This document shows, one piece after another, positions 1 through 64,000 of a DNA stretch of 64,000 nucleotides; position 1 is the first letter of the stretch, and each line of letters begins with the position of its first letter. This DNA is from Streptomyces djakartensis (GTDB taxonomy: Bacteria > Actinomycetota > Actinomycetes > Streptomycetales > Streptomycetaceae). The position numbers and the translations under genes were made by a program. Where the stretch lies: contig NZ_BMWE01000001.1 of assembly GCF_014651075.1 (NCBI RefSeq), forward strand, positions 62,001 through 126,000, given 5' to 3'. The notes beneath the pieces were generated by a model. The model did not search any database and was not told where the DNA came from. It saw nothing but the letters and a program-made list of their open reading frames with translations.

Positions 1-55
1 TCACCGTGTCACCGGGAAGGGCTTCGACCTTCTTCTCGACGGTTTTGTCAGGCAT
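1..55 (-). CDS. ABC transporter permease, N-terminal fragment (DppC/OppC-like, cut by window edge)
   Basis: Only the first 18 codons are present; the encoded start reads MPDKTVEKKVEALPGDTV and then leaves the window. The ATG overlaps the last 8 nt of the upstream permease gene, a translational-coupling arrangement normal for dppB-dppC pairs. In families of this type the second permease starts with a hydrophilic charged N-terminus like this one. No membrane segment is visible yet, so the assignment rests on position alone. Confidence 0.6.
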   Translation of the reverse strand, partial: MPDKTVEKKVEALPGDTV

Positions 56-977
56 ACCGGATCCTCGGGTCCAGGACCGCGTAGAGCAGGTCGACGATCA
101 AGCTGGCAGCGAGGTAGATGAGCACCATCAGCGAGGCGATTCCCACGACCGTGGCGCCCTCACGCCGGCTGAGCGCCTCGTAGATCTCGACACCGATACC
201 CCGCACGTTGAAGATGCCCTCGGTCACGATCGCGCCGGTCATCAGGTTGCCGACCTCGATGCCGAGGAAGGTGACCACGGGAATCAGTGAGTTGCGCATC
301 AGGTGGACACCGACGACACGGCGACGCGGCAGCCCCTTGGCCACGGCGGTGCGCATGTAGTCGGACCGCAGGTTCTCCGCGATCGACGTGCGGGTCAACC
401 GGGCGACGTAGGCGAGCGACAGCGACGCCAGCACGGTGGCGGGAAGCACGAGCTGCGCGAAGTCCGTCGAGTCGGTCACCGTGGGCGTGGTGACCGACCA
501 CTTGAACGCGAGCAGGTACTGCAGCAGGAAGCCCAGCACGAAGGACGGCATCGACACGAGGACCAGCGTCAGCGTCAGAAGTCCGCGGTCCCGCAGCGTG
601 TCGGGGCGCAGGCCGGCGATGACACCGAGGCCGATACCCACGAGCGTGACGAAGGTGAAGGCGAAGATCGTCAGCCTGATCGTCACCGGGAACGCATCGA
701 GGATGATGTCCGCGATGGGCCGCTTGCTGGCGATCTGGGTGCCGAAGTCGCCCTGGAAAAGGCCGGTCATGTAGTTCACGTACTGCTGAAGGAGCGGCTG
801 ATCGAGGCCGAGGTCCTTCTTGATGCTCGCGACCACCGCCGGGTCGTACGCCTGATCCCCCATCATCGCCCGGACGGGATCGCCGGGCAGGGCGTACATC
901 ATGCAGAAGATGAGCAAGGTTGACCCGATGAACACCGGGATCATCTGGAGCAGTCGTCGTGCGACATAGCGCCCCAT
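48..977 (-). CDS. Oligopeptide ABC transporter permease (DppB/OppB family)
   Basis: A 309-residue integral membrane permease of the binding-protein-dependent transport family that imports di- and oligopeptides. The N-terminus is basic and then hydrophobic (MGRYVARRLLQMIPVF), followed by the periplasmic-loop signature LPGDPVRAMMGDQA and the long extracytoplasmic stretch typical of DppB. The cytoplasmic coupling (EAA-like) loop is seen around residues 215-240 (YMRTAVAKGLPRRRV). I chose the ATG at 977 because a GGAGG lies 6 nt upstream; a longer reading to 1058 lacks one and would run through the stem-loop at 1003-1047. The gene lies between the binding lipoprotein upstream and a second permease that overlaps its 3' end. 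Confidence 0.9.
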   Translation of the reverse strand: MGRYVARRLLQMIPVFIGSTLLIFCMMYALPGDPVRAMMGDQAYDPAVVASIKKDLGLDQPLLQQYVNYMTGLFQGDFGTQIASKRPIADIILDAFPVTIRLTIFAFTFVTLVGIGLGVIAGLRPDTLRDRGLLTLTLVLVSMPSFVLGFLLQYLLAFKWSVTTPTVTDSTDFAQLVLPATVLASLSLAYVARLTRTSIAENLRSDYMRTAVAKGLPRRRVVGVHLMRNSLIPVVTFLGIEVGNLMTGAIVTEGIFNVRGIGVEIYEALSRREGATVVGIASLMVLIYLAASLIVDLLYAVLDPRIRYA

Positions 978-1002
978 AGGTGCCTCCGTGAGGGGTGAAC
1001 GC

Positions 1003-1047
1003 AGGTACGGGGGCCGTCCCCTGTTGACGGGACGGCCCCCCGTACCT
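1003..1047 (-). terminator. Intra-operon stem-loop between binding protein and permease genes
   Basis: An 18-bp stem (AGGTACGGGGGCCGTCCC and its complement, with one bulged C) closes an 8-nt loop. A second, 6-bp hairpin (GAGCCC/GGGCTC, 1092-1106) sits directly after the lipoprotein stop codon. Such hairpins commonly make transport operons express more binding protein than permease by partial termination or by protecting the upstream mRNA end; which applies here is inference. Confidence 0.75.
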
Positions 1048-1109
1048 CCCACCGCCACCGGAGCGGCGGCGGGTCTACGGCCGAGTGGGAAGAGCCCGAA
1101 GGGCTCCTC

Positions 1110-2723
1110 TTACTTGGTGGTGACGGCCCACACTTCGAGGTCACCGTGGAAGTCGACGTTGACGTTGTCGACGTTCTTACCGTGGCCGCCGTTGATGCGG
1201 TAGTACCAGAGCGGGATGGCCGGCATGTGCTCGACCAGCTTCTTCTCGACCTCCTGGAAGGCCTTCACCGAGTCCTCGAGGGAGTTGGCGTTGTCCGCCT
1301 TGTTCATCAGCCCGTCGATCTCCTTGTTGGAGAAGCGGCCGTTGTTGGCCTCGGCGGTGGTGTGGTACAGCTCCTTCATGAAGTTGGCGTTGACCGGGTA
1401 GTCGGCGACCCAGCCACCGCGGTACATGCCCTTCACCTGGTCGTTGTCACGGGCCTCGAGGTCCGTGGCGAAGTCCGGCTTGGGGTCGCCGACGCAGTCG
1501 ACGCCGGTGGCCTTGCGGATGGACTCGCAGACCGCGGTCACCCACTCCTTGTGCCCACCGTCGGTGTTGTACTGGACGGTGAACTTGTTGCCCGGAACGC
1601 CACCGCCCTCCTTGATGAGCTGCTTGGCCTTCGTCGGGTTGTACGTGAACACGTCGGTGTCCAGGTTCTGGTAGCCCTTGACGCCCGGCGGCGTGAAGCC
1701 CTTGGCCGGCGTACGGGTGTTGTTCAGAACCGTCTTGGTGATCGTGTCGCGGTCGATCGCCATCGACAGACCCTGCAGGACCTTCGGGTCGATGCCCTTG
1801 AAGGTCTTGGAGTAGAACGCCGGGTGCAGCGACTGCAGGGCCGCGTACGGCTGCTCGATGGCGCCGTCACCCAGGTCCTGCTTGTACTTCGGCAGGTCCG
1901 TCGGGCCGACCTGGCGGATCATGTCCAGGTTGCCGGAGACGACGTCCTTGTAGGCGGCTTCGACCGTCGTGTAGTTCTTGAACTGGACGCCCTTGTTCTT
2001 CGCCTTGTTCGGGCCCTGGTACTCGTCCCAGGCCTTGACCTGGATGAGCTTCTTGTGGTCCCACTTCTCGAACTTGTAGGGACCGTTGCCGACCGGCTTC
2101 TGGCCGAAGGCCTTCGGGTCGTCGTAGAAGACCTTGGGCAGCGGGGCCCAGGTGGTGTAGCCCAGCTTGTAGTTGAAGTACGGCATCTTGTACTTCAGCT
2201 CGATGGTGAAGGTGTGGTCGTCCACGGCCTTCAGACCGGACATGGCCTTGGCCTTCGGCTCACCCTTCTCCGGGTGGACGTCGTCGTAGCCCTTGATGTC
2301 CTGGAACCAGAAGGAGTTCTGCTGGTTGTTCTTGATGTTGGCGTACCAGTTCCAAGCGTCGATGTACGACTTGGAGGTGACTTCCTCGCCGTTGTGGAAC
2401 TTCCAGCCCTTCTTGAGCTTGACCGTCCACGTCTTGGAGTCGTCGGAGGTGACCGACTCGGCGTTCGTGTAGACGATCTCGCCCTTGGAGTCGAAGTCCA
2501 GCAGCTGGGTGAAGAGGGACTGGATGACGTACGAGCCGTTGCTCTCGTTCGTGTCAGCCGGGACCAGCGGCTTCTGCGGCTCGCCGACGTCGATCGAGAC
2601 GTACCCCGCAGGGCCGGAACCCTTGCTCTTCCCCTCACCGTCACCGCTGCCGCCGCAGGCGGTGGCGGCCAGGGCGACCACTATCGCCCCCGCGACCCAC
2701 TTGGCGCTCCTGGCACCGCGCAT
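1110..2723 (-). CDS. Oligopeptide-binding lipoprotein of ABC transporter (SBP family 5)
   Basis: A 537-residue extracytoplasmic solute-binding lipoprotein that captures peptides and passes them to the permeases encoded downstream. The N-terminus is a lipoprotein signal: basic MRGARSAKWV, a hydrophobic core, then LAATAC with the lipidated Cys at residue 23 and a Gly/Ser-rich tether. The mature part shows the family-5 layout, with an N-terminal domain (TNAESVTSDDSKTWTVKLKK, the typical 'potential for computed performance' strand), VGNGPYKFEKW and a C-terminal WYYR segment. AGGAGG 6 nt upstream supports the ATG at 2723. It is the first gene of the operon; two stem-loops follow it. The peptide specificity cannot be read from sequence. 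Confidence 0.92.
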   Translation of the reverse strand: MRGARSAKWVAGAIVVALAATACGGSGDGEGKSKGSGPAGYVSIDVGEPQKPLVPADTNESNGSYVIQSLFTQLLDFDSKGEIVYTNAESVTSDDSKTWTVKLKKGWKFHNGEEVTSKSYIDAWNWYANIKNNQQNSFWFQDIKGYDDVHPEKGEPKAKAMSGLKAVDDHTFTIELKYKMPYFNYKLGYTTWAPLPKVFYDDPKAFGQKPVGNGPYKFEKWDHKKLIQVKAWDEYQGPNKAKNKGVQFKNYTTVEAAYKDVVSGNLDMIRQVGPTDLPKYKQDLGDGAIEQPYAALQSLHPAFYSKTFKGIDPKVLQGLSMAIDRDTITKTVLNNTRTPAKGFTPPGVKGYQNLDTDVFTYNPTKAKQLIKEGGGVPGNKFTVQYNTDGGHKEWVTAVCESIRKATGVDCVGDPKPDFATDLEARDNDQVKGMYRGGWVADYPVNANFMKELYHTTAEANNGRFSNKEIDGLMNKADNANSLEDSVKAFQEVEKKLVEHMPAIPLWYYRINGGHGKNVDNVNVDFHGDLEVWAVTTK

Positions 2724-3323
2724 GGGTTCCTCCTATGAAGTCATTGGTTCACCGCGAAGGGAGCACGGACAGACCACCGCCACCGCCCGTCGCCGGTGCC
2801 GGAAGTCGTCAGGTGCCCCCGCGCTCGTGAGTCGCTGCCGCCGCCGGCGGGTGACCCTTCATCCGAGCTCTACGCGCCTAACTATCTGCCAAACGCCATT
2901 ACCGAGCCACACCCTCGAGGTCTCGGTTCGATCACAGCTCGCGTATACATCTTCCAAAATCCGGACAAAGGGTTTGGTGAAAGATGCCTGCGAAACGGAC
3001 TTGTTACACATCTATCGGTGCTGACTGTCCGCATTCCGGACGCGAGAGTGAGATAAACCGGTTGCGACTACCGTGGCCCCCGTGCAAGGTGCCACCGGTA
3101 CCTGTCGCGCGCTCAAGAGGCCGTCGACGCAAGGCTGTTGCCAGACGCCCCAGGCAGGGCAGAGAAAGGCGCTCCGCAGCAGGGTAGTGCGAGCGAGGCG
3201 CCCGGAACGGCCGCCCCGGGCAAATCGAGGGTTTTCCCTACCCGTTGCCTGGGCGTCGCCTTGACGGCGCCTGGCGGATCAATTGGGTCGACATCCGTTC
3301 CGGCCTGCGGAAAACTTCCCGGG
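2724..3323. other. Intergenic region with divergent promoter area
   Basis: Six hundred bases with no convincing gene. The 2930-3060 stretch is markedly richer in A/T than its surroundings (runs such as CAAAATCC, GATAAACC, GTATACAT) and probably carries the promoter of the peptide transporter operon on the minus strand. I could not fix a -10/-35 pair with confidence. Confidence 0.4.
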
Positions 3324-3839
3324 ATGCCTCGACTAACCGACACGCCTCCCACGTGGGACGAGCGTACGCAGCTGGCCACGATGCTGGACTACGCCCGTGA
3401 CACCGCACGAGCCAAGTGTGAGGGTGTGTCCGCCGAAGACGCCCGCAAGGCCCCGCTCCCGGGTTCGCCGCTGATGACGTTGTGCGGACTGATCAGCCAT
3501 CTGCGGTGGGTCGAGTACTACTGGTTCCAGGTGATGTTCCTGGGCGAGGAACTCGAGGGGCCGCTCTCCGAGGCGACCGACGACGATCCAGATCCCGAGA
3601 TGCGGACGGCGGTCGACATCCCGCTGCCCCGGCTTCTCGCCGAGTACGAGGAACAGAGTGCCCGCCACCGTCGCCTGGTGACCGAACACGACCTGGACTC
3701 GACGGCGAAGCGCCCGATCGGCGACGGCCGCCATGTCGACCTGCGCTGGGTGCTCCTCCACCTCATCGAGGAGACGTCCCGCCACAACGGCCACCTGGAC
3801 GTCGTGCGTGAGCTCGTCGACGGGCGGACCGGCGTCTGA
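3324..3839 (+). CDS. DinB family protein (DUF664-type)
   Basis: A 171-residue protein of the DinB/DUF664 four-helix-bundle family, whose members often bind a divalent metal through three histidines and include mycothiol/bacillithiol-dependent transferases. Candidate ligands are the His in LISHLRWVEYYWF and the two in EETSRHNGHLDVV. The helical pattern WDERTQLATMLDYARD at the N-terminus is characteristic. I start it at the ATG at 3324, where similarity to the family begins; the upstream extension to 3138 is low-complexity and unlike the family. No strong ribosome-binding site is seen, so the mRNA may be leaderless. Substrate unknown. Confidence 0.8.
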   Translation: MPRLTDTPPTWDERTQLATMLDYARDTARAKCEGVSAEDARKAPLPGSPLMTLCGLISHLRWVEYYWFQVMFLGEELEGPLSEATDDDPDPEMRTAVDIPLPRLLAEYEEQSARHRRLVTEHDLDSTAKRPIGDGRHVDLRWVLLHLIEETSRHNGHLDVVRELVDGRTGV

Positions 3840-3888
3840 GGGGCCCTGGTGGCAGGCTCGTCAGGTCGCACGGCCGGCCGCGTCGCCG

Positions 3889-3928
3889 GCAGAGCCCCGG
3901 TAGCTCCGCGGAGCTACCGGGGCTCTGC
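3889..3928. terminator. Bidirectional terminator, 40-nt perfect palindrome
   Basis: GCAGAGCCCCGGTAGCTCCG is followed directly by its exact reverse complement, giving a 20-bp stem with no intervening bases. It sits between the convergent DinB-family and typA genes and should terminate both. No T-tract follows, as usual in high-GC actinobacteria. Confidence 0.85.
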
Positions 3929-3942
3929 CCGTTCCGGGACCG

Positions 3943-5850
<1,908 letters not shown>

Positions 5851-6034
5851 AAGAAGGCGTACTCCCGGAGTGGTGAGGAATGCCCTGCGCGTACGTCGGT
5901 GGTGCGCGGGCCCTGCCGGGCTCAACATGCCACGGCCTCACCCCATGGTACGGGTACGCTCCCGCTGGGGTGAGCCGGGATACGTCGGCGCAGGTCAGGC
6001 CTGCTGTGAGGTGCTGGGAGTCGCTCTCCGGGCT

Positions 6035-6056
6035 GCTGGGGGCTGCCGCCCCCAGC
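6035..6056 (-). terminator. Hairpin terminator after the second binding lipoprotein
   Basis: GCTGGGGGC pairs with GCCCCCAGC across a 4-nt loop, 29 nt past the stop codon of the 6085-8265 gene on its strand. The 9-bp all-G/C stem is a normal Streptomyces terminator. Confidence 0.65.
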
Positions 6057-6084
6057 CCCGGCTTCGACCTGAAGGGCCTCGTCC

Positions 6085-8265
6085 TCAGGCGCCGGACGGG
6101 CTGGATACCGCCGAGTGTGACGGGCCTCCTGCCGGCTTCATGCCCTTCTTCAGGAAGCCCATGTCCTCGAAGACCGGCGTGCCGAAGCCGAAGGCGCCGG
6201 TGTTCACCAGGTTCTTGCGGGCCGCCATGAGCTGGGGGCGCTGGTAGAGGGGAATCGATCCGGCGGCGGCCCAGATGCGGGAGTCGGCCTTGCGGATCAG
6301 GGAACGGGACTCGCCCTCGTCCAGGGTGGCGACGGCCTGGTCGAAGAGCTGGTCGACCTGGTCGGTGCCGACGCGGGTGTAGTTCTGCTCGATGCTCAGC
6401 GAGCCGTCGGCGGCCGGTACCGGCTTGGCGTAGACGGGGCGGGCGTCGGTGGCGGGGTAGGCGGTGGTGGGCCAGGAGTACAGGGCGAGGTCGTACTGGC
6501 CGGAGGCGATGTGGTCCTTGAAGTAGGACTCGTCGGCGACCTTGGAGATCTCCGTGCGGATGCCGACGCGCTCCAGCATGCGGGAGACGCGGTCGGCGAC
6601 CGTGCGCAGCGTCTGGGAGCCGGGCCCGGAGGGGAGCACGAAACGGAGGGTGAGGGGCTTGCCGTTCTTGGCGAGCGGGGCGGCCTCGCGGCCCGCCGGG
6701 GCGGCGGTTCCCCGGGGGGCGTACGCGCCGGGGGCGCCGCCCTGGTCCGGCTGCTTGTACTGCTTGCCGTCCTGGTCGGGGTGGCCGGCCAGGCCCTTGT
6801 CGTCCTGCCGGTCCTTGTCGTGCTCGCCGACGATGTACGTGCCGTCGTCGTCCTCCGGCTTCCCGGAGGACTCGCCGGCCTTCTCGCCCTCGGCGCCGGC
6901 CGCCTTCTCCCCCTCCTTCTTCTTCTGCTCCTTGACGGGCCCGCCACGGATCCATCCGGCGTCCGCGAGCAGGGCCTGCGCCTCCTTGGTGTCCTGGTCG
7001 CCGAGGGCACCGCTGCTGTCGGCGTACGCGGCCTGGCCGGACAGGGCCAGGTGGCTGCCGACCGGTACGGCGGGCAGGCCGAGCGGCTTGAGGACGGCCG
7101 CGACCAGTTCCTCCCGGTCCAGGGCGCGGGCTACGGCCCTGCGGACGCGCTCGTCGGCGAGCGGTCCCTCGGCGCCGTTCAGGGCGAGCTGGGTGTAGGC
7201 GGGCTCCAGGGACTTGCGCACCTCGTAGCCGCGCAGCGCCTGCCGCTCGCGGGCTTCCTCGGCCGCGGCCTCGCCGCGCTCGTCGCGGGCTTCGGCCTCC
7301 TCGCCGGACTCGTCGTCCCCGGCCGTGGCGGACCCGTCGGCACTGGGGGCGCTGGGGCCCATCAGTGCGCTGCCGGAGCTGCGGGGCTTGGCGGTGACGG
7401 TGATGCGGCGGGCCGCCGAGGGATCGATCTCGGCCAGGTCGAGGGTGCCCGCGGCCAGCTCGTCGGCCCGCTCCTCGCGTGGGACCGTGCGCAGCACGAT
7501 CTCCGAGAGCTTGGCCGGCCGGCCCCACCAGCGCGGGTTGCGCGTGAGGGTGATCTCGTCGTCCTTGCGGTCGACCTTCTTCACCTTGAAGGGACCGGCG
7601 GTGACCTTGAGTTTCTTGCGCGCCCCGTCGTTGAAGGAGTCCGGGGTGCCCATGACGTCCTTCGGGTACAGCGGTGAGAACAGCGACCGCCAGTCGGCGT
7701 AGGGGCGGCTGAAGGTGACCTTGACCTCCAGGGCGCTCTCCCCGCGCTCGACCTTCTGGATGCGGTCGTAGCCGGCGTTGCGGGCGGTCCAGTAGGCGGT
7801 GTCCTTGCCGGACAGCGCACGCCACTGGGCGGCGAAGTCGGCGGCGCCGATCTCGCGGCCGTCGCTCCAGACGGCCTGCTGGTTGAGCTTGTACAGGACG
7901 ACCTGCTTGGGCTCGGTCTCGACGACCTCGGCCGACTCCAGGTATTCGGGGTTGCGCTCGGGGCGGCCGCTGTCGTTCATCCGGAACATCGACGGCAGGA
8001 CCGCCTGGGCGACGCGGTTGGTGGTGGCGTCGGCGTCCGACTGGAACGTGTTGAGGGTGTCCGGCACGGAGTCCACGGCCCAGCGCAGGGTGCCGCCGTC
8101 GGTGATCCGGTCGCGGGCGGCGGGCTGGATGTCGGGCGCGGCGAGCGGCTCGCCGGCCGGGTCCTCGGAGCCGCATCCGGCGAGCGCGGGCACCGCGAGC
8201 ACACCCGCGGTGAGGAAGGCGACCGAGCGCGAGACCGCGCGCGGGCCGATGCCGTGCTGGGACAT
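6085..8265 (-). CDS. Orphan family-5 extracellular solute-binding lipoprotein with charged insertions
   Basis: A 726-residue peptide/nickel-type binding lipoprotein. The signal ends in a clear lipobox (VPALAGC, Cys at residue 31). Family-5 blocks are visible: an N-terminal domain with [19 protein letters not shown], then [18 protein letters not shown], and a C-terminal [14 protein letters not shown]. It is about 190 residues longer than usual because of two low-complexity insertions: an acidic/Glu-Ala-Arg stretch around residues 310-345 and a Lys/Glu/Asp/Gly-rich stretch around residues 420-530. No permease or ATPase genes are adjacent, so it either serves a transporter encoded elsewhere or has another surface role. 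ATG 8265 is directly followed by the signal peptide. Confidence 0.85.
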
Positions 8266-8555
8266 CTGTGCTACCTCCGGGGAGCCGAGGGCGTTATGAT
8301 CACTTTTGGCGGTATTTGGATTTCATCTGATGTATGCGGCCACTGAAGAGGAAAGGGTTCAGCAACAGAGGGCGACACGGCGGCCACGGGTCGTGAAGTC
8401 ACCCATGCGGCGCAGCGCACCGGTGGGTGCACCCACACGCCTCGGCCAATCGGTGCACGTCCCCTTCACAGCGCAAGGTGTGACGCGCAACACTCGCAGG
8501 CGCATGAACGTTGCCGCCTTGGGCCTCGAAGGACCCGCGGAAGTGAGGGCAAGTC

Positions 8556-8846
8556 ATGTCCGTTCACGACGAACTGACGTCAGTCCAGCGCTCGCTCGAC
8601 GACCTGTTCCGGTCGCTGGGGCGCCTGGAGAAGCAGCTCGGCACCGGTGGCCTGGAGATGCGCCGGGTCCGTGCCGATGCCAACCACCTGCGCGAGAGCG
8701 TCGCCCTGCTGCGTGACGCCGCCGCGTCACCGGCCGACCCGAAACGCCCCGATCTCGTCACGATCTCGGACACGCCGTACGACTCGGCCCTGTGGCGCGA
8801 CTCGGACGACGAGGGGCTCGGCGCCCGGGACCGGCGCGCTCCCTGA
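8556..8846 (+). CDS. Small conserved coiled-coil protein, function unknown
   Basis: A 96-residue soluble protein. The first 60 residues are heptad-like and amphipathic (VQRSLDDLFRSLGRLEKQLG, then VRADANHLRESVALLRD) and predict a coiled coil; the C-terminal third is polar and acidic. A GAGGGC motif lies just upstream of the ATG. It ends 54 nt before the succinate dehydrogenase operon on the same strand and could be co-transcribed. I do not recognise a family; it looks like a small conserved Streptomyces protein. Confidence 0.65.
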   Translation: MSVHDELTSVQRSLDDLFRSLGRLEKQLGTGGLEMRRVRADANHLRESVALLRDAAASPADPKRPDLVTISDTPYDSALWRDSDDEGLGARDRRAP

Positions 8847-8900
8847 CCTGGAGGGCGTCGAGCGACCGGCACCTCCCCCGAACCCGACCGGAGTCGTCAC

Positions 8901-9737
8901 GTGGCCACTGGTACGGAACCTCCCGCCACCGAACCCACCCACCCGAGCGGCGGCGTACAGGCGGGTACGCGCGCCGCGATCGACGCCCCGCACCTGCGCA
9001 CCGACCGCTGGTGGCTGGCCCCGGCCGGCACGGCCGCCGGCCTGCTGGCCTTCATCGTCTACTCGACCTGGCGGGCCTTCGCGAACGCCGACTACTACGC
9101 GGCGCCGTACGTCTCGCCCTTCTACTCCCCCTGCCTGGCGGAGAACTGCGAGCCGATGAGAGCCGGGCCGAACTGGGAGATCTTCGGCGGCTGGTGGGGC
9201 CTCTCGCCCGCCGTCATCATCCTGATCTTCCCGCTCGGCTTCCGCCTGACCTGCTACTACTACCGCAAGGCCTACTACCGGGGCTTCTGGGCGTCCCCGC
9301 CGGCCTGCGCGGTGGCCGAACCACACCGGAAGTACACCGGCGAGACCCGCTTCCCGCTGATCCTGCAGAACATCCACCGGTACTTCTTCTACGCCGCGCT
9401 CCTGGTCGCCGGGATCCTCACCTACGACACCGTGCTCGCCTTCCGCGACGAGGACTACGCGTGGGGCCACATGGGGCTCGGCACCCTCGTGTTCCTGGTC
9501 AACATCGTGCTGATCTGGGCGTACACGATCTCCTGCCACTCCTGCCGGCACATCGTCGGCGGCAAGCTGAAGCACTTCTCCAGGCATCCCGTGCGCTACC
9601 GGATGTGGCAGTGGGTGGGGAAGCTCAACGCCCGGCACATGCAGCTGGCCTGGGCGTCGCTGGTGAGCGTGGCGGTCGCCGACTTCTACGTCTACCTGGT
9701 CGCGTCCGGCGCCTTCGACGATCCGCGCTTCTTCTAG
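8901..9737 (+). CDS. sdhC: Succinate dehydrogenase membrane anchor subunit (Sdh1 type)
   Basis: A 278-residue polytopic protein that anchors the flavoprotein and iron-sulfur subunits encoded directly downstream. Membrane segments are visible at about residues 41-60, 101-118, 157-180, 190-210 and 235-258. Length, operon order (anchor, flavoprotein, Fe-S) and sequence style match the mycobacterial Sdh1 anchor rather than the small SdhC/SdhD pair. It is rich in potential metal ligands: Cys78, Cys83, Cys118, Cys136 and a cluster Cys212-His213-Cys215-His217 at the end of a membrane segment. Start GTG at 8901 with GGAG 7 nt upstream. The N-terminal ~30 residues are disordered. Confidence 0.85.
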   Translation: MATGTEPPATEPTHPSGGVQAGTRAAIDAPHLRTDRWWLAPAGTAAGLLAFIVYSTWRAFANADYYAAPYVSPFYSPCLAENCEPMRAGPNWEIFGGWWGLSPAVIILIFPLGFRLTCYYYRKAYYRGFWASPPACAVAEPHRKYTGETRFPLILQNIHRYFFYAALLVAGILTYDTVLAFRDEDYAWGHMGLGTLVFLVNIVLIWAYTISCHSCRHIVGGKLKHFSRHPVRYRMWQWVGKLNARHMQLAWASLVSVAVADFYVYLVASGAFDDPRFF

Positions 9738-9752
9738 AGGGATGGGGCCTTC

Positions 9753-11720
9753 GTGATGTCCGTGGTCGACCGGCAGGAATGGGACGTCGTCGTGGTCGGC
9801 GCCGGTGGCGCCGGGCTGCGCGCCGCCATCGAGGCCCGCGAGCGGGGCGCCCGTACGGCCGTGATCTGCAAGTCGCTGTTCGGCAAGGCGCACACGGTGA
9901 TGGCCGAGGGCGGCATCGCCGCGGCGATGGCCAACGCCAACGAGAACGACACCTGGCAGGTCCACTTCCGCGACACCATGCGCGGCGGCAAGTTCCTCAA
10001 CCAGTGGCGGATGGCGGAGCTGCACGCCCAGGAGGCGCCGCAGCGGGTGTGGGAGCTGGAGACCTGGGGCGCGCTGTTCGACCGCACCAAGGACGGCCGG
10101 ATCTCCCAGCGCAACTTCGGCGGCCACGAGTACCCGCGCCTCGCCCACGTCGGCGACCGCACGGGCCTGGAGCTGATCCGCACCCTCCAGCAGAAGATCG
10201 TCCAGCTCCAGCAGGAGGACTTCAAGGAGACCGGCGACTACGAGTCCCGGCTGAAGGTGTTCCAGGAGTGCACGGTCACGCGCGTGCTGAAGACTGTGTC
10301 GGACAGCGGCTCCGCCGCGGGCGGCCGCGTCTCGGGCGTCTTCGGTTACGAGCGCGAGTCGGGCCGCTTCTTCGTGCTGGAGGCACCCGCCGTCGTCCTC
10401 GCGACGGGCGGTATCGGCAAGTCCTTCAAGGTGACGTCGAACTCCTGGGAGTACACCGGCGACGGTCACGCGCTGGCCCTGCTCGCCGGGGCGCCCCTGC
10501 TGAACATGGAGTTCGTGCAGTTCCACCCGACGGGCATGGTCTGGCCGCCGTCGGTGAAGGGCATCCTCGTCACCGAGTCGGTGCGCGGCGACGGCGGTGT
10601 GCTGCGCAACTCCGACGGCAAGCGGTTCATGTTCGACTACATCCCCGACGTCTTCAAGGACAAGTACGCCGAGACCGAGGACGAGGCCGACCGCTGGTAC
10701 GACGACCCGGACCACAACCGGCGCCCGCCCGAGCTGCTCCCCCGGGACGAGGTGGCGCGGGCGATCAACGCCGAGGTGAAGGAGGGGCGCGGCTCCCCGC
10801 ACGGGGGCGTGTTCCTCGACGTGTCGACGCGGATGCCCGCCGAGGTCATCAAGCGCCGGCTGCCGTCGATGTACCACCAGTTCAAGGAGCTGGCCGACGT
10901 CGACATCACCGCGGAGGCGATGGAGGTCGGGCCCACCTGCCACTACGTGATGGGCGGTGTCGCGGTGGAGTCCGACACGGCGGCGGCGCGCGGGGTGCCG
11001 GGGCTGTACGCGGCCGGTGAGGTGGCCGGCGGCATGCACGGCTCCAACCGGCTCGGCGGCAACTCGCTGTCCGACCTGCTGGTGTTCGGGCGCCGGGCGG
11101 GCTGGCACGCGGCCGAGTACGCGGCGGGGCTGGCCGGGGCGCGGCCCGTCGTGGACGACGTCCAGGTCGACTCGGCCGCCGCCGAGGCCCTGCGGCCCTT
11201 CTCGGCCGAGGCGGAGAGCGGGGAGCCGGCCGGGGGCCCGCCGGAGAACCCGTACACCCTGCACCAGGAACTGCAGCAGACGATGAACGACCTGGTCGGC
11301 ATCATCCGCCGCGAGACGGAGATGAAACAGGCCCTGGAGAAGCTGGCCGAGCTGCGGGTACGGGCCCGCCGGGCCGGTGTCGAGGGCCATCGCCAGTTCA
11401 ACCCGGGCTGGCACCTCGCCCTGGACCTCAGGAACATGCTGCTGGTCAGCGAGTGCGTGGCGCGGGCCGCGCTGGAGCGCACCGAGTCGCGCGGCGGGCA
11501 CACCCGGGAGGACCATCCGGGCATGGACCGCAAGTGGCGGCGGATCAACCTGCTGTGCGCGCTCACCGACCCGACGGGCGGTCTGGCGGCGACGGACCCG
11601 GTCCGCGGCCAGATCACCCTGACCCGTGAGACGACCGAACCCGTCCGTGCCGACCTGCTCGCCCTGTTCGACAAGGAGGAGCTGGTCAAGTACCTCGCCG
11701 AAGAGGAGCTGTACGAATGA
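9753..11720 (+). CDS. sdhA: Succinate dehydrogenase/fumarate reductase flavoprotein subunit
   Basis: A 655-residue FAD subunit that oxidises succinate to fumarate (or the reverse) on the cytoplasmic face. The dinucleotide-binding motif VVGAGGAGLRAAIEA is at residues 13-27; KAHTVMAEGGIAAAMAN contains the His that normally carries covalent FAD; the substrate-site motif QFHPTGM and a C-terminal helical domain follow. The reading frame begins GTG-ATG, so translation may start at 9753 or 9756; a GAGGGATGGGG stretch precedes it. The stop overlaps the Fe-S subunit start by 4 nt (ATGA). Confidence 0.93.
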   Translation: MMSVVDRQEWDVVVVGAGGAGLRAAIEARERGARTAVICKSLFGKAHTVMAEGGIAAAMANANENDTWQVHFRDTMRGGKFLNQWRMAELHAQEAPQRVWELETWGALFDRTKDGRISQRNFGGHEYPRLAHVGDRTGLELIRTLQQKIVQLQQEDFKETGDYESRLKVFQECTVTRVLKTVSDSGSAAGGRVSGVFGYERESGRFFVLEAPAVVLATGGIGKSFKVTSNSWEYTGDGHALALLAGAPLLNMEFVQFHPTGMVWPPSVKGILVTESVRGDGGVLRNSDGKRFMFDYIPDVFKDKYAETEDEADRWYDDPDHNRRPPELLPRDEVARAINAEVKEGRGSPHGGVFLDVSTRMPAEVIKRRLPSMYHQFKELADVDITAEAMEVGPTCHYVMGGVAVESDTAAARGVPGLYAAGEVAGGMHGSNRLGGNSLSDLLVFGRRAGWHAAEYAAGLAGARPVVDDVQVDSAAAEALRPFSAEAESGEPAGGPPENPYTLHQELQQTMNDLVGIIRRETEMKQALEKLAELRVRARRAGVEGHRQFNPGWHLALDLRNMLLVSECVARAALERTESRGGHTREDHPGMDRKWRRINLLCALTDPTGGLAATDPVRGQITLTRETTEPVRADLLALFDKEELVKYLAEEELYE

Positions 11721-12493
11721 GCGGCTACACGGCCCACTTCAGGGTGTGGCGCGGTGACGTGAGCGGCGGCGGCCTGGAGGACTTCGAGGTCGAGGTCAAC
11801 GAGGGCGAGGTGGTGCTCGACATCATTCACCGCCTGCAGGCCACCCAGGCACCCGATCTGGCGGTGCGCTGGAACTGCAAGGCGGGCAAGTGCGGTTCCT
11901 GCTCGGCGGAGATCAACGGCCGGCCGCGGCTGATGTGCATGACGCGCATGTCGGTGTTCGACCGGGAGGAGACGATCACGGTGACGCCGCTGCGGGCGTT
12001 CCCGGTCGTCCGCGACCTGGTCACCGATGTCGGCTTCAACTACACCAAGGCGCGGGAGGTGCCCGCCTTCGTGCCGCCGGCCGGTGTCGCTCCGGGCGAG
12101 TACCGCATGATGCAGGAGGACGTGGACCGGCCGCAGGAGTTCCGCAAGTGCATCGAGTGCTTCCTGTGCCAGGACACCTGCCATGTGGTCCGCGACCACG
12201 AGGAGAACAAGCAGGCGTTCGCGGGGCCCCGGTTCCTGATGCGGGTGGCGGAGCTGGACATGCACCCGCTGGACGCGGCGGCGGAGACGGGCCTGGACCG
12301 CAAGACCACCGCCCAGGACGACCACGGCCTGGGCTACTGCAACATCACCAAGTGCTGCACCGAGGTCTGCCCCGAGGGCATCAAGATCACGGACAACGCG
12401 CTGATCCCCCTGAAGGAACGGGCTGTCGACCGCAAGTACGACCCGCTGGTGTGGCTGGGCTCGAAGATCAGGAGGCGGTCCTCGGCAGGCTGA
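11717..12493 (+). CDS. sdhB: Succinate dehydrogenase/fumarate reductase iron-sulfur subunit
   Basis: A 258-residue electron-transfer subunit. The N-terminal ferredoxin-like domain has the [2Fe-2S] ligands in CKAGKCGSC with a further Cys in RPRLMC; the C-terminal domain has CIECFLCQDTC and CTEVCPEG for the [4Fe-4S] and [3Fe-4S] clusters. It overlaps the flavoprotein gene by 4 nt and is the last gene of the operon. Only 21 nt separate its stop from the convergent gene; no clear terminator is seen there. Confidence 0.93.
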   Translation: MSGYTAHFRVWRGDVSGGGLEDFEVEVNEGEVVLDIIHRLQATQAPDLAVRWNCKAGKCGSCSAEINGRPRLMCMTRMSVFDREETITVTPLRAFPVVRDLVTDVGFNYTKAREVPAFVPPAGVAPGEYRMMQEDVDRPQEFRKCIECFLCQDTCHVVRDHEENKQAFAGPRFLMRVAELDMHPLDAAAETGLDRKTTAQDDHGLGYCNITKCCTEVCPEGIKITDNALIPLKERAVDRKYDPLVWLGSKIRRRSSAG

Positions 12494-12514
12494 GCGCCTC
12501 CTGGAGGACGGGAG

Positions 12515-13618
12515 TCACTCGACCCAGTGTTCCTCGTACGCGCGCCAGTCCGCCTCCGTCGCGGCGAAGTCGATGTACAGCGCGACACCGAAGCGGGCCC
12601 GGTCCGCGTCCGTGCGGGACAGGCCCAGGCGGACGCCACGGACGGCGGCGGGCACGGTCTCGGCGTGGTTCCAGTGCCCGAACCGGTCCTCGTGGAAGAA
12701 GGGCAGGCCCATCAGCAGGTCGGTGGAGGGCGGGGTGGCCTCCAGGGCGAGCGAGGTCTGCTGGGCGACGTAGCCGCCGTAGGTGCTCTCCAGCGGCTGC
12801 ATGGTGTCGTACGACATGACGGCGATCTGGTCGACACGGCGGGCGACCTGGCCGAAGAACTGCTGAGACCACCACTTGGGGTGGCCGGTGACGCGGCCCC
12901 ACACCGTGTGGAGGGCCGGGAGCGGGTCGATCTGGTGGGCGGCGACGGAGAGCCGGGCGTCCCGGGAGCGGGTCTCGCGGCGCAGGGCGTCGAGGAGCGT
13001 GAGGTAGTTGCGGTCGCCGGAGTGCAGGGGCTCCAGGTCGAGGTGGACGCCCTCGTAGCCGGTGTCCAGGACCTGGCGTGCGGAGCGGAGGACGGCGGCG
13101 CGGGTCCCGGGGTCCTCCAGGCGCATGCCGTCGGGGGTCTCGGTCGCGAGGACGTCGCCCAGGAAGGCCTGGACGCGGACGCCGGGGAGTTTCTCGTGCA
13201 CGGCGTCGATGAACCAGCGGGCCCTCGGATACACCGACTCGGGGAGGGTGCCGTCGTGTTCCAGCGGGCCCGAGTGGACGTACAGGTCACTGATGCCGGT
13301 GCCGCGCAGACGGCGGGCCAGGGCCGTGACGTCGGCGTCCTTCTTGCGGCCGTCCACCCAGGCGTGGCCGAGCCAGAGCGCGTCGCGGTTCCGGGTGCGG
13401 GTGCCGTCCGCCGGGTCGCCCGTGTAGTTGACGCGGAGAGCTGTCAGCGCGGACAGGAGAGGGATCAGAAGCACCAGCAGCACGGTGAGCGCCGTGCGTC
13501 TGACCCGGCGCCGACGCCCGCTGCCTCTGCGACTGCCTGGCGCGGGAGCTGCGGGTAAGGAGTTTCCGTCGTCAGCGGCCTTGGTCTCGTCCGGTGTTGT
13601 GTCCTCCGTGCCTTGCAT
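12515..13618 (-). CDS. Membrane-anchored TIM-barrel protein (GH18/DUF-like), function unknown
   Basis: A 367-residue protein with a cytoplasmic Arg-rich N-terminus (SRRGSGRRRRVRRT), a single membrane anchor (ALTVLLVLLIPLLSALTAL, about residues 43-61) and an extracytoplasmic domain. The domain looks like a TIM barrel related to glycoside hydrolase families: strand-end motifs YEGVHLDLEPLHSG and IAVMSYDTMQPLES resemble the DxxDxE and YD positions of GH18-like proteins, although the exact catalytic triad is not preserved. ATG 13618 is preceded by GGGGGAGAC; a longer start is less likely. It converges on sdhB. Possible role in polysaccharide turnover is inference. Confidence 0.65.
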   Translation of the reverse strand: MQGTEDTTPDETKAADDGNSLPAAPAPGSRRGSGRRRRVRRTALTVLLVLLIPLLSALTALRVNYTGDPADGTRTRNRDALWLGHAWVDGRKKDADVTALARRLRGTGISDLYVHSGPLEHDGTLPESVYPRARWFIDAVHEKLPGVRVQAFLGDVLATETPDGMRLEDPGTRAAVLRSARQVLDTGYEGVHLDLEPLHSGDRNYLTLLDALRRETRSRDARLSVAAHQIDPLPALHTVWGRVTGHPKWWSQQFFGQVARRVDQIAVMSYDTMQPLESTYGGYVAQQTSLALEATPPSTDLLMGLPFFHEDRFGHWNHAETVPAAVRGVRLGLSRTDADRARFGVALYIDFAATEADWRAYEEHWVE

Positions 13619-13685
13619 GCCGTCTCCCCCGGTGTTGCGGTCGGTGTTGCCGGGGATGACGATCAGCACGGACGTTCGGTTGCGA

Positions 13686-14264
13686 TCAGCCGGAGTTCTC
13701 GGTCAGGTGCCGAACGTGCAGGTGCCCCTGCCGGGGGTACGCGGGCGGCTGCGCCGGCAGGACGGCGGCGAAGTCGTAGCGGCTCTTCTCCGCCACCCGG
13801 CAGGAGGCCGAGTTGTCCGTCTGATGGATGAGTTCGAGGCGGGTCAGGCCGTCGCGGGCGAAGGTGGTGAACGCCCATTCGGTCAGTGCGCCCAGGGCGC
13901 GCGGCGCGACGCCCCGGCCGCGTGCGCGTGCCGCCGTCCAGTAACCGACCTCGGCGGACGCGGCGCCGGGGGCGGCGTACCTGAGGACCACGTGACCGGC
14001 CGGCGCCGCAGCCGTGCCGGCGGGGCCGGCCTCCTCGACGGCGAACGCGAAGCGGCGGCCCTGCTCCCATCCCTCTCGCTGCTCCCGCAGCCATCGCGCC
14101 GCGCTCGTCTCGTCGTCGACGTCGAGGGACGTCCAGTGCCGCAGGGCGTCGTCCCGGCTCAGCGCGAGCAGACCGGGCGCGTCCGCCGCGGTCCAGGGAC
14201 GCAGGGTCAGGGCGGGGGCCGCCGGTGTCGCCGCCACCCGTAACCGGGGCGTGGTGTCGGACAT
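13686..14264 (-). CDS. GNAT N-acetyltransferase (RimJ/RimL-like)
   Basis: A 192-residue GCN5-related acetyltransferase. The order of elements matches the RimJ/RimL group: LTLRPWTAADAPGLLAL at the N-terminus, GHVVLRYA (beta4), then EVGYWTAARARGRGVAPRAL, which holds the acetyl-CoA pyrophosphate-binding R/Q-x-x-G-x-G/A loop, and LELIHQTDNSASCRVAEKS with the Asn-x-x-S-x-x-V element. Substrate is unknown; this group includes ribosomal-protein N-acetylases and small-molecule modifiers. It lies downstream of the SpoIIE-type phosphatase on the same strand with a 31-nt gap and may be co-transcribed. Confidence 0.85.
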   Translation of the reverse strand: MSDTTPRLRVAATPAAPALTLRPWTAADAPGLLALSRDDALRHWTSLDVDDETSAARWLREQREGWEQGRRFAFAVEEAGPAGTAAAPAGHVVLRYAAPGAASAEVGYWTAARARGRGVAPRALGALTEWAFTTFARDGLTRLELIHQTDNSASCRVAEKSRYDFAAVLPAQPPAYPRQGHLHVRHLTENSG

Positions 14265-14295
14265 GGGGCGATCCTACGGTGGCCGCCGGCCGGTC

Positions 14296-16932
14296 TCAGA
14301 ACAGGCTCAGCAGCGCCTCCGCGGGGTCCGCCAGCCTCGTTTCGCCGCCGGGGAGGGGGAGTTCGAACCAGACCGTCTTGCCGCGGGGCGTGCGGCGCGA
14401 GCCCCACGCGGCGCTCAGGAGACCGACCAGTTGCAGTCCGCGGCCGCCCTCGTCGGTGTCGCGGGCACGGCGGCGGCGGGGCTGGACCAGGCCGGAGTCC
14501 CAGACCTCGCAGACCAGGGTCCGGTCCAGCAGCAGACGGAGACGGATCTCGCCCTCGCCGTACCGCAGGGCGTTGGTGACGAGTTCGCTGACCAGGAGCT
14601 CCGTGGTGTCGACCAGGGGTTCCATGTCCCAGCTGAGGAGCTGGGCACGCGCGTACTCCCGGGCCCGGCCCACACTGCGCGGCTCGCGCGGCAGAATCCA
14701 GTCGCCGACGGACTCGGTGGGCAGGCCCTGTACACGTGCCATCAGCAACGCGATGTCGTCCTCGCCGTGGTGGGTGTCCATGGTGTTGAGGACGTGGTCG
14801 CAGACGTCCTCCAGCGGCTGGGCGGGGTCGGACAGGGAGCTGACGAAGGCCTGGAGCCCCTCGTCGAGCGGATGGTCGCGGCTTTCGACCAGTCCGTCCG
14901 TGTAGAGCGCGAGCAGGGCGCCCTCGGGCAGTTCGACCTCGACCTCCTCGAAGGGCTCGCCCCCGACGCCCAGCGGCATGCCCGGCGGCACGTCCAGCAT
15001 CAGTGCCGGCTCGCCCGGTTCGACCAGCACGGGCGGCAGATGGCCGGCGTTGGCGAAGGTGCAGCGCCGGGTGACCGAGTCGTAGACCGCGTAGACGCAG
15101 GTGGCCAGGTAGACCTCCGAGAGGTCCGCCTCCCGGGGGCGGCGGGCCGCCCTGGTCGCCTGCTGGACGCCGCCGGGAGCGCCGAGGTTGCGCGCGATCT
15201 CGTCCAGCTGGGAGAGCACCTCGGCGGGTTCGAGGTCGAGCTGTGCCAGGGTGCGGACCGCCGTGCGGAGTTCGCCCATCGCGACGGCGGCGCGCAGGCC
15301 GCGGCCCATGACGTCGCCGACGACCAGCGCGGTGCGGTGCCCGGGGAGTTCTATGACGTCGAACCAGTCGCCGCCGACCTCGCTGGGCCGCCCGGTGTTG
15401 GCGTTGCCGGGCAGGTAGCGGCAGGCGATGTCGAGCCCGGAGGCCTCCGGGTCGCCCGGTGGGAGCAGGGACCGTTGCAGTATCAGCGCGCGTTCGTGCT
15501 CGCGCCGGTACAGGCGGGCGTTGTCGATGCAGACGGCCGCGCGTGCCGCCAGCTCCACGGCGAGGTCGCGGTCCCGGTCGCCGAACGGCTCGCTGCCCTT
15601 CGTACGGGCGAACTGCACCAGCCCGACGACGGTGTCGTGGGCGACCATCGGCACGGCGAGCGTGGACTGCACGAGCCCGCCGTCCTCACCGGGGACGGTC
15701 TGCGGCCGGGCCGTGCGCAGGGCGTCCGCGCAGGACGAGTTGAACGGGTAGTGGTGGACGGCGCCGACCGAGACGGGCACCCCCGCCCCGGCGAAGGGGG
15801 CGTCGGAGACGGCGCTGGCGAAGGCCACCCGGCGCAGCTCGGCGCTGCCGTCGGCGAGCCCGGGCGGGGTCTCGTCGCCGGCCAGCAGGCCCTGGTAGAG
15901 GTCGACGGTGGCCAGGTCGCAGAAGTCGGGCACGACGACGTCGAGGAGCTGGCGGGCCGTGGTCTCCAGGTCCAGGGAGTTGCCGATGCGGGCGCCGGCC
16001 TCGTTGAGCAGCGCCAGGTTGCGCCGCGCGGCTGCGGCCTCGCGGGCGGCGGCGCGACGGGAGGTGATGTCGATCCCGAGCCAGGCGACCCCGATGGGGC
16101 GGCCCGAACCGCTGTGCACGCGGTAGAGGTTGACGGACCAGTGGCGGCGGGCGTCGGAGCCCGGCACGAAGCCCGTGACGTGCATGTCGGTGATGGAGCT
16201 GCCGGTCTCCAGCACCCGGCGCAGCGTGGCGGCGACCCGATCCGCCTCCCCGCGCGGGAGGTAGTCGTGGACTCCCTTGCCACGGTGGTCGTCGGGCGAG
16301 CCGCCGAAGATGGAGGCGAACCGCTGGTTGACGCGGCGGACCCGCAGGTCCGGGTCGATCAGCAGGAAACCGAACGGGGATTGACTGAAAATGGCCTGCG
16401 AGGCGGCAAGGTCGGTCTCGATGCTGCGTAGGGTGCGCACATCGACGACGATGCAGACGGCGGCCTTCTCGCCGTCCTCGTTGCGCGTCGGCATGACGTA
16501 GACCTCGGCGAGTCCCTCGTGCCCGCACTCCCCCTCGGCGCCCTTCGGCATCCGGAAGGGCACCACACCGGTCCACTCACGGCCGTCGAGGATCTCGGCC
16601 ATCTTGCGCATGCCCCGCTCGCGCAGGCGCGGGTCGATGAAGGCCTCGATGGGGTCCATGCCGACGGCGCGTTCGGCGGGGATGCCGAAGAGGTGCTCGG
16701 CGCGCAGGCTCCACTGGTCGACGAGTCCGTCCGGGCCGATGGAGAAGGACGCGACCTTGATGTAGTCGTAGATGGACCCGGGGGGACTGCTCTGCCACAT
16801 GGCGTCCCCGGTCTGCACCCCGTCAGCGGCGAGCGCACCCCCCACGGCGGAGGCCAGGCCGTCCACGGCCCTCGCCTTCTCTCCCTCCGACGGGTCCTCG
16901 GACTCCGTGGCCTTCGCTGGTATCTCGCTCAC
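14296..16932 (-). CDS. PAS-PAS-GAF-SpoIIE phosphatase with C-terminal ATPase domain
   Basis: An 878-residue cytoplasmic signalling protein. Order: a PAS domain (about 45-165), a second PAS (175-285, FLLIDPDLRVRRVNQRF), a GAF domain (300-470), a PP2C-type SpoIIE phosphatase (480-700, with PSEVGGDWFDV and VVGDVMGRG supplying metal-binding Asp residues, and ALYTDGLVESR), and an anti-sigma-type HATPase (735-865, LLVSELVTNALRYG and GGRGLQLV). In related proteins the phosphatase acts on anti-anti-sigma factors and the ATPase domain is a serine kinase for the same partners, so kinase and phosphatase are fused. I start it at GTG 16932, which has GGAGGGG 8 nt upstream. Ligands of PAS/GAF are unknown. 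Confidence 0.9.
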   Translation of the reverse strand: MSEIPAKATESEDPSEGEKARAVDGLASAVGGALAADGVQTGDAMWQSSPPGSIYDYIKVASFSIGPDGLVDQWSLRAEHLFGIPAERAVGMDPIEAFIDPRLRERGMRKMAEILDGREWTGVVPFRMPKGAEGECGHEGLAEVYVMPTRNEDGEKAAVCIVVDVRTLRSIETDLAASQAIFSQSPFGFLLIDPDLRVRRVNQRFASIFGGSPDDHRGKGVHDYLPRGEADRVAATLRRVLETGSSITDMHVTGFVPGSDARRHWSVNLYRVHSGSGRPIGVAWLGIDITSRRAAAREAAAARRNLALLNEAGARIGNSLDLETTARQLLDVVVPDFCDLATVDLYQGLLAGDETPPGLADGSAELRRVAFASAVSDAPFAGAGVPVSVGAVHHYPFNSSCADALRTARPQTVPGEDGGLVQSTLAVPMVAHDTVVGLVQFARTKGSEPFGDRDRDLAVELAARAAVCIDNARLYRREHERALILQRSLLPPGDPEASGLDIACRYLPGNANTGRPSEVGGDWFDVIELPGHRTALVVGDVMGRGLRAAVAMGELRTAVRTLAQLDLEPAEVLSQLDEIARNLGAPGGVQQATRAARRPREADLSEVYLATCVYAVYDSVTRRCTFANAGHLPPVLVEPGEPALMLDVPPGMPLGVGGEPFEEVEVELPEGALLALYTDGLVESRDHPLDEGLQAFVSSLSDPAQPLEDVCDHVLNTMDTHHGEDDIALLMARVQGLPTESVGDWILPREPRSVGRAREYARAQLLSWDMEPLVDTTELLVSELVTNALRYGEGEIRLRLLLDRTLVCEVWDSGLVQPRRRRARDTDEGGRGLQLVGLLSAAWGSRRTPRGKTVWFELPLPGGETRLADPAEALLSLF

Positions 16933-17184
16933 GCGAACCGTCCCCTCCAGCTCACCGCTTCCGGCACCGGTCACCGGGGGCGGCTGCCCGCAGTATCCAG
17001 CACTACGGTGCCGCACAACACGGTGTTCACGATCACAGCACGGTCCCGATGGTTTTCGGTCCGGACCATGAGAACACTCCCCGTCTTCTAACCAGGGGAC
17101 ACGTCGTCGAATCCCGTTCGCCGCCAACCGCCACTGGCCGGAACCGGTCGCTCTACAACGGCGGATCGTACGTACACCGTTTTT

Positions 17185-17733
17185 TCACTCCGGCACCGCG
17201 AGTTCGAACCACACGGTCTTGCCCTCGGTGCCGGGCCGGGTTCCCCAGCGGCGGGAGGAGGAAGCCACCAGTTGCAGCCCGCGGCCGCTCTCGTCCTCGG
17301 GCCTGGCGACGCGTTCGCGGGGCGGGTCGGGGAGCGGGTCGGAGACCTCCACCAGGAGCACGCCGTTCAGCACGGAGGGGCGGACCAGCCGGACCCCGAT
17401 GGGCCCGGTGGCATGCCGCAGGGCGTTGGTGACCAACTCGCTGACCAGCAATGCCGCGAGGTCGGCGAGGCGGTCGAGGTCCCAGCGGCGGAGCTGGCCG
17501 CGAACGGACTGACGGGCGGTCCGCACGGCGTCCGGCTCGGCGGGGAAAATCCACGCGGCGCAGTCGCCTTCAGTGTCGCTCACGCCGATCACTTCCCAGG
17601 CAACAAGCCCGCCCATGTCCGTTTTCATGGGACTAATGAGCACATACCCGGTATCGGGGGCGGAGTACCGCGCGGGGTGGCGCGCTGCGGCACGAAAGGC
17701 GTACGAGGCAGTCACATGTGAGTTGCCCGACAC
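17185..17733 (-). CDS. RsbW-like ATP-binding anti-sigma regulatory kinase
   Basis: A 182-residue protein with one HATPase_c domain in the C-terminal two thirds. The N-box is AALLVSELVTNALRHATG and the G-box region is ESGRGLQLVASSS followed by GKTVWFELAVPE; both closely resemble the ATPase domain of the neighbouring SpoIIE protein. Such short Streptomyces ATPases act as anti-sigma or anti-anti-sigma kinases. The first ~55 residues are unlike the family. It lies upstream of the phosphatase gene on the same strand, 252 nt apart, so a shared partner-switching pathway is plausible but unproven. Confidence 0.82.
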   Translation of the reverse strand: MSGNSHVTASYAFRAAARHPARYSAPDTGYVLISPMKTDMGGLVAWEVIGVSDTEGDCAAWIFPAEPDAVRTARQSVRGQLRRWDLDRLADLAALLVSELVTNALRHATGPIGVRLVRPSVLNGVLLVEVSDPLPDPPRERVARPEDESGRGLQLVASSSRRWGTRPGTEGKTVWFELAVPE

Positions 17734-17752
17734 CGCGCGCCCCCGGCCCGCC

Positions 17753-18187
17753 TCAGGCGCCGGACGCTTCTCCCCCGCGGGCGGCGGGGTGTCCCAGGTG
17801 TGCGAGGGTCTCGCGGACGGCGGGCACGTCCTGGGCGAGCCAGTCGACGTCCCAGATCTCGCCGGGGCCGAGCCAGCGCAGTTCGTCGTGGTCCTCGAGT
17901 GGCTCGGGGGCGGCGGAGCCGGGCCGCAGCCGCGCGGTCCACACCTGGAGGACGTACGGCGGCTTCAGGGGCCACTCACCCGGAACGCGCCCGCCGGCCT
18001 CGGCGTCCACACCGAGTTCCTCGCGCAGCTCACGCACGAGCGCCGCGTCGGCCGTCTCTCCCGGCTCGACCTTGCCGCCGGGCAACTCCCAGCGCCCGGC
18101 CAGCTCGACGGGCGCACTGCGCCGGGCGGCCAGCAGCCGTCCGTCGTCGAGCAGCACGGCACCCACCACGACGATTCGCTCACTCAT
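17753..18187 (-). CDS. Nudix hydrolase (MutT family)
   Basis: A 144-residue Nudix enzyme that hydrolyses nucleoside-diphosphate-linked substrates. The Nudix box is complete, beginning GGKVEPGETADAAL and ending VRELREELGV, with the metal-binding Glu residues in REELGV. The N-terminus (MSERIVVVGAVLLDDGRLLAARRS) and the WELPGG element are typical of MutT/8-oxo-dGTPase-like members, so nucleotide-pool sanitation is likely but not certain. Its stop lies 19 nt before the start of the anti-sigma-like ATPase gene on the same strand. Confidence 0.9.
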   Translation of the reverse strand: MSERIVVVGAVLLDDGRLLAARRSAPVELAGRWELPGGKVEPGETADAALVRELREELGVDAEAGGRVPGEWPLKPPYVLQVWTARLRPGSAAPEPLEDHDELRWLGPGEIWDVDWLAQDVPAVRETLAHLGHPAARGGEASGA

Positions 18188-18330
18188 GCGGGGAGCCTAC
18201 GGGACCGTCACGCGGGCGCTCGCGGGCCAGGGCCTGCTACTCGGATCAGCCCGCAGACGCGGGGCCTGGCACGCACATCCGCCCTGACAAACGCCGCCGG
18301 TTCCCTGCGCCATGCTCCAGACGACAGGCT

Positions 18331-18525
18331 CTAGTCGTGTGCCACGGCCGGCCCGTTCTGCCCCAGCCGCTCGACCCAGTACAGCTGTTTGTGGCCGCGG
18401 CCGTCGAGGCTGTCCGCGATCCTCTGGGCCTCGGCCCGGGTCGCGTACCGGCCGACGCGGTACCGGTTGCCGTTGCCGTCCTCTCGTATCACGAGCCAGG
18501 GAAGAGTGATCGTGCTGTCGTTCAT
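18331..18525 (-). CDS. SPOR-like small protein
   Basis: A 64-residue soluble protein. The pattern WLVIREDGNGNRYRVGRYATRAEAQRIADSL resembles a single SPOR-type repeat: a strand, a turn, then a helix with the conserved 'T-x-x-E-A' element. It lacks a signal peptide or membrane segment. A CGCGATG start with GAGGGGC upstream (minus strand) supports translation. Its role is unknown; it is the kind of small conserved Streptomyces gene usually annotated as SPOR-domain or hypothetical. Confidence 0.75.
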   Translation of the reverse strand: MNDSTITLPWLVIREDGNGNRYRVGRYATRAEAQRIADSLDGRGHKQLYWVERLGQNGPAVAHD

Positions 18526-18866
18526 CGCGCCCCTCCACTTCCCACCCGCGGCCTGTGCCGTGCCCCACCCGCCAAGGAAACCGCAATGCGCATATGCCCG
18601 AGCCTACGCCTAACCTTCACGCAGCGAATACGGCTTTTCACAAAGAGGTACGCAACCAGCCAGAACGCAGGGGGCGCACGCCGGGAAACGCGCCGTCCGC
18701 GTACCGCGACGCACCCTGCTGGAGGCATGCCGCAGCCGCCTCGGTCGACCTGCGGAAACGACGCCCGGCCGGGCGCCCGGAGCGCACCCGTCCCGTGACG
18801 CCCGTCACGGCGACGGCGGGAGCGGGGCGCACGGGGAGCGCAACGCGGGGCTGGTGTGAGCGTTCG
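18526..18866. other. Intergenic region between GntR regulator and SPOR-like gene
   Basis: Three hundred and forty bases without a gene. CCGTGACG and CGTCACGG at 18793-18810 form a short hairpin that may terminate the GntR transcript (minus strand). Around 18600-18660 the sequence is richer in A/T and likely contains the promoter of the downstream SPOR-like gene. Confidence 0.4.
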
Positions 18867-19619
18867 CTACTTGACCGGAAGGTGGTAGGCGACCCGGTAC
18901 CGATCGGCCGGGATGACGACGTCGGCCGTCTCGACCGGGCGGCCGGAGGCGTAGAAGGTGCGCGAGATCACCAGGACCACATGGCCGGGGACGCCTCCCA
19001 GGACGAGCAGTTCCTCGGCGAGACCGGGCCGGGCGCCGACCTCCTCGGCGACGTTGTCCACGATCACGTCGATCGCCGCCATGCGCTCGACGACGCCCAT
19101 GCCGCCGAGCGGGCCCTCCTCCGGCAGCATCACGGGCGTACGGCCCGTCACGGCGAGCGGCTCCCAGGAGGTGGAGAGCATCATCACCTCGCCGCCCTCG
19201 CGGAAGAGGTACTTCGTGCACATCACGCGGTCGCCCGGCTCGATGCCCAGCCGCTCGGCGACCGCGACGCTCGCCTCGGCCTGCTCGCTGCTGGACTCCC
19301 AGGTGCCCCGCCCCTCGCCGTCCGCCTGCTCCTGACGGAACGGCGTGGCCCCGCCGGACGGGCGGTATCCGGAGCGGGAGACGCGCCGGGGCACGGGCCG
19401 CTCGCGCACATAGGTCCCCGAGCCCGAGCGGCCCTCGACCAGCCCTTCCGCCATGAGCACCTTGCGGGCCTCCAGGGCGACGGTGTCCGAGACGCCGTAC
19501 TCCTGGCGGATTCTGGCCTGGGACGGGAGGCGGGTGTGCGGCGGCAGCTGACCGTCGACGATCTTCTTGCGCAGATCACCCGCGACACGCAAGTACGCCG
19601 GCTGCTCACCGAATGTCAC
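18867..19619 (-). CDS. GntR-family transcriptional regulator with UTRA effector domain
   Basis: A 250-residue repressor-type regulator. Residues 1-75 are the GntR winged helix (YLRVAGDLRKKIVDGQLPPH, LPSQARIRQEYGVSDTVALEA, GSGTYVRER); residues 110-245 form a UTRA ligand-binding domain (ERLGIEPGDRVMCTKYLF at its start). Start is GTG 19619 with GGAG 8 nt upstream. Two copies of GGTTGT(A/G)C (at 19634 and 19672, plus strand) lie in its upstream region and are possible autoregulatory operators. The effector and regulon cannot be inferred. Confidence 0.88.
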   Translation of the reverse strand: MTFGEQPAYLRVAGDLRKKIVDGQLPPHTRLPSQARIRQEYGVSDTVALEARKVLMAEGLVEGRSGSGTYVRERPVPRRVSRSGYRPSGGATPFRQEQADGEGRGTWESSSEQAEASVAVAERLGIEPGDRVMCTKYLFREGGEVMMLSTSWEPLAVTGRTPVMLPEEGPLGGMGVVERMAAIDVIVDNVAEEVGARPGLAEELLVLGGVPGHVVLVISRTFYASGRPVETADVVIPADRYRVAYHLPVK

Positions 19620-19796
19620 TGGCCGCTCCCATCAGGTTGTACAGACAGCAACAGCGTGGCAACCGTAGGTTGTGCCATGCAAGTAAAGGCCAGAGAATCA
19701 CTCGATGTGATGACAAAGTGAGCGTGAGGGCTTTACGCAGGCACTTTCTCCCCGCTATAGCCGCCGTCACACCCGTCTGCGACGACTGACGGGCCG

Positions 19797-20099
19797 TCAC
19801 AAGCGCTTCGTGCGTCCAGGCATGACCCTTCTGCAATTCCTGCCGAGGTCGCTCCAGTTCTGACGGGGCGTGGGGGCCGCTGTCCGCGGTCCGGCCCCTG
19901 TCCGGTCGCGCCCTGAGCCGGAGTCCCGCCGCAGCAGGGCGAGTTCCGCGTTCATCTCGGCGAGGAAGCGGACGACCACCTCCCGGTTCCTCGCGGCTGA
20001 AACGACCGCGGGCCGTGTCGGTGGCTCGGGCCGGTCCAGGCAGGCGGTGACCACGCCGGACGTGAGGTCGAGCCGCCCCCGCAGCCGACCGGGCGTCAT
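19797..20099 (-). pseudogene. Decayed MarR-family regulator remnant
   Basis: The minus frame from 20099 carries LTSGVVTACLDRPE, the typical MarR winged-helix segment (compare the family's LTSGAVTALIDRLE), followed by NREVVVRFLAEMNAELALLRRD, which looks like a MarR C-terminal helix. The N-terminal dimerisation region and the wing are missing, and the frame then continues into unrelated sequence to a stop at 19797. I read it as an internally deleted, truncated gene. Similarity is judged by eye only. Confidence 0.45.
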
Positions 20100-20121
20100 G
20101 AGCCCCTTCCCCGCGTCCGGG

Positions 20122-20295
20122 ACTGCGCTGCAGATCGCCTTCATCGTCGCCGCCTTCGGGGTGCTGCTCGACACGCTCGTGGTCCGCTCGTCGCTGGTGC
20201 CCGCGCTGGTGATCGGCATCGGGCCGCGGGCGTGGTGGCCCGGCACCCTGGCCCGCCCGGCCCCGCGAGCCGGCGACGGCCCTCGCTCCGGCTGA
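20122..20295 (+). pseudogene. C-terminal fragment of an MMPL-family transporter
   Basis: The plus frame encodes TALQIAFIVAAFGVLLDTLV, then VRSSLVPALVIGIGPRAWWP. This is the highly characteristic last membrane segment and tail of actinobacterial MMPL exporters (normally ...GVLLDTLVVRSLLVPAL...WWP). Nothing of the preceding ~680 residues is present. Together with the divergent MarR remnant it marks a decayed MarR-MMPL pair, a common arrangement in Streptomyces. Confidence 0.6.
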
Positions 20296-20410
20296 GGCGT
20301 CCGGCGCCGGACGTGCGGTGCATCCGTGACGGGTGCCGAGCCGGAAGTCCTCATGTCGGGGCCGTCATCCGACGGCACGGCACGAGCGTCGAGGCACGGG
20401 AGGCACGACC

Positions 20411-22255
20411 ATGGCGACGGACGGGGCACGGTCGCACTGCCTGGTCACCGGGGCGTCGGGATACATCGGCGGGCGCCTGGTGCCGGAACTGCTGCAGGCG
20501 GGCCACCGCGTCCGGTGCCTCGCCCGCTCCCCGGGCAGGCTCCGGGACCACCCCTGGGCGAAGCACGCCGAGACCGTCCAGGGAGACGTCACCGACCCGG
20601 AGTCCGTCGCCGCCGCCCTGCGCGGTGTCGACGTCGCCTACTACCTGGTGCACGCCCTCGGGTCGGGCCCCGGGTTCGAGGACACCGACCGGGAGGCCGC
20701 CCGGATCTTCGCCGAGCAGGCGCGGCTCGCCGGCGTGCGGCGGATCGTCTACCTCGGCGGGCTCACGCCGCGCGACGTCCCCGAGCGCTCCCTCTCCCCG
20801 CATCTGCGGTCCCGGGCCGAGGTGGGGGACATCTTCCTGGACTCCCCCGTGCCCGCCACGGTGCTGCGGGCGGCCGTCGTCATCGGCTCGGGGTCGGCGT
20901 CGTTCGAGATGCTGCGCTACCTCACCGAACGCCTGCCTGTCATGATCACCCCCAGCTGGGTGCACACCCGGATCCAGCCGATCGCGGTGCGGGACGTGCT
21001 GCGCTACCTGGTCGGGTCGGCGACCATGCCGGCCGACGTGAACCGGGCTTTCGACATCGGCGGGCCCGACGTCCTCACCTACCGCGAGATGATGCTCCGG
21101 TACGCCGCCGTCGCGGGGCTGCCGAGGCGGTTCATCATGCCGGTGCCGGTCCTCACCCCGCGGCTGTCCAGCCACTGGGTCGGGCTCGTCACCCCGGTGC
21201 CGGCCTCGATCGCCCGGCCGCTGACCGAGTCCCTGCGGTACGAGGTCGTCTGCCGGGAACACGACATCGCCCGCCATGTGCCGGACGCCCCGGGCCGGCC
21301 CCTGCCGTTCGACGAGGCGCTGGCCCTGGCGCTGCGCAGGGTCCGGGAGGCGCAGGTCGCCACGCGCTGGTCCTCGGCCTCGGTGCCCGGGGCTCCCAGT
21401 GACCCGCTGCCCACGGACCCGGGCTGGGCGGGCGGCAGCCTCTACCAGGACGAGCGGCACAGGCGGGTCGACGCGTCGCGGGAGGCGCTGTGGCGGGTGG
21501 TCGAGGGCATCGGGGGCGAGAACGGCTGGTACTCCTCCCCTCTGGCCTGGGCGGTCCGGGGATGGCTGGACCGGTTCACCGGCGGGGTCGGGCTGCGCCG
21601 CGGGCGGCGTGACACCGAGCGCCTGAGGGTCGGCGACTCGCTGGACTTCTGGCGGGTCGAGGAGGTCCGGCCCGGGCGTCTGCTGAGGCTGCGCGCCGAG
21701 ATGCGGCTGCCCGGCCTCGCCTGGCTGGAGATGCACGTCGAGACCGACGACGAGGGCCGTACCCGGTACCGGCAGCGGGCGCTGTTCCACCCCCGCGGAC
21801 TGCTGGGCCACGCCTACTGGTGGAGCGTCGCCCCGTTCCACTTTGTGGTGTTCGGCGGCATGGCGCGCAACATCGCCCGAGCCGCGGCCGACGACACGGG
21901 CGGACGCCGCACCGCCTCACGCACCCGGCGCATCCGGCGGGCCCGCACCGGGCGAGGCGGGACATCCGCCGCGGACGACGCAGACGGACGCCCCACCACC
22001 ACACCCACCCCGCGCGCCCCGAAGGCCCGCACCGGTCCAGGCCGGACATCCGCCGCAGACGGAACAGACGGACGCCCCGCCGCCGCACGCGCCCGCCCGG
22101 GCCAGGCAGCACAGCCGCCTCGGGGCGCAACCGCGGCAGACGGCACAGGTGGACTCCGCACCGCCGCGCGCGCCCCGCGCGCATACGGCGGGGGCCCGCA
22201 CCGGCGAGGGGGCGCGCAACGACAGACGGAATCCGCACCACCGCACCAGGAGTGA
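20411..22255 (+). CDS. SDR oxidoreductase with DUF2867 domain and repetitive C-terminal tail
   Basis: A 614-residue protein. Residues 8-300 form an atypical NAD(P)-binding SDR (GASGYIGGRLVPELL at the nucleotide site; VAYYLVHALGSG in place of a classic active site), residues 350-500 a DUF2867 domain (YQDERHRRVDASREALWRVV; FHPRGLLGHAYWWSVAPFH), and residues 500-614 a basic, Thr/Ala/Arg-rich tail of near-tandem 28-residue repeats. ATG 20411 follows GGGAGGCACGACC. The photolyase gene begins 5 nt after the stop. In S. coelicolor the light-response locus includes a possible oxidoreductase, LitQ; this gene could be its counterpart, but LitQ there is downstream of litR, so the equivalence is inference. 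Confidence 0.8.
   Translation: MATDGARSHCLVTGASGYIGGRLVPELLQAGHRVRCLARSPGRLRDHPWAKHAETVQGDVTDPESVAAALRGVDVAYYLVHALGSGPGFEDTDREAARIFAEQARLAGVRRIVYLGGLTPRDVPERSLSPHLRSRAEVGDIFLDSPVPATVLRAAVVIGSGSASFEMLRYLTERLPVMITPSWVHTRIQPIAVRDVLRYLVGSATMPADVNRAFDIGGPDVLTYREMMLRYAAVAGLPRRFIMPVPVLTPRLSSHWVGLVTPVPASIARPLTESLRYEVVCREHDIARHVPDAPGRPLPFDEALALALRRVREAQVATRWSSASVPGAPSDPLPTDPGWAGGSLYQDERHRRVDASREALWRVVEGIGGENGWYSSPLAWAVRGWLDRFTGGVGLRRGRRDTERLRVGDSLDFWRVEEVRPGRLLRLRAEMRLPGLAWLEMHVETDDEGRTRYRQRALFHPRGLLGHAYWWSVAPFHFVVFGGMARNIARAAADDTGGRRTASRTRRIRRARTGRGGTSAADDADGRPTTTPTPRAPKARTGPGRTSAADGTDGRPAAARARPGQAAQPPRGATAADGTGGLRTAARAPRAYGGGPHRRGGAQRQTESAPPHQE
21890..22195 (+). repeat. Four ~84-bp near-tandem repeats coding for the SDR tail
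   Basis: A GACGGACGCC-type core recurs at 21902, 21986, 22070 and 22151, giving periods of 84, 84 and 81 bp. Each unit encodes about 28 residues built on (T/D)GGR-x-TA...ARTG-x-G-x-TSAAD. All period lengths are multiples of three, so the frame is kept. Confidence 0.8.
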
Positions 22256-22259
22256 CACC

Positions 22260-23633
22260 ATGACCGTCGCGGTCGTCCTGTTCACCTCGGACCTGCGCCT
22301 GCACGACCATCCGCCGCTGCGCGCCGCGCTGGGGGCGGCGGACGAGGTGGTGCCCCTGTTCGTCCGCGACCCCGCCGTCCACGCGGCCGGCTTCGACGTG
22401 CCCAACCGCGCCGCCTTCCTCGCCGACTGCCTGGCCGACCTCGACGCCTCGCTGCGCCGGCGCGGCGGGCGGCTGGTGGTGCGCTCGGGTCCGGTCGCCC
22501 GGGAGGTCCGGGCGGTCGCCGCCGCGTGCGGCGCGACGGAGGTGCACATGGCCGCCGGCGTCACCGCCCACGCCCACCGCCGTGAGGAGCGGCTGCGCGA
22601 GGAACTCGGCGCCGGCGGTGTCGTGCTGCGGGTGCACGACAGCGTGATCACCGCCGTCGCCCCGGGGGCCGTGACACCGTCCGGCGGCGATCACTTCTCC
22701 GTGTTCACCCCCTACTTCCGCCGCTGGTCACAGCAGTCGCTGCGTGATCCGCTGCCCGCGCCGCGGGCCGTGCGCGTTCCCGGCTCGGCGCGCGGCGAGG
22801 AGCTGCCGTCCCGCGAAGGCGTCCGGGGTGTGTCGCCGGAGGTTCCGCCCGGCGGGGAGTCGGCGGGGCGCGACCGGTTCGCGGCCTGGGCGAGGGCGGA
22901 CCTGCCCCGGTACGAGGAGCGGCACGACGACCTGGCCGGTGACGCGACCTCGCGCCTGTCTCCGTACCTGCACTTCGGGGCGCTCTCACCGGTGGAGCTG
23001 GTCCGCCGGGTCCGCGAGCGGGGCGGGCCCGGGGCCGAGGCGTTCGTACGGCAGCTGTGCTGGCGCGACTTCCACCACCAGGTCCTGGCCGCCCGGCCCG
23101 ACGCGTCCGTCCAGGACTACCGCACCCGCGGCGACCGGTGGCGCGGCGCGGACGAGGCGGCCGAGGACATCGCCGCGTGGCGGGAGGGCCGTACGGGCTA
23201 TCCGATGGTGGACGCCGGCATGCGCCAGTTGCGCCGCGAGGGCTGGATGCACAACCGGGCCCGGCTGCTGACGGCGAGTTTCCTGACGAAGACGCTGTAC
23301 GTGGACTGGCGGATCGGCGCACGGCACTTCCTGGATCTCCTGGTGGACGGCGACATCGTCAACAACCAGATGAACTGGCAGTGGGTCGCCGGCACCGGCA
23401 CCGACACCCGTCCGCACCGCGTCCTCAACCCCGTGCTCCAGGGCAGGCGCCACGACCCGGACGGCACCTACGTACGCCGCTGGGTGCCGGAACTGGCGGA
23501 CATCGAGGGCGGCGCGGTGCACGAGCCGTGGCGCCTCTCGGAGGACCGGCGGGCCGCTCTGCGCTATCCCGCGCCGCTCATCGGCCTCGGCGACGGCCTG
23601 GCCCGCTTCAGGGCCGCCCGCGGCCGCGACTGA
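22260..23633 (+). CDS. phr: Deoxyribodipyrimidine photolyase (CPD photolyase)
   Basis: A 457-residue flavoprotein that repairs UV pyrimidine dimers using blue light. The N-terminal antenna-type domain (VVLFTSDLRLHDHPPLRAAL) is followed by the FAD domain: RLSPYLHFGALSPVELV, FVRQLCWRDFHHQVL, GYPMVDAGMRQLRREGWMHN, and NNQMNWQWVAGTGTDT with the electron-transfer Trp residues. AGGAG 8 nt upstream fixes the ATG at 22260. It sits between the SDR gene and crtE within the light-induced locus, as in other actinobacteria where photolyase is co-regulated with carotenoid genes. Confidence 0.95.
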   Translation: MTVAVVLFTSDLRLHDHPPLRAALGAADEVVPLFVRDPAVHAAGFDVPNRAAFLADCLADLDASLRRRGGRLVVRSGPVAREVRAVAAACGATEVHMAAGVTAHAHRREERLREELGAGGVVLRVHDSVITAVAPGAVTPSGGDHFSVFTPYFRRWSQQSLRDPLPAPRAVRVPGSARGEELPSREGVRGVSPEVPPGGESAGRDRFAAWARADLPRYEERHDDLAGDATSRLSPYLHFGALSPVELVRRVRERGGPGAEAFVRQLCWRDFHHQVLAARPDASVQDYRTRGDRWRGADEAAEDIAAWREGRTGYPMVDAGMRQLRREGWMHNRARLLTASFLTKTLYVDWRIGARHFLDLLVDGDIVNNQMNWQWVAGTGTDTRPHRVLNPVLQGRRHDPDGTYVRRWVPELADIEGGAVHEPWRLSEDRRAALRYPAPLIGLGDGLARFRAARGRD

Positions 23634-23757
23634 GGAGCCGGCGCCGGGACGCGGGAACCGGCGCGTTCCGGCGGCGTCGCCCCTTCGGCGCATCCAAGAC
23701 ACCGCTCCCGGTGGAAGCACTGATGTGCGGAGGACCGGAAGCGAGAAGGGGCAGCGC

Positions 23758-24852
23758 ATGCTTGGAACCGCTCACGAGGCCGTGAGAGCCGTCGAGCACG
23801 TCCTCGAGCGGGTGCTCGACGCGCGCCTGCGGCAGGCCCGGGAAACCGACGCGCTGTTCGCCCGCGACATGGCGGATCGCGTCGCGGCGTTCGTCCGGCG
23901 TGGCGGCAAGCGGCTGCGCACGGCGTTCGTGTGGTGCGGCTGGCGGGCCGCGGGCGGCACGGGCGACGCCACCGAGGTCCTGCGCCTGGGGGCCGCCCTC
24001 GAACTGCTGCAGGCCTGCGCCCTCATACACGACGACGTGATGGACGGCTCGGCCCTGCGCCGGGGGGCTCCGGCGATGCACGAGGACTTCGCCCGCCTCC
24101 ACCGGACCGGCCGGACGAACGGCTCCGCCGAGTCGTTCGGGACGTCGGCCGCCGTCCTCGCCGGCGACCTGGCACTGGCGTGGGCGGACGATCTGCTGAC
24201 GGAGACGGCGCTCGGTACGCCGCGGGGCTCGCGGCTGCACGCCGAGTGGCGGGCCATGCGCACCGAGATGGTCGCCGGGCAGTACCGCGACCTGCACGCC
24301 CAGGCGAGCGGCTTGTCCTGCGACGAGGAGGCGCTGGCCATCGCCGTCCTCAAGAGCGCCCTGTACACGGTCGAGCGGCCCCTGACGCTGGGTGCCTCAC
24401 TGGCCGGCGCGGACACCCGCACCCTGGGGGCGCTGCGGGACGCCGGCCGGTGCGCGGGGCTCGCCTTCCAGCTGCGCGACGACCTGCTCGGTGCCTTCGG
24501 TGACCCGGCCCGGACCGGGAAACCCGCCGACGACGATCTGCGCTCCCGCAAGCTCACCCCGCTCCTCGTCGTCGCCGTCCGGCTCGCCGACGCCGCCGGC
24601 GATCAGGAGGCCGCCGCCGTGCTCGCCCCGGGCGCGGACGCGCGGGCCGGGCACACCGTCGAGCGGATGCGGGCGGCGCTGGAGCGGACGGGCGCCCGGG
24701 CGGAGGTCGAGGCACGGATCGGGGAGCTGGCGGCGGCCGCTCTGCGCCACTTCGCGTCGACCGCCGCCGGACCCGAGGTGCGGCGGGAGTTCGCCGCCCT
24801 GGTCGAGCTGGCCTCGGGCGTCGCCCCGCGGCCCGCCGAGGAGCTCGTATGA
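23758..24852 (+). CDS. crtE: Geranylgeranyl diphosphate synthase
   Basis: A 364-residue polyprenyl synthase that supplies GGPP, the first committed precursor of carotenoids. The first aspartate-rich motif is HDDVMD (Asp92, Asp93, Asp96), the second is QLRDDLLGAFGD, and the chain starts with GGKRLRTAFV, the substrate-binding Lys-Arg element. ATG 23758 follows AAGGGG; an upstream GTG at 23725 would add 11 residues and is less likely. The stop overlaps crtI by 4 nt (ATGA). GCATCC at 23691-23696, upstream, is shared with other genes of this locus. Confidence 0.94.
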   Translation: MLGTAHEAVRAVEHVLERVLDARLRQARETDALFARDMADRVAAFVRRGGKRLRTAFVWCGWRAAGGTGDATEVLRLGAALELLQACALIHDDVMDGSALRRGAPAMHEDFARLHRTGRTNGSAESFGTSAAVLAGDLALAWADDLLTETALGTPRGSRLHAEWRAMRTEMVAGQYRDLHAQASGLSCDEEALAIAVLKSALYTVERPLTLGASLAGADTRTLGALRDAGRCAGLAFQLRDDLLGAFGDPARTGKPADDDLRSRKLTPLLVVAVRLADAAGDQEAAAVLAPGADARAGHTVERMRAALERTGARAEVEARIGELAAAALRHFASTAAGPEVRREFAALVELASGVAPRPAEELV

Positions 24853-26420
24853 GGACGGTGCCGGGACCGACGGACCACGTCGTCGTGGTGGGCGCCGGCC
24901 TGTCCGGCCTGGCCTGCGCCCTCCATCTGCTGGGCGCCGGCCGCCGGGTCACGCTCGTCGAACGGGACGCCGGGCCGGGCGGCCGGGCCGGGCGCGTACG
25001 GCTCGGCGGCTACCGCGTGGACACGGGGCCCACCGTGCTGACGATGCCGCATCTGGCCGACGAGGCGTTCGCGGCCGTCGGCGACCGCCTCGACCGGCAT
25101 GTCGAGCTGGTGGCCCTGCACCCCGCCTACCGGGCAGGTTTCGCGGACGGGACCCGGCTCGACGTGCACACCGACGGCGAGGCCATGGAGGCGGAGGTGC
25201 GGCGCTTCGCCGGGCCGGCGGAGGCGGCGGGCTACCGCAGGCTGCGGGAGTGGCTGGAGCGGCTGTACCGGGCGCAGATGCGCCGCTTCATCGACACCAA
25301 CTTCGACTCGCCGTTCCAGCTCGTCCACTCCGACCTGGCCCGGCTGGCGGCGCTCGGCGGCTTCGGGCGGCTGGACGGCCGGATCGGCCGCTTCCTCTCC
25401 GACGACCGGCTGCGCCGGGTCTTCTCCTTCCAGGCCCTGTACGCCGGTGTCGCGCCGGCCCGGGCGCTCGCGGCCTACGCGGTGATCGCCTACATGGACA
25501 CCGTGGCCGGTGTCTGGTTCCCGAAGGGCGGCATGCACGCGCTGCCCCGGGCGATGGCCGACGCGGCGGCCGGTGCCGGTGCCGAGCTGCGCTGGTCGGC
25601 CGAGGTGAGCGCGCTGGAACGCGCGTCGGGCCGGGTGCGGGCCGTCCGTCTCGCCTCGGGCGAGCGGATCCCGTGCGACGCGGTCGTGCTGACCTGCGAA
25701 CTGTCCACCGCACACCGGCTGCTGGGCCGGGCACCCCGGCGCCCGGTACCGCTGCGGCACTCGCCGTCCGCGGTGGTCCTGCACGCCGGAACCGACCGCA
25801 CCTGGCCCCACCTCGCGCACCACACGCTGTCCTTCGGCGCCGCATGGGAGCGCACCTTCGACGAACTGACCCGCTCGGGGGCGCTGATGAGCGACCCGTC
25901 CCTGCTGATCACCCGCCCGACGGCGCACGACGCGTCCCTGGCACCGCCGGGCCGCCACCTCCACTACGTCCTCGCGCCCTGCCCGAACACCGCCGTCGGC
26001 CCGTCCGCCGCCGCCTGGCGCGACCTGGGCCCCCGCTACCGCGACAGCCTGGTCGCCGAGCTGGAGCGGCGCGGCCTGGACGGCTTCGCGGACAGTGTCG
26101 AGGAGGAGCTCCTGGTGACCCCGCTCGACTGGACGGCACAGGGACACGCGGCGGGCAGCCCCTTCTCCGTCTCCCACACCTTCGCCCAGACCGGGCCCTT
26201 CCGGCCGCGCAACCTCGTACGCGGGCTGGACAACGTCGTGCTCGCCGGCTGCGGGACCACACCCGGGGTCGGCGTACCCACCGTGCTGATCAGCGGCAAG
26301 CTCGCCGCCGCCCGGGTCACCGGCGGCGCCCGGCGCCGCTCACCGGTGTCCCGGCCGCGCCCGGCCGTGCAGGAACGCCCGACCGCCCCGACCGGAGCAG
26401 GTGCCCATGACCCGTCGTGA
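24849..26420 (+). CDS. crtI: Phytoene desaturase
   Basis: A 523-residue FAD enzyme of the CrtI family that converts phytoene to lycopene. The N-terminal dinucleotide-binding motif is [17 protein letters not shown], followed by [20 protein letters not shown] (substrate-binding region). The C-terminal FAD signature [20 protein letters not shown] is characteristic of the bacterial desaturase group. The last ~30 residues are Pro/Arg-rich and non-conserved. It overlaps crtE at its start (ATGA) and crtB by 14 nt at its end. Confidence 0.95.
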
Positions 26421-27390
26421 ACTGGACGCCGCCGGGATCACCGACCCCGGCCTGCGTGCCGCCTACACCCGGTGCCGGCAGCTCAACGCCCGCCACGGCC
26501 GGACCTACTTCCTGGCCACCCGCCTGCTGCCGCTGGAACGCCGCTCGGCGGTGCACGCGCTGTACGGCTTCGCCCGCCGGGCCGACGACATCGTCGACGA
26601 CCTGAACCGGCGCCGGACCCCGGACGAGCCCGGTCTGCTGCTGACGCGGCTGGAGGGCGGCCTCGCCCACGCGCTGCGCACCGGCGGCGGGAGCGAACCG
26701 GTGGTCCGGGCGGTGGCCGACACCGCCGACCGGTACGGCATCGAGGTGACGCTGTTCGCCGACTTCCTCGCCTCGATGCGCGCCGATCTGACCGTCACGG
26801 ACTACCCGACCTACGCCGACCTGCGGGCCTACATGCACGGCTCGGCGGCGGTGATCGGACTGCAGATGCTGCCCGTGCTCGGCACGGTCGTCCCGCGCGA
26901 GGAGGCCGCGCCGTACGCGGCTGACCTGGGGGTGGCGTTCCAGCTCACCAACTTCCTGCGGGACGTGGGCGAGGACCTGGACCGCGGCCGCGTCTACCTG
27001 CCGGCGGACCTGCTCGCCGCGCACGGCGTGGACCGGCCGCTGCTGGAGTGGAGCCGGCGCACCGGGCGCCACGACCCGCGCATCCGGGCGGCGTTCGTCG
27101 CGGCCGAGGCCCTGACCAGGGACGTGTACCGGGCGGCAAAACCGGGCATCGCGATGCTCGACCCGCGGGTGCGCCCGTGCATCGGCGCCGCGTTCACGCT
27201 GTACGGCGGCATCCTCGACGCGATCGCGCGGCACGACTACACCGTGCTGCACCGTCGTGCGGTGGTGCCGCGCCGCCGGCGGGCGGCCACCGCCGCGGGC
27301 GGAATCCTGAAGGCGGCCGGGGCGCGATGGCGCGCCGCGCCCACGCCGGTCCCCGGCGCGCTGGAGCGGAAGGGGTCGGGTGGTGGGTGA
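26407..27390 (+). CDS. crtB: Phytoene synthase
   Basis: A 327-residue prenyl transferase condensing two GGPP molecules to phytoene. Both family signatures are seen: [13 protein letters not shown] (first Asp-rich motif, about residues 58-70) and [20 protein letters not shown] (second, about 178-197). I take ATG 26407 with GGAG about 9 nt upstream; a GTG two codons earlier (26401) is possible. It overlaps crtI and the following Rieske gene, consistent with one polycistronic unit. Confidence 0.95.
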
Positions 27391-28387
27391 GCGGGCGGAC
27401 GGGGCACGCTGGACGGCGCCGCTGCGGCGGCGCCGTGGACCGGGCTGGGCGGAGCAGGCGCCGACCTGGCGCGCGGCGCGGCCGGCGCTGATCGCCGACG
27501 CGCTGAAGCGGGCGTCCGCCCGGCCCTCCGGGAACTGGTTCGTGGTCGGCGCCTCCCGGGAGGTGCGCCCCGGCAGGCCCTACGGCAGGACCGTCGGCGG
27601 TGCCGAGGTGGTGCTGTGGCGGTCCGGGTCGGGCGAGCTGCGTGCGGGGCCCGGCGTCTGCCCGCACCTGGGTGCGCCGCTGCGGGACAGCCGGGTGGTG
27701 TGCGGCACGCTGGTGTGTCACTGGCACGGACTGGCGCTGGACGGTTCCGCGTCCGCCGGCTGGCAGCCGTACCCCGTCCACGACGACGGGGTGCTGGTGT
27801 GGGTGCGGCTGGACGAGGTGGGCGGCGAGGAGCCGTCGGAACGCCCCGTCGTTCCTGGGCGTCCCGCGCCGGGCGCCGGGGTGGACGCCGTGCTCACGGC
27901 GGTCGGGCGGTGCGAGCCGCAGGACGTCGTGGCCAACCGGCTCGACCCGTGGCACGGGTCCTGGTTCCACCCGTACTCCTTCGTCGATCTGACGGTCGTC
28001 CGCGAGCCCCGGGGCGACGAGGACGACGCCTTCGCCGTCGACGTCTCCTTCCGGGTTGCGGGCCGTCTGGTGGTCCCGGTCCGGGCCGAGTTCACCGCGC
28101 CCGGGCCGCGCACCGTCGTCATGCGCATCACCGGCGGCGAGGGGGCCGCGTCCGTGGTGGAGACGCATGCCACGCCGCTGACGTCGGCGGCCGAGGCACG
28201 GCCGCGGACGGCCGTCATCGAGGCGGTCGTCGCCACCTCGGGCCGGCGCGGCTTCGCGCTGGCCCGGGCCGCCGCCCCCCTGCTGCGCCCCCTGATGCGC
28301 CGCACCGCCGGGCGCCTGTGGCGCGACGACCTCGCCTACGCCGAGAGACGCTGGACGCTCCGCAGCACCGGACGCTTCCCCGGCTGA
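27380..28387 (+). CDS. Rieske [2Fe-2S] protein of the carotenoid operon (DUF5914-type; crtV position)
   Basis: A 335-residue oxidoreductase-like protein. The Rieske ligands are complete: Cys94-Pro-His96 (VCPHLGAPL) and Cys113-His-Trp-His116 (VCHWHGLAL). A C-terminal domain of about 190 residues follows; it contains [13 protein letters not shown], whose Asp and His residues could be mononuclear-iron ligands as in Rieske oxygenases. It occupies the place of the fourth gene of the crtE-I-B-V operon known from S. griseus and S. coelicolor. Its chemical role in aromatic carotenoid formation is unknown to me. Its last codons lie inside the terminator at 28381-28410. Confidence 0.8.
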
Positions 28388-28598
28388 GACGCCCCCCGGC
28401 GTCTCAGCCGTCACGCCCCCAGCGGGAAGCCCCGGGAAGCGGCACGGCCCGCGCGGCGCCCACGACGACGCGGACCACCGCCACGCCGCACACCACCACT
28501 TCGCAGCACTGGCGGCTTCCCCGGCTGGGACGCCCCCCCCGGCGCTCCCGCCGTCACGCTCCCTGCGGGAAGGCCCGGCAAGCGCCACGGCCGGCGCG
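28361..28598. repeat. Imperfect ~96-bp direct duplication of gene end plus terminator
   Basis: 28361-28456 and 28502-28598 are diverged copies 141 bp apart, both running from CGCAGCAC through CTTCCCCGGCTG to CACGGCC. The first copy contains the last nine codons of the Rieske gene and its terminator; the second is non-coding. Confidence 0.7.
28381..28410. terminator. Terminator of the crtE operon
   Basis: CGGCTGAGACGCC pairs perfectly with GGCGTCTCAGCCG over a 4-nt C loop. The TGA stop of the Rieske gene (28385-28387) is within the left arm. The second, decayed copy at about 28522-28553 has three mismatches. Located between convergent operons, it may act on both. Confidence 0.85.
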
Positions 28599-28622
28599 GG
28601 ACACGGCCGTAAGCGGTGCCGG

Positions 28623-30182
28623 TCACCGGTGTGCCGAGCGGCCCGCGAGCGCGCCGAGTGCCCGCAGGGCCGGGGAGCGGCCCGCCCGCGGGACGGTCCA
28701 CAGCACCTGGCCGCGGACGCCCCACCCGGCGAGCAGGGCGTTGGCCGCCAGGAAGCCGGTGGTGGCGGCCCGTTCCATCAGGGCCACGGGCAGGTCGCAG
28801 CGGATCCCGTCACCGGCCAGTGTCAGCCACGGGTGAGGGGTCGTCACGGTGGGGCGACGGTGGTGGGTGCCCACCGGGAAGTGCGGGCAGTCCGCGCGCC
28901 ACTCGTGCCGGGCGTCGACGACCCGCGCCGCGCGGGTCTCCGGGTACACCCGCCGCAACTGTTCGAGTACCTCGTGCTGCGCGCTCTGCGGTTCCGTGCC
29001 GTCGGGGACGGCGTAGGCGTGCAGTTCCACCACCGACCCCGCGTTCCTCGCGGCCCAGCGGGCGGCCTCGCCCTCGTAGCGTTCCAGGACACTCACGTTG
29101 TCCAGGCCGCCGTACCCGCTGGTGCCGAGGAAGCCGGGGCGGTCGGCGCGGACCGGCCGGTCGAGCCAGAGCCGGGAGACGAGGAACGGCGGGGCGGTGC
29201 GCAGGGCGGCGATGTCGTCGCGCCAGGTGCCGGTGCCCAGGCCGGGCGAGCCGGCGACGACCCGCCGCAGTCCCGCGGTGTCGAGGGCGAGCACCACCGC
29301 GTCGTGCCGGTCGGTGCCGGTGCCGGTGCGCACCTCGGCTCCCCCGGTGCCGGCCGGGTCCACGCCGAGTACGGCCGTGCCGGTGCGGACGTCCGCGCCG
29401 AGGCGCTGGAGATAGGTCCCGAGCGGCTCCCACAGGGCCTGCGGGAAGGGCTCGTCGGGCACGTCGAACAGCAGCCCTTCCGCCGAGCCGAGGAAGTAGA
29501 TGTGGAACATCAGCATCAGTTCGGCGGCGGACAGTTCGCGCGGGTCGGCGAAGAAACTGCGCGAGAACACCTCGAAGGCCAGGTGGTGCGCGGCCTCGGG
29601 GAAGCGGACGCGTTCCAGGAAGCCGGCCGCGCTGATCCGGTCGAAGCGTGTGTACACCTCCGGCACGCGCACGTCCAGCAGCGGCAGCGCCGCCCGGGCG
29701 TCCAGGGCGGTGAGGTCGCGCCAGCCGAAGGTGGGGCTGAGGGCGACAAAGCCGAGGGCGCTGAACGGCGGTGTGCGCGGGACGCGGGCGAAGCTGTCGG
29801 TCAGGCCACCGCTGTGCCTGAGGGGGTAGTCGGGCAGCGGGGTGAGGCGCGAGAGGGCGGGGTCGGTCCGCCGCAGCAGGCCGCGCAGGTTGTAGTACTG
29901 GCGGAAGAAGGCGTGGAAGCCGCGGCTCATGGTCACGACGGAGCCGTCCGCGAGCCGGGTGCGGTGGCCGGCGAGGCGCCCGCCCAGGGACTCCTCGCGT
30001 TCGTAGAGGGTCACCCGGGCGCCGCGTTCGGCCAGTCCGGTGGCCGCCGCGAGACCGGCGATCCCGCCGCCCACCACGGCGACCGAGGGCGCGTCCCCGG
30101 GGGCGAACCGGTCCCGGCCGGGGGCGGGCGTCAGGACCTCGGCCCTGCGGTCCCGGCCACGCCGCACGGTGCGGGTGCTCAT
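28623..30182 (-). CDS. crtU: Beta-carotene desaturase/methylase (aromatic ring-forming, CrtU)
   Basis: A 519-residue FAD-dependent enzyme of the phytoene-desaturase superfamily that aromatises and methyl-shifts the beta rings of beta-carotene to give isorenieratene. The FAD motif is VAVVGGGIAGLAAATGLAER (about residues 34-53) followed by SLGGRLAGHR; SRGFHAFFRQYYNLRG is typical of CrtU. The ATG at 30182 has GGAGG 8 nt upstream and overlaps the methyltransferase stop by 4 nt. It is last in the crtY-crtT-crtU operon. Confidence 0.92.
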   Translation of the reverse strand: MSTRTVRRGRDRRAEVLTPAPGRDRFAPGDAPSVAVVGGGIAGLAAATGLAERGARVTLYEREESLGGRLAGHRTRLADGSVVTMSRGFHAFFRQYYNLRGLLRRTDPALSRLTPLPDYPLRHSGGLTDSFARVPRTPPFSALGFVALSPTFGWRDLTALDARAALPLLDVRVPEVYTRFDRISAAGFLERVRFPEAAHHLAFEVFSRSFFADPRELSAAELMLMFHIYFLGSAEGLLFDVPDEPFPQALWEPLGTYLQRLGADVRTGTAVLGVDPAGTGGAEVRTGTGTDRHDAVVLALDTAGLRRVVAGSPGLGTGTWRDDIAALRTAPPFLVSRLWLDRPVRADRPGFLGTSGYGGLDNVSVLERYEGEAARWAARNAGSVVELHAYAVPDGTEPQSAQHEVLEQLRRVYPETRAARVVDARHEWRADCPHFPVGTHHRRPTVTTPHPWLTLAGDGIRCDLPVALMERAATTGFLAANALLAGWGVRGQVLWTVPRAGRSPALRALGALAGRSAHR

Positions 30183-30949
30183 CGGATGTCCTCCGTGTAC
30201 TCCGTGTGCTCCGTGTCCTCCGCCGCGTGCTCCGCCGCCGTCGTGGAGCCGTTGCGGGCGACGAAGGTGTGGGTGATGCCGGTCTGCCACCCGGCGAGGG
30301 GCAGGGCACGGGCCCCCGTGAACCCGGCCCGGGTCAGCCGGCCGGTGAAGGCGGGCGCCGTGTCGAAGGCGAGGACGCTGTGCCACAGATGCTGGTAGAG
30401 GGCCCGGTCGCCGGTGAGGGTGCCCGCGGGGATGATCACGCCCTGGCAGACGGCGGTCCACAGCGCGCGGTGTGCAGGTGAGCCGCCGAGGCTGTACTCG
30501 TGTACGGCGAGGCGCCCGCCCGGCCGCAGGAGCGCCCGTACCGTGCGCAGCACGGCGTCCGGGTCGGAGACGTTGCGGAACAGGTAGGCGGCGAAGACCG
30601 CGTCGAAGGGGCCTTCACCGGCTGTTTCGAGGGTCTCGGCGCTTCTGTGCAGGAACCGCACGCCGTCGGGCCACGGCTTGGCCAGTGCCCGCCGCAGCAT
30701 GCCCGGGGAGGCGTCCACGGCGGTGATCCGGGCCCGGGGCGCGGCCCGCAGCAGGGCCAGAGTGGAGGCGCCGGTGCCGCAGCCGAGGTCGAGCAGGTGC
30801 AGACCGGCTCCGTCCCCCGGCAGCCGCAGCCGGCGGGCGGAGCGGAGCAGGTCGGTGCGGTAACCGGGGCTGAGGGCGGTGAGCCGGTCGTAGGTGCGGG
30901 CCGCGTGGTCGAAGGCGCGTGCCAGGTCGTGGTCGCGCAGCAGGGTCAT
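30179..30949 (-). CDS. crtT: SAM-dependent methyltransferase of the carotenoid operon
   Basis: A 256-residue class I methyltransferase (UbiE/COQ5-like). Motif I is LHLLDLGCGTGASTLALL (about residues 44-61), motif II region PFDAVFAAYLFRNV, and LLRPGGRLAVHEYS is the post-motif III strand. Both ends overlap neighbours by 4 nt (ATGA with crtY and crtU), so the three genes are translationally coupled. The gene has the position and size of crtT; its substrate in carotenoid metabolism has not been settled as far as I know. Confidence 0.9.
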   Translation of the reverse strand: MTLLRDHDLARAFDHAARTYDRLTALSPGYRTDLLRSARRLRLPGDGAGLHLLDLGCGTGASTLALLRAAPRARITAVDASPGMLRRALAKPWPDGVRFLHRSAETLETAGEGPFDAVFAAYLFRNVSDPDAVLRTVRALLRPGGRLAVHEYSLGGSPAHRALWTAVCQGVIIPAGTLTGDRALYQHLWHSVLAFDTAPAFTGRLTRAGFTGARALPLAGWQTGITHTFVARNGSTTAAEHAAEDTEHTEYTEDIR

Positions 30950-32166
30950 CGGGGGCTCTCTCCGGTTCGTGGGGCGGGGTGGGTGCGGCGGGGCAGGAAG
31001 GGCACTTCGACCGCGGTGCGGAGCATCGGGATCACCGGGGTGCGCAGTCCGATGCCCCACTCCTCCCGTAGGGAGGTGGCGCCGTCCAGGAAGCGCAGCA
31101 GGCGGTGGGCCGGCGTGCGGCGGAACAGATCCGTGAAGAACGCGGGGCCGTCGATGCGGCCGGTGTCCAGGGCCCGCAGCAGCACCGCGTCCATGAAGAG
31201 CGCCCGCCGCCGGTGGGGTGGGGGCACGGTGGCGTTGCCGTCCCGCAGGGCGGCGGCGACGGCCCGGCTGTGCCGCTGCACCGCGGCGAAGGTGTAGCCG
31301 GTGGCGGGGCGGGTGGCGCCGCCCGCCGTGCCGATGCGGAACACGGCGTTGCCGGTGCGCCGGGGGAAGCGGGCGTCGGTCATCGGGATGACGCCCTGTT
31401 CCGCGGACTCCACGGTGAACGCGTCCAGACCCAGGACCTGGCGCGCGTAGTGACCGAGTGCCGCCTCGTACGCCGCGGTGGTCAGCGGGGCCCGGGAGAA
31501 CTCGGTGTACTCGACGAGCGCCCGGTCGGGGGCGAGCGGAAGGACGTAGCCGAAGGCGAGCCCGTGCCGTGGCTGCGGCACCCGGAAGTCCATCAGGTCG
31601 GCGATCGCCGGGTCGAACCGGCCGGTGTCCGTGCGCACGAACCAGCCGTGGAAGTGCTGCAGAAGCTGCGTCCGGGACGGCGGCAGGGCGGGCAGCGGCC
31701 GCGAGTCGAACACCCGCCGGGCGCGCAGGACCAGCGTCCGGCCGCCGGGTGCCGTACAGCGGACCTCCGCGCCGCCGGGCACGTCGCGCACGGTGTCCGC
31801 CGTCGCGCGCAGCAGGCTGCCGCCCGGCGAACGCGCGAGCCGCGTGTGCACCAGCCGTTCGAAGGCCGCGGAGCGCACCATGCGGTAGCGCGACGGCGCC
31901 GGATCGACGGTGAGCGCGCTGCCGTCCGGGCCGTGCACCCGCAGCAGCGGCCAGGTGGCGTGCACCGCCTCCTCGAAGTCGCCGCCGCCCTCGTCCCAGT
32001 AGCACCAGGTCCGCTCGGCCGGGCGCCCGGGCCCGTCCGGCGGCTCCACCACGGTCACGGTCGCGGCGCCGGTCTGGACCAGCCGGTGGGCGAGGCTCAG
32101 TCCGGCGGCACCTCCCCCGACGACCACCACGTCGGACGTTCCGCCGGGCCCCGGCCCCGGACTCAC
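30946..32166 (-). CDS. crtY: Lycopene beta-cyclase
   Basis: A 406-residue FAD/NAD(P)-binding cyclase that closes the lycopene ends to beta rings. The nucleotide-binding motif DVVVVGGGAAGLSLAHRL is at residues 12-29; VFDSRPLPALPPSRTQLLQH and the catalytic-region motif HYARQVLG...SAEQGVIPM follow, as does FRIGTAGGATRPATGYTF. The start is GTG 32166 with a purine-rich but weak ribosome-binding site. It is the first gene of the minus-strand crt operon; the promoter should lie in 32167-32348. Confidence 0.92.
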   Translation of the reverse strand: MSPGPGPGGTSDVVVVGGGAAGLSLAHRLVQTGAATVTVVEPPDGPGRPAERTWCYWDEGGGDFEEAVHATWPLLRVHGPDGSALTVDPAPSRYRMVRSAAFERLVHTRLARSPGGSLLRATADTVRDVPGGAEVRCTAPGGRTLVLRARRVFDSRPLPALPPSRTQLLQHFHGWFVRTDTGRFDPAIADLMDFRVPQPRHGLAFGYVLPLAPDRALVEYTEFSRAPLTTAAYEAALGHYARQVLGLDAFTVESAEQGVIPMTDARFPRRTGNAVFRIGTAGGATRPATGYTFAAVQRHSRAVAAALRDGNATVPPPHRRRALFMDAVLLRALDTGRIDGPAFFTDLFRRTPAHRLLRFLDGATSLREEWGIGLRTPVIPMLRTAVEVPFLPRRTHPAPRTGESPR

Positions 32167-32348
32167 CGGGTACCGCCCCCGCGTACCCGGCCACCGGGCA
32201 TCCGGGCGCGTGCGCCGATCATCACCACACCCCGCTCCCCGCCACCACCGGGCCGACCGCTCCGAGGACCACTCCGATTCCGTTTCGCTGCCCCTTCCGG
32301 ACGCCGGCCGTGTTCGGATGCAGCGGGCCGCCACTTCGGCGAACGCGG

Positions 32349-33575
32349 TTACTGCGAGACGACCGACTCCAGGAGGGCCACGGCCTCCGCCAGACCCGCC
32401 GGGCGCGGCACTCCGGGCAGGGTCCGGCCGGCCCAGCCGGGCCCGATCGTCAGCACGACCGGTCCGCGGCGAGCACCGCGCACCCCCCACTCCATCGCGG
32501 CCACGTGCTGGGCCAGGGGCCTGCTGGCGGTGGTACGGGACTGCGCCCACAGCGCCACCGCGGCCGGTCCGGTTCTGCGGACGGCCGTGACGAGCGACTC
32601 CACGGGCAGCGCGGCGCCGAACATGCGCACCGGCAGTCCGCGTTCGGCCAGCGCGGCGGCCAGCACCTCCAGCGGCAGCGTGTGGTTCTCCCCGGGCACG
32701 CACGCGAGCACCGTCAGCGCGCCCGGGCGGTCGGCGACCGCGACGGGGGCGCCGCGCCGCAGCGCGCCGGAGACGTGCCAGGACAGGAAGTGCTCGACCT
32801 CGACGTACTTCTCCCCCGAGCTCTCCCACTTGCGGCCGACCGCCTGGAGCGTCGGCATGATCACTTCGGTCCAGGCCGTGACCAGCCCGTGCTCGTCGAT
32901 CGCGGCCTCGAGCAGTTCGTCGAGTGCGGCGGCGTCGAGACGCAAGGCGGCACGGGCGATGCCCTTGCACTCCTGACGCACGTCTCCCAGCCGCAGCCCG
33001 CTGCCCGCCCGGCTGCGGACGGGGCGGGAGGGGCGTGCCGCCCCGCCGGCGGCCCGCGGCCCCGCGGCTGCCTCGGTGGACGCTCCGAAGTCCCGCCGCC
33101 CTGCGACCGCGTCCGCAGACGAAAGGCCGCCCCGCCGCCCCGAGGCCGTATCCGGCCGCAAACCCGCACCCCGCCGCCCCAGGGCCGTATCCGGCGACAA
33201 ACCCGCACCCCGCCGCCCCGAGGCCGTATCCGGGGACGGATTCGCGGCCCGTAGCCCCGGGGCCACCCCGGCCGACGCCTCGCCGGGCCCCGTGGGCGCC
33301 GCTTCAGCGAGCACCGCACGCGCCGCCTCGGCGGGAGGTATCCCAGTCGCCGTCAGGGCGCACATCCGCTCCAGCCGTGCCACGTCCGCAGCGGTCCACC
33401 GCCGGTGCCGGCCGCCGGTGTGCGCGTCGGGCCCGAGGCCGTAGCGGCGGTCCCAGGTGCGCACCGTGGTGGGCGCCACGCCCAGCCGCCGCGCCACCTC
33501 ACCGGTGGTCAGCCCGCCGCCAGGCGGTCCCTGCCCGCCTCCCCGGTCGTCGTCGTGCCGTTCGTGTGCATCCAT
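32349..33575 (-). CDS. litR: Light-responsive MerR regulator with B12-binding domain
   Basis: A 408-residue regulator of the CarH/LitR family. Residues 20-85 are a MerR winged helix (LTTGEVARRLGVAPTTVRTW, WDRRYGLGPDAHTGG); residues 85-180 are a low-complexity linker with three 13-residue repeats; residues 195-400 hold the helical and Rossmann B12-binding domains (WESSGEKYVEVEHFLSWHV; VPGENHTLPLEVLA, where His is the probable cobalt ligand). Members use adenosylcobalamin as light sensor. In S. coelicolor litR is required for light-induced transcription of litS and the crt operons. The ATG at 33575 directly follows GGAGGT, so initiation may instead be leaderless or use GTG 33596. Confidence 0.9.
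   Translation of the reverse strand: MDAHERHDDDRGGGQGPPGGGLTTGEVARRLGVAPTTVRTWDRRYGLGPDAHTGGRHRRWTAADVARLERMCALTATGIPPAEAARAVLAEAAPTGPGEASAGVAPGLRAANPSPDTASGRRGAGLSPDTALGRRGAGLRPDTASGRRGGLSSADAVAGRRDFGASTEAAAGPRAAGGAARPSRPVRSRAGSGLRLGDVRQECKGIARAALRLDAAALDELLEAAIDEHGLVTAWTEVIMPTLQAVGRKWESSGEKYVEVEHFLSWHVSGALRRGAPVAVADRPGALTVLACVPGENHTLPLEVLAAALAERGLPVRMFGAALPVESLVTAVRRTGPAAVALWAQSRTTASRPLAQHVAAMEWGVRGARRGPVVLTIGPGWAGRTLPGVPRPAGLAEAVALLESVVSQ
33131..33247 (-). repeat. Three 39-bp tandem repeats in the litR linker
   Basis: GGCCGTATCCGG recurs at 33144, 33183 and 33222, exactly 39 bp apart. Each unit encodes 13 residues of the form GAGLSPDTALGRR. A further diverged unit (NPSPDTASGRR side and SSADAVAGRR side) flanks each end. 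Confidence 0.85.
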
Positions 33576-33592
33576 ACCTCCGACTGTACGAC

Positions 33593-33628
33593 GCACAAAC
33601 GACGCATGTTGAGCCGCGTCGTTTGTGC
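33593..33628. promoter_or_regulatory. Inverted-repeat operator between litR and litS
   Basis: GCACAAACGACGC (33593-33605) and its exact complement GCGTCGTTTGTGC (33616-33628) flank a 10-bp spacer. The site lies in the short litR-litS intergenic region, overlapping the start of litR transcription or translation. It is the obvious binding site for LitR or for another dimeric regulator. CCGAACAC at 33630-33637 next to it is a possible ECF-type -35 element for litS. Confidence 0.75.
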
Positions 33629-33733
33629 GCCGAACACTGGCTTCGAGCGCACGATCGCCGCTCCGCGGAGCGACAGGTGCGGTTGAGGCACACGGCCTTC
33701 CGCCCCCGCGCGCCCGGCAGGAGGAACCAGGCC

Positions 33734-34339
33734 ATGATCACCGACACGCGACGCACCGCCTCCGCCCCGCCCGTGGAGGAGACGCGGTACGAGGAGGAAC
33801 TGGCCCGTGGCCTGGCCGCCGCGGACGAGGAGGCGTTCGCCGCGATCTACCGGCGCTGGGGCTCACTCGTCCACACCATGGCCACCCGCCTGCTCGGCGA
33901 CACCCACGAAGCGGAGGACGTGACCCAGCAGGTCTTCCTCGGCGCCTGGCACGGGAGGGCCGGCTTCCGCCCGGAGCGGGGCCCGCTCGGCGCCTGGCTG
34001 GTCGGCATCACGCGGCGCAAGATCGTCGACGCGCTGGCGGCCAGGACGCGGCGCCTGACGCTGGCCGACTCGGCCGCCCGCGACGCGAGCCCCGCGCCGG
34101 ACGACGAGGCGGTACCGGAACGGGTCCTCGACCGGGTGCTGCTCGTCGACGCCCTGGCACGGCTGCCGCGCCACCAGCGGGAGGTGCTCTGCATGGCCTT
34201 CTACGAGGACCTGACGCAGGCACAGATCGCGGAGCGGACCGGCATGCCCCTGGGCACGGTCAAGAGCCACGCCCGTCGCGGTCTGCACCGGCTGCGCCAG
34301 GCGATCGAACAGACCCCGGCCCAGAGCACGGACGGATAA
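33734..34339 (+). CDS. litS: ECF RNA polymerase sigma factor directing light-induced crt transcription
   Basis: A 201-residue ECF sigma factor. Region 2 spans about residues 35-100 (IYRRWGSLVHTMATRLLGD, HEAEDVTQQVFLGAW) and region 4 about 135-190 (LPRHQREVLCMAFYEDLTQA, then QIAERTGMPLGTVKSHARRG). AGGAGG lies 10 nt before the ATG at 33734. It is divergent from litR and upstream of litA- and litB-like genes, the litSAB order described in S. coelicolor, where the factor transcribes crtE, crtY and its own operon. Confidence 0.92.
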   Translation: MITDTRRTASAPPVEETRYEEELARGLAAADEEAFAAIYRRWGSLVHTMATRLLGDTHEAEDVTQQVFLGAWHGRAGFRPERGPLGAWLVGITRRKIVDALAARTRRLTLADSAARDASPAPDDEAVPERVLDRVLLVDALARLPRHQREVLCMAFYEDLTQAQIAERTGMPLGTVKSHARRGLHRLRQAIEQTPAQSTDG

Positions 34340-34447
34340 GCGCGGCAAAACGGTCATGCCGTGCGCGCATCCGGGGCGGCCCCCACACCTGAAACAGGAC
34401 TGAGTCTGCGCACCGTGCGAAGGCTCCGTTCGAAGGATTGATCTCTC

Positions 34448-35137
34448 ATGACCTCTCACATCCGCCTCGCCCTCGCCGCATCGGCCGGTGCCTGCGCCCT
34501 GGCCCTCGGCACGACCGCACCCGCCCTGGCCGGCGATTCCGGCAAGGCCATGGTGTCCGTCTTCCACGGCATCCCCGGGATGACGGTGGACGTGTACGCC
34601 AACGGCGACCAACTGATCAGCGACTTCAAGCCCGGCACCGTGACGGATCCCCAGTCCCTCGCCGCCGGCACCTACGACATACAGATCTTCAAGGCGGGCC
34701 AGAGCCCTGACGGCACTCCTGCCCTGGAGAAGAAGGTGGAGGTACCCGAGGGCGGGAACGCCACGGTCGCCGCCCATCTCTCCGCCGGCGGGGATCCGCG
34801 ACTGACGGCCTTCACCAATGACGTCTCCCGAGTGGACGCCGGAAAGTCGCGCCTGACGGTGCGCCATGTCGCGGCCGCGCCCGCCGTCGACGTCCGGGCC
34901 GGCGGGCAGCCCCTCTTCAACGACCTGACCAACCCGAAGGAGGCCACCACCGAGGTCGACGCGGGCACCGTCAACACCGACGTGGTCCTCGCCGGTACGG
35001 ACACCGTGGCCATAGGCCCGGCCGACCTCAACCTGAAGGAAGGCACCGGCAACGTCGTCTACGCCTGGGGCAGCGCCGAGGACAAGAACCTCGCCCTGGC
35101 CACCCAGACGTTCAGCGGCCTGAAGTCGGCGTCGTGA
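34448..35137 (+). CDS. Secreted DUF4397-domain protein (litA position)
   Basis: A 229-residue exported protein. The signal peptide runs to about residue 28 (basic start, hydrophobic core, ALA cleavage site before GDSG). The rest is a tandem beta-rich DUF4397 fold: VSVFHGIPGMTVDVYANGD in the first half and LTVRHVAAAPAVDVRAGGQP in the second, a clear internal duplication. Position (litS, this gene, litB-like gene) matches litA, described in S. coelicolor as a putative lipoprotein. Here Cys17 lies within the hydrophobic core, so lipidation is doubtful. Function in the light response is unknown. Confidence 0.8.
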   Translation: MTSHIRLALAASAGACALALGTTAPALAGDSGKAMVSVFHGIPGMTVDVYANGDQLISDFKPGTVTDPQSLAAGTYDIQIFKAGQSPDGTPALEKKVEVPEGGNATVAAHLSAGGDPRLTAFTNDVSRVDAGKSRLTVRHVAAAPAVDVRAGGQPLFNDLTNPKEATTEVDAGTVNTDVVLAGTDTVAIGPADLNLKEGTGNVVYAWGSAEDKNLALATQTFSGLKSAS

Positions 35138-35194
35138 TCGGGGGCGTCATCACGATGACGGGCGCCCCGGTGGGCCGCCGCGCCGCCGGCCGGG

Positions 35195-35701
35195 GTGGCT
35201 GACGGTATGCGAGGGCCGGCCGGAGGGGAAGTGGCGGCTGCCGGCCCGGCAGCCGCCCTCGGCTTTCCGGTCACGCCGTCGGGCCGCGCCACACCTCCGC
35301 GCGACTTGGTGGCGGATCACGCCGACCGACGGGACGGCGCGGCCCCGAAGCGACGGCGGCGCGACGCGGACCTCGACGCCGGCATCGAACGGGCGGGTGT
35401 GACGGACCGAGCGGACGTGAACGCCCCGGACGCCCCGTCCCCGGCCGGCTGGTGCCGCCACGGCCCGGCGCCGTGGAGCAGCCGGGGAGCGGCCGTGCCG
35501 CTCGGCCAGGTCGACACAGGCCCCCGCGCCGGCACCGGTGACCTGGTGCGGCCCGCCGGTGCGAAGCCGGTGCGCCGCCCCGTGGTCGCGCTGGTCACCA
35601 CGCCGGAGGTGGAACTGCCGCCGTCGTCCGGCCCCGTGGTCACGGCGGAGCCGGCCGAGTCCCGTGATCCGGGGAACAGGAGGGCGCAGTGGCCCATGTA
35701 G
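35195..35701 (+). pseudogene. Probable decayed class F sortase
   Basis: Within this stretch the plus frame encodes PSPAGWCRHGPAPWSSRGAA followed by VPLGQVDTGPRAGTG. This closely resembles the sortase F core, which normally reads (L)AGWY..GP.PGE.GAAVLLGHVDT with a catalytic His in GHVDT; here GHVDT has become GQVDT. The downstream TLxTC catalytic region is absent, and the N-terminal part has no signal peptide or membrane segment. DUF4397 proteins are often encoded next to class F sortases, which supports a decayed neighbour. Confidence 0.45.
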
Positions 35702-36099
35702 AGCCCGCGCACCTGGTGGAGCTGGCGCTCGGAAACGCCGCGCCGGACGGGCAACTCGCCGACGCCATGCGGCACATCGAGCAGTGCGACCACTGCCGCC
35801 ACGAGTTGCGGATGATGACCCGCGTGGTGACCGCCGCCCGCTCCGCGAATGTGGTGGACCTGCCGACCGACCCCCCGGAACGCGTCTGGCGGCGGATCGC
35901 ACGGGACTTGTCGTCACGTGAGACCGCCGCCCTCCGGCCGCCCGCCGGCACCCTCGGCCCCGGGAAGCGGAAGATCCTCGCCGCACTGGCGCTCGCGGCG
36001 ATCATCGCCGCGGCAGCCGCCCACTGGTGCCGACGCGACCACCGGAAGCTCCACGGGAGCGGGGTATCACCGACTCGCGGATCAGCACGCGGCGTCTGA
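35689..36099 (+). CDS. litB: Zinc-finger anti-sigma factor (litB position)
   Basis: A 136-residue anti-sigma factor. The zf-HC2/ZAS zinc site is seen in MRHIEQCDHCRHEL (His-x3-Cys-x2-Cys), about residues 28-41; one membrane segment follows (KILAALALAAIIAAAAAHW, about residues 95-113) and a short tail. The start is GTG 35689 with AGGAGGG 5 nt upstream. By position it is LitB, which would hold the sigma factor LitS at the membrane in the dark. The extracytoplasmic part is only ~20 residues, so sensing there seems unlikely. Confidence 0.82.
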   Translation: MAHVEPAHLVELALGNAAPDGQLADAMRHIEQCDHCRHELRMMTRVVTAARSANVVDLPTDPPERVWRRIARDLSSRETAALRPPAGTLGPGKRKILAALALAAIIAAAAAHWCRRDHRKLHGSGVSPTRGSARGV

Positions 36100-36154
36100 G
36101 CCGGGAACCCAGCACTTGTGGCATGCGTCATATATCAGCAGTAACTACCTCGAG

Positions 36155-36180
36155 CGACTGGTTACGGAGGTAACCAGTCG
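36155..36180. terminator. Terminator after litB-like gene
   Basis: CGACTGGTTAC and GTAACCAGTCG form an 11-bp perfect stem around a GGAG loop, 55 nt after the anti-sigma stop codon. It separates the carotenoid locus from the next cluster. An operator function for the following SARP gene cannot be excluded. Confidence 0.7.
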
Positions 36181-36325
36181 TTTCATGCATGCACTCCGAA
36201 GCGGAGACGATCAGTCCGCACCCAGCACTCTCGCCCCCCTCCCGCACGAACCGTGACGACGCTACCGACATCTCCCGACATGGCGGCAGGATCGATGAAA
36301 CGACACGAGAGGCCAACGCAGCGAG

Positions 36326-37228
36326 ATGATTGAATGCGAAAGTAAAATGACGGACATGGACGTCTCATTATCCGTACGGAGCAGTCGGGCAGCCTCACGG
36401 CATCGACTGGAGTTCGGCTTGCTGGGCCCGCTGATCGCACGCTCCGGGAACGGGGTGCTCGATGTCGGACCACCGAAGCGGCGCGTGCTGCTGATCCGGC
36501 TGCTGCTGGAACGAGGGCATGCCGTGCCGCTTGAGTCGCTCTGCGACGACCTGTGGTTCAGCCGTCCGCCGCGGAGCGCCATCTCCTCCATCCACGCGCA
36601 CATCAGCAGGCTGCGTGACGCACTGGAACCCGACCGGGCGGGGCGCGGCGCGGCGAGCGTCCTGGTGCGGGAGTCCATGGGGTACGCCCTGCGGATCCCC
36701 CCGGAAGCACAGGACACGTTCCGTTTTGAACGCAAGCTGGGACGTGCCCGGCGCCTGTTGAGGGAAGGACGCGTCACAGCGGCCCGGCTGGAGATCGACA
36801 CGGCGCTGGCGCTGTGGCGGGGAGCGGCACTCGCCGACGCCGTGGACCACCCCTTCGCCGCCCAGGAGATCGCCAGACTCGAGGAAGCCTGCCTGCTGGC
36901 CCGGGAGTTGCGGGTGACGATCCTGATGCACGAGGGGAATCTGGAGGAAGCCGTGCTGGCGGCCGAGGAGCTGACCTCGCGTACCCCCCTGCGGGAGGTC
37001 AGCTGGGAGCTGCTGATGCGGGCGCTGTACATGTCGGGCCGGCCCGCCGAGGCCCTGCAGCGGTACGCCACGCTTCGCCGGCTGCTCTCGGAGGAACTCG
37101 GCATGGACCCCGGCCCCCGGCTGCAGCGGCTGCAGACCGCGATCCTGCGGCAGGACGACGACCAGCTCACCGCCACCGGTTTCCCCGCACCGCCCCCGGG
37201 GCATGCCTGGCAGCTGAATCGGGGCTGA
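36326..37228 (+). CDS. SARP-family transcriptional activator
   Basis: A 300-residue Streptomyces antibiotic regulatory protein. Residues 25-110 are the OmpR-type winged helix (FGLLGPLIARSGNGVLDVGP, KRRVLLIRLLLERG) and residues 115-270 the bacterial transcriptional activation domain (FRFERKLGRARRLLREGR; LLMRALYMSGRPAEALQRY). SARPs bind heptamer direct repeats spaced 11 or 22 bp. It converges on a second SARP gene and borders the biosynthetic cluster to the right, so it is a likely pathway activator. ATGs at 36347 and 36356 are alternative starts. Confidence 0.9.
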   Translation: MIECESKMTDMDVSLSVRSSRAASRHRLEFGLLGPLIARSGNGVLDVGPPKRRVLLIRLLLERGHAVPLESLCDDLWFSRPPRSAISSIHAHISRLRDALEPDRAGRGAASVLVRESMGYALRIPPEAQDTFRFERKLGRARRLLREGRVTAARLEIDTALALWRGAALADAVDHPFAAQEIARLEEACLLARELRVTILMHEGNLEEAVLAAEELTSRTPLREVSWELLMRALYMSGRPAEALQRYATLRRLLSEELGMDPGPRLQRLQTAILRQDDDQLTATGFPAPPPGHAWQLNRG

Positions 37229-37247
37229 CCCGTGAAGCAGTCGGACA

Positions 37248-37281
37248 GGGGTCCGTCCGGAAGATCTTCCGGACGGACCCC
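37248..37281. terminator. Bidirectional terminator between two SARP genes
   Basis: A 34-nt perfect palindrome, GGGGTCCGTCCGGAAGA followed by its complement, lies 20 nt after the first SARP stop codon and 7 nt after the stop of the convergent one. Confidence 0.85.
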
Positions 37282-37287
37282 CGGGAA

Positions 37288-38049
37288 TCAAAGAAGCGCC
37301 GGATCCTGACGAAGGATCCCGTAGAACTTGCTCTGCAGGTCACGTCCCGGATCGAGCCCCAGGCTGTGCGAGAGGCGCTCGACCATCTGGCTGTACGCGT
37401 CCAGAGCATCCGCCTGGCGACCCGAGCGGTAAAGGGCGGTGATCAGCTGGGCGCAGAAGCGCTCATGGAACGGGTACATGGCATGCATCTGCTCCAGATC
37501 GCGAATGAGCGAGTGGTGCTGATTCAGCTTCAGCCGAATGTCGAACAGCCTCTCGGAAGCGGTGATCCGGGTCTGCTGGAGCCGACTGTAGGCCATACGG
37601 CAAATGGCCCCCTGTCCCGTGTCCACGAGCGCCGGACCGCGCCATAACTCGGTCGCCGTCGTGAGAAGTTCGGCGGACTTCTCCAGTTCTTCGTCCCCCA
37701 GTGACTCGGCCTGCTGGACCAGTCCTTCGAAGCGGGCGGCGTCGACCTCGACCTCAGAGCTGATCAGCGCGTACCCGGAGGGGGAGGTCTCTATGATCTC
37801 CCGCAGACCGGGCTTTCCGCTGTACACGGCGAGTACCCGGCGAAGGCGTGCGATGTGACCGTGCAGCGAGTTCTCCGCACTGCGGGGCGGCTTTTCGCCC
37901 CACAATTCGTCGATCAGGTCGTTCCGGGACACCGTGCGCCCGGCAGAGAGAGCGAGGACGGCAATGATCGCCCTCAGCTTCTCTCCCGGAATTCTGATGT
38001 GCACATCGCCGTCAGACACGTCCAAAGGTCCGAGAATTCTAATTTGCAT
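37288..38049 (-). CDS. Second SARP-family transcriptional activator
   Basis: A 253-residue SARP with the same two-domain layout: a winged helix in residues 1-95 (MQIRILGPLDVSDGDVHI, KLRAIIAVLALSAGRTVSRN, ELWGEKPPRSAENSLHGHI) and an activation domain after that (RFEGLVQQAESLGDEELE; YPFHERFCAQLITALYRSG). It is shorter and more like RedD/ActII-ORF4 than the neighbouring SARP. ATG 38049 begins the conserved domain; ATG 38082 would add 11 residues. Its codon use is less GC-extreme than that of the surroundings, as is common for pathway regulators. Confidence 0.9.
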   Translation of the reverse strand: MQIRILGPLDVSDGDVHIRIPGEKLRAIIAVLALSAGRTVSRNDLIDELWGEKPPRSAENSLHGHIARLRRVLAVYSGKPGLREIIETSPSGYALISSEVEVDAARFEGLVQQAESLGDEELEKSAELLTTATELWRGPALVDTGQGAICRMAYSRLQQTRITASERLFDIRLKLNQHHSLIRDLEQMHAMYPFHERFCAQLITALYRSGRQADALDAYSQMVERLSHSLGLDPGRDLQSKFYGILRQDPALL

Positions 38050-38343
38050 CGAACATCCACTTCCAAGAAAACTACCGGTCAAACCTGCGGATGAAACGGC
38101 GACATCCGGCAGCGGTCTGATTCTTGTTTCTCGTTCAACGTGCGCGAGCTATCAGCCCATCGACCTGCCCCCCAGAAGTCCCCCGTGGACCTCCCTTCGG
38201 CATCATGGACCACGTTTCTTGTCGTCGGCTTGTTGCCCCGCCCTACCGGATTGCCTACTTCTTGGTAATAACTTCGGGGGGTAACGGTGATCCTTCCGGC
38301 GCGACGCGGCTCCCGGACGTCCCTACCGCACAGGTCAGCGCGA

Positions 38344-39180
38344 TCAGGAACGGGCGTCGGCCGTACCCCGGACCGGGGTGGCAAGAGGCTCGGTCACCGA
38401 CCGGCCGACGGTGCTGATCAGCACGGGCTGGGAGAACAGGGTGCTGGGCCGCAGGCCGAACATCGCGTGGAAGGCGCTGCTGAAGTGGGACGGGCTGGCG
38501 AACCCCGCTTCCACGGCCGCGGTGCTCAGGTCCGGCCAGGTCTCCAGCAGAGCGGCCACCCGCAGCATCCGGGCCCACAGCCGGTACCGGCGGAAGGTGG
38601 TGCCCGTTTCGGCGCGGAACAGCCGGAGGAAGGCGGAGACCGAGAGACCGGCCTCCGCCGCCAGTTCCTTGGCCGCCAACCGCTGCCCCCGGGGCCCGTC
38701 CAGCCGGGCGGCCGCCCGCCTCACCCGCGGGTCCCGGCTTCCGTCGGTGCCGTCGGGGCCGGCCAGGTCCAGCCAGTAGCGGACCTGGGACAGCGGCACG
38801 CCGTCACTCAACGACGCGGCCAGCCGCACCAGTTCGGCTTCGTGCTCGTGATCCCTGGCCAGCCCGGCGTCGCCGGTCATCATCCGGCGGCAGGCCCTCT
38901 CCCGCGTCGACGCCGGGTCGAGGTAGTAGAAGACCATCCGTGTCCCGTCGGCGACGACCCGGTGCCGTACCCGTGCGGGCACCAGGGCCGTACGGATCCC
39001 GCGCCGGGAGCCGTGGTCCAGTTCGAGTGTGAACTCCGCGTCGACGCCGACCGCCAGACAGCTCACCGCGCTGGAGTGGAAATCCAGCGTCAACGAGGGC
39101 CCGATGTACAGAGCTTGCCCCGGCCACAGCCACAACACAGCCTGATCAGAGCATGTTTCTGAAAGCTGCGCCGGTCGCAT
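38344..39180 (-). CDS. AraC-family transcriptional regulator
   Basis: A 278-residue regulator. The N-terminal ~160 residues are a cupin-like sensing domain (GPSLTLDFHSSAVSCLAVGV); the C-terminal pair of helix-turn-helix motifs is LAAKELAAEAGLSVSAFLRL and ATAVEAGFASPSHFSSAFHAM-type sequence (written here in part), ending in FGLRPSTLF. Start ATG 39180. It is divergent from a small membrane-protein gene and lies between SARP and oxidoreductase genes; whether it belongs to the cluster is unclear. Confidence 0.88.
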   Translation of the reverse strand: MRPAQLSETCSDQAVLWLWPGQALYIGPSLTLDFHSSAVSCLAVGVDAEFTLELDHGSRRGIRTALVPARVRHRVVADGTRMVFYYLDPASTRERACRRMMTGDAGLARDHEHEAELVRLAASLSDGVPLSQVRYWLDLAGPDGTDGSRDPRVRRAAARLDGPRGQRLAAKELAAEAGLSVSAFLRLFRAETGTTFRRYRLWARMLRVAALLETWPDLSTAAVEAGFASPSHFSSAFHAMFGLRPSTLFSQPVLISTVGRSVTEPLATPVRGTADARS

Positions 39181-39311
39181 GCGGGCATGCTAGCCCTGTT
39201 CCGCTGATTCCGCCGGGCTCCGTTCCCGCACGTCACGGAGCAGCTCCGTACCAGCCGCCCCCCGGCCTGCACCGGTTGCCTTCTCTCCCTGCGAACGGAC
39301 CAGACGTATTC

Positions 39312-39701
39312 ATGTGGATCGATCGACTCATCACCGGCCTGCTCTTCATCGTCGGCGCGGTGAACGTGCTGCCCGGCGTCGTCGCGGTGGCACCGTCCCG
39401 GATCTCCACGGCCTACGGGGTCTCGATCGACGGCGCCCACTCCGCCGACCTGACCGTGCTGCTGCGCCACCGGGCGGTGCTGCTGGGGCTGGTCGGGATC
39501 GGTCTGCTGTGCGCGGCGTTCATCCCCTCGCTGCGCGTGGCCGCCATGGTCGCGGGGGCGGTCAGCATGGGCACGTTCCTGCTCTTCGCCTACGCCACCC
39601 CGGCGCTCAACAGCGCCACCATGCGGGTGGCCCGCATCGACATCGCGGCGCTCGCGCTGCTCGCCGTCGCGGCCACGCTGGTCTGGCGCAAGAGCGCCTG
39701 A
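39312..39701 (+). CDS. Small four-helix integral membrane protein, function unknown
   Basis: A 129-residue protein with four predicted membrane segments (about residues 5-25, 45-65, 70-90 and 103-123) and few polar loops (APSRISTAYGVSI, LLRHRAVLLG). I start it at ATG 39312; a longer reading from 39153 has a Pro-rich, non-conserved leader that runs into the divergent AraC promoter. Proteins of this kind are often encoded next to AraC regulators, suggesting that the two form a regulator-target pair. No further function can be read. Confidence 0.7.
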   Translation: MWIDRLITGLLFIVGAVNVLPGVVAVAPSRISTAYGVSIDGAHSADLTVLLRHRAVLLGLVGIGLLCAAFIPSLRVAAMVAGAVSMGTFLLFAYATPALNSATMRVARIDIAALALLAVAATLVWRKSA

Positions 39702-39705
39702 ACGT

Positions 39706-39757
39706 CCGGAGAGGCCGGGAGGGCCGGGGAACCGCCCGGCCCTCCCGGCCTCTCCGG
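39706..39757. terminator. Bidirectional terminator with 23-bp stem
   Basis: A perfect 23-bp stem, starting CCGGAGAGGCCGGGAGGG, closes a 6-nt loop. It fills the whole gap between the small membrane-protein gene and the convergent FAD oxidoreductase gene. Confidence 0.9.
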
Positions 39758-39758
39758 G

Positions 39759-41090
39759 TCATGCCGCGCGTCGGGCGCCCCGTTCCATCAGGCCCAGCGC
39801 GGCGCCCAGCAGCGGCCGGGCGGGACGGGGCAACGGCAGCCGGGGGGCCCGGGACCGATGCCAGGGCAGCCGGTCGGGGACGTCGCCGGTCAGCGCCTTG
39901 GCCACATGGGCACCGTGCGCCACGGACATGGCGAGGCCATGACCGCAGCAGCCCCCCAGGTACCAGACGTCCGGACGGTCGGCGAGTGGTCCGACGACCG
40001 GCAGACCATCGGTGGTCATCCCGATCTGTCCGGCCCAGCGGTGGGTCACCTCGACCTCGGCGAGGGCCGGGTGCAGTCCGCGCAGCCGCTCCTCCAGCCC
40101 CCGCCACACCGCCGCCGAGCCCGAGTCGTCGGCCACCGGCGCGAGCAAAGGCCTGCCTCCGCCCAGCACCAGCCGCCCGTCGTGGGTGAGCCGGAAGTAC
40201 GGCGCCAAGGGATGGGCGTCGATCAGCGCACAGCCGGTCCGGCCGCCCAGCGCCTCCTGGGCGTCGGCGGGCAGCGGCGCGGTCGCGATGGCGTGCACCA
40301 GCAGCGGCAGCACCGTGCCGACCGGCAGGCCGAGGGCGCCCGCCGCCGCGTTGACGGCCAGCACCGCCTTGCGGGTGCGTACCATCCCCCCGGGAAAGAC
40401 GAGACGGGTCTCGGCGGCGGACTCTCCGGGTCTGAGCGCCAGCAGCGGACTGTTGCCGAGGAAACGGACGCCCTTGGCGGCGCAGGCACGAGCCAGGGCG
40501 CCGGTGAGGGCCGCCGGGTCGAGGGTGGCCGCGCGGTACAGCAGGCCGGCGTGGAAGGGCACGTCCACCCGGTCGCGAATGTCCGCCGCGGAGAGGGCCG
40601 GTACGTCCAGACCGAGCTCCCGGTACGCCGCCGCCTGCCGGGCGAGTGTGGCCAGTCCGTCGGCGGTGCGGGTGGCCACCACCTGTTCGCCGGTTCGGCA
40701 GGACGTCGCCACGCCCAGCCGGGCACACAGTTCGATGACCTGCTCCACGGCCTCGACGCTGGCCGTGTACATGCGGCGGGCGGTGTCCGGGCCGAAGCGC
40801 CGCACGGCCTGGTCGACGGGCGGGCCGACACGGGGGCCGAGCAACCCGGTACCGCGTCCGCTCGCGCCGGCGGCGGGGCCCTCGGCGTCGACCACCAGGA
40901 TGTCCAGGGACGGGTCGCGCTCGGCAAGGTGGTAGGCGGTGGAGAGCCCGGCGAGACCGGCGCCCACCACCGTCACGTCCGCCTCCAGCAGCCCGCGCGC
41001 CGGCGGCGGTGCCGGTTCGTCGCCGGAGGGCGCCGTCATGGCCGGGTCGGGGCCCCGCCAGCAGGGGCGGCCGGCCGGGGGTCTGGTCAC
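39759..41090 (-). CDS. FAD-dependent amine/amino-acid oxidase-type oxidoreductase (DAO family)
   Basis: A 443-residue flavoprotein of the D-amino-acid oxidase/glycine oxidase fold. The nucleotide motif is VTVVGAGLAGLSTAYHLAER (about residues 39-58), followed by ASGRGTGLLGPR, which binds the flavin, and the C-terminal GGCCGHGLAMSVAHG typical of the family. Members oxidise C-N bonds of amines and N-substituted amino acids. The GTG start overlaps the flavin-reductase stop (GTGA), so the two are translated together; that pairing suggests a linked redox function in the cluster. Confidence 0.85.
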   Translation of the reverse strand: MTRPPAGRPCWRGPDPAMTAPSGDEPAPPPARGLLEADVTVVGAGLAGLSTAYHLAERDPSLDILVVDAEGPAAGASGRGTGLLGPRVGPPVDQAVRRFGPDTARRMYTASVEAVEQVIELCARLGVATSCRTGEQVVATRTADGLATLARQAAAYRELGLDVPALSAADIRDRVDVPFHAGLLYRAATLDPAALTGALARACAAKGVRFLGNSPLLALRPGESAAETRLVFPGGMVRTRKAVLAVNAAAGALGLPVGTVLPLLVHAIATAPLPADAQEALGGRTGCALIDAHPLAPYFRLTHDGRLVLGGGRPLLAPVADDSGSAAVWRGLEERLRGLHPALAEVEVTHRWAGQIGMTTDGLPVVGPLADRPDVWYLGGCCGHGLAMSVAHGAHVAKALTGDVPDRLPWHRSRAPRLPLPRPARPLLGAALGLMERGARRAA

Positions 41091-41683
41091 GCTTCCTCCA
41101 GGGGCGGTCGGTGGTCGGGGGCGACGGAGAGCGGGACGCCTTCGTCGGCGAGCGTGTGGAAGGACCTGCCGTGCCAGAGCAGGGGACGGCCGGCCGCCGT
41201 GCGCACCGCCGCGATCCGGCCGACCACCAGGCAGTGGTCGCCGTAGCGGCGTATGTCCTCCGTCAGGCAGACCGACCAGCCGAGGGTGTCCTCCAGTACG
41301 GGGACGGCGAGCACCCGGCGATGGTCCACGCCCGCGAACCGCTCAGCGGAGCCGACCCGGGGGTCGGCGAAGAGCTTCGCGCGCGCCCGCTGCGACTGCG
41401 GCAGCAGATTGACGGCGAAGCGGCCCCTCGTCTCGATCACGGAGAGGGTCCGCGAGCCGGTGCCCATGCAGACGAGCAGGAGGGGCGGATCGGCGGAGAG
41501 CGAGGTGACCGCCGAGACAGTGCTGCCCGCCGGGCCGTCCGGGCCCTGCACGGTCACCACCGTCACGCCGGACGCCAGCCTGGCGTAGAAGTCCAGGCAG
41601 GCCTCCTCCCCGGCTTGCGGTGTGGTGAACGGGTCCGAGTCGTCCCGGTCGCCGAGGGGTGCTCCGGTGGTGACCTGGCGCAT
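41087..41683 (-). CDS. Flavin reductase (FMN/FAD-binding split-barrel)
   Basis: A 198-residue flavin reductase that supplies reduced flavin to two-component monooxygenases. The family core is visible: ARLASGVTVVTVQGPDGPAG, STVSAVTSLSADPPLLLVCM (flavin site), RGRFAVNLL and GDHCLVVGRIAAV with the conserved GDH motif. AGGAG 7 nt upstream fixes ATG 41683. No obvious class A/D partner adjoins it; within the cluster the acyl-CoA-dehydrogenase-fold enzyme at 53855-54988 is the best candidate, as in the VlmH/VlmR pair of valanimycin biosynthesis. Confidence 0.9.
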   Translation of the reverse strand: MRQVTTGAPLGDRDDSDPFTTPQAGEEACLDFYARLASGVTVVTVQGPDGPAGSTVSAVTSLSADPPLLLVCMGTGSRTLSVIETRGRFAVNLLPQSQRARAKLFADPRVGSAERFAGVDHRRVLAVPVLEDTLGWSVCLTEDIRRYGDHCLVVGRIAAVRTAAGRPLLWHGRSFHTLADEGVPLSVAPDHRPPLEEA

Positions 41684-41734
41684 CACCGGGCTCCTTTCTG
41701 AAGTGCGTTGGAGAAGCTGCCGGTTCCGGGGCAT

Positions 41735-41763
41735 GGGCCGGACCGGTCAGGACGGTCCGGCCC
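41735..41763 (-). terminator. Hairpin between SRPBCC gene and flavin reductase gene
   Basis: GGGCCGGACCG and CGGTCCGGCCC form an 11-bp stem with a 7-nt loop. It lies 28 nt after the stop of the 41791-42282 gene on its strand and probably ends the MMPL operon, which makes the flavin reductase gene the start of another unit. Confidence 0.75.
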
Positions 41764-41790
41764 CGGCCGGGGCGGCCCCGGCCGACGGGC

Positions 41791-42282
41791 TCACCGGCCC
41801 GCCTCGAGCGCGTCGCGCAGGGCGACGAGGGTGGCGCGGGCGGTGGTCCGGTTGCGTGCGGACCGCCGTACCACTCCCGTGAGCAGCGGGGCGACGCACG
41901 TGATCAGATGGCCGTGCATGCCTCGTCGCCGGTCGTACCACTCCTCCGTCACCTCGCAGCCCTCCGGCACCGCCGCGAAGCGGTAGCTCCAGCGGGAGAG
42001 CGGGACACCGAAGAAGCTGACGTCGAAGGTGAACACCTCGCCGGGAACGGATTCCACCACCCGGCACAGGGTCACCCAGGGCAGCCAGGACGCGCGGTTG
42101 CGGCCGAGGAAGCGGGTCCCCTGCCGCAGTCGGCCGCCACGTCCGAGGAGCCACGCGCCTTTGCACTCCGGGCTCCACTCGCCCATGCGCCGCACGTCGC
42201 TGACAGCGGCCCAGGCCGTCTGGGGTGACGTTCTGACCGTCACTCTCTCGGCCACTATCGGTGCGGTCATCAGGTCGCTCAC
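41791..42282 (-). CDS. SRPBCC (START-like) protein
   Basis: A 163-residue hydrophobic-ligand-binding protein of the polyketide cyclase/Bet v 1 superfamily: SPQTAWAAVSDVRRMGEWSP at the N-terminus, FFGVPLSRWSYRFAAVPEG in the middle and a C-terminal helix. It is clearly paralogous to the 49417-49905 protein (both have MG-E/R-WSPEC and W-x-YRFA). Possible roles are cyclase, dehydratase or carrier of a reactive intermediate. I prefer GTG 42282, which has GGAAGG 8 nt upstream, over ATG 42309. Confidence 0.8.
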   Translation of the reverse strand: MSDLMTAPIVAERVTVRTSPQTAWAAVSDVRRMGEWSPECKGAWLLGRGGRLRQGTRFLGRNRASWLPWVTLCRVVESVPGEVFTFDVSFFGVPLSRWSYRFAAVPEGCEVTEEWYDRRRGMHGHLITCVAPLLTGVVRRSARNRTTARATLVALRDALEAGR

Positions 42283-42309
42283 CGTGTCACCTTCCGAAGT
42301 CACGGACAT

Positions 42310-44691
42310 TCACCGGCGGGCCGGGGCCGGGGTCTTCCGTCCCGGCATCCACCAGTTCCAGCGGTTCATCAGCCGCATGGAGGCCGGCACCACGAGCAAC
42401 CGGATCACTGTCGCGTCAAGGGCGATCGCCACCGCCATGCCGATACCGATCTGCTGAATGGGCACGATGCCCGCGAACGCGAACGCCGTGAAGACCGCCA
42501 CCATCAGCACGGCGGCGCCCGAGATCAGCGGCGCGGTGGCGGCCATACCGCGGGCCACGCTGCCGGTCTCGTCCCCGGTGGCGACGTAGTCCTCCCGGAT
42601 CCGGCTGAGCAGGAACACCTCGTAGTCGGTGCTCAGGCTGAACAGCAGGGTCACCAGCAGCACCGGGACGAAGTTGGTGAGGTTGCCGCTGCTGTCGAAG
42701 CCGAGCAGGCCGCTGCCCCAGCCGTCCTGGAAGACCACGACCAGCACGCCGTAGGTGGCGGCCATCGAGACCAGGTTCATGAGGATCGCCGACAGGGGCA
42801 GGAACACCGACCGGAAGGTGAGGAGCAGCAGCAGGTAGATGACGGCGAGCATGGTGCCGACGACCGGCAGCATGCTGTCCGAGATCACCTCGTTGGCGTC
42901 GACGCCCTCGGCGGTCTCACCACCGGCGTGCACGCGCCAGCCGTCCGCGGCCGCCAGCCGGGCGGATGCGGTACGCACCGACTCCAGCAGGTCGCGTACG
43001 GATGGGGAGGAGGCGGTGTCGTCGCCGACCACCTCGATCACCAGGGTGCGTCCGTCGGCCGAGACGAAGTGGCGTACGGCGCCACGCAGATCGGCCGGCA
43101 GGGCGGCTGCCGTCCGGGGTGTCAGGGCGGCGAACGGGCGGTCGGCGTCCACCTTGCGCAGCGGGTCGACGACGGAGTCGACACGCACCGCGCCGGGCAG
43201 GCCGGCCAGTTCGTCGTGGAGCCGGAGCAGCCGGGCGGAGTCGTCCGCAGGGCGCTGCCACAGGGGGGCGTCGGACTCCACGACGACCTGGATCGGTGCG
43301 GCGCTGCCCTCGCCGAACTGCTCCTTGGCGATGTCGTATCCCTCGCGCACGGCGGCCCCCGTGGGCACCACCCGGGCGTCCGGAGTGAAGGTCTCCAGCC
43401 TCAGCGACGGCACCGCGAGGACGCCCATCGCGACGAGGCTGATCAGCAGGAAGGCGACGGGGCGGCGCATCACGGCCCGGCTGACGGTCACCCACCGGCT
43501 CTCCCGGCCGGGCTGCCCCGCGGCGGCGCGGCGGCCGACCGCGCCCCACTCGATCCGGGGACCGAGCAGATGGAGCAGGACAGGCAGCAGCAGCACGCTG
43601 GTGAGGATGGAGAAGGCCACCACGACCACGGCGCCGAGCGCCATGGACCAGATGACGTTGAGGTCGACCAGGAAAAGGGTCGACATGGCGGCGACGATGG
43701 TGACGCCGGAGGCCACCACCGTCTCGCCGGAGGTCCGCAGGGTACGGGCGACGGCGCGCTCCACCGCGTCGGCGGACGGCTGCGGCCCCTCGGCCCTGAG
43801 TTCGTCCTTGAACCGCATGATGACGAAGAGGGAGTAGTCGACGCCGACGCCGAGTCCCAGCATGGTGGCGGCGTTCTGGACGAATACGGAGAGCTCGGTG
43901 TGGCGGGCGAGGACCGCGAGCAGTCCGAGTGTGAAGGCGACCGAGGTGATGCCGACGAGCAGCGAGGCCAGGGCGGCGGCGACGCTGCGGAAGAGCAGCA
44001 GGAGCACCAGGGCGATCAGCGGCAGGGTGATCAACTCGGCACGAAGCAGGCCTCGTTCGCTGAGGTGGTTGACCTCGCCCCAGAGTGCCGCCTGGCTGAC
44101 CAGCGAGACCCGCAGTCCCTGGCGTTCGTAGGTGTCGCTCAGTCCTTCCTGGATCCCGGGCAGTACGCGGCGGGCGGTGCCGTCGTCGAGACCGGAGCCG
44201 AGCCGGACAAGTGCCGTGTGACCGTCCTTGCCGGCGAAGGCGCCGCGGGCCTGGTCGCCGGTGAGCGTGGTGTAGCCGTAGGAGCTGGTGACCTTCAGCC
44301 CCGGGTCGCGGGTGACGCGGTCGACGACACCCCGGACCCTCTTGTCGAAGTCGGGGTCGCCCCGGTCGTACCGGGTGTCCTTGACGACGAGGGTGACAGA
44401 GGTCGCGCCGCGCCCCTCGAATCCGCGGGTGACCCGCTGGGCGGCTGTCGCCGAGTCCGAGCCCGTCACGTACCAGCCGCCGCCGCTCAGCGCGTCGGCG
44501 AGTTGAGTGGCCCCGTAGCCCGCCACCAGGAGCAGCACGATCCAGAGCATGGCCAGCGGCCTGCGGCGGCGACGGGTCAGCCGGGCGGTGCCCTCGGCCA
44601 GCCTGGCCACGTACCCGCGGTCGCCCGGCCCGCCGTGCGGACCACCGTCACCGGAGGACGGGGCCGCGGTCCGGGTCGTCTGTTCCGTCAT
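42310..44691 (-). CDS. MMPL-family (RND superfamily) exporter
   Basis: A 793-residue transporter with the duplicated MMPL layout: one membrane helix (MLWIVLLLVAGYGATQL) plus a large extracytoplasmic loop, five helices, a second helix-loop and five more helices. MLGLGVGVDYSLFVIMRFKD and VTLLFSLSTDYEVFLLSRI contain the paired Asp residues of the proton relay. MMPL proteins export lipids and hydrophobic secondary metabolites, so it is a good candidate for product export and self-protection. It overlaps the AttH-like gene by 4 nt (ATGA). Confidence 0.92.
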   Translation of the reverse strand: MTEQTTRTAAPSSGDGGPHGGPGDRGYVARLAEGTARLTRRRRRPLAMLWIVLLLVAGYGATQLADALSGGGWYVTGSDSATAAQRVTRGFEGRGATSVTLVVKDTRYDRGDPDFDKRVRGVVDRVTRDPGLKVTSSYGYTTLTGDQARGAFAGKDGHTALVRLGSGLDDGTARRVLPGIQEGLSDTYERQGLRVSLVSQAALWGEVNHLSERGLLRAELITLPLIALVLLLLFRSVAAALASLLVGITSVAFTLGLLAVLARHTELSVFVQNAATMLGLGVGVDYSLFVIMRFKDELRAEGPQPSADAVERAVARTLRTSGETVVASGVTIVAAMSTLFLVDLNVIWSMALGAVVVVAFSILTSVLLLPVLLHLLGPRIEWGAVGRRAAAGQPGRESRWVTVSRAVMRRPVAFLLISLVAMGVLAVPSLRLETFTPDARVVPTGAAVREGYDIAKEQFGEGSAAPIQVVVESDAPLWQRPADDSARLLRLHDELAGLPGAVRVDSVVDPLRKVDADRPFAALTPRTAAALPADLRGAVRHFVSADGRTLVIEVVGDDTASSPSVRDLLESVRTASARLAAADGWRVHAGGETAEGVDANEVISDSMLPVVGTMLAVIYLLLLLTFRSVFLPLSAILMNLVSMAATYGVLVVVFQDGWGSGLLGFDSSGNLTNFVPVLLVTLLFSLSTDYEVFLLSRIREDYVATGDETGSVARGMAATAPLISGAAVLMVAVFTAFAFAGIVPIQQIGIGMAVAIALDATVIRLLVVPASMRLMNRWNWWMPGRKTPAPARR

Positions 44692-45707
44692 GCGCGGATC
44701 GCGATTCCGTGGGTGCGGTCGTCGGTGAGGATCTCCATCAGGGCCCGGTTGCCGGCGCGCAGCCGGTCGGTGCGACCGGTGATCTTGTTGGTGATCTGCA
44801 CCTCGCAGGCGGCGATCTTGGTGTTGAGGCAGTGCTTGATGCCGCCCGGCGGGTTGTAGTAGTTCAGCCCGACGAAGTGTTCCGGCCGGGCGGTGAACCG
44901 GCCCCGGATGTCGACGGTGTCGTCGCTGCTGGCGAAGTTCCAGTAGAAGTAGCCGAAGTCGGCCTTGGCGGTCAGCGCCTGGCGCAGTGACACCAGGGAG
45001 TACTCGCGTTCCTGGTGACGCAGGACCAGGAAGGTCACCATGGGGGTGGTCACCGGACCGGCGATGCGGGTGCGCCCGGTGACGATCTCCAGGAAGCTGT
45101 CGGGTTCCTCGTCGAAGCCGGCGACCTGGCCGAAGGCGTAGTAGTCGGTGTGCCTGCTGCCCCAGTTGTGGCACTGGCTGCCCGTCCAGCCGTCGATGTC
45201 GACGGTCCGGCCGTCCACGGTGAGAGTGCCGTCGTACACCGCGAGCGGCACGCCGACCAGGTTCTTCGCCTTGGGGAAGCCGCCCGTGTACATCGTGGGC
45301 GGCAGCAGCAGAAGCGGCGGCTCGTCGCCCTTGTACGTCAGGTCCCAGGCGATCCGGCCATTGGTGCCCACCGCCTCACCGCGCAGGGCGCCCGGTTCGA
45401 GCACCCGGTCGCCCACCCGGGCGCTGAAGGTGTCCCGGTCGAAGGCGCACTCGGCGATCGGATACTCCTCCTTGGCGACGACGTGCTCCCCGGTGACGCC
45501 GTCGAAGTAGATCGCCCACAGTTCGCCTATGGCCGCGTCGGGCATGCCGGCCGGGCTGAAGATGGTGTAGCGGATCCAGAACGCCTTCGGCTCCGTGGGG
45601 TGGTTGCCGCGCTGGTAGAAGCTTTCGTAGTGCCCTTCGCGCTGACCCGGCCGGTAGTACGTCCGGTTGAGGGTCAGCGCGTCGGCGGTGGTGTAGTCGG
45701 TGTGCAT
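44688..45707 (-). CDS. Lipocalin-like protein (AttH/CrtC-related)
   Basis: A 339-residue cytoplasmic protein with two beta-barrel lipocalin-like halves. Hallmarks include HYESFYQRGNHPTEPKAFWI, RYTIFSPAG and GWTGSQCHNWGSRHTDYYAF, as in the AttH/hydroxyneurosporene-hydratase-like group. Members act on hydrophobic polyene substrates; fungal relatives of this fold catalyse Diels-Alder cyclisations. In this cluster a hydratase, cyclase or isomerase acting on the acyl chain is likely, but the reaction cannot be named. It is 69 nt downstream of the P450 gene and overlaps the exporter gene. Confidence 0.75.
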   Translation of the reverse strand: MHTDYTTADALTLNRTYYRPGQREGHYESFYQRGNHPTEPKAFWIRYTIFSPAGMPDAAIGELWAIYFDGVTGEHVVAKEEYPIAECAFDRDTFSARVGDRVLEPGALRGEAVGTNGRIAWDLTYKGDEPPLLLLPPTMYTGGFPKAKNLVGVPLAVYDGTLTVDGRTVDIDGWTGSQCHNWGSRHTDYYAFGQVAGFDEEPDSFLEIVTGRTRIAGPVTTPMVTFLVLRHQEREYSLVSLRQALTAKADFGYFYWNFASSDDTVDIRGRFTARPEHFVGLNYYNPPGGIKHCLNTKIAACEVQITNKITGRTDRLRAGNRALMEILTDDRTHGIAIRA

Positions 45708-45776
45708 CGAATCCGTCTCCTCCGGTCTGCCGGTGCGCCGCGCGCGTGCACGGCAGACGTGCTGTCGATCGGCCTG

Positions 45777-47201
45777 TCAGTCCGCCGGGGCGCCCGCGGC
45801 CACCGCGGCGCCCGCGCTGATGGCAGCGTGGCGGCGCTCATGCAGCGTCATGACCATCCCGTACTTCGGCCGCAGGGTGATGGTCGCGTGATTCACCACC
45901 CGATGGGACGGGACATGCCGGAAGTCGTACCGCCGGATGAGTGTGGCCAGCAGCAGATGCGCCTCCATCAGCGCGAAGTGCTTGCCGATACAGAGGTGCG
46001 GACCGGCGCCGAAGGGCATGTGCGCGAAACGGTGGCGGCCCTTCTTCTTCGCCGCGGCGAAGTGGTCGGGCTCAAAACGCTCGGGGTCACTCCAGTGGCG
46101 CGGGTGCCGGTGGATGTTGAACAGGTTGACCAGGACCCGGGAGCCCTTCGGCACGTGATGGCCGCCGAGCACGGTGTCCTTGAGCGTCAGCCGGGGCACG
46201 ATCGGCGCCGACGGATACAGCCGCAGCGCCTCCTCGAAGATCTGCAGCAGATACGGCATCCGGCGCAGATCGTCCGCGGTGGGCATCCGGCCCCCCAGCT
46301 CCCGGTCCACCTCCTCCTGCGCACGGCGCAGCACCTCACGGTGCTGGGAGAGCAGGTAGAAGGCCCAGCTGAGCGTGACGGCGGTGGTCTCGTGGCCGGC
46401 CGCGAAGGTGGTGATGATCTCGTCGCGCAGCTCTCGGTCGTTCATCCCCTCTCCGGTCTCCTCGTCCCGGGCGGCGAGCAGCATGTCGAGCAGGTCCTTG
46501 GCGCCGTCCTCGGGCGTCCCCGCGGCCCGGCGCTCCTCGATGAGGCCGTACATCATCTCGTCGAGGCCCTCCATCACCTGCCGGAAACGGCGGTTGCGTG
46601 GGGTCGGCCAGGTGGTGGGCGGGCTGAACGGGTTCTGCAGCCGGTCGAAGGCGTAGTTCACCGCCACGTCCACGGCTTCGGGGCTGAGCTTGTCGCGGGT
46701 GCGGGTGACGTCGGTACTGAACATGCAGCGGCTGACGATGTCCAGGGTGACCCGCATCATCTCGCCATGCACGTCCACCTCGGCGCCGGAGGCGTAGGCG
46801 CGCTCCATGTGGGCGAGCTGGTCGGCCGTGGAGTCCACCATGGCGCGGTACATCCCCGAGAGCGCCTGCTTGGAGTAGATCGGCTGCATCATGCGCCGGT
46901 TGCGCATCCAGCTCTCGTGGTCGTCGCTGGTGAGCAGCCCTTCCCCGAGGATGAGCCGGAGCGGGTTGTCCGGGCCCAGTTTCCCGTACGTGGCGCTGTC
47001 GGTGAGTACTTCGCCGGCCAGCTCGGGGCTGGAGACGCCGTGCACCACGACCGAGCCGAGCCGGTAGCGGACGAGGTCACCGTGGGCCTTCCACCCCAGG
47101 TACATCGCGTCGAGGATGTCCTTGCGGAAGTCCACGACGTTGCCCAGTACCGGCAGGCCGTCGGCCTCCGGCGCGGGTCCGTTGTGCTGCCCCACTGCCA
47201 T
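45777..47201 (-). CDS. Cytochrome P450
   Basis: A 474-residue heme monooxygenase. The I-helix oxygen-binding motif is TFAAGHETTAVTL, the ExxR motif is EEALRLYPS, and the heme loop is MPFGAGPHLCIGKHFAL with the Cys thiolate ligand. The size and style (long N-terminus, WSDPERFEPDHF) resemble fatty-acid-type CYPs rather than small ~400-residue Streptomyces CYPs. It starts at ATG 47201 with GGAGAGG upstream. It lies between the methyltransferase and lipocalin-like genes in one operon, pointing to chain oxidation. No ferredoxin gene is adjacent. Confidence 0.93.
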   Translation of the reverse strand: MAVGQHNGPAPEADGLPVLGNVVDFRKDILDAMYLGWKAHGDLVRYRLGSVVVHGVSSPELAGEVLTDSATYGKLGPDNPLRLILGEGLLTSDDHESWMRNRRMMQPIYSKQALSGMYRAMVDSTADQLAHMERAYASGAEVDVHGEMMRVTLDIVSRCMFSTDVTRTRDKLSPEAVDVAVNYAFDRLQNPFSPPTTWPTPRNRRFRQVMEGLDEMMYGLIEERRAAGTPEDGAKDLLDMLLAARDEETGEGMNDRELRDEIITTFAAGHETTAVTLSWAFYLLSQHREVLRRAQEEVDRELGGRMPTADDLRRMPYLLQIFEEALRLYPSAPIVPRLTLKDTVLGGHHVPKGSRVLVNLFNIHRHPRHWSDPERFEPDHFAAAKKKGRHRFAHMPFGAGPHLCIGKHFALMEAHLLLATLIRRYDFRHVPSHRVVNHATITLRPKYGMVMTLHERRHAAISAGAAVAAGAPAD

Positions 47202-47224
47202 GTTCGCCGTCCTCTCCACAGCCG

Positions 47225-47908
47225 TCACTTCTGTCCGAGGGCGCACACCCAACCGAGCGAACGGCGTGGCTCGGCGACGAACCGGACGTTGCGGAAGCCG
47301 GCCTTGGCCAGCATGTCGGTCAGTTCGGCACCGGACAGGATGTGCAGCCCGTCCCGCTCCGAGCGCTCGGTGAACTGCCGGCCGAAGAAGCGCTGGATCA
47401 GCGAGGGGTGGTCGTCGGCCGCCTCCCGGCTCATCTCCAGGGTGATCGCCACCTGCCCGCCCGGCCGGAGCACACGGTGTGCCTCGGCGAGCCCGCGCAT
47501 CGGGTCGGGCCAGAAGTAGAAGGTCTCGATCGCGCTCACGTGGTCGAAACTGGCGTCGTCGTAGGGCAGTTCGGCCGAGTCGCCGTGCCGGACCTCGACC
47601 CGTCCGCGGGCGATGGCGTCGGCGTTGCGGCGAACGGCCTGGCTGACCATGTCCATCGAGTAGTCGACGCCGGCGACGAAGCCCTGCGGCGTCCGCTCGG
47701 AAAGCAGCTTGACCGCCATCCCGCCACCGCAGCCCACGTCAAGAACGCGCTGGGAGCGGCGCACCTCCATGTGCTCGATCGCCCACACCGTCAACGAGCG
47801 GTGCTGGAGCGTCATCAGGTGGCCGACGAGTTGCCCGGCCGTGCCGTTGGGCTGCCGGAAGTTCGCCTCGACCACTTCCAGGGGTTTCTTGAGCAGCGTG
47901 CCGATCAT
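47225..47908 (-). CDS. SAM-dependent methyltransferase
   Basis: A 227-residue class I methyltransferase. Motif I is QRVLDVGCGGGMAVKLL (about residues 52-68), then GVDYSMDMVSQAV, FDHVSAIETFYFWPD and LRPGGQVAITLEM. It resembles UbiE/CfoM-type O- or C-methyltransferases for small hydrophobic substrates. The start ATG 47908 is preceded by GGGAAAG. It is the first protein gene of the minus-strand operon and is 148 nt downstream of the terminator that follows the tRNA gene, so it may use read-through or a promoter of its own. Confidence 0.9.
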   Translation of the reverse strand: MIGTLLKKPLEVVEANFRQPNGTAGQLVGHLMTLQHRSLTVWAIEHMEVRRSQRVLDVGCGGGMAVKLLSERTPQGFVAGVDYSMDMVSQAVRRNADAIARGRVEVRHGDSAELPYDDASFDHVSAIETFYFWPDPMRGLAEAHRVLRPGGQVAITLEMSREAADDHPSLIQRFFGRQFTERSERDGLHILSGAELTDMLAKAGFRNVRFVAEPRRSLGWVCALGQK

Positions 47909-48055
47909 CCGGCTTTCCCTTCGCAAGCTTGCGGGTGGGGAGACATTCCCGGCCGACGGCGCGAGAGAGCCGCCGGAATCCCGGCCGGGCCCCGGCCACG
48001 GCGACGGCCGGAGATCGTCGGCTCGGGGGCCGTCGGCCGGGCCATGGTGCGTTGC

Positions 48056-48101
48056 GGCCCTCCGGGGAAGCGGACCGCGTGGTCCGCTTCCCCGGAGGGC
48101 C
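48056..48101 (-). terminator. Strong terminator directly after the tRNA gene
   Basis: A 21-bp perfect stem (left arm begins GGCCCTCCGGGGAAGCGGAC) closes a GCGT loop. It starts 5 nt past the tRNA 3' end on the tRNA strand. Its strength implies that the tRNA is a discrete transcript. Confidence 0.92.
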
Positions 48102-48105
48102 GATG

Positions 48106-48192
48106 CGGAGAGGGCAGGATTCGAACCTGCGAGGGCTTGCACCCGATCCGGATTGCTCCGGAACCCCGTTGGGCCGCTTCGGGTACCTCTCC
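48106..48192 (-). tRNA. tRNA-Ser-like RNA with aberrant anticodon arm
   Basis: An 87-nt type II tRNA: acceptor GGAGAGG/CCTCTCC (7 bp), discriminator G73, D arm CCCG/CGGG with a GG-containing loop, a 16-nt variable region with its own stem (CGGG-TGCAA-GCCC), and T arm GCAGG-TTCGAAT-CCTGC. All serine identity elements outside the anticodon are present. The anticodon arm (48147-48163) is TTCCG-GAGCAAT-CCGGA: in standard register one pair is a C-C mismatch, position 33 is A instead of the universal U and the triplet is GCA (Cys); a shifted register gives five good pairs but only a 6-nt loop. No serine anticodon can be placed. CCA is not fully encoded. A strong terminator follows and a SARP-type repeat array precedes it. 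Confidence 0.85.
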
Positions 48193-48239
48193 AGTGCGGC
48201 GGGGCCGAAGGACGCTCGCCCCGTTCGCCGGTGTCCATG

Positions 48240-48284
48240 ATTCTGCCGCCCTCTCCTGACATTCCACTGAGACGGTTCTGAGAC
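48240..48284 (-). promoter_or_regulatory. Phased heptamer array and putative -10 upstream of the tRNA
   Basis: On the minus strand GTCTCAG, N4, GTCTCAG, N4, ATGTCAG gives three heptamers at exact 11-bp spacing (plus coordinates 48278-48284, 48267-48273, 48256-48262). Ten nt further is CAGAAT (48240-48245), a fair -10 hexamer, which would start transcription about 40 nt before the tRNA. Direct heptamers at 11 bp just before the -10 are the known binding layout of SARP activators. The site also faces the plus-strand gene at 48390. Confidence 0.75.
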
Positions 48285-48389
48285 GCGGGGTTCACCGGCG
48301 TCCAAGCAGGCCATCTTTGAAAGGAGTTCCAATGGGGGGACGGCCTCCGGCGCATGTCACGCGGAGGCCTCGGCGAGCGGAGAGATCTT

Positions 48390-49124
48390 GTGCCCGAATT
48401 GCCCGTGGATACCATGAACAAGAAGAACGACCCCTGCCGGCTGCACGACGGCGAGGCGCGACGGCTCCTGGCCGGAGCGCGCTGGCGCCGGATGGTGGCG
48501 CTCGGCGAGGGCAGGGCGGACCGGCGTGCGGAACCGGTCGAGGGTTACGGCAGCGCGTGCTGGCCCGAACTGGTCGCGGACGCCCTGCGGGAGGGGGAAC
48601 CCGCGGTGGCCTGCCTCAACCTGCTGAGCGGGCGGGTGCGGCAGGCGGCCGACATCCGTTCCCGGCAGCTTCCCGAGGCGCTGGCCTTCGGCGGGGACCT
48701 GGCGGTGATCCAGCTGATCGGCCACGAACTGCTGAGCCCGGGCTTCGATGCCGGCACCTTCCGGACGGAACTCGTCCGGATCATCGCCCCGCTGCGCGAA
48801 CGCGGTTACGACGTGCTGCTGGTGGACCCCTTCGATCTGACGCGATCACCGGGGGCAGGGCAGCTGGACCACGAGGTGGTACGGGCCCGGCAGCGCGCCC
48901 AGGTCAAGCACTCCCGGACCCTGGCGCTGAGGCACGGGGCGCTCCATGTGGACCTGTCGTCCAGTGGGCCCGTGGCTGACGCCGGGATGTGGGACGGTAC
49001 CGGGAGGGCGCTGAACGGCCGTGGTCATGCCGTGACGGCCGCGGCGGTGGTGCGGGCACTCGGCCGGCACCTCCGTCCGTCGAGCCCGGGCTCTTCGCCG
49101 GCCGGCAAGGTGCCGCGGCCCTGA
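48390..49124 (+). CDS. SGNH/GDSL-hydrolase-like protein lacking catalytic residues
   Basis: A 244-residue protein with the SGNH fold layout: RWRRMVALGEG (residues 31-41) is where active enzymes have ALGDS, LAVIQLIGHELL replaces the GGNDL block, and ALNGRGH near the C-terminus lies where enzymes have D-x-x-HLN-x-x-GH. The nucleophilic Ser, the block-III Asn and the catalytic His are therefore all lost, although the fold elements and length are kept. I read it as a pseudoenzyme, perhaps binding an acyl substrate. GTG 48390 has GGAG 7 nt upstream; ATG 48414 is an alternative. Confidence 0.7.
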   Translation: MPELPVDTMNKKNDPCRLHDGEARRLLAGARWRRMVALGEGRADRRAEPVEGYGSACWPELVADALREGEPAVACLNLLSGRVRQAADIRSRQLPEALAFGGDLAVIQLIGHELLSPGFDAGTFRTELVRIIAPLRERGYDVLLVDPFDLTRSPGAGQLDHEVVRARQRAQVKHSRTLALRHGALHVDLSSSGPVADAGMWDGTGRALNGRGHAVTAAAVVRALGRHLRPSSPGSSPAGKVPRP

Positions 49125-49416
49125 GAGGGGGCGCGGGGGCCCAGGGAAGACGGGCAGCGCTTTCGCAGGGGTGAGGACGGCACGTCTGCCGGGCGCCGGC
49201 CGCCGGGGCAGGGTCGCACGGAGCACGGCCGGACGCCGAGGGCGGTTCGTCAACACGGTGACGGCGGGTGCGGGCGGAGCCGTCCCTGGTGCCCGCCGCT
49301 CGCCGAGCGGGTGCCGCCGGTCGCCGGGCCCTCACCCGGCCGGCCTCACGACGCGACGGTCAGGCGCACCGACGGCCCGCGTCCGGTCGGGTGATCACGG
49401 CGTTCCGCAACACGGT

Positions 49417-49905
49417 TCAGCTCTCCAGCACCTGCTTGAGTCGCCCCAGCGTGGCGCGCATACCGGCCAGGTTGGCGAGATGGCGCCGATCGGGACGGGT
49501 GCCGGTGAAGATCCGGCCGAGCAGTTCGGCGACCCCGCCACGCCGGCCCGTGCGCAGGTCCTGCCAGTACTCGGTCACCCGGGTCCCGTCCGCTTCCGGC
49601 GCGAACCGGTAGCCCCAGAGGGCCACCGGGAGCCCGAAGGTGCTGACCCGGAACGCGAAGACGGCACCCGGCTCCGCGCTGGTGACCCGGCAGCTGGTGA
49701 ACCACACGAACGGCCCCTTGCGGTTGAAGCCGATGAACCGGGAACCGGCCGGGACGGGGCCGTGCGGCACTCCGCGCACCGCCACGCACTCCGGGCTCCA
49801 GCGCCCCATCGACCGCACGTCCGCCACGGCGGCATACACCCGTTCGGGCGCGGCCTTGATGAAGACGCTCTCCTCGATCTCCCAGCGGCGTTCCACCGGA
49901 ATCAT
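49417..49905 (-). CDS. SRPBCC (START-like) protein, paralogue of the 41791-42282 protein
   Basis: A 162-residue ligand-binding protein: APERVYAAVADVRSMGRWSP, SRFIGFNRKGPFVWFTSCRV, FGLPVALWGYRFAPEADGT and VTEYWQDLRTGRRGG. It belongs to the polyketide cyclase/dehydrase superfamily and is the last gene of the KS/ACP operon, 42 nt after the ketosynthase stop. Three proteins of this superfamily in one cluster suggest successive steps on, or shuttling of, a hydrophobic intermediate. The reaction is not predictable. Confidence 0.82.
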   Translation of the reverse strand: MIPVERRWEIEESVFIKAAPERVYAAVADVRSMGRWSPECVAVRGVPHGPVPAGSRFIGFNRKGPFVWFTSCRVTSAEPGAVFAFRVSTFGLPVALWGYRFAPEADGTRVTEYWQDLRTGRRGGVAELLGRIFTGTRPDRRHLANLAGMRATLGRLKQVLES

Positions 49906-49947
49906 CGACTCCCTCCAGGACCGTTCACCCGATAAGTCATGTACTCG

Positions 49948-51198
49948 TCAGGCGCGTGTGAGCAACAGTACTGCGTTCTGGCCCCCGAAGCCGAAGGAGT
50001 TGCTGACGACCACCTCGACCGGCGTCGCACGCCCCTCCTTGGCGACCACGTCCAGCTCGATCTCGGGATCCAGGCTCTCCAGGTTGGCGGTCGGCGGGAC
50101 GAACGAATCCGCCAGCGTGAGCGCGGCCACCGCCGCCTCGATCGCTCCGGCGGCGGCGAGCGAATGCCCCGTCACGCCCTTGACCGAGGTGACCAGCGGC
50201 CGGTCTCCGAGGGCGCCTCGGATCAGACGGGCCTCCGTCGCGTCATTGATCAGGGTCGAGGTGCCGTGCGCGTTGACGTGGTCCACCTCGTCCGGGCCGA
50301 CGCCGGCGTCCCTGAGCGCCGCCCGCAGCGCGAGCCCGGCGCCCGTGCACTCCGGGTCCGGCGCCGTCGGGTGGTAGGCGTCCGCGGAGGCGCCGTAGCC
50401 GCTGATCATCGCGCGGATCCGGGCCCCTCGTGCCCGGGCGTCCCCGGCCCGCTCCAGCACCAGCACGGCGGCACCCTCGGCGACGACGAAGCCGTCCCGG
50501 TCCGCGTCGAAGGGACGGGACGCGCCACGAACGTCGTCGCTCCGCCGGGACAGCGCGCCCATCTGGCTGAAACCGGTGACCAGCGAAGGGGTCAGAGGCG
50601 CCTCCGTGCCCCCGGTGATCACCACGTCGCAGGCCCCCGAGCGCAGCAGATCACGGGCGGTCCCGATGGCGGTCGTACCCGAGGCGCACGCCGTCGCCGT
50701 CACCAGCGACGGGCCGCGGGCGCCGAACTCCATCGACACGTACCCGGCGGCCATATTGGCCGACAGCATCGGGATGAGCCGGGGGGAGACCCGGCGCGGC
50801 CCCGAGTCGAGAAGCCTGCGATGCTGCGTCTCCCAGGTCTCGGCGCCGCCGATTCCGTTGCCGAGCACCACACCGACACGGGCGCCGTCCCAGGTCTGCG
50901 GATCCAGGCCGGAGTCGGCCACCGCCTCCATGGCAGCGGCCAGCACCAGCTGGCTGGAGCGGTCGAACTGCCCGGCCCGGCGCCGGCCGAGCACCGCGAC
51001 CGGGTCGAAGCCGGGCACCCTGCAGGCGAAATCGGTCGTGATGCCCGCGAGTTCCGGCATCCTGACGGCCTCCGTGCCGGCGCCCTCCCGGATGCGCTCC
51101 CAGGACGCGGCGGTGCCGGCCCCGGCCGGGGTCATCATGCCGAGTCCGGTGACGGCCGCGTCGAACCGCTCGTGCTCGCCGCTCGGGCTGCCGCCCAT
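49948..51198 (-). CDS. Beta-ketoacyl-ACP synthase (FabF/KAS II type)
   Basis: A 416-residue ketosynthase that condenses acyl groups with malonyl-ACP. The catalytic triad is complete: Cys171 in VTATACASG, His311 in NAHGTST and His345 in GVTGHSLAAAG. FGFGGQNAVLLL closes the protein. It is a stand-alone KS; no chain-length factor, acyltransferase or ketoreductase is present in the window, so it probably draws on fatty-acid synthase or on genes to the right. The start overlaps the ACP stop codon by one base (TGATG), so KS and ACP are coupled. Confidence 0.94.
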   Translation of the reverse strand: MGGSPSGEHERFDAAVTGLGMMTPAGAGTAASWERIREGAGTEAVRMPELAGITTDFACRVPGFDPVAVLGRRRAGQFDRSSQLVLAAAMEAVADSGLDPQTWDGARVGVVLGNGIGGAETWETQHRRLLDSGPRRVSPRLIPMLSANMAAGYVSMEFGARGPSLVTATACASGTTAIGTARDLLRSGACDVVITGGTEAPLTPSLVTGFSQMGALSRRSDDVRGASRPFDADRDGFVVAEGAAVLVLERAGDARARGARIRAMISGYGASADAYHPTAPDPECTGAGLALRAALRDAGVGPDEVDHVNAHGTSTLINDATEARLIRGALGDRPLVTSVKGVTGHSLAAAGAIEAAVAALTLADSFVPPTANLESLDPEIELDVVAKEGRATPVEVVVSNSFGFGGQNAVLLLTRA

Positions 51199-51437
51199 CA
51201 GACGGCTACCGTCTTCTGCTCGATGACCTGGGCCGCCTGCGCCAGCGTGGAGTCGGGGCCGACCTCGTCGTTGGTCAGCGCGACACCGAACTCCTCCTCG
51301 GCGGCGACGGTGAGTTCGACCAGGGCGAGCGAGTCCATCTCCAGGTGCCCGAACGTGTCGTCCGGGTTCAGCTCGTCGGCCTCCAGCCCGAAGCCCTCGG
51401 TCAGCAGCTTGACGAGACGGTCGTAGACGTTGCTCAT
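51198..51437 (-). CDS. Acyl carrier protein
   Basis: A 79-residue carrier. The phosphopantetheine attachment site is Ser36 in HLEMDSLALVEL; helices I-IV are evident, and helix II is acidic (VELTVAAEEEFGV), as needed for KS docking. It precedes and overlaps the KS gene. In this cluster it would carry the growing or finished acyl chain for release by the reductase encoded at 62631-63737; that link is inference. Confidence 0.95.
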   Translation of the reverse strand: MSNVYDRLVKLLTEGFGLEADELNPDDTFGHLEMDSLALVELTVAAEEEFGVALTNDEVGPDSTLAQAAQVIEQKTVAV

Positions 51438-51507
51438 GGCAGGCTCCTCGATGTCGGTGGCCGGTCCGTGCGGACCGGTGTGGTCTGTCGGAAGGGGGGC
51501 CGGGCGG

Positions 51508-51999
51508 TCAGCGGTGGGCCGGCACGCCGGCCGCCTGGCCAGGGGCCGGCTCCACGCCTGACGCCTCGTAGCGCTCCCGGAAGGCGGTGTACGCCGGATG
51601 GGGCTCGGGCTCGAAGCGCAGCGCGAACGGCTTCAGGAAGTTGCCGAAAAGGGCGCGGTCCCCGAAGAGGTGGATCGGAATGGCCAGCAGCGCCCACTCG
51701 GCTCCGAAGAGCCAGATCCAGGCGAGCACCACAAGCCCCTGGGTCACCAGGCTGTGCATCACGTTGTAGAGGACGAAGTAGACCTTCGGTATGCGTTTGT
51801 CGGGGCTGCGGCGGTAGGCGAAGGCCCCGGGCAGGTAGCCGATCAGGTCGATGTAGACGAACAGCCCGATCGCCGGGAGCCAGCGGACCTCGTCGAGGTG
51901 GGCGAAGAAGAGGACGGTCGCCACCACCAGGCCGAGCCCGTACTCCAGACGGATCAGCCGGTAGGTGGTGGGCGTCTCGAAGAGGTTCTTGCCGTCCAT
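51508..51999 (-). CDS. Small polytopic membrane protein, function unknown
   Basis: A 163-residue protein with four predicted membrane segments (about residues 18-35, 41-62, 72-96 and 103-118). Polar residues that could bind metal lie within or beside the segments: FFAHLDE, YNVMHSLV and IHLFGDRALFGNF. The start overlaps the preceding SRPBCC stop by one base. I do not recognise the family. Valanimycin-type clusters also encode uncharacterised membrane proteins, so a membrane enzyme is possible, but that is speculation. Confidence 0.75.
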   Translation of the reverse strand: MDGKNLFETPTTYRLIRLEYGLGLVVATVLFFAHLDEVRWLPAIGLFVYIDLIGYLPGAFAYRRSPDKRIPKVYFVLYNVMHSLVTQGLVVLAWIWLFGAEWALLAIPIHLFGDRALFGNFLKPFALRFEPEPHPAYTAFRERYEASGVEPAPGQAAGVPAHR

Positions 52000-52511
52000 C
52001 AGCGGAGCCCCGGGACGCTCGGGGAGGGGATGGCCGACTCCACCACGGCCTTGGCCACCGCCTCGTCGTCCACCACGCTCACCGCTCCGGCGAAGAGGCC
52101 GAAGACGACCCGGGCGATGGTCTCCTTGAACACCCGCTGCGCCACCGGGTCCAGAATGCCGGCCAGGCTGGGGATGCCGAAGTCGAAGTCGGCGGAGAAG
52201 AAGACCAGGCTGTCCGGCCCGTCGGCGGTGATCCGCCAGCTTCCGGAGAACTCCTCGAAGTCGCCGTCGACCTGCTCGAAGGAGATGACCAGGGCCTCCC
52301 GGTCGAAACGATCGGCCTCGGTCCACCGCAGGATGCCGTTGCGGAAGTAGACCTCCCAGTCGCTCGTCTCCTCCTGGGGGGAGATCTCGTGGACGGTCAC
52401 GCTCCGGACCACGTCGGTGAAGTCCGGGTAGCGGGCGAAGTCATGGACCCGCTCGAACACGGCCTGAGGACTGACGTCGTGGATACGGAGGGCTACAGAT
52501 GCGTTACGCAT
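51999..52511 (-). CDS. SRPBCC/polyketide-cyclase-like protein
   Basis: A 170-residue member of the aromatase/cyclase-like SRPBCC group: SPQAVFERVHDFARYPDFTD, VRSVTVHEISPQEETSDWEV, YFRNGILRWTEADRFD and FEEFSGSWRI. It is more like classic polyketide cyclases than the other two SRPBCC proteins in the cluster. It overlaps the aminotransferase gene by 8 nt at its start and the membrane-protein gene by one base at its end, so it is tightly coupled within the operon. Confidence 0.85.
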   Translation of the reverse strand: MRNASVALRIHDVSPQAVFERVHDFARYPDFTDVVRSVTVHEISPQEETSDWEVYFRNGILRWTEADRFDREALVISFEQVDGDFEEFSGSWRITADGPDSLVFFSADFDFGIPSLAGILDPVAQRVFKETIARVVFGLFAGAVSVVDDEAVAKAVVESAIPSPSVPGLR

Positions 52512-53844
52512 GGTCTCGGCTGCTTCCTGCGGTGGATGAGTAGCGGGCCGCCTGCGCGCGGCACGCCCGGTCGAACGCCTCGTAGAGGAAGTCCACATCG
52601 CTGCGGGCCAGAACGGCGGGCGGGGTCAGACGGAGCACCAGGTGCGAGTTGAGGGAGTGGTTGGCGATCACTCCGTTGTCGATCAGCTCGATGAGCAGGT
52701 CGCCGGCCGGTCCCGGCTCGGCGAACTCGATGCCCAGCAGCAGTCCCCGGCCGCGCACCTCGCGCACGGCGTCCCCATAGTGGTGCACGGCGATCCTGCG
52801 CAGTTCCGGCAGCAGTTCGTCGCCCAGTTCGCGGGCCCTGGTGACGAGTTCCTCCTCCTTCATGGCCGCGATGGCCCCGCGGGCGGCGGCCATGGCGAGC
52901 GGAGCGCCGGAGAAGGTGGAGGTGTGCAGATACGGGTCACGGTCGAAGACGGAGAACGCCTCCCGGGTCGCCACCACGGCCGACACCGGCACGACCCCGC
53001 CGCTGAGTCCCTTGCCGACGAGCATGATGTCAGGGGTGACGCCCTCCGCGTCCGCGCCCCACCAGGTGCCGAGGCGTCCCAGGCCGGTCTGGATCTCGTC
53101 GAGCACCAGCAGCGCCCCGTGCCGGTCGCAGGCCTCCCGCACGGCGCGCAGGTAGCCGGCCGGTGGGATGACGACTCCGGCCTCGCCCTGCACCGGTTCC
53201 ACGAACACGCAAGCCTCGCCGGGTGCCTCGGCGAGCACCGCCTCCAGTGCCGCGGCGTCACCGAACGGAACGTGCGTGGTTCCCGGCAGCAGCGGCTGGA
53301 ACGGGGCGCGGAAGAGCTCGTTGCCGGTGAGGCTGAGCGCGCCCGCCGTCTTGCCGTGGTAGCCGTTGACCGTGGCGACCAGCCGGTGCCGGCCCTTGGT
53401 CCGGGCCAGCTTGAGCGCGGTCTCGGCGGCCTCGGCCCCCGAGCCGGCGAAGTGGACGCGGGACAGTCCGGCCGGGACGACGGAGATCAGCGCCTCCGCG
53501 GCGAGCGCCGCCTGCGGCTCCAGGAAGACCCGGGTGGAGATCGGATGGGTCTGAAGCTGCTCGACGACGTGCCGGATGACCGTGGGGTGCCGGGCACCGG
53601 TCAGGAAGACGCCGTAGCCCCCGCAGTTGAGGAAGCGCCGTCCCTCGGCCGTGGTGACCCAGGCGCCCTGCGACTCCACTTCGACATGGCCGCCGAACAT
53701 CTCACCGAGGGTGGCCCGGCCCCGGTTCAGGTGGTCGCGGTACATCTGGCCGAGTTCCTCACGGCCGGGTATGCGGCGGGCACCGCCGGGGGCCGCCCGG
53801 TCCGGGGCGGCGGCGGTCGGTGAGGTGCCTGGTGCGATGGTCAC
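52504..53844 (-). CDS. Class III pyridoxal-phosphate aminotransferase
   Basis: A 446-residue fold-type I transaminase (ornithine/omega-amino acid group). PLP-site motifs: AGSGAEAAETALKLAR, VNGYHGKTAGALSLTG, VLDEIQTGLGRLG with Asp249, and Lys278 in LVGKGLSGGVVPVSA. Such enzymes convert a terminal aldehyde to an amine, so it could turn a reduced ACP-bound chain into an alkylamine. It starts at GTG 53844 with GGAG 6 nt upstream, only 10 nt after the flavoenzyme gene. Alternatives are beta-amino or 2,4-diaminobutyrate chemistry. Confidence 0.92.
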   Translation of the reverse strand: MTIAPGTSPTAAAPDRAAPGGARRIPGREELGQMYRDHLNRGRATLGEMFGGHVEVESQGAWVTTAEGRRFLNCGGYGVFLTGARHPTVIRHVVEQLQTHPISTRVFLEPQAALAAEALISVVPAGLSRVHFAGSGAEAAETALKLARTKGRHRLVATVNGYHGKTAGALSLTGNELFRAPFQPLLPGTTHVPFGDAAALEAVLAEAPGEACVFVEPVQGEAGVVIPPAGYLRAVREACDRHGALLVLDEIQTGLGRLGTWWGADAEGVTPDIMLVGKGLSGGVVPVSAVVATREAFSVFDRDPYLHTSTFSGAPLAMAAARGAIAAMKEEELVTRARELGDELLPELRRIAVHHYGDAVREVRGRGLLLGIEFAEPGPAGDLLIELIDNGVIANHSLNSHLVLRLTPPAVLARSDVDFLYEAFDRACRAQAARYSSTAGSSRDHA

Positions 53845-53854
53845 AGTGGTCTCC

Positions 53855-54988
53855 TCAGGCCAGACGCAGCGGCTCGCCCGCCGCGTGCGCCAGGTACGGG
53901 CCGGTGAAACTGCTCCGGGACGGCGGGTGGAAGCCGATCCCGTGCGAGGCGGCGGCCAGGACGGCGACGTCGGACGCGGTCATGAACGCGGTCCCGCCCA
54001 GCAGTTCCACCGCTTGGTTCCGGGCGTCGCCGAGCGCGTCCTGCGCCGCGTACCGGGCGACCAGCGCCTGGGCGAGGCCCTCGTTGCCGATCTCGCCGTC
54101 CCGCACCCGCCGGGCCACGCCCTCGAGGAGCTGGGCGGCCGCCTCCAGGCGGATCAACGCCCGTGCCCGGTCCGAATCGCTGCCCTTGCGCTGGTCCACG
54201 GCCCGTTCGACCAGACCGCTGACCATGCCCAGGTAGCAGCTGGAGATGAGCAGTTCGAACCAGATGAGGCCGACGGTCTGGAGCTCGTCCAGCTCGCCCG
54301 GGCCGGCCGTGTTGGGCATCATCAGCTGCTCGTCCACGAAGACATCGGTCAGCCGGATCTCGTCGCTCTCGGCGCCCGCGAGCGCCTGGCTCCCCCAGAA
54401 CGGGTGCACACTGACCCCTTCCGTCTCCCGGGGGATCAGCAGCACCGCCATCTGCGTGGTGCCGTCGGCGGCGGGCAGCGCCACACTGGCGGTCAGCAGG
54501 TCCATGGAGCGGGACAGGCTGCACGGCTTCTTGGAGCCGTTGATCAGATAACCGCCCTCGGTCCTCCGGGCGGTCATGGTCGGCGACAGGATGCCCTGAC
54601 CGGGCCGCCCCTCCGCGAACCCGGAGGCGACCAGCAGCCCCTGCTCCGCGACCCCTTCGAGCAGCGCCCACTCCATGCCGCTGCTCTGCACGCTGGCCGC
54701 GAGACTGAACAAGGTGGCCACGGAGAAGTGGTGCATCGTGGTCGCCACCGCCAGGGACGGGGCGTAGGAGGCCAGGGCCCGGGTCACGGCCATCGCCTGG
54801 AGCGGGTCCGCGCCGACACCCCCGTACTCCTTGGGGATCACCAGAGCGGGCCCGCCGCACTGCCGGAAGTGGCTGATGGCCGGGCTCTGCGGTGCCTCGA
54901 GCTCCGCGAGCGGAACGCCGGCGAGGCGGTCGAGCAGGCCGGGCAAGAAGGATTCACAGGTCGCGCGTGCTGCTTCGAGTGGGCGCAT
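53855..54988 (-). CDS. Acyl-CoA-dehydrogenase-fold flavoenzyme (dehydrogenase or N-hydroxylase)
   Basis: A 377-residue flavoprotein with the ACAD fold: IPKEYGGVGADPLQAMAVTR, VASGFAEGRPGQGILSPTMT and the C-terminal QAVELLGGTAFMTASDVAVL. The fold is shared by acyl-CoA dehydrogenases and by two-component monooxygenases such as DszC and the isobutylamine N-hydroxylase VlmH. I cannot place the catalytic Glu of true acyl-CoA dehydrogenases, and no acyl-CoA ligase is nearby, whereas an aminotransferase is adjacent and a flavin reductase is in the cluster. I therefore favour amine N-hydroxylation, with moderate confidence only. ATG 54988 begins the conserved part. Confidence 0.8.
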   Translation of the reverse strand: MRPLEAARATCESFLPGLLDRLAGVPLAELEAPQSPAISHFRQCGGPALVIPKEYGGVGADPLQAMAVTRALASYAPSLAVATTMHHFSVATLFSLAASVQSSGMEWALLEGVAEQGLLVASGFAEGRPGQGILSPTMTARRTEGGYLINGSKKPCSLSRSMDLLTASVALPAADGTTQMAVLLIPRETEGVSVHPFWGSQALAGAESDEIRLTDVFVDEQLMMPNTAGPGELDELQTVGLIWFELLISSCYLGMVSGLVERAVDQRKGSDSDRARALIRLEAAAQLLEGVARRVRDGEIGNEGLAQALVARYAAQDALGDARNQAVELLGGTAFMTASDVAVLAAASHGIGFHPPSRSSFTGPYLAHAAGEPLRLA

Positions 54989-55026
54989 GCGGATTCTCTC
55001 TGCTCTCTCGGTCTTTGCAGGTCTCA

Positions 55027-55064
55027 CCGGTGGTCCCGGCGCTCGGTCGCACCGGGACCACCGG
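55027..55064 (-). terminator. Stem-loop between aldehyde dehydrogenase and flavoenzyme genes
   Basis: CCGGTGGTCCCGG and its complement form a 13-bp stem with a 12-nt loop in the 174-nt gap. It could partly terminate or stabilise the message and so set the ratio of the two enzymes. Confidence 0.6.
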
Positions 55065-55162
55065 CCGCGTACAGCGGTCACCGTCCGGCGCCGACGGCCC
55101 GGGGCGGTCATCGGCCGGCCGGGCACCCGTGGGTCATCGGCCGGCAGCGGTCAGCGGCGCTG

Positions 55163-56878
55163 TCACTCGACCGCCGTCTCCGTCTCCGCCTCGTTCCGGC
55201 GCATCGCCTGCCAGGCGCCGAACACGGCGTCCCTCGGGCGGATGCCGCCTGCGGAGACGCTCACGCCCTGGATGTGCGAGGTGCGCAGGATCGGGTAGTT
55301 GGCCTCGCCGTACACCCCGCCGGTCAGGCCGGTGCCGCCGTGCGTGGGCAGCCCGGGCAGGAAGCCGATGTGCGAGTCGTTCACCTTGAGCAGGCCGCCC
55401 TTGGTGATCCGGGTGACGAAGTGGTCCACCACCTCGGGGTCGCGGGCCCACACCGAGTTCCGCAGCCCGTAGGGGTTGCTGTTGACGAAGTCCACGAACC
55501 GCTCGAGCAGCACGGTGTCCGGGGCCGGCTCGGCGGCGATCACCGGCAGCAGCGGGAAGAAGGTCTCGTGGCGCACCGCCTGGATCTCCCGGGCCTCGGC
55601 CATCCCCCGGACCAGCACCACCGTCGGCTCCAGGAAGATGCCGGCGGTGTCCCGGGTGCCGTCGGCCTGCATCGCGTGCCCGCCGCAGACCAGTTCGGCA
55701 CCATGGGCAAGGGCGTCGTCCAGGCAGGCGAAGAACTTCTCGTTGCGCAGTACCGGGGTGAGCAGCACTCCCTCGTCCCGGACGGAACCGCCCCGGACCT
55801 CGCGGGCCTTCTCGGCCAGCAGAGCGACCAGCCGCTCCGTGACGTCCGGATGCGCGAGCACCTGGTTGGGGATCATGCACAGCTGGCCGGAGCCGTAGAA
55901 GCTCTCGGTCAGCGCCTCGGCGGCGTACTCCAGGTCCGCGTCCTTCCACACCACGACCGCGTCGTTGCCGGCGAGTTCGAGGATCGGCTTCTTGCCGGAC
56001 GCCACGCAGCGCTCCTGGAAGCGCATGCCGGCCTCGCTGCTGCCGAAGTACATGATGTCGTCGACGAGCGGGCTGTCCAGCCAGGCCGAGAGCACCGGGG
56101 CCGGGTCGCCGCAGACCACGTTCAGCGTGCCGCCGGGTGCGCCGAGTTCCTGGAGCACCGGCGCGACCACCTCGTGCAGGACGTACATCACGCCCAGCGG
56201 GGCGCTGCGCGGAGCCCGTACGACCAGGGAGTTGCCGGCCATCATCGCCGTCACGCCGAGCAGCGCGCTCGACAGCGGGGCGTTCTGCGGCGGGTTGAGG
56301 CAGACCACGCCGTCCGGCCTGCGCCGCACGGATATCCGCCGCTCGCCGTGCTGGGACTCCTGCAGCATCTGGCTGCGGTAGAAAGCGAGGGACTCGGGCC
56401 CGAAGCACTCCAGCGCCCCGGACACCTGCCAGCGGGCCAGCGCCAGCGGGTGGCCCTCCCGCAGCAGGATCTCGATGGTGCGGTCGGCCTTCTCCGCCAG
56501 TCGGCGGTGCAGCAGGGCACCGAACCGGTCCAGCCGCTCCTCGAGCGGGAAGGCGTTCCACTCACCGGTCGCACGGGAGGCCGCCTCGACGGCCTGCGAA
56601 ACGGTCTCGCGGTCCGCCCGCGCCACTCGCCCGACGATGCTGCCACCGGGCAGCTCCTCGGGGGCCAGCCGGCCGCTCTCCAGCTTCCTCTTCAGCGTCA
56701 GGCTGGTGAAGGCGTCATCCAGCAGGGCGTCCGAGTCGACGACGTAGACCCATCGGTCACTCGGCACGTTCTTGCCGTCGACGAGCGAGGCGTAGCTCAG
56801 CAGACCGGTGCTGTTCTCCCCGGTGCCGACGGTGTCCTTGAGATGCGACGCCCGGGGCGTCGTACGGGCGCTGCCCAC
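55163..56878 (-). CDS. Aldehyde dehydrogenase family protein
   Basis: A 571-residue NAD(P)-dependent dehydrogenase, longer than usual owing to a ~60-residue N-terminal extension. Catalytic residues are seen: Glu in LELAGNDAVVVW and Cys in SFYGSGQLCMIPNQVL; RPDGVVCLNPPQNAPLSSAL is the substrate/cofactor entry region. It may oxidise an aldehyde or, like acylating relatives, interconvert thioester and aldehyde. GTG 56878 has GGAGG 6 nt upstream and is preferred over GTG 56908. It heads the operon that runs to 49417 and is divergent from the DUF2156 gene across a shared regulatory region. Confidence 0.88.
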   Translation of the reverse strand: MGSARTTPRASHLKDTVGTGENSTGLLSYASLVDGKNVPSDRWVYVVDSDALLDDAFTSLTLKRKLESGRLAPEELPGGSIVGRVARADRETVSQAVEAASRATGEWNAFPLEERLDRFGALLHRRLAEKADRTIEILLREGHPLALARWQVSGALECFGPESLAFYRSQMLQESQHGERRISVRRRPDGVVCLNPPQNAPLSSALLGVTAMMAGNSLVVRAPRSAPLGVMYVLHEVVAPVLQELGAPGGTLNVVCGDPAPVLSAWLDSPLVDDIMYFGSSEAGMRFQERCVASGKKPILELAGNDAVVVWKDADLEYAAEALTESFYGSGQLCMIPNQVLAHPDVTERLVALLAEKAREVRGGSVRDEGVLLTPVLRNEKFFACLDDALAHGAELVCGGHAMQADGTRDTAGIFLEPTVVLVRGMAEAREIQAVRHETFFPLLPVIAAEPAPDTVLLERFVDFVNSNPYGLRNSVWARDPEVVDHFVTRITKGGLLKVNDSHIGFLPGLPTHGGTGLTGGVYGEANYPILRTSHIQGVSVSAGGIRPRDAVFGAWQAMRRNEAETETAVE

Positions 56879-56966
56879 GCAGATCCTCCGCTCTCCCGCC
56901 TCCACCACGGGGACGGGAAGAAATGTCCAACGTCATGGCCCTTGCAACCGACTGTCACAGCCACGC

Positions 56967-56995
56967 CTGACAATCGGCGGAGATGGGCCTGAGAC
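56967..56995. promoter_or_regulatory. Phased heptamer array in the divergent promoter
   Basis: On the minus strand GTCTCAG, N4, ATCTCCG, N4, TTGTCAG: three heptamers at exact 11-bp spacing (plus coordinates 56989-56995, 56978-56984, 56967-56973). Layout and sequence match the array before the tRNA gene. An inverted repeat GCCTGACAA/TTGTCAGGC (56965-56973 and 57000-57008) overlaps it. It probably controls both the aldehyde dehydrogenase operon and the DUF2156 operon. Confidence 0.75.
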
Positions 56996-57081
56996 CGGTT
57001 TGTCAGGCTGATCAGAGTGCCCTCCGCGACCATGAGCCGGGTGTGTTCGTCGGCTGCTCAGATGACGACAGGGAGAAGCGG

Positions 57082-58080
57082 ATGGTCAGCGTCAACCAGG
57101 AGTCCGACCGGGACGCAGTGGTCGCGGCCCTACAGGAGAGTGCGGACAACCCCAGCGCCTTCCTCTCCCTCAACGCCGGCAACGCCTTCTTCACCGATCC
57201 GTCGGCCGCCGGTCTGGTCGCCTATCGCGAGGCCGGTCGCTACCTGATCCAGTTCGGCGGCGTCTTCGCGCCGCAGGAGGAGCGGGAGCGCCTGCTCCGC
57301 GCCTTCCTCGGCTTCGCCCGCAAGGCCCGCCGCAAGGTGGTCGCCATCCAGCTCCAGCGCGGTGACGCCGAGTTGTACGCACGGTGCGGTTTCACCGTGA
57401 ACCAGGTCGGCTCCTCGTACGCGGTCAGGCTGCCCGGGCACACGCTGCGCGGCACCAAGTTCATGAAGCTGCGCAACAAGATCTCCAAGGCCAGGCGGAG
57501 CGGTCTCGAGGTGGCCGAGGTTCCCTATGCCGAGGCCGCCGACGAGCTCGCCTCCATCGACCGCGAATGGCTGCGCTCCAAGGGGCGTCACGTCAAGGAG
57601 ATCGAGTTCCTGGTCGGCGAGTGCGGCGGCCCGGTCCAGCACCATCGGCGGCTGCTGCTGGGCAGACTGGACGGCACCTCGATCGGCTACATCTCCTACT
57701 CGCCCGCCTACGGTTCGCACCCCGGCTGGCTGCACGACCTCAGCCGCCGCCGCGCGACCGCGCCACCCGGGGTGATGGAGGCCATCAACCTGCACGCGAT
57801 GGAGACCTTCCGTGACGAGGGAGCCGAGTGGCTGCACTTCGGCTTCACCCCGTTCGTCGGCCTGTCCCCCGACCACGAGGTCACCGGGGCGAGCCGCCTG
57901 ACCACCCGATTCATGCGCCTCATGGCCGAACGCGGCGACAAGGTCTACCCCTCGGCCAGCCAGCTCGCCTACAAGGAGAAGTGGGGTCCGGAGCTGGTAC
58001 TCCCCGAGTACCTCGCCTTCCACGGCCGCGCCAGCCTCCCCGCCATCTGGCAGATCCTGCGCGTCACCAAGTCCATCTGA
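57082..58080 (+). CDS. DUF2156 aminoacyl-tRNA-dependent transferase homologue (MprF C-terminal type)
   Basis: A 332-residue soluble protein made of two GNAT-like lobes, the catalytic half of lysylphosphatidylglycerol synthases without the membrane flippase. Diagnostic elements: TKFMKLRNKISKARRSGLEV (family: LRN-x-x-x-x-A-x-x-G), LLGRLDGTSIGYISYSPAYG, LHDLSRRRATAPPGVMEAIN and WLHFGFTPFVGLS. Known members transfer an amino acid from aminoacyl-tRNA to a lipid hydroxyl; VlmA of valanimycin biosynthesis, which I recall as a relative, moves serine from Ser-tRNA to a hydroxylamine. ATG 57082 has GGGAG 6 nt upstream. Presence of a tRNA gene in the same cluster fits this function. Confidence 0.88.
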   Translation: MVSVNQESDRDAVVAALQESADNPSAFLSLNAGNAFFTDPSAAGLVAYREAGRYLIQFGGVFAPQEERERLLRAFLGFARKARRKVVAIQLQRGDAELYARCGFTVNQVGSSYAVRLPGHTLRGTKFMKLRNKISKARRSGLEVAEVPYAEAADELASIDREWLRSKGRHVKEIEFLVGECGGPVQHHRRLLLGRLDGTSIGYISYSPAYGSHPGWLHDLSRRRATAPPGVMEAINLHAMETFRDEGAEWLHFGFTPFVGLSPDHEVTGASRLTTRFMRLMAERGDKVYPSASQLAYKEKWGPELVLPEYLAFHGRASLPAIWQILRVTKSI

Positions 58081-58153
58081 CGCACACCCGAGGACCAGGC
58101 TCCTACGCGCAACCTCTCGACGAGGTTGGGAAAGCCCAGCAGAGGAAATCCAG

Positions 58154-60889
58154 TTGTCGCTCACCGTCGGCTCCGGCCACCAGGCCCCGCACGTCCTCAC
58201 ACCACTCAGTGACGAAGCCCAGGTCGTCGAACTGGCCGGTGGGAAAGGGAGGAACCTCCACATCCTGACCGCGGCCGGTTTCCAGGTCCCGAGCTGGTCG
58301 GTGATCGGCCTCGACGTCTTCGAGGAGTTCTCCCGCGGCAGCGAACTGGCCGAGTGCCTTCAGAGCCTGCGCGCGGCGGAGGGCCGGCCCGACAGGGCCG
58401 GAGAAGTCGCCGCCGAGATCGCCACGCTGATCGACGCGGCACCACTGGGCGAGCGCGTCATCGAGGCCATCGCCGAGGCCTACCGTCAGGCCGGCGGCGG
58501 ACTCGTGGCCGTCCGCTCGTCCGGCGCGGAGGAGGACGGCGCCGAACACTCCTTCGCCGGCCAGTTCGACAGCTTTCTGAACGTCTCCGGTCTCCAGCAG
58601 GTCGCCGCCCATGTCCGCCGGTGCTGGGCTTCCGGGTTCTCGGAACGGTCCCTGCGCTACCGCGCGCAGCGTGGACTGCCGCCCGGCACCGGCGGCGTCG
58701 CCGTCATCGTCCAGCGCATGGTGCCCGCCGAGCGCAGCGGCGTCCTGTTCACCGCCGACCCGGTGACCGGCCGTACCGACCGCCATGTGATCAGCGCCGT
58801 CCACGGGCTGGGGGAAGGGCTGGTCTCGGGCGCGGTCGACGCGGACACCGTCGTCCTGGACGCCGCCACCGGTGAGCCGCTGAGCACCGTGATCGGCGAC
58901 AAGCAGGAACGATACGACGCCGGCGGCCGACCCGGCTGCGAGGTGTCGCCGGTCGCCGACGAGGACCGCGAGGCGCTGTCCCTGACCGCGGACGACCTGG
59001 CCCTGCTGCACGCGGCAGGGGTACGCGCGACCGAACACTACGGCGCTCCGCAGGACATCGAGTGGGCCATCGCCGAGGGGACCCTGTGGATCCTGCAGAG
59101 CCGTCCGGTCACGGCCCTCGGCCCGGCGGCCGGCACCGCCGGGGAACCGGCCGGGGAACTGCGGGTGTGGGACAACTCCAACATCATCGAGAGCTTCAGC
59201 GGTGTCGTCTCCCCGCTCACCTACAGCTTCGCCGCCGACACCTACGCCAAGGTGTACGAGAGCTACGCCCGCGCGTTGGGCGTCAAGGGCGACCAGCTGC
59301 GCGAGGTCCAGGAGTGGACCCCGCACCTGCTCGGGTACGTCCACGGACGGGTCTACTACAACCTGTACCACTGGTACCGCATGGTGCGGCTGGCACCCCT
59401 CTACCGGCTCAACCGGCGGGTGCTGGAGAAATCGCTGGGCGTGGCGGAGAGCGTCTCCGACGAGGCGGCTGACGCGCTCCATCCCTTCACACCCCGGCCC
59501 GGCCTGCGCGGCCGCGTCTCCCGGCTGGCCCGCACCGTCGTCTTCGCGCACAGGTTCCTGACCATCGGCAGATCCATGGAGACCTTCCACCGGAACTTCT
59601 ACCGTGCCTACGAGGTCTTCAACAACGTCGACTACGACGCGCTGCCCGGTGACGAGACCTACCGCCGCTTTCGCCGGCTGCAACGGGAGCTCATCGAGAA
59701 GTGGGGCCCGATGCAGGCCCTGGACGCCACGATCCTGCTCTCCGTGGGCATGCTGGCCCTGCTGACCCGCAAGTGGCTGCCCGATGCCCCCGAGTGGTTC
59801 ACCTGGGCCGCGGCCGCCCCCGGCAGCGACGTCGAGTCCGCCGAACCCGCGCGGGCGCTGTCCGCGCTGGCCGCCCGGGTGCGAGCCGACGACGGACTGC
59901 GGCGGCTGCTGGAGAACACCACCGACGAAGACGCCTACGCGGCGCTGCGCGACGGCGGCCACACCGGGTTCCTGGCCGCCGTGGACGCCTACATCACCGA
60001 CTACGGCTACCGCAGCCCCGACGAGCTCAAGCTCGAGGTGCCCGACCTGTACGAGAACCCGGCCGGACTGTTCACGCTGCTGCGTGACGCGCTGCCCGGC
60101 AGCACGAGCGGCGCCGCGGGGGCCCGCGGGAACGAGGCCGACGCCTACCTCGACGAGCGTCTGCGCGGCCCCCGGCGCTGGGTGTACGAGCGGGTGCGGC
60201 GCAAGGCCAGGGCCGCACTCACCGACCGGGAGCGGCTGCGTTTCTGCCGCACCCGCGCCTTCGGCTCGGTCAAGCGCATGCTGCGTGCCATGGGCCGCGA
60301 CCTGGCCCGCAGCGGGGCCATCGACGCCTGGGACGACGTGTTCATGCTGCGTCTGGAGGAGGTCCGCGGCGCCTATGAAGGCATGATCGCCCACTCCGAG
60401 CTGAGGGAACTGGCCGCGCTGCGCCGACGGCGGCTCGCCGCCGACGCCGAGCTGCACGCTCCGTCCCGGTTCACCACCCGCGGCGCCCCGTACTGGTCGG
60501 GGAACCTGGAGCGGGCGGGCTGGGCCGGCGGCCCCGCCGCCCGCAGCGGCGCCCGGGAACTGCGCGGCACCCCCTGCTGCCCCGGAGTCGTCGAAGGGCT
60601 CGCGGTGGTCACCGACACTCCCCGCGACATCGGCGGCGGCATCCTGCTCACCTACCGCACCGACCCCGGCTGGGTGGCCGCGCTGCCCTCGGCCGCGGCG
60701 CTGGTCATCGAAAGGGGCAGCCCGCTGACCCACGTGGCGGTGGTGGCGAGGGAGTTGGGCATCCCCACCGTGGTCCAGGTCAAGAACGCCACGACCGAGA
60801 TCGGCACCGGCGCGCGGCTGCGCGTCGACGGCGCCGCCGGCACCGTCACCGTACTCGCCGACCCGCCCGGGGACGGCGGCGCACCGTGA
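58154..60889 (+). CDS. PEP-synthase-like phosphotransferase
   Basis: A 911-residue dikinase-type enzyme. The N-terminal ATP-binding domain (about residues 15-330) has GGKGRNLHILTAAGFQVPSW, VAVRSSGAEEDGAEHSFAGQ and RMVPAERSGVLFTADPVTG; a central region of ~450 residues is unlike PEP synthase; the C-terminal swivelling domain has GSPLTHVAVVARELGIP with the phospho-accepting His860. The PEP-binding TIM barrel of true PEP synthase is absent. This three-part layout is that of rifampin phosphotransferase and of RedH/PigC-type condensing enzymes. It may phosphorylate the pathway intermediate or join two fragments. Start is TTG 58154 with GAGGAA 6 nt upstream. Confidence 0.85.
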   Translation: MSLTVGSGHQAPHVLTPLSDEAQVVELAGGKGRNLHILTAAGFQVPSWSVIGLDVFEEFSRGSELAECLQSLRAAEGRPDRAGEVAAEIATLIDAAPLGERVIEAIAEAYRQAGGGLVAVRSSGAEEDGAEHSFAGQFDSFLNVSGLQQVAAHVRRCWASGFSERSLRYRAQRGLPPGTGGVAVIVQRMVPAERSGVLFTADPVTGRTDRHVISAVHGLGEGLVSGAVDADTVVLDAATGEPLSTVIGDKQERYDAGGRPGCEVSPVADEDREALSLTADDLALLHAAGVRATEHYGAPQDIEWAIAEGTLWILQSRPVTALGPAAGTAGEPAGELRVWDNSNIIESFSGVVSPLTYSFAADTYAKVYESYARALGVKGDQLREVQEWTPHLLGYVHGRVYYNLYHWYRMVRLAPLYRLNRRVLEKSLGVAESVSDEAADALHPFTPRPGLRGRVSRLARTVVFAHRFLTIGRSMETFHRNFYRAYEVFNNVDYDALPGDETYRRFRRLQRELIEKWGPMQALDATILLSVGMLALLTRKWLPDAPEWFTWAAAAPGSDVESAEPARALSALAARVRADDGLRRLLENTTDEDAYAALRDGGHTGFLAAVDAYITDYGYRSPDELKLEVPDLYENPAGLFTLLRDALPGSTSGAAGARGNEADAYLDERLRGPRRWVYERVRRKARAALTDRERLRFCRTRAFGSVKRMLRAMGRDLARSGAIDAWDDVFMLRLEEVRGAYEGMIAHSELRELAALRRRRLAADAELHAPSRFTTRGAPYWSGNLERAGWAGGPAARSGARELRGTPCCPGVVEGLAVVTDTPRDIGGGILLTYRTDPGWVAALPSAAALVIERGSPLTHVAVVARELGIPTVVQVKNATTEIGTGARLRVDGAAGTVTVLADPPGDGGAP

Positions 60890-60920
60890 CGGCGGGCACC
60901 CACAGGACGGAGAGACACGC

Positions 60921-62558
60921 GTGATCCTCACCGAGGACTATCTGCAGGACCTGCTCGACAAGACGCTGCCCCAGGTGCGCACCGGCGACTGGGCCGTGGT
61001 GCTCGAAGGGTCCATCGCCGAGGGGTTCGGCAATCCCGGGTCGGACATCGACTTCCTGCTCATCGGCCGCACCAAGGACGACCTGCCGACCATGCCCTCG
61101 CTGTTCTTCGTCGACGGCCGGCGGGTGGAGATCCGGACCCGTTCGGTACACCAGCTCGCCGAGCAGTTCGCCGCCCTGAAGACGGGCGCCAAGCGCGTCG
61201 GCAGGATCCCGGAGGATCTGCTGAACCGTTGTCAGCGTCTGCTGCACAGCTACCCCTTGCGGGGTCACGCCCTGGTCGAGGAGGCCAAGGGCATGCTTCC
61301 GGTGGAACGTTTCCGCGACATCGCCGCCGCCTGGTGGGCGCACTGCGCCAGGCAGTCCCTGCGGCACGCGCTGGCGATGCAGTGCCTCGGTGAGTCCGAG
61401 GAGGCGGTGGACTGGGCGCGCTCCGGGCTGGTGCAGGTGGTCAAGTCGTGGGCCGCCGGGCAGGGCGAGACGTACCTGGAGCCCAAGTGGCTGTCGATGC
61501 AGCTGGACCGGGCGGACCGGCCCGACATCAGTGACCGCTACTGGCAGCTGGAGTCCGCCGCCGCCGAGGTGGCCGCCGACGACTATCTCGCCGCCTGCCT
61601 GGCGTTCGCCGCGGACCTGGGCGTCACCGGCGTACGGCGGACACCGGAGCGGCTGACCGTGGAACGGCAACCCGGCGTGACCACCTGGCAGGCGGCGGAA
61701 CGCGTCCATGTGATCCGCGGCCGACGCGACGTGTTCGCGCTCGGCGAGCGGGCCGGCCGGGTCTGGCGCTCGCTCGTCCTCGGCAGTCCGCTGCCCCAGG
61801 TGCTGGCGAACGCCCGGGCCACCGGGACCCGGGAAGCAGGCTCCCTGCTGGCGGAGTTCCTGCGGCTGGGGCTGGTACGGCTGGCCTGGAAGGGCGGTGG
61901 CACCGTCACACCGGCGCTGCCGCTGGCGTCGCCCCCGGGACCCATCACCCCGCCTCCCAGCACCGCCCAGCCGTTGCTGTCGCTGCGCGGAGCGGCGGTG
62001 ACCGCCCCCGACGCGGTCGATCTCATCCCGCTGCCCGCCGAACGGTTCGGGGCGGCCACCCTGGAACTGGCGTTCTCCAACATGGTCGTCGAGAACGCCC
62101 GGGAGGACCTGGCGGGTGCCCTGCAGCGAGGGCAGTGGAAGGTCGCCGAGGTCGCCGCGCGCCGTGCGGTGCACAGCGCGCTGCGCGGACTGTTCTGCGC
62201 CTACGGAGTCAGCCCGCTGCCGTCCGACTCAGACCTGGTCCGCAGGCTCTCCCTGCTGCCGGAGGACACCCGGCCGATCCGTGCCCTGGCCGACGGCCTG
62301 ACCCGGCTGACCATCGATTCGGCCGAGCGCGCCGAAGCCGTGCTGTGCGAACTGGAGGACTTCGTCGGCGTGGTGCGGCAGGCCGCCGGTGCCGACGCCT
62401 TCCCCTCCTCGTTCGACTCCGCCGACACCTGGCGGGCCACCTTGGAGCTCGGCTACGACTGGGTGCGCGTCGCGGCCCACTTCGACTCCCAGCTGCCGCT
62501 CCAGGAGATCCGCGATCTGGTCGCCACCAGCGGAGCCCAGCCCCACCAGGCGCGTTGA
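60921..62558 (+). CDS. Nucleotidyltransferase-fold protein with C-terminal helical domain
   Basis: A 545-residue protein. Residues 25-55 carry the polymerase-beta-type nucleotidyltransferase signature VVLEGSIAEGFGNPGSDIDF (Gly-Ser...Gly-Ser-Asp-x-Asp). Residues ~260-320 (RRDVFALGERAGRVWRSLVL, EAGSLLAEFLRLGLVRLAW) look like a winged or PqqD-like peptide/carrier-binding module. Residues ~390-510 (NMVVENAREDLAGALQRGQW, KVAEVAARRAVHSALRGLF) look like a HEPN bundle. The middle and C-terminal readings are tentative. It could adenylylate a pathway intermediate, a protein or an RNA. GTG 60921 has GGAGAG upstream; it follows the phosphotransferase gene by 31 nt. Confidence 0.75.
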   Translation: MILTEDYLQDLLDKTLPQVRTGDWAVVLEGSIAEGFGNPGSDIDFLLIGRTKDDLPTMPSLFFVDGRRVEIRTRSVHQLAEQFAALKTGAKRVGRIPEDLLNRCQRLLHSYPLRGHALVEEAKGMLPVERFRDIAAAWWAHCARQSLRHALAMQCLGESEEAVDWARSGLVQVVKSWAAGQGETYLEPKWLSMQLDRADRPDISDRYWQLESAAAEVAADDYLAACLAFAADLGVTGVRRTPERLTVERQPGVTTWQAAERVHVIRGRRDVFALGERAGRVWRSLVLGSPLPQVLANARATGTREAGSLLAEFLRLGLVRLAWKGGGTVTPALPLASPPGPITPPPSTAQPLLSLRGAAVTAPDAVDLIPLPAERFGAATLELAFSNMVVENAREDLAGALQRGQWKVAEVAARRAVHSALRGLFCAYGVSPLPSDSDLVRRLSLLPEDTRPIRALADGLTRLTIDSAERAEAVLCELEDFVGVVRQAAGADAFPSSFDSADTWRATLELGYDWVRVAAHFDSQLPLQEIRDLVATSGAQPHQAR

Positions 62559-62630
62559 GCGCCCTGCCCCGACCACCGTCCGAACCCTGGAGGAAGACGT
62601 GAGTCCGATGTCCCGCGGCCGGGAGAACCG

Positions 62631-63737
62631 ATGACCGAGGCGATGACCGTTCTGATCACCGGCGCCAGCGGGTTCCTGGGCGCGGAGGTCACCGCCCGGC
62701 TCACCGCGGCGGGTCATTCGGTGCTGGCCCTGCTGCACAGCAACGGCGGCATCGTCCGCAACAACGGCAGACCGCTGAAGCCGAAGCCGGGAACGCTGAC
62801 GCCGCTCACCGGGGACGTCACCCGGCCCGGACTGGGCCTGGACGCGGAGCGGCTCCGCATGGTGGCCGGCGCGGACCGCATCGTGCACTGTGCCGGGATC
62901 ACCGACTTCGGCCGCCCCGAGCAGGTGTACCAGGACGTCAATGTCACCGGAACCGAGAACGTCGTGGCCCTGGCCAGGGCCCACGGGACGCCCCTGGTGC
63001 ACGTCAGCACCGCCTATGTGTGCGGGGAGCGCGACGGCGCCGCCCGCGAGGGCGAACTCGACGTCGGCCAGCGGTTCGGCAACGCCTACGAGCAGAGCAA
63101 ACTGTACGCGGAGACCCTGGTGCACAAGGCGGCCGCCGACGGCCTGCCCGTCACCGTGGTCCGGCCGAGCATCATCGCCGGCGACCGGCGCACCGGCCAG
63201 GTCCGGGACTTCAAGACCCTGTACCCGGTGGTCAGGCTGATCACCAAAGGACGGGCCAGGACCATCCCCGGGAACTACGACGCACTCCTCGACCTGGTCC
63301 CGGTCGACTACGTCGCGGACCTGATCGCCGAGGCGGCGACCCGTTTCGAGGACGCCCGGGGGCTGACCCTGCACGCCGTCGCCGGCCGGGCCGTGACCCT
63401 GCGCGACTTCTCCGACGTGCTCGCCGAGTACCCCTCGTTCCAGGTGGCGAGGTGGATACCGCCCGCCGTCTTCTCCGCTCAGGCCCTCCCGGACGGCGAA
63501 CGGCTCTGCCACGAGCGCGTCATCTCGCTCTACGCCTCCTACATGCGTCGCCGGATCCACTTCGACAACACCAACACCGTCGCCTTCAGCCGCCATCCGG
63601 TCCCCGCCGGCGGCCGTCCCTACCTGCGCAAGCTGCTCGACCACTCCTTGAAGGTCGGCTACCTCGGCGCGAGCACACCGCGCGGGGGCGCCGCGGCGCC
63701 GGCGGTCACCCCACCCGAGAGGAGCCCGCAGCCATGA
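62631..63737 (+). CDS. Thioester-reductase-like SDR (fatty acyl reductase type)
   Basis: A 368-residue NAD(P)H-dependent extended SDR. The nucleotide motif is VLITGASGFLGAEVTARL (about residues 7-24); catalytic residues lie in VHVSTAYVCGE and NAYEQSKLYAE (Tyr-x-x-x-Lys). VVRPSIIAGDRRTGQVRDFK is typical of the thioester reductase/fatty acyl-CoA reductase branch. It could release the ACP-bound chain as an aldehyde, giving the substrate of the aminotransferase. GGGAG 5 nt upstream supports ATG 62631. Its stop overlaps the next gene by 4 nt (ATGA). Confidence 0.85.
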   Translation: MTEAMTVLITGASGFLGAEVTARLTAAGHSVLALLHSNGGIVRNNGRPLKPKPGTLTPLTGDVTRPGLGLDAERLRMVAGADRIVHCAGITDFGRPEQVYQDVNVTGTENVVALARAHGTPLVHVSTAYVCGERDGAAREGELDVGQRFGNAYEQSKLYAETLVHKAAADGLPVTVVRPSIIAGDRRTGQVRDFKTLYPVVRLITKGRARTIPGNYDALLDLVPVDYVADLIAEAATRFEDARGLTLHAVAGRAVTLRDFSDVLAEYPSFQVARWIPPAVFSAQALPDGERLCHERVISLYASYMRRRIHFDNTNTVAFSRHPVPAGGRPYLRKLLDHSLKVGYLGASTPRGGAAAPAVTPPERSPQP

Positions 63738-64000
63738 CCCCCGAACCGAGCCACGGCATACCGGTCTCGCCCCTGCTCACCTGTCACCCCGCCAAGCAGC
63801 GTCTGTACGGCGCGGACACCTACTACCAGGAGGGCTACGAGCAGCTCGCCGCCCTCACCGACGACGTGACCGGGTTCGCGCACCGGCACGCGGCCCTGCT
63901 GCTGAAGCCCGACGCCGTGGTGGCGCGCAAGCTGGAGGCGGCCGTGGACTGGCTGACCGCGCGGCGGTACCGGATCGTCGGCGCGGCCGTCACCCGGCTC
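63734..64000 (+). CDS. Nucleoside-diphosphate-kinase-like protein (truncated by window edge)
   Basis: Eighty-nine codons are visible. After ~50 residues of unfamiliar sequence (RLYGADTYYQEGYEQLAALT) comes HAALLLKPDAVVARKLEAAV and then YRIVGAAVTRL, which match the start of NDP kinases (LIKPDAV...I...GF.IVA.K). The catalytic His lies beyond the window. With its N-terminal extension and cluster location it is unlikely to be the housekeeping Ndk. It overlaps the reductase gene and is part of the same operon. Confidence 0.75.
   Translation, partial: MTPEPSHGIPVSPLLTCHPAKQRLYGADTYYQEGYEQLAALTDDVTGFAHRHAALLLKPDAVVARKLEAAVDWLTARRYRIVGAAVTRL

Follow-up and report, generated by a model that had tools for sequence, protein, structure and literature searches.

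Within a biosynthetic gene cluster of Streptomyces djakartensis lies a gene for a serine-type tRNA that has no standard anticodon arm, and the question is what such an RNA may be for. An earlier reading made from the sequence alone (hereafter the sequence-only reading) inferred that the RNA receives serine from the housekeeping SerRS, is kept off the ribosome and serves metabolism as a dedicated seryl donor. The whole stretch of DNA that was analysed, 64,000 nucleotides in length, is called the window below, and its relevant features are collected in Table 1.

Table 1. Features of the window around the tRNA gene, with strand and supporting evidence.
Feature	Coordinates	Strand	Basis
SARP-type regulator (BTAD)	36326..37228	+	Pfam
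SARP-type regulator (BTAD)	37288..38082	-	Pfam
Flavin reductase, VlmR-like	41087..41734	-	Pfam Flavin_Reduct; 34% to VlmR of L247/L250
Cytochrome P450	45777..47252	-	Pfam
Open frame, methyltransferase in downstream part	47225..48421	-	Pfam matches within residues 197-384 of the frame
Hairpin directly downstream of the tRNA, presumed transcription terminator	48055..48102	-	22 bp, -54.6 kcal/mol, z -10.4, no U-run
Serine-type tRNA without standard anticodon arm	48106..48192	-	G1 at 48192, G73 at 48106, no encoded CCA; ARAGORN, Rfam tRNA 31.5 bits, model R1 94.3 bits
Third arm, replacing the anticodon arm	48147..48162	-	6-bp stem TCCGGA/TCCGGA with GCAA tetraloop; sequence, fold, family comparison
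Presumed -10 region CAGAATCAT	48237..48245	-	inferred; placement with respect to the repeats is similar in related arrays
Three TCAG-type direct repeats with 11-bp spacing, putative SARP-type activator site (no binding data)	48256..48281	-	sole such triple in 64 kb
Ketosynthase	49948..51198	-	Pfam
Acyl carrier protein	51198..51437	-	Pfam
VlmO-like protein	51508..52326, homology 51538-51999	-	60-64% to VlmO-position proteins of L247/L250
SRPBCC-type protein	51999..52598	-	45% to L247 SRPBCC protein
Class III aminotransferase, presumed amine maker (role inferred)	52504..53844	-	Pfam
VlmH-type amine N-hydroxylase	53855..55126	-	Pfam acyl-CoA dehydrogenase domains; 49-53% to VlmH of L247/L250
Aldehyde dehydrogenase-family protein	55163..56908	-	Pfam
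VlmA-type aminoacyl-tRNA-dependent transferase, PF09924 LPG_synthase_C	56983..58080, homology from about 57085	+	Pfam E 2.3e-59; about 52% to VlmA of L247/L250; tree

The tRNA gene and its cluster

ARAGORN reported the gene as tRNA-???(ca) at 48105-48192 and found no further tRNA in the 64-kb window. The Rfam tRNA model scored it at 31.5 bits against a cut-off of 29; a faster cmscan of the whole window listed no match. Having a 7-bp acceptor stem, a D arm, a T arm and a long variable arm, the body meets the criterion of a type II tRNA, and the coordinates, the type II body and the G73 given in the sequence-only reading turned out to be exact, as confirmed by sequence, ARAGORN and Rfam. When a 5+7+5 anticodon arm is forced onto the gene, A33, the triplet GCA and one C-C stem pair are obtained, and the same features pointed out previously are true of such an arm. 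In the light of the modelled fold, the choice formerly left between a C-C mismatch and a 6-nt loop is a residue of forcing an anticodon arm onto a tetraloop hairpin. The minimum-energy fold of the entire RNA amounts to -42.2 kcal/mol (z -3.2) and was equalled by none of 200 shuffled sequences; the third-arm region folded alone is unexceptional (z -1.3, equalled by 22 of 200 shuffles).

A comparison with the ordinary tRNA-Ser genes of the genome, which the sequence-only reading had proposed as a check, revealed four of them elsewhere in it (GCT, TGA, CGA and GGA), and all four, unlike the window gene, possess a normal arm: a 5-bp stem with five pairs, a 7-nt loop and U33. The criterion for a decoding tRNA-Ser (standard anticodon arm, U33, serine anticodon) is passed by these four genes and failed by the window gene, and a tetraloop hairpin in the place of the anticodon arm would make decoding unlikely. 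Downstream of the gene, the terminator formerly ascribed a 21-bp stem is a real hairpin; its stem is of 22 bp, and it lacks a U-run. A match of the Rfam MIR531 model to this hairpin (32.5 bits, cut-off 70) was taken as chance.

The joint presence of VlmA and VlmH serves as the criterion for aliphatic azoxy clusters (PMC9379638, available in part), and it is met in the window, where homologues of VlmO (60-64%) and VlmR (34%) are encoded as well. Judging from these homologies, the biosynthetic cluster, which the sequence-only reading had recognised without naming its type, is of the VlmA/VlmH/VlmO azoxy type directed at a natural product with a nitrogen-nitrogen bond; the product itself is unidentified. 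VlmA is described as transferring serine from seryl-tRNA onto a hydroxylamine (accessible portions of PMC9379638, PMC4052509 and PMC11705231). Two queries detected no VlmB homologue in the window or in the 20 kb flanking it on each side, and one query detected none in the genome; some other enzyme, for example the FAD oxidoreductase encoded at 39759-41090, may perform this step, which is only a guess. The methyltransferase frame probably has its true start at the ATG at 47908, and this inferred start would place the tRNA upstream of the gene. Elsewhere in the window (20333-30461), genes of the polyprenyl synthetase, squalene/phytoene-synthase, amine-oxidase and photolyase types resemble a carotenoid cluster.

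The RNA family and its promoter element

A DNA search with the tRNA over 394 Streptomycetaceae genomes yielded many relatives, often in tandem, with arrays of up to 5 copies in the fetched loci. These loci provided 87 distinct candidates, from which six non-members were dropped; since 81 distinct relatives exist, a chance origin of the window tRNA is excluded. Among the 81 sequences, mean pairwise identity is highest in the T arm (99%) and the acceptor (96%), followed by the D arm (83%), and is far lower in the variable arm (55%) and the third arm (47.5%). The sequence-only reading had suggested looking for a conserved arm on a covarying body, and the reverse was found, with the body conserved and the arm variable. 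Pairing is complete (100% of cells) in the acceptor, D and T stems, the structure having been derived from the same 81 sequences, and each of the 8 third-arm pairs has changed on both sides while 86% of its cells remain paired overall. When the partners were shifted by one column, overall pairing fell from 95.7% to 55-60%. G73 is present in every aligned sequence (81/81). An arm freed from decoding would be free to change in sequence while its folding persists.

At the standard position, none of the 81 sequences forms a 5+7+5 arm that combines U33 with four or more pairs; U is found at position 33 of the standard register in 10 relatives, with fewer than four pairs. The predicted loops of the third arm are of 3-5 nt in 78 of 81, GNRA accounting for 26 and UNCG for 7. 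If the start of the stem is allowed to shift by up to 4 nt, a 7-nt loop with U33, closed by four or more pairs, becomes possible in 14 of the 81, the arm being displaced nearly always by 2-3 nt, and a serine triplet appears in such a loop only once (L116). ARAGORN recognised 67 of the 81 relatives under 41 different labels, two of the calls being serine (L049 gct and L076 cga), and it also gave a serine label to one plasmid copy (L246 act). The claim that no serine anticodon can be placed accordingly holds for the window gene and does not extend to the serine-like relatives L049, L076, L246 and L116. As far as the alignment can tell, the family retains the third arm as a hairpin and shares no decoding triplet; for a minority of relatives (the 14 with a displaced loop and the 10 with U33) an odd anticodon loop cannot be ruled out on present sequences, and the loss of decoding is less sure there. 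In open-licence literature, a scope that leaves out most subscription journals and bioRxiv, we found neither a description of this family nor a dedicated tRNA for azoxy or other clusters; a mention in the original valanimycin papers (2002, 2008, 2010) is not excluded.

The repeat array previously noticed upstream of the gene is real, consisting of three TCAG-type repeats that form the sole 11-bp triple in 64 kb. From 73 arrays of relatives, 70 distinct upstream pieces were obtained, and random pieces of the same fetched loci served as background. TCAG-N7-TCAG, that is, the 11-bp spacing, is present in 65 of the 70 pieces and the three-repeat form (T or C first) in 58, compared with 0.9% and 0.6% of random pieces, respectively; at the other spacings tested, a TCAG pair was seen in 0-2 of 70. 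Many of the 70 pieces are mutually related, and the counts overstate their independence. The same element was found at those copies unlinked to VlmA that were looked at. SARP sites are described as heptamer direct repeats with a classical unit of 11 bp, and VlmI as binding triple repeats upstream of vlmJ and vlmA-vlmH (PMC10972967, available in part). The criterion for a SARP promoter, direct repeats of an 11-bp period upstream, is thus met both in the window and in these 65 upstream regions. Of the three triple TCAG sites in a plasmid cluster (L250), one precedes the RNA, another precedes the vlmJ homologue and the third lies between the homologues of vlmH and vlmA. In the absence of binding data, the 11-bp TCAG element is what would be expected of an RNA that belongs to the pathway regulon.

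Co-occurrence of the RNA with VlmA

The 394 genomes were searched with the covariance model R1, 10 candidates being scored per genome under strict filters. Matches below 1e-13 were obtained in 41 genomes, followed by two damaged copies at about 1e-9 (G120 and G041); the remaining matches, at 4e-8 or weaker, were not individually inspected. A protein search for VlmA (E up to 1e-50) retrieved 64 of the 394 genomes, and all 41 genomes with the RNA fall inside these 64 (Fisher p=1.6e-39, a value that ignores genome relatedness and hence overstates independence). In 25 of the 41 genomes, a copy and a VlmA frame are at most 150 bp apart, mostly in divergent orientation, one of these genomes (G074) having a broken VlmA; by coordinates, 38 have a copy no more than about 25 kb away. 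The three genomes without such a copy are G011, where VlmA is on another contig, G195 and G173. The distances were measured to stop-to-stop frames and can be larger when counted to true starts. For the 32 closest VlmA relatives from named genomes, a search was possible in 31 genomes, and each of these 31 carries the RNA at 6.9e-13 or better. Of 396 genomes taken from the whole phylum, just two score as members, G000 and G060, which belong to the genus of the window; six borderline matches (1e-9 to 1e-10) were ordinary tRNA-Ser with normal anticodons.

Six loci from genomes lacking VlmA at the threshold used were examined and proved to be three damaged members, one locus of ordinary tRNA-Ser genes (L165) and two weak matches, so that no intact member was seen among these six. 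The damage in the three copies (L074, L163, L164) consists of broken acceptor stems in G120 and G123, and of a D-stem deletion with a T-stem mismatch in G041.

Seven genomes (G102, G163, G173, G179, G195, G207 and G272), six of them from one other genus (g14), contain at least 9-15 copies each, three of them showing 15, which may be a lower bound; many of the copies are far from VlmA, at distances of hundreds of kb. Possible explanations include a higher demand, a relaxed control of copy number and an additional role. Tandem copies were also observed as a run with about 265-bp spacing in G195, as four copies beside VlmA in G237, as an array beside nothing more than a VlmA fragment in L149 (G323:C1:5129180-5149179), and as an array beside a VlmA frame broken into pieces in L133 (G074). 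The accessible part of a report on Kitasatospora griseola MF730-N6 gives 100 tRNA genes along with a valanimycin-like cluster (PMC4384148), and this count may include RNAs of the present kind.

A VlmA tree was calculated for 94 sequences as a quick tree with a midpoint root, some rows sharing a genome; it does not include four fragments from L133 and L141, the duplicates L236 and L113, G250, or the VlmA of G074, which is broken. A single clade (SH-aLRT 98) takes in 67 of the rows: the genome carries the RNA in 66 of the 66 checkable rows, the status of one row's genome being not checkable. Twenty-three of the 27 rows outside the clade are in genomes without the RNA, and the other four (L221, L222, L223, L237) are in genomes that also hold an in-clade VlmA. 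The RNA-bearing clade includes a valanimycin-type cluster, and four Streptomyces plasmid clusters have the RNA, one of which (L250) combines a valanimycin-type gene set with two copies. A Paraburkholderia locus with VlmA showed no RNA; its VlmA, when added, formed a long and unsure branch, and the tree then needs two changes.

PF04072 is the family given for Ady1-like methyltransferases (PMC9379638, in the part available). It was identified in one RNA-less locus, and a homologue search from there led to 13 fetched loci, all of which have an out-of-clade VlmA and no RNA copy. This azodyrecin-type marker is hence present in 13 of the 27 out-of-clade rows, the other 14 being without it within the fetched pieces.

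Fifteen distinct fetched loci, all of them with the RNA, encode a second SerRS that has diverged from the housekeeping enzyme (35-42% identity), and serS is also annotated in two plasmid clusters that carry the RNA. The window genome showed one SerRS; no SerRS match was obtained in the 20-kb flanks, and a valanimycin-type SerRS query gave no match in the window. Charging by the housekeeping SerRS, which is itself inferred, fits a genome with a single such enzyme.

Proposed function and comparison with known systems

The serine identity of a tRNA is reported to reside mainly in the variable arm, together with G73, and not to depend on the anticodon (PMC9976931, available in part). With the structure, the family, the association with VlmA and the promoter element as observations, the following sequence of events may be inferred. 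The SARP activator of the pathway would switch the RNA on, as suggested by the 11-bp TCAG repeats, and SerRS would charge it, an assumption based on G73, the long variable arm and the literature on serine identity; the enzyme would be the sole SerRS found in the window genome and, in related clusters, perhaps the second, VlmL-like SerRS. The short tetraloop hairpin in place of the anticodon arm would make decoding unlikely. VlmA would then move the serine from the RNA onto an alkylhydroxylamine, VlmO would form the N-N bond, and the outcome would be a seryl pool reserved for the natural product.

Because the RNA has a chargeable body, a non-decoding arm, a pathway-type promoter and a near-perfect association with VlmA, we consider it highly probable that it is a dedicated seryl donor for VlmA, acting outside decoding; its charging, expression, ribosome exclusion, serine transfer and necessity for the pathway are inferred. 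The donor function proposed in the sequence-only reading has gained support from the cluster type and from the RNA tracking VlmA, with charging, expression and ribosome exclusion remaining inferences. It is also probable that the relatives make up a family of seryl-tRNAs without a working anticodon arm, controlled by the pathway and handing serine to VlmA, some with a SerRS of their own as a second seryl-tRNA system, and with at least 9-15 copies in seven genomes. Several observations run counter to seryl donation: the far-off copies in seven genomes, G195 and G173 having no copy near VlmA, the VlmA fragment of L149, the broken VlmA of G074 and the failure to find a VlmB homologue. The accessible parts of published accounts of VlmA mention no special tRNA, and ordinary tRNA-Ser may serve. 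The displaced register weakens the view that no anticodon is possible in 14 of the 81 relatives.

Among the other explanations, a regulatory tRNA mimic that senses the state of serine or SerRS, or titrates SerRS or another tRNA-binding factor without donating serine, is unlikely and survives best. A charged non-decoding RNA could act as a sensor or decoy, and the scattering of copies within seven genomes suggests an effect of dosage in trans; however, the RNA follows the seryl-transferring VlmA (its association with regulators was not compared likewise) and does not follow the 27 VlmAs outside the clade, of which 13 are accompanied by the azodyrecin-type marker. We find it very hard to accept a role in self-protection, in which a serine-tRNA body would survive an anticodon nuclease or a product that blocks tRNA-Ser: it can be reasoned that a loop-less, hypervariable arm would evade a nuclease of the anticodon loop, but a non-decoding tRNA could not restore translation. 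Still less credit can be given to a recoding tRNA that would, for example, insert serine at Cys codons of cluster proteins. The triplet GCA of the forced reading and the displaced U33 loop possible in 14 of 81 relatives are compatible with it, yet the ARAGORN triplets vary widely (41 labels over 67 calls) and a standard arm with U33 is absent from all 81; the Cys-misreading alternative raised earlier fails because no triplet is kept across relatives. The abnormal third arm and the low tRNA score of 31.5 bits could point to a decayed tRNA-Ser pseudogene or an integration-site remnant carried in the cluster, but this is barely conceivable. The acceptor, D and T stems are fully paired over 81 sequences, 65 of 70 upstream regions have an element resembling a promoter, tandem arrays reach 5 copies, and the RNA tracks one VlmA clade; true decay looks different, with acceptor or D stems broken in three VlmA-less genomes.

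If dedicated seryl donation holds true, these RNAs represent a natural class of tRNA released from the genetic code. The RNA is a sequence marker for one VlmA clade, and the clusters offer natural SerRS/tRNA pairs for study. Since ARAGORN labels many genes of the family as Gln, Ala, Met, Sec, His and others, automated tRNA tallies for Streptomyces and related bacteria may be affected.

The non-proteinogenic tRNA-Gly of staphylococci, the donor for the FemXAB cell-wall bridges, is reserved as an amino-acid donor outside translation, as is proposed for the window RNA; it differs in keeping its anticodon arm, in its amino acid and transferase, and in serving the cell wall rather than a natural product. 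tmRNA is a charged tRNA-like body without an anticodon arm, as the window RNA would be if charged, but it differs in that it carries alanine, acts on the ribosome and contains an mRNA part. tRNA-Sec resembles the RNA as inferred here in being serine-charged, with a long extra arm and elements that bar normal elongation factors (PMC9976931, partial text); it differs in reading a stop codon. Azodyrecin (ady) clusters are VlmA/VlmH-type azoxy clusters too; for these, alanyl-tRNA from the cellular pool has been proposed (available part of PMC9379638), and the 13 loci with a PF04072 homologue are without the RNA. A further likeness is to the valanimycin pathway of Streptomyces viridifaciens (VlmA, VlmL, VlmH, VlmO), where VlmA puts serine from seryl-tRNA on a hydroxylamine; the L250 plasmid cluster with its valanimycin-type gene set holds two copies of the RNA, whereas published accounts of valanimycin, so far as they are accessible, mention no dedicated tRNA. 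How Ser-tRNA is diverted from protein synthesis into valanimycin was called unknown in a 2014 review (PMC4052509, available in part), and a dedicated non-decoding RNA would be a simple and directly testable answer.
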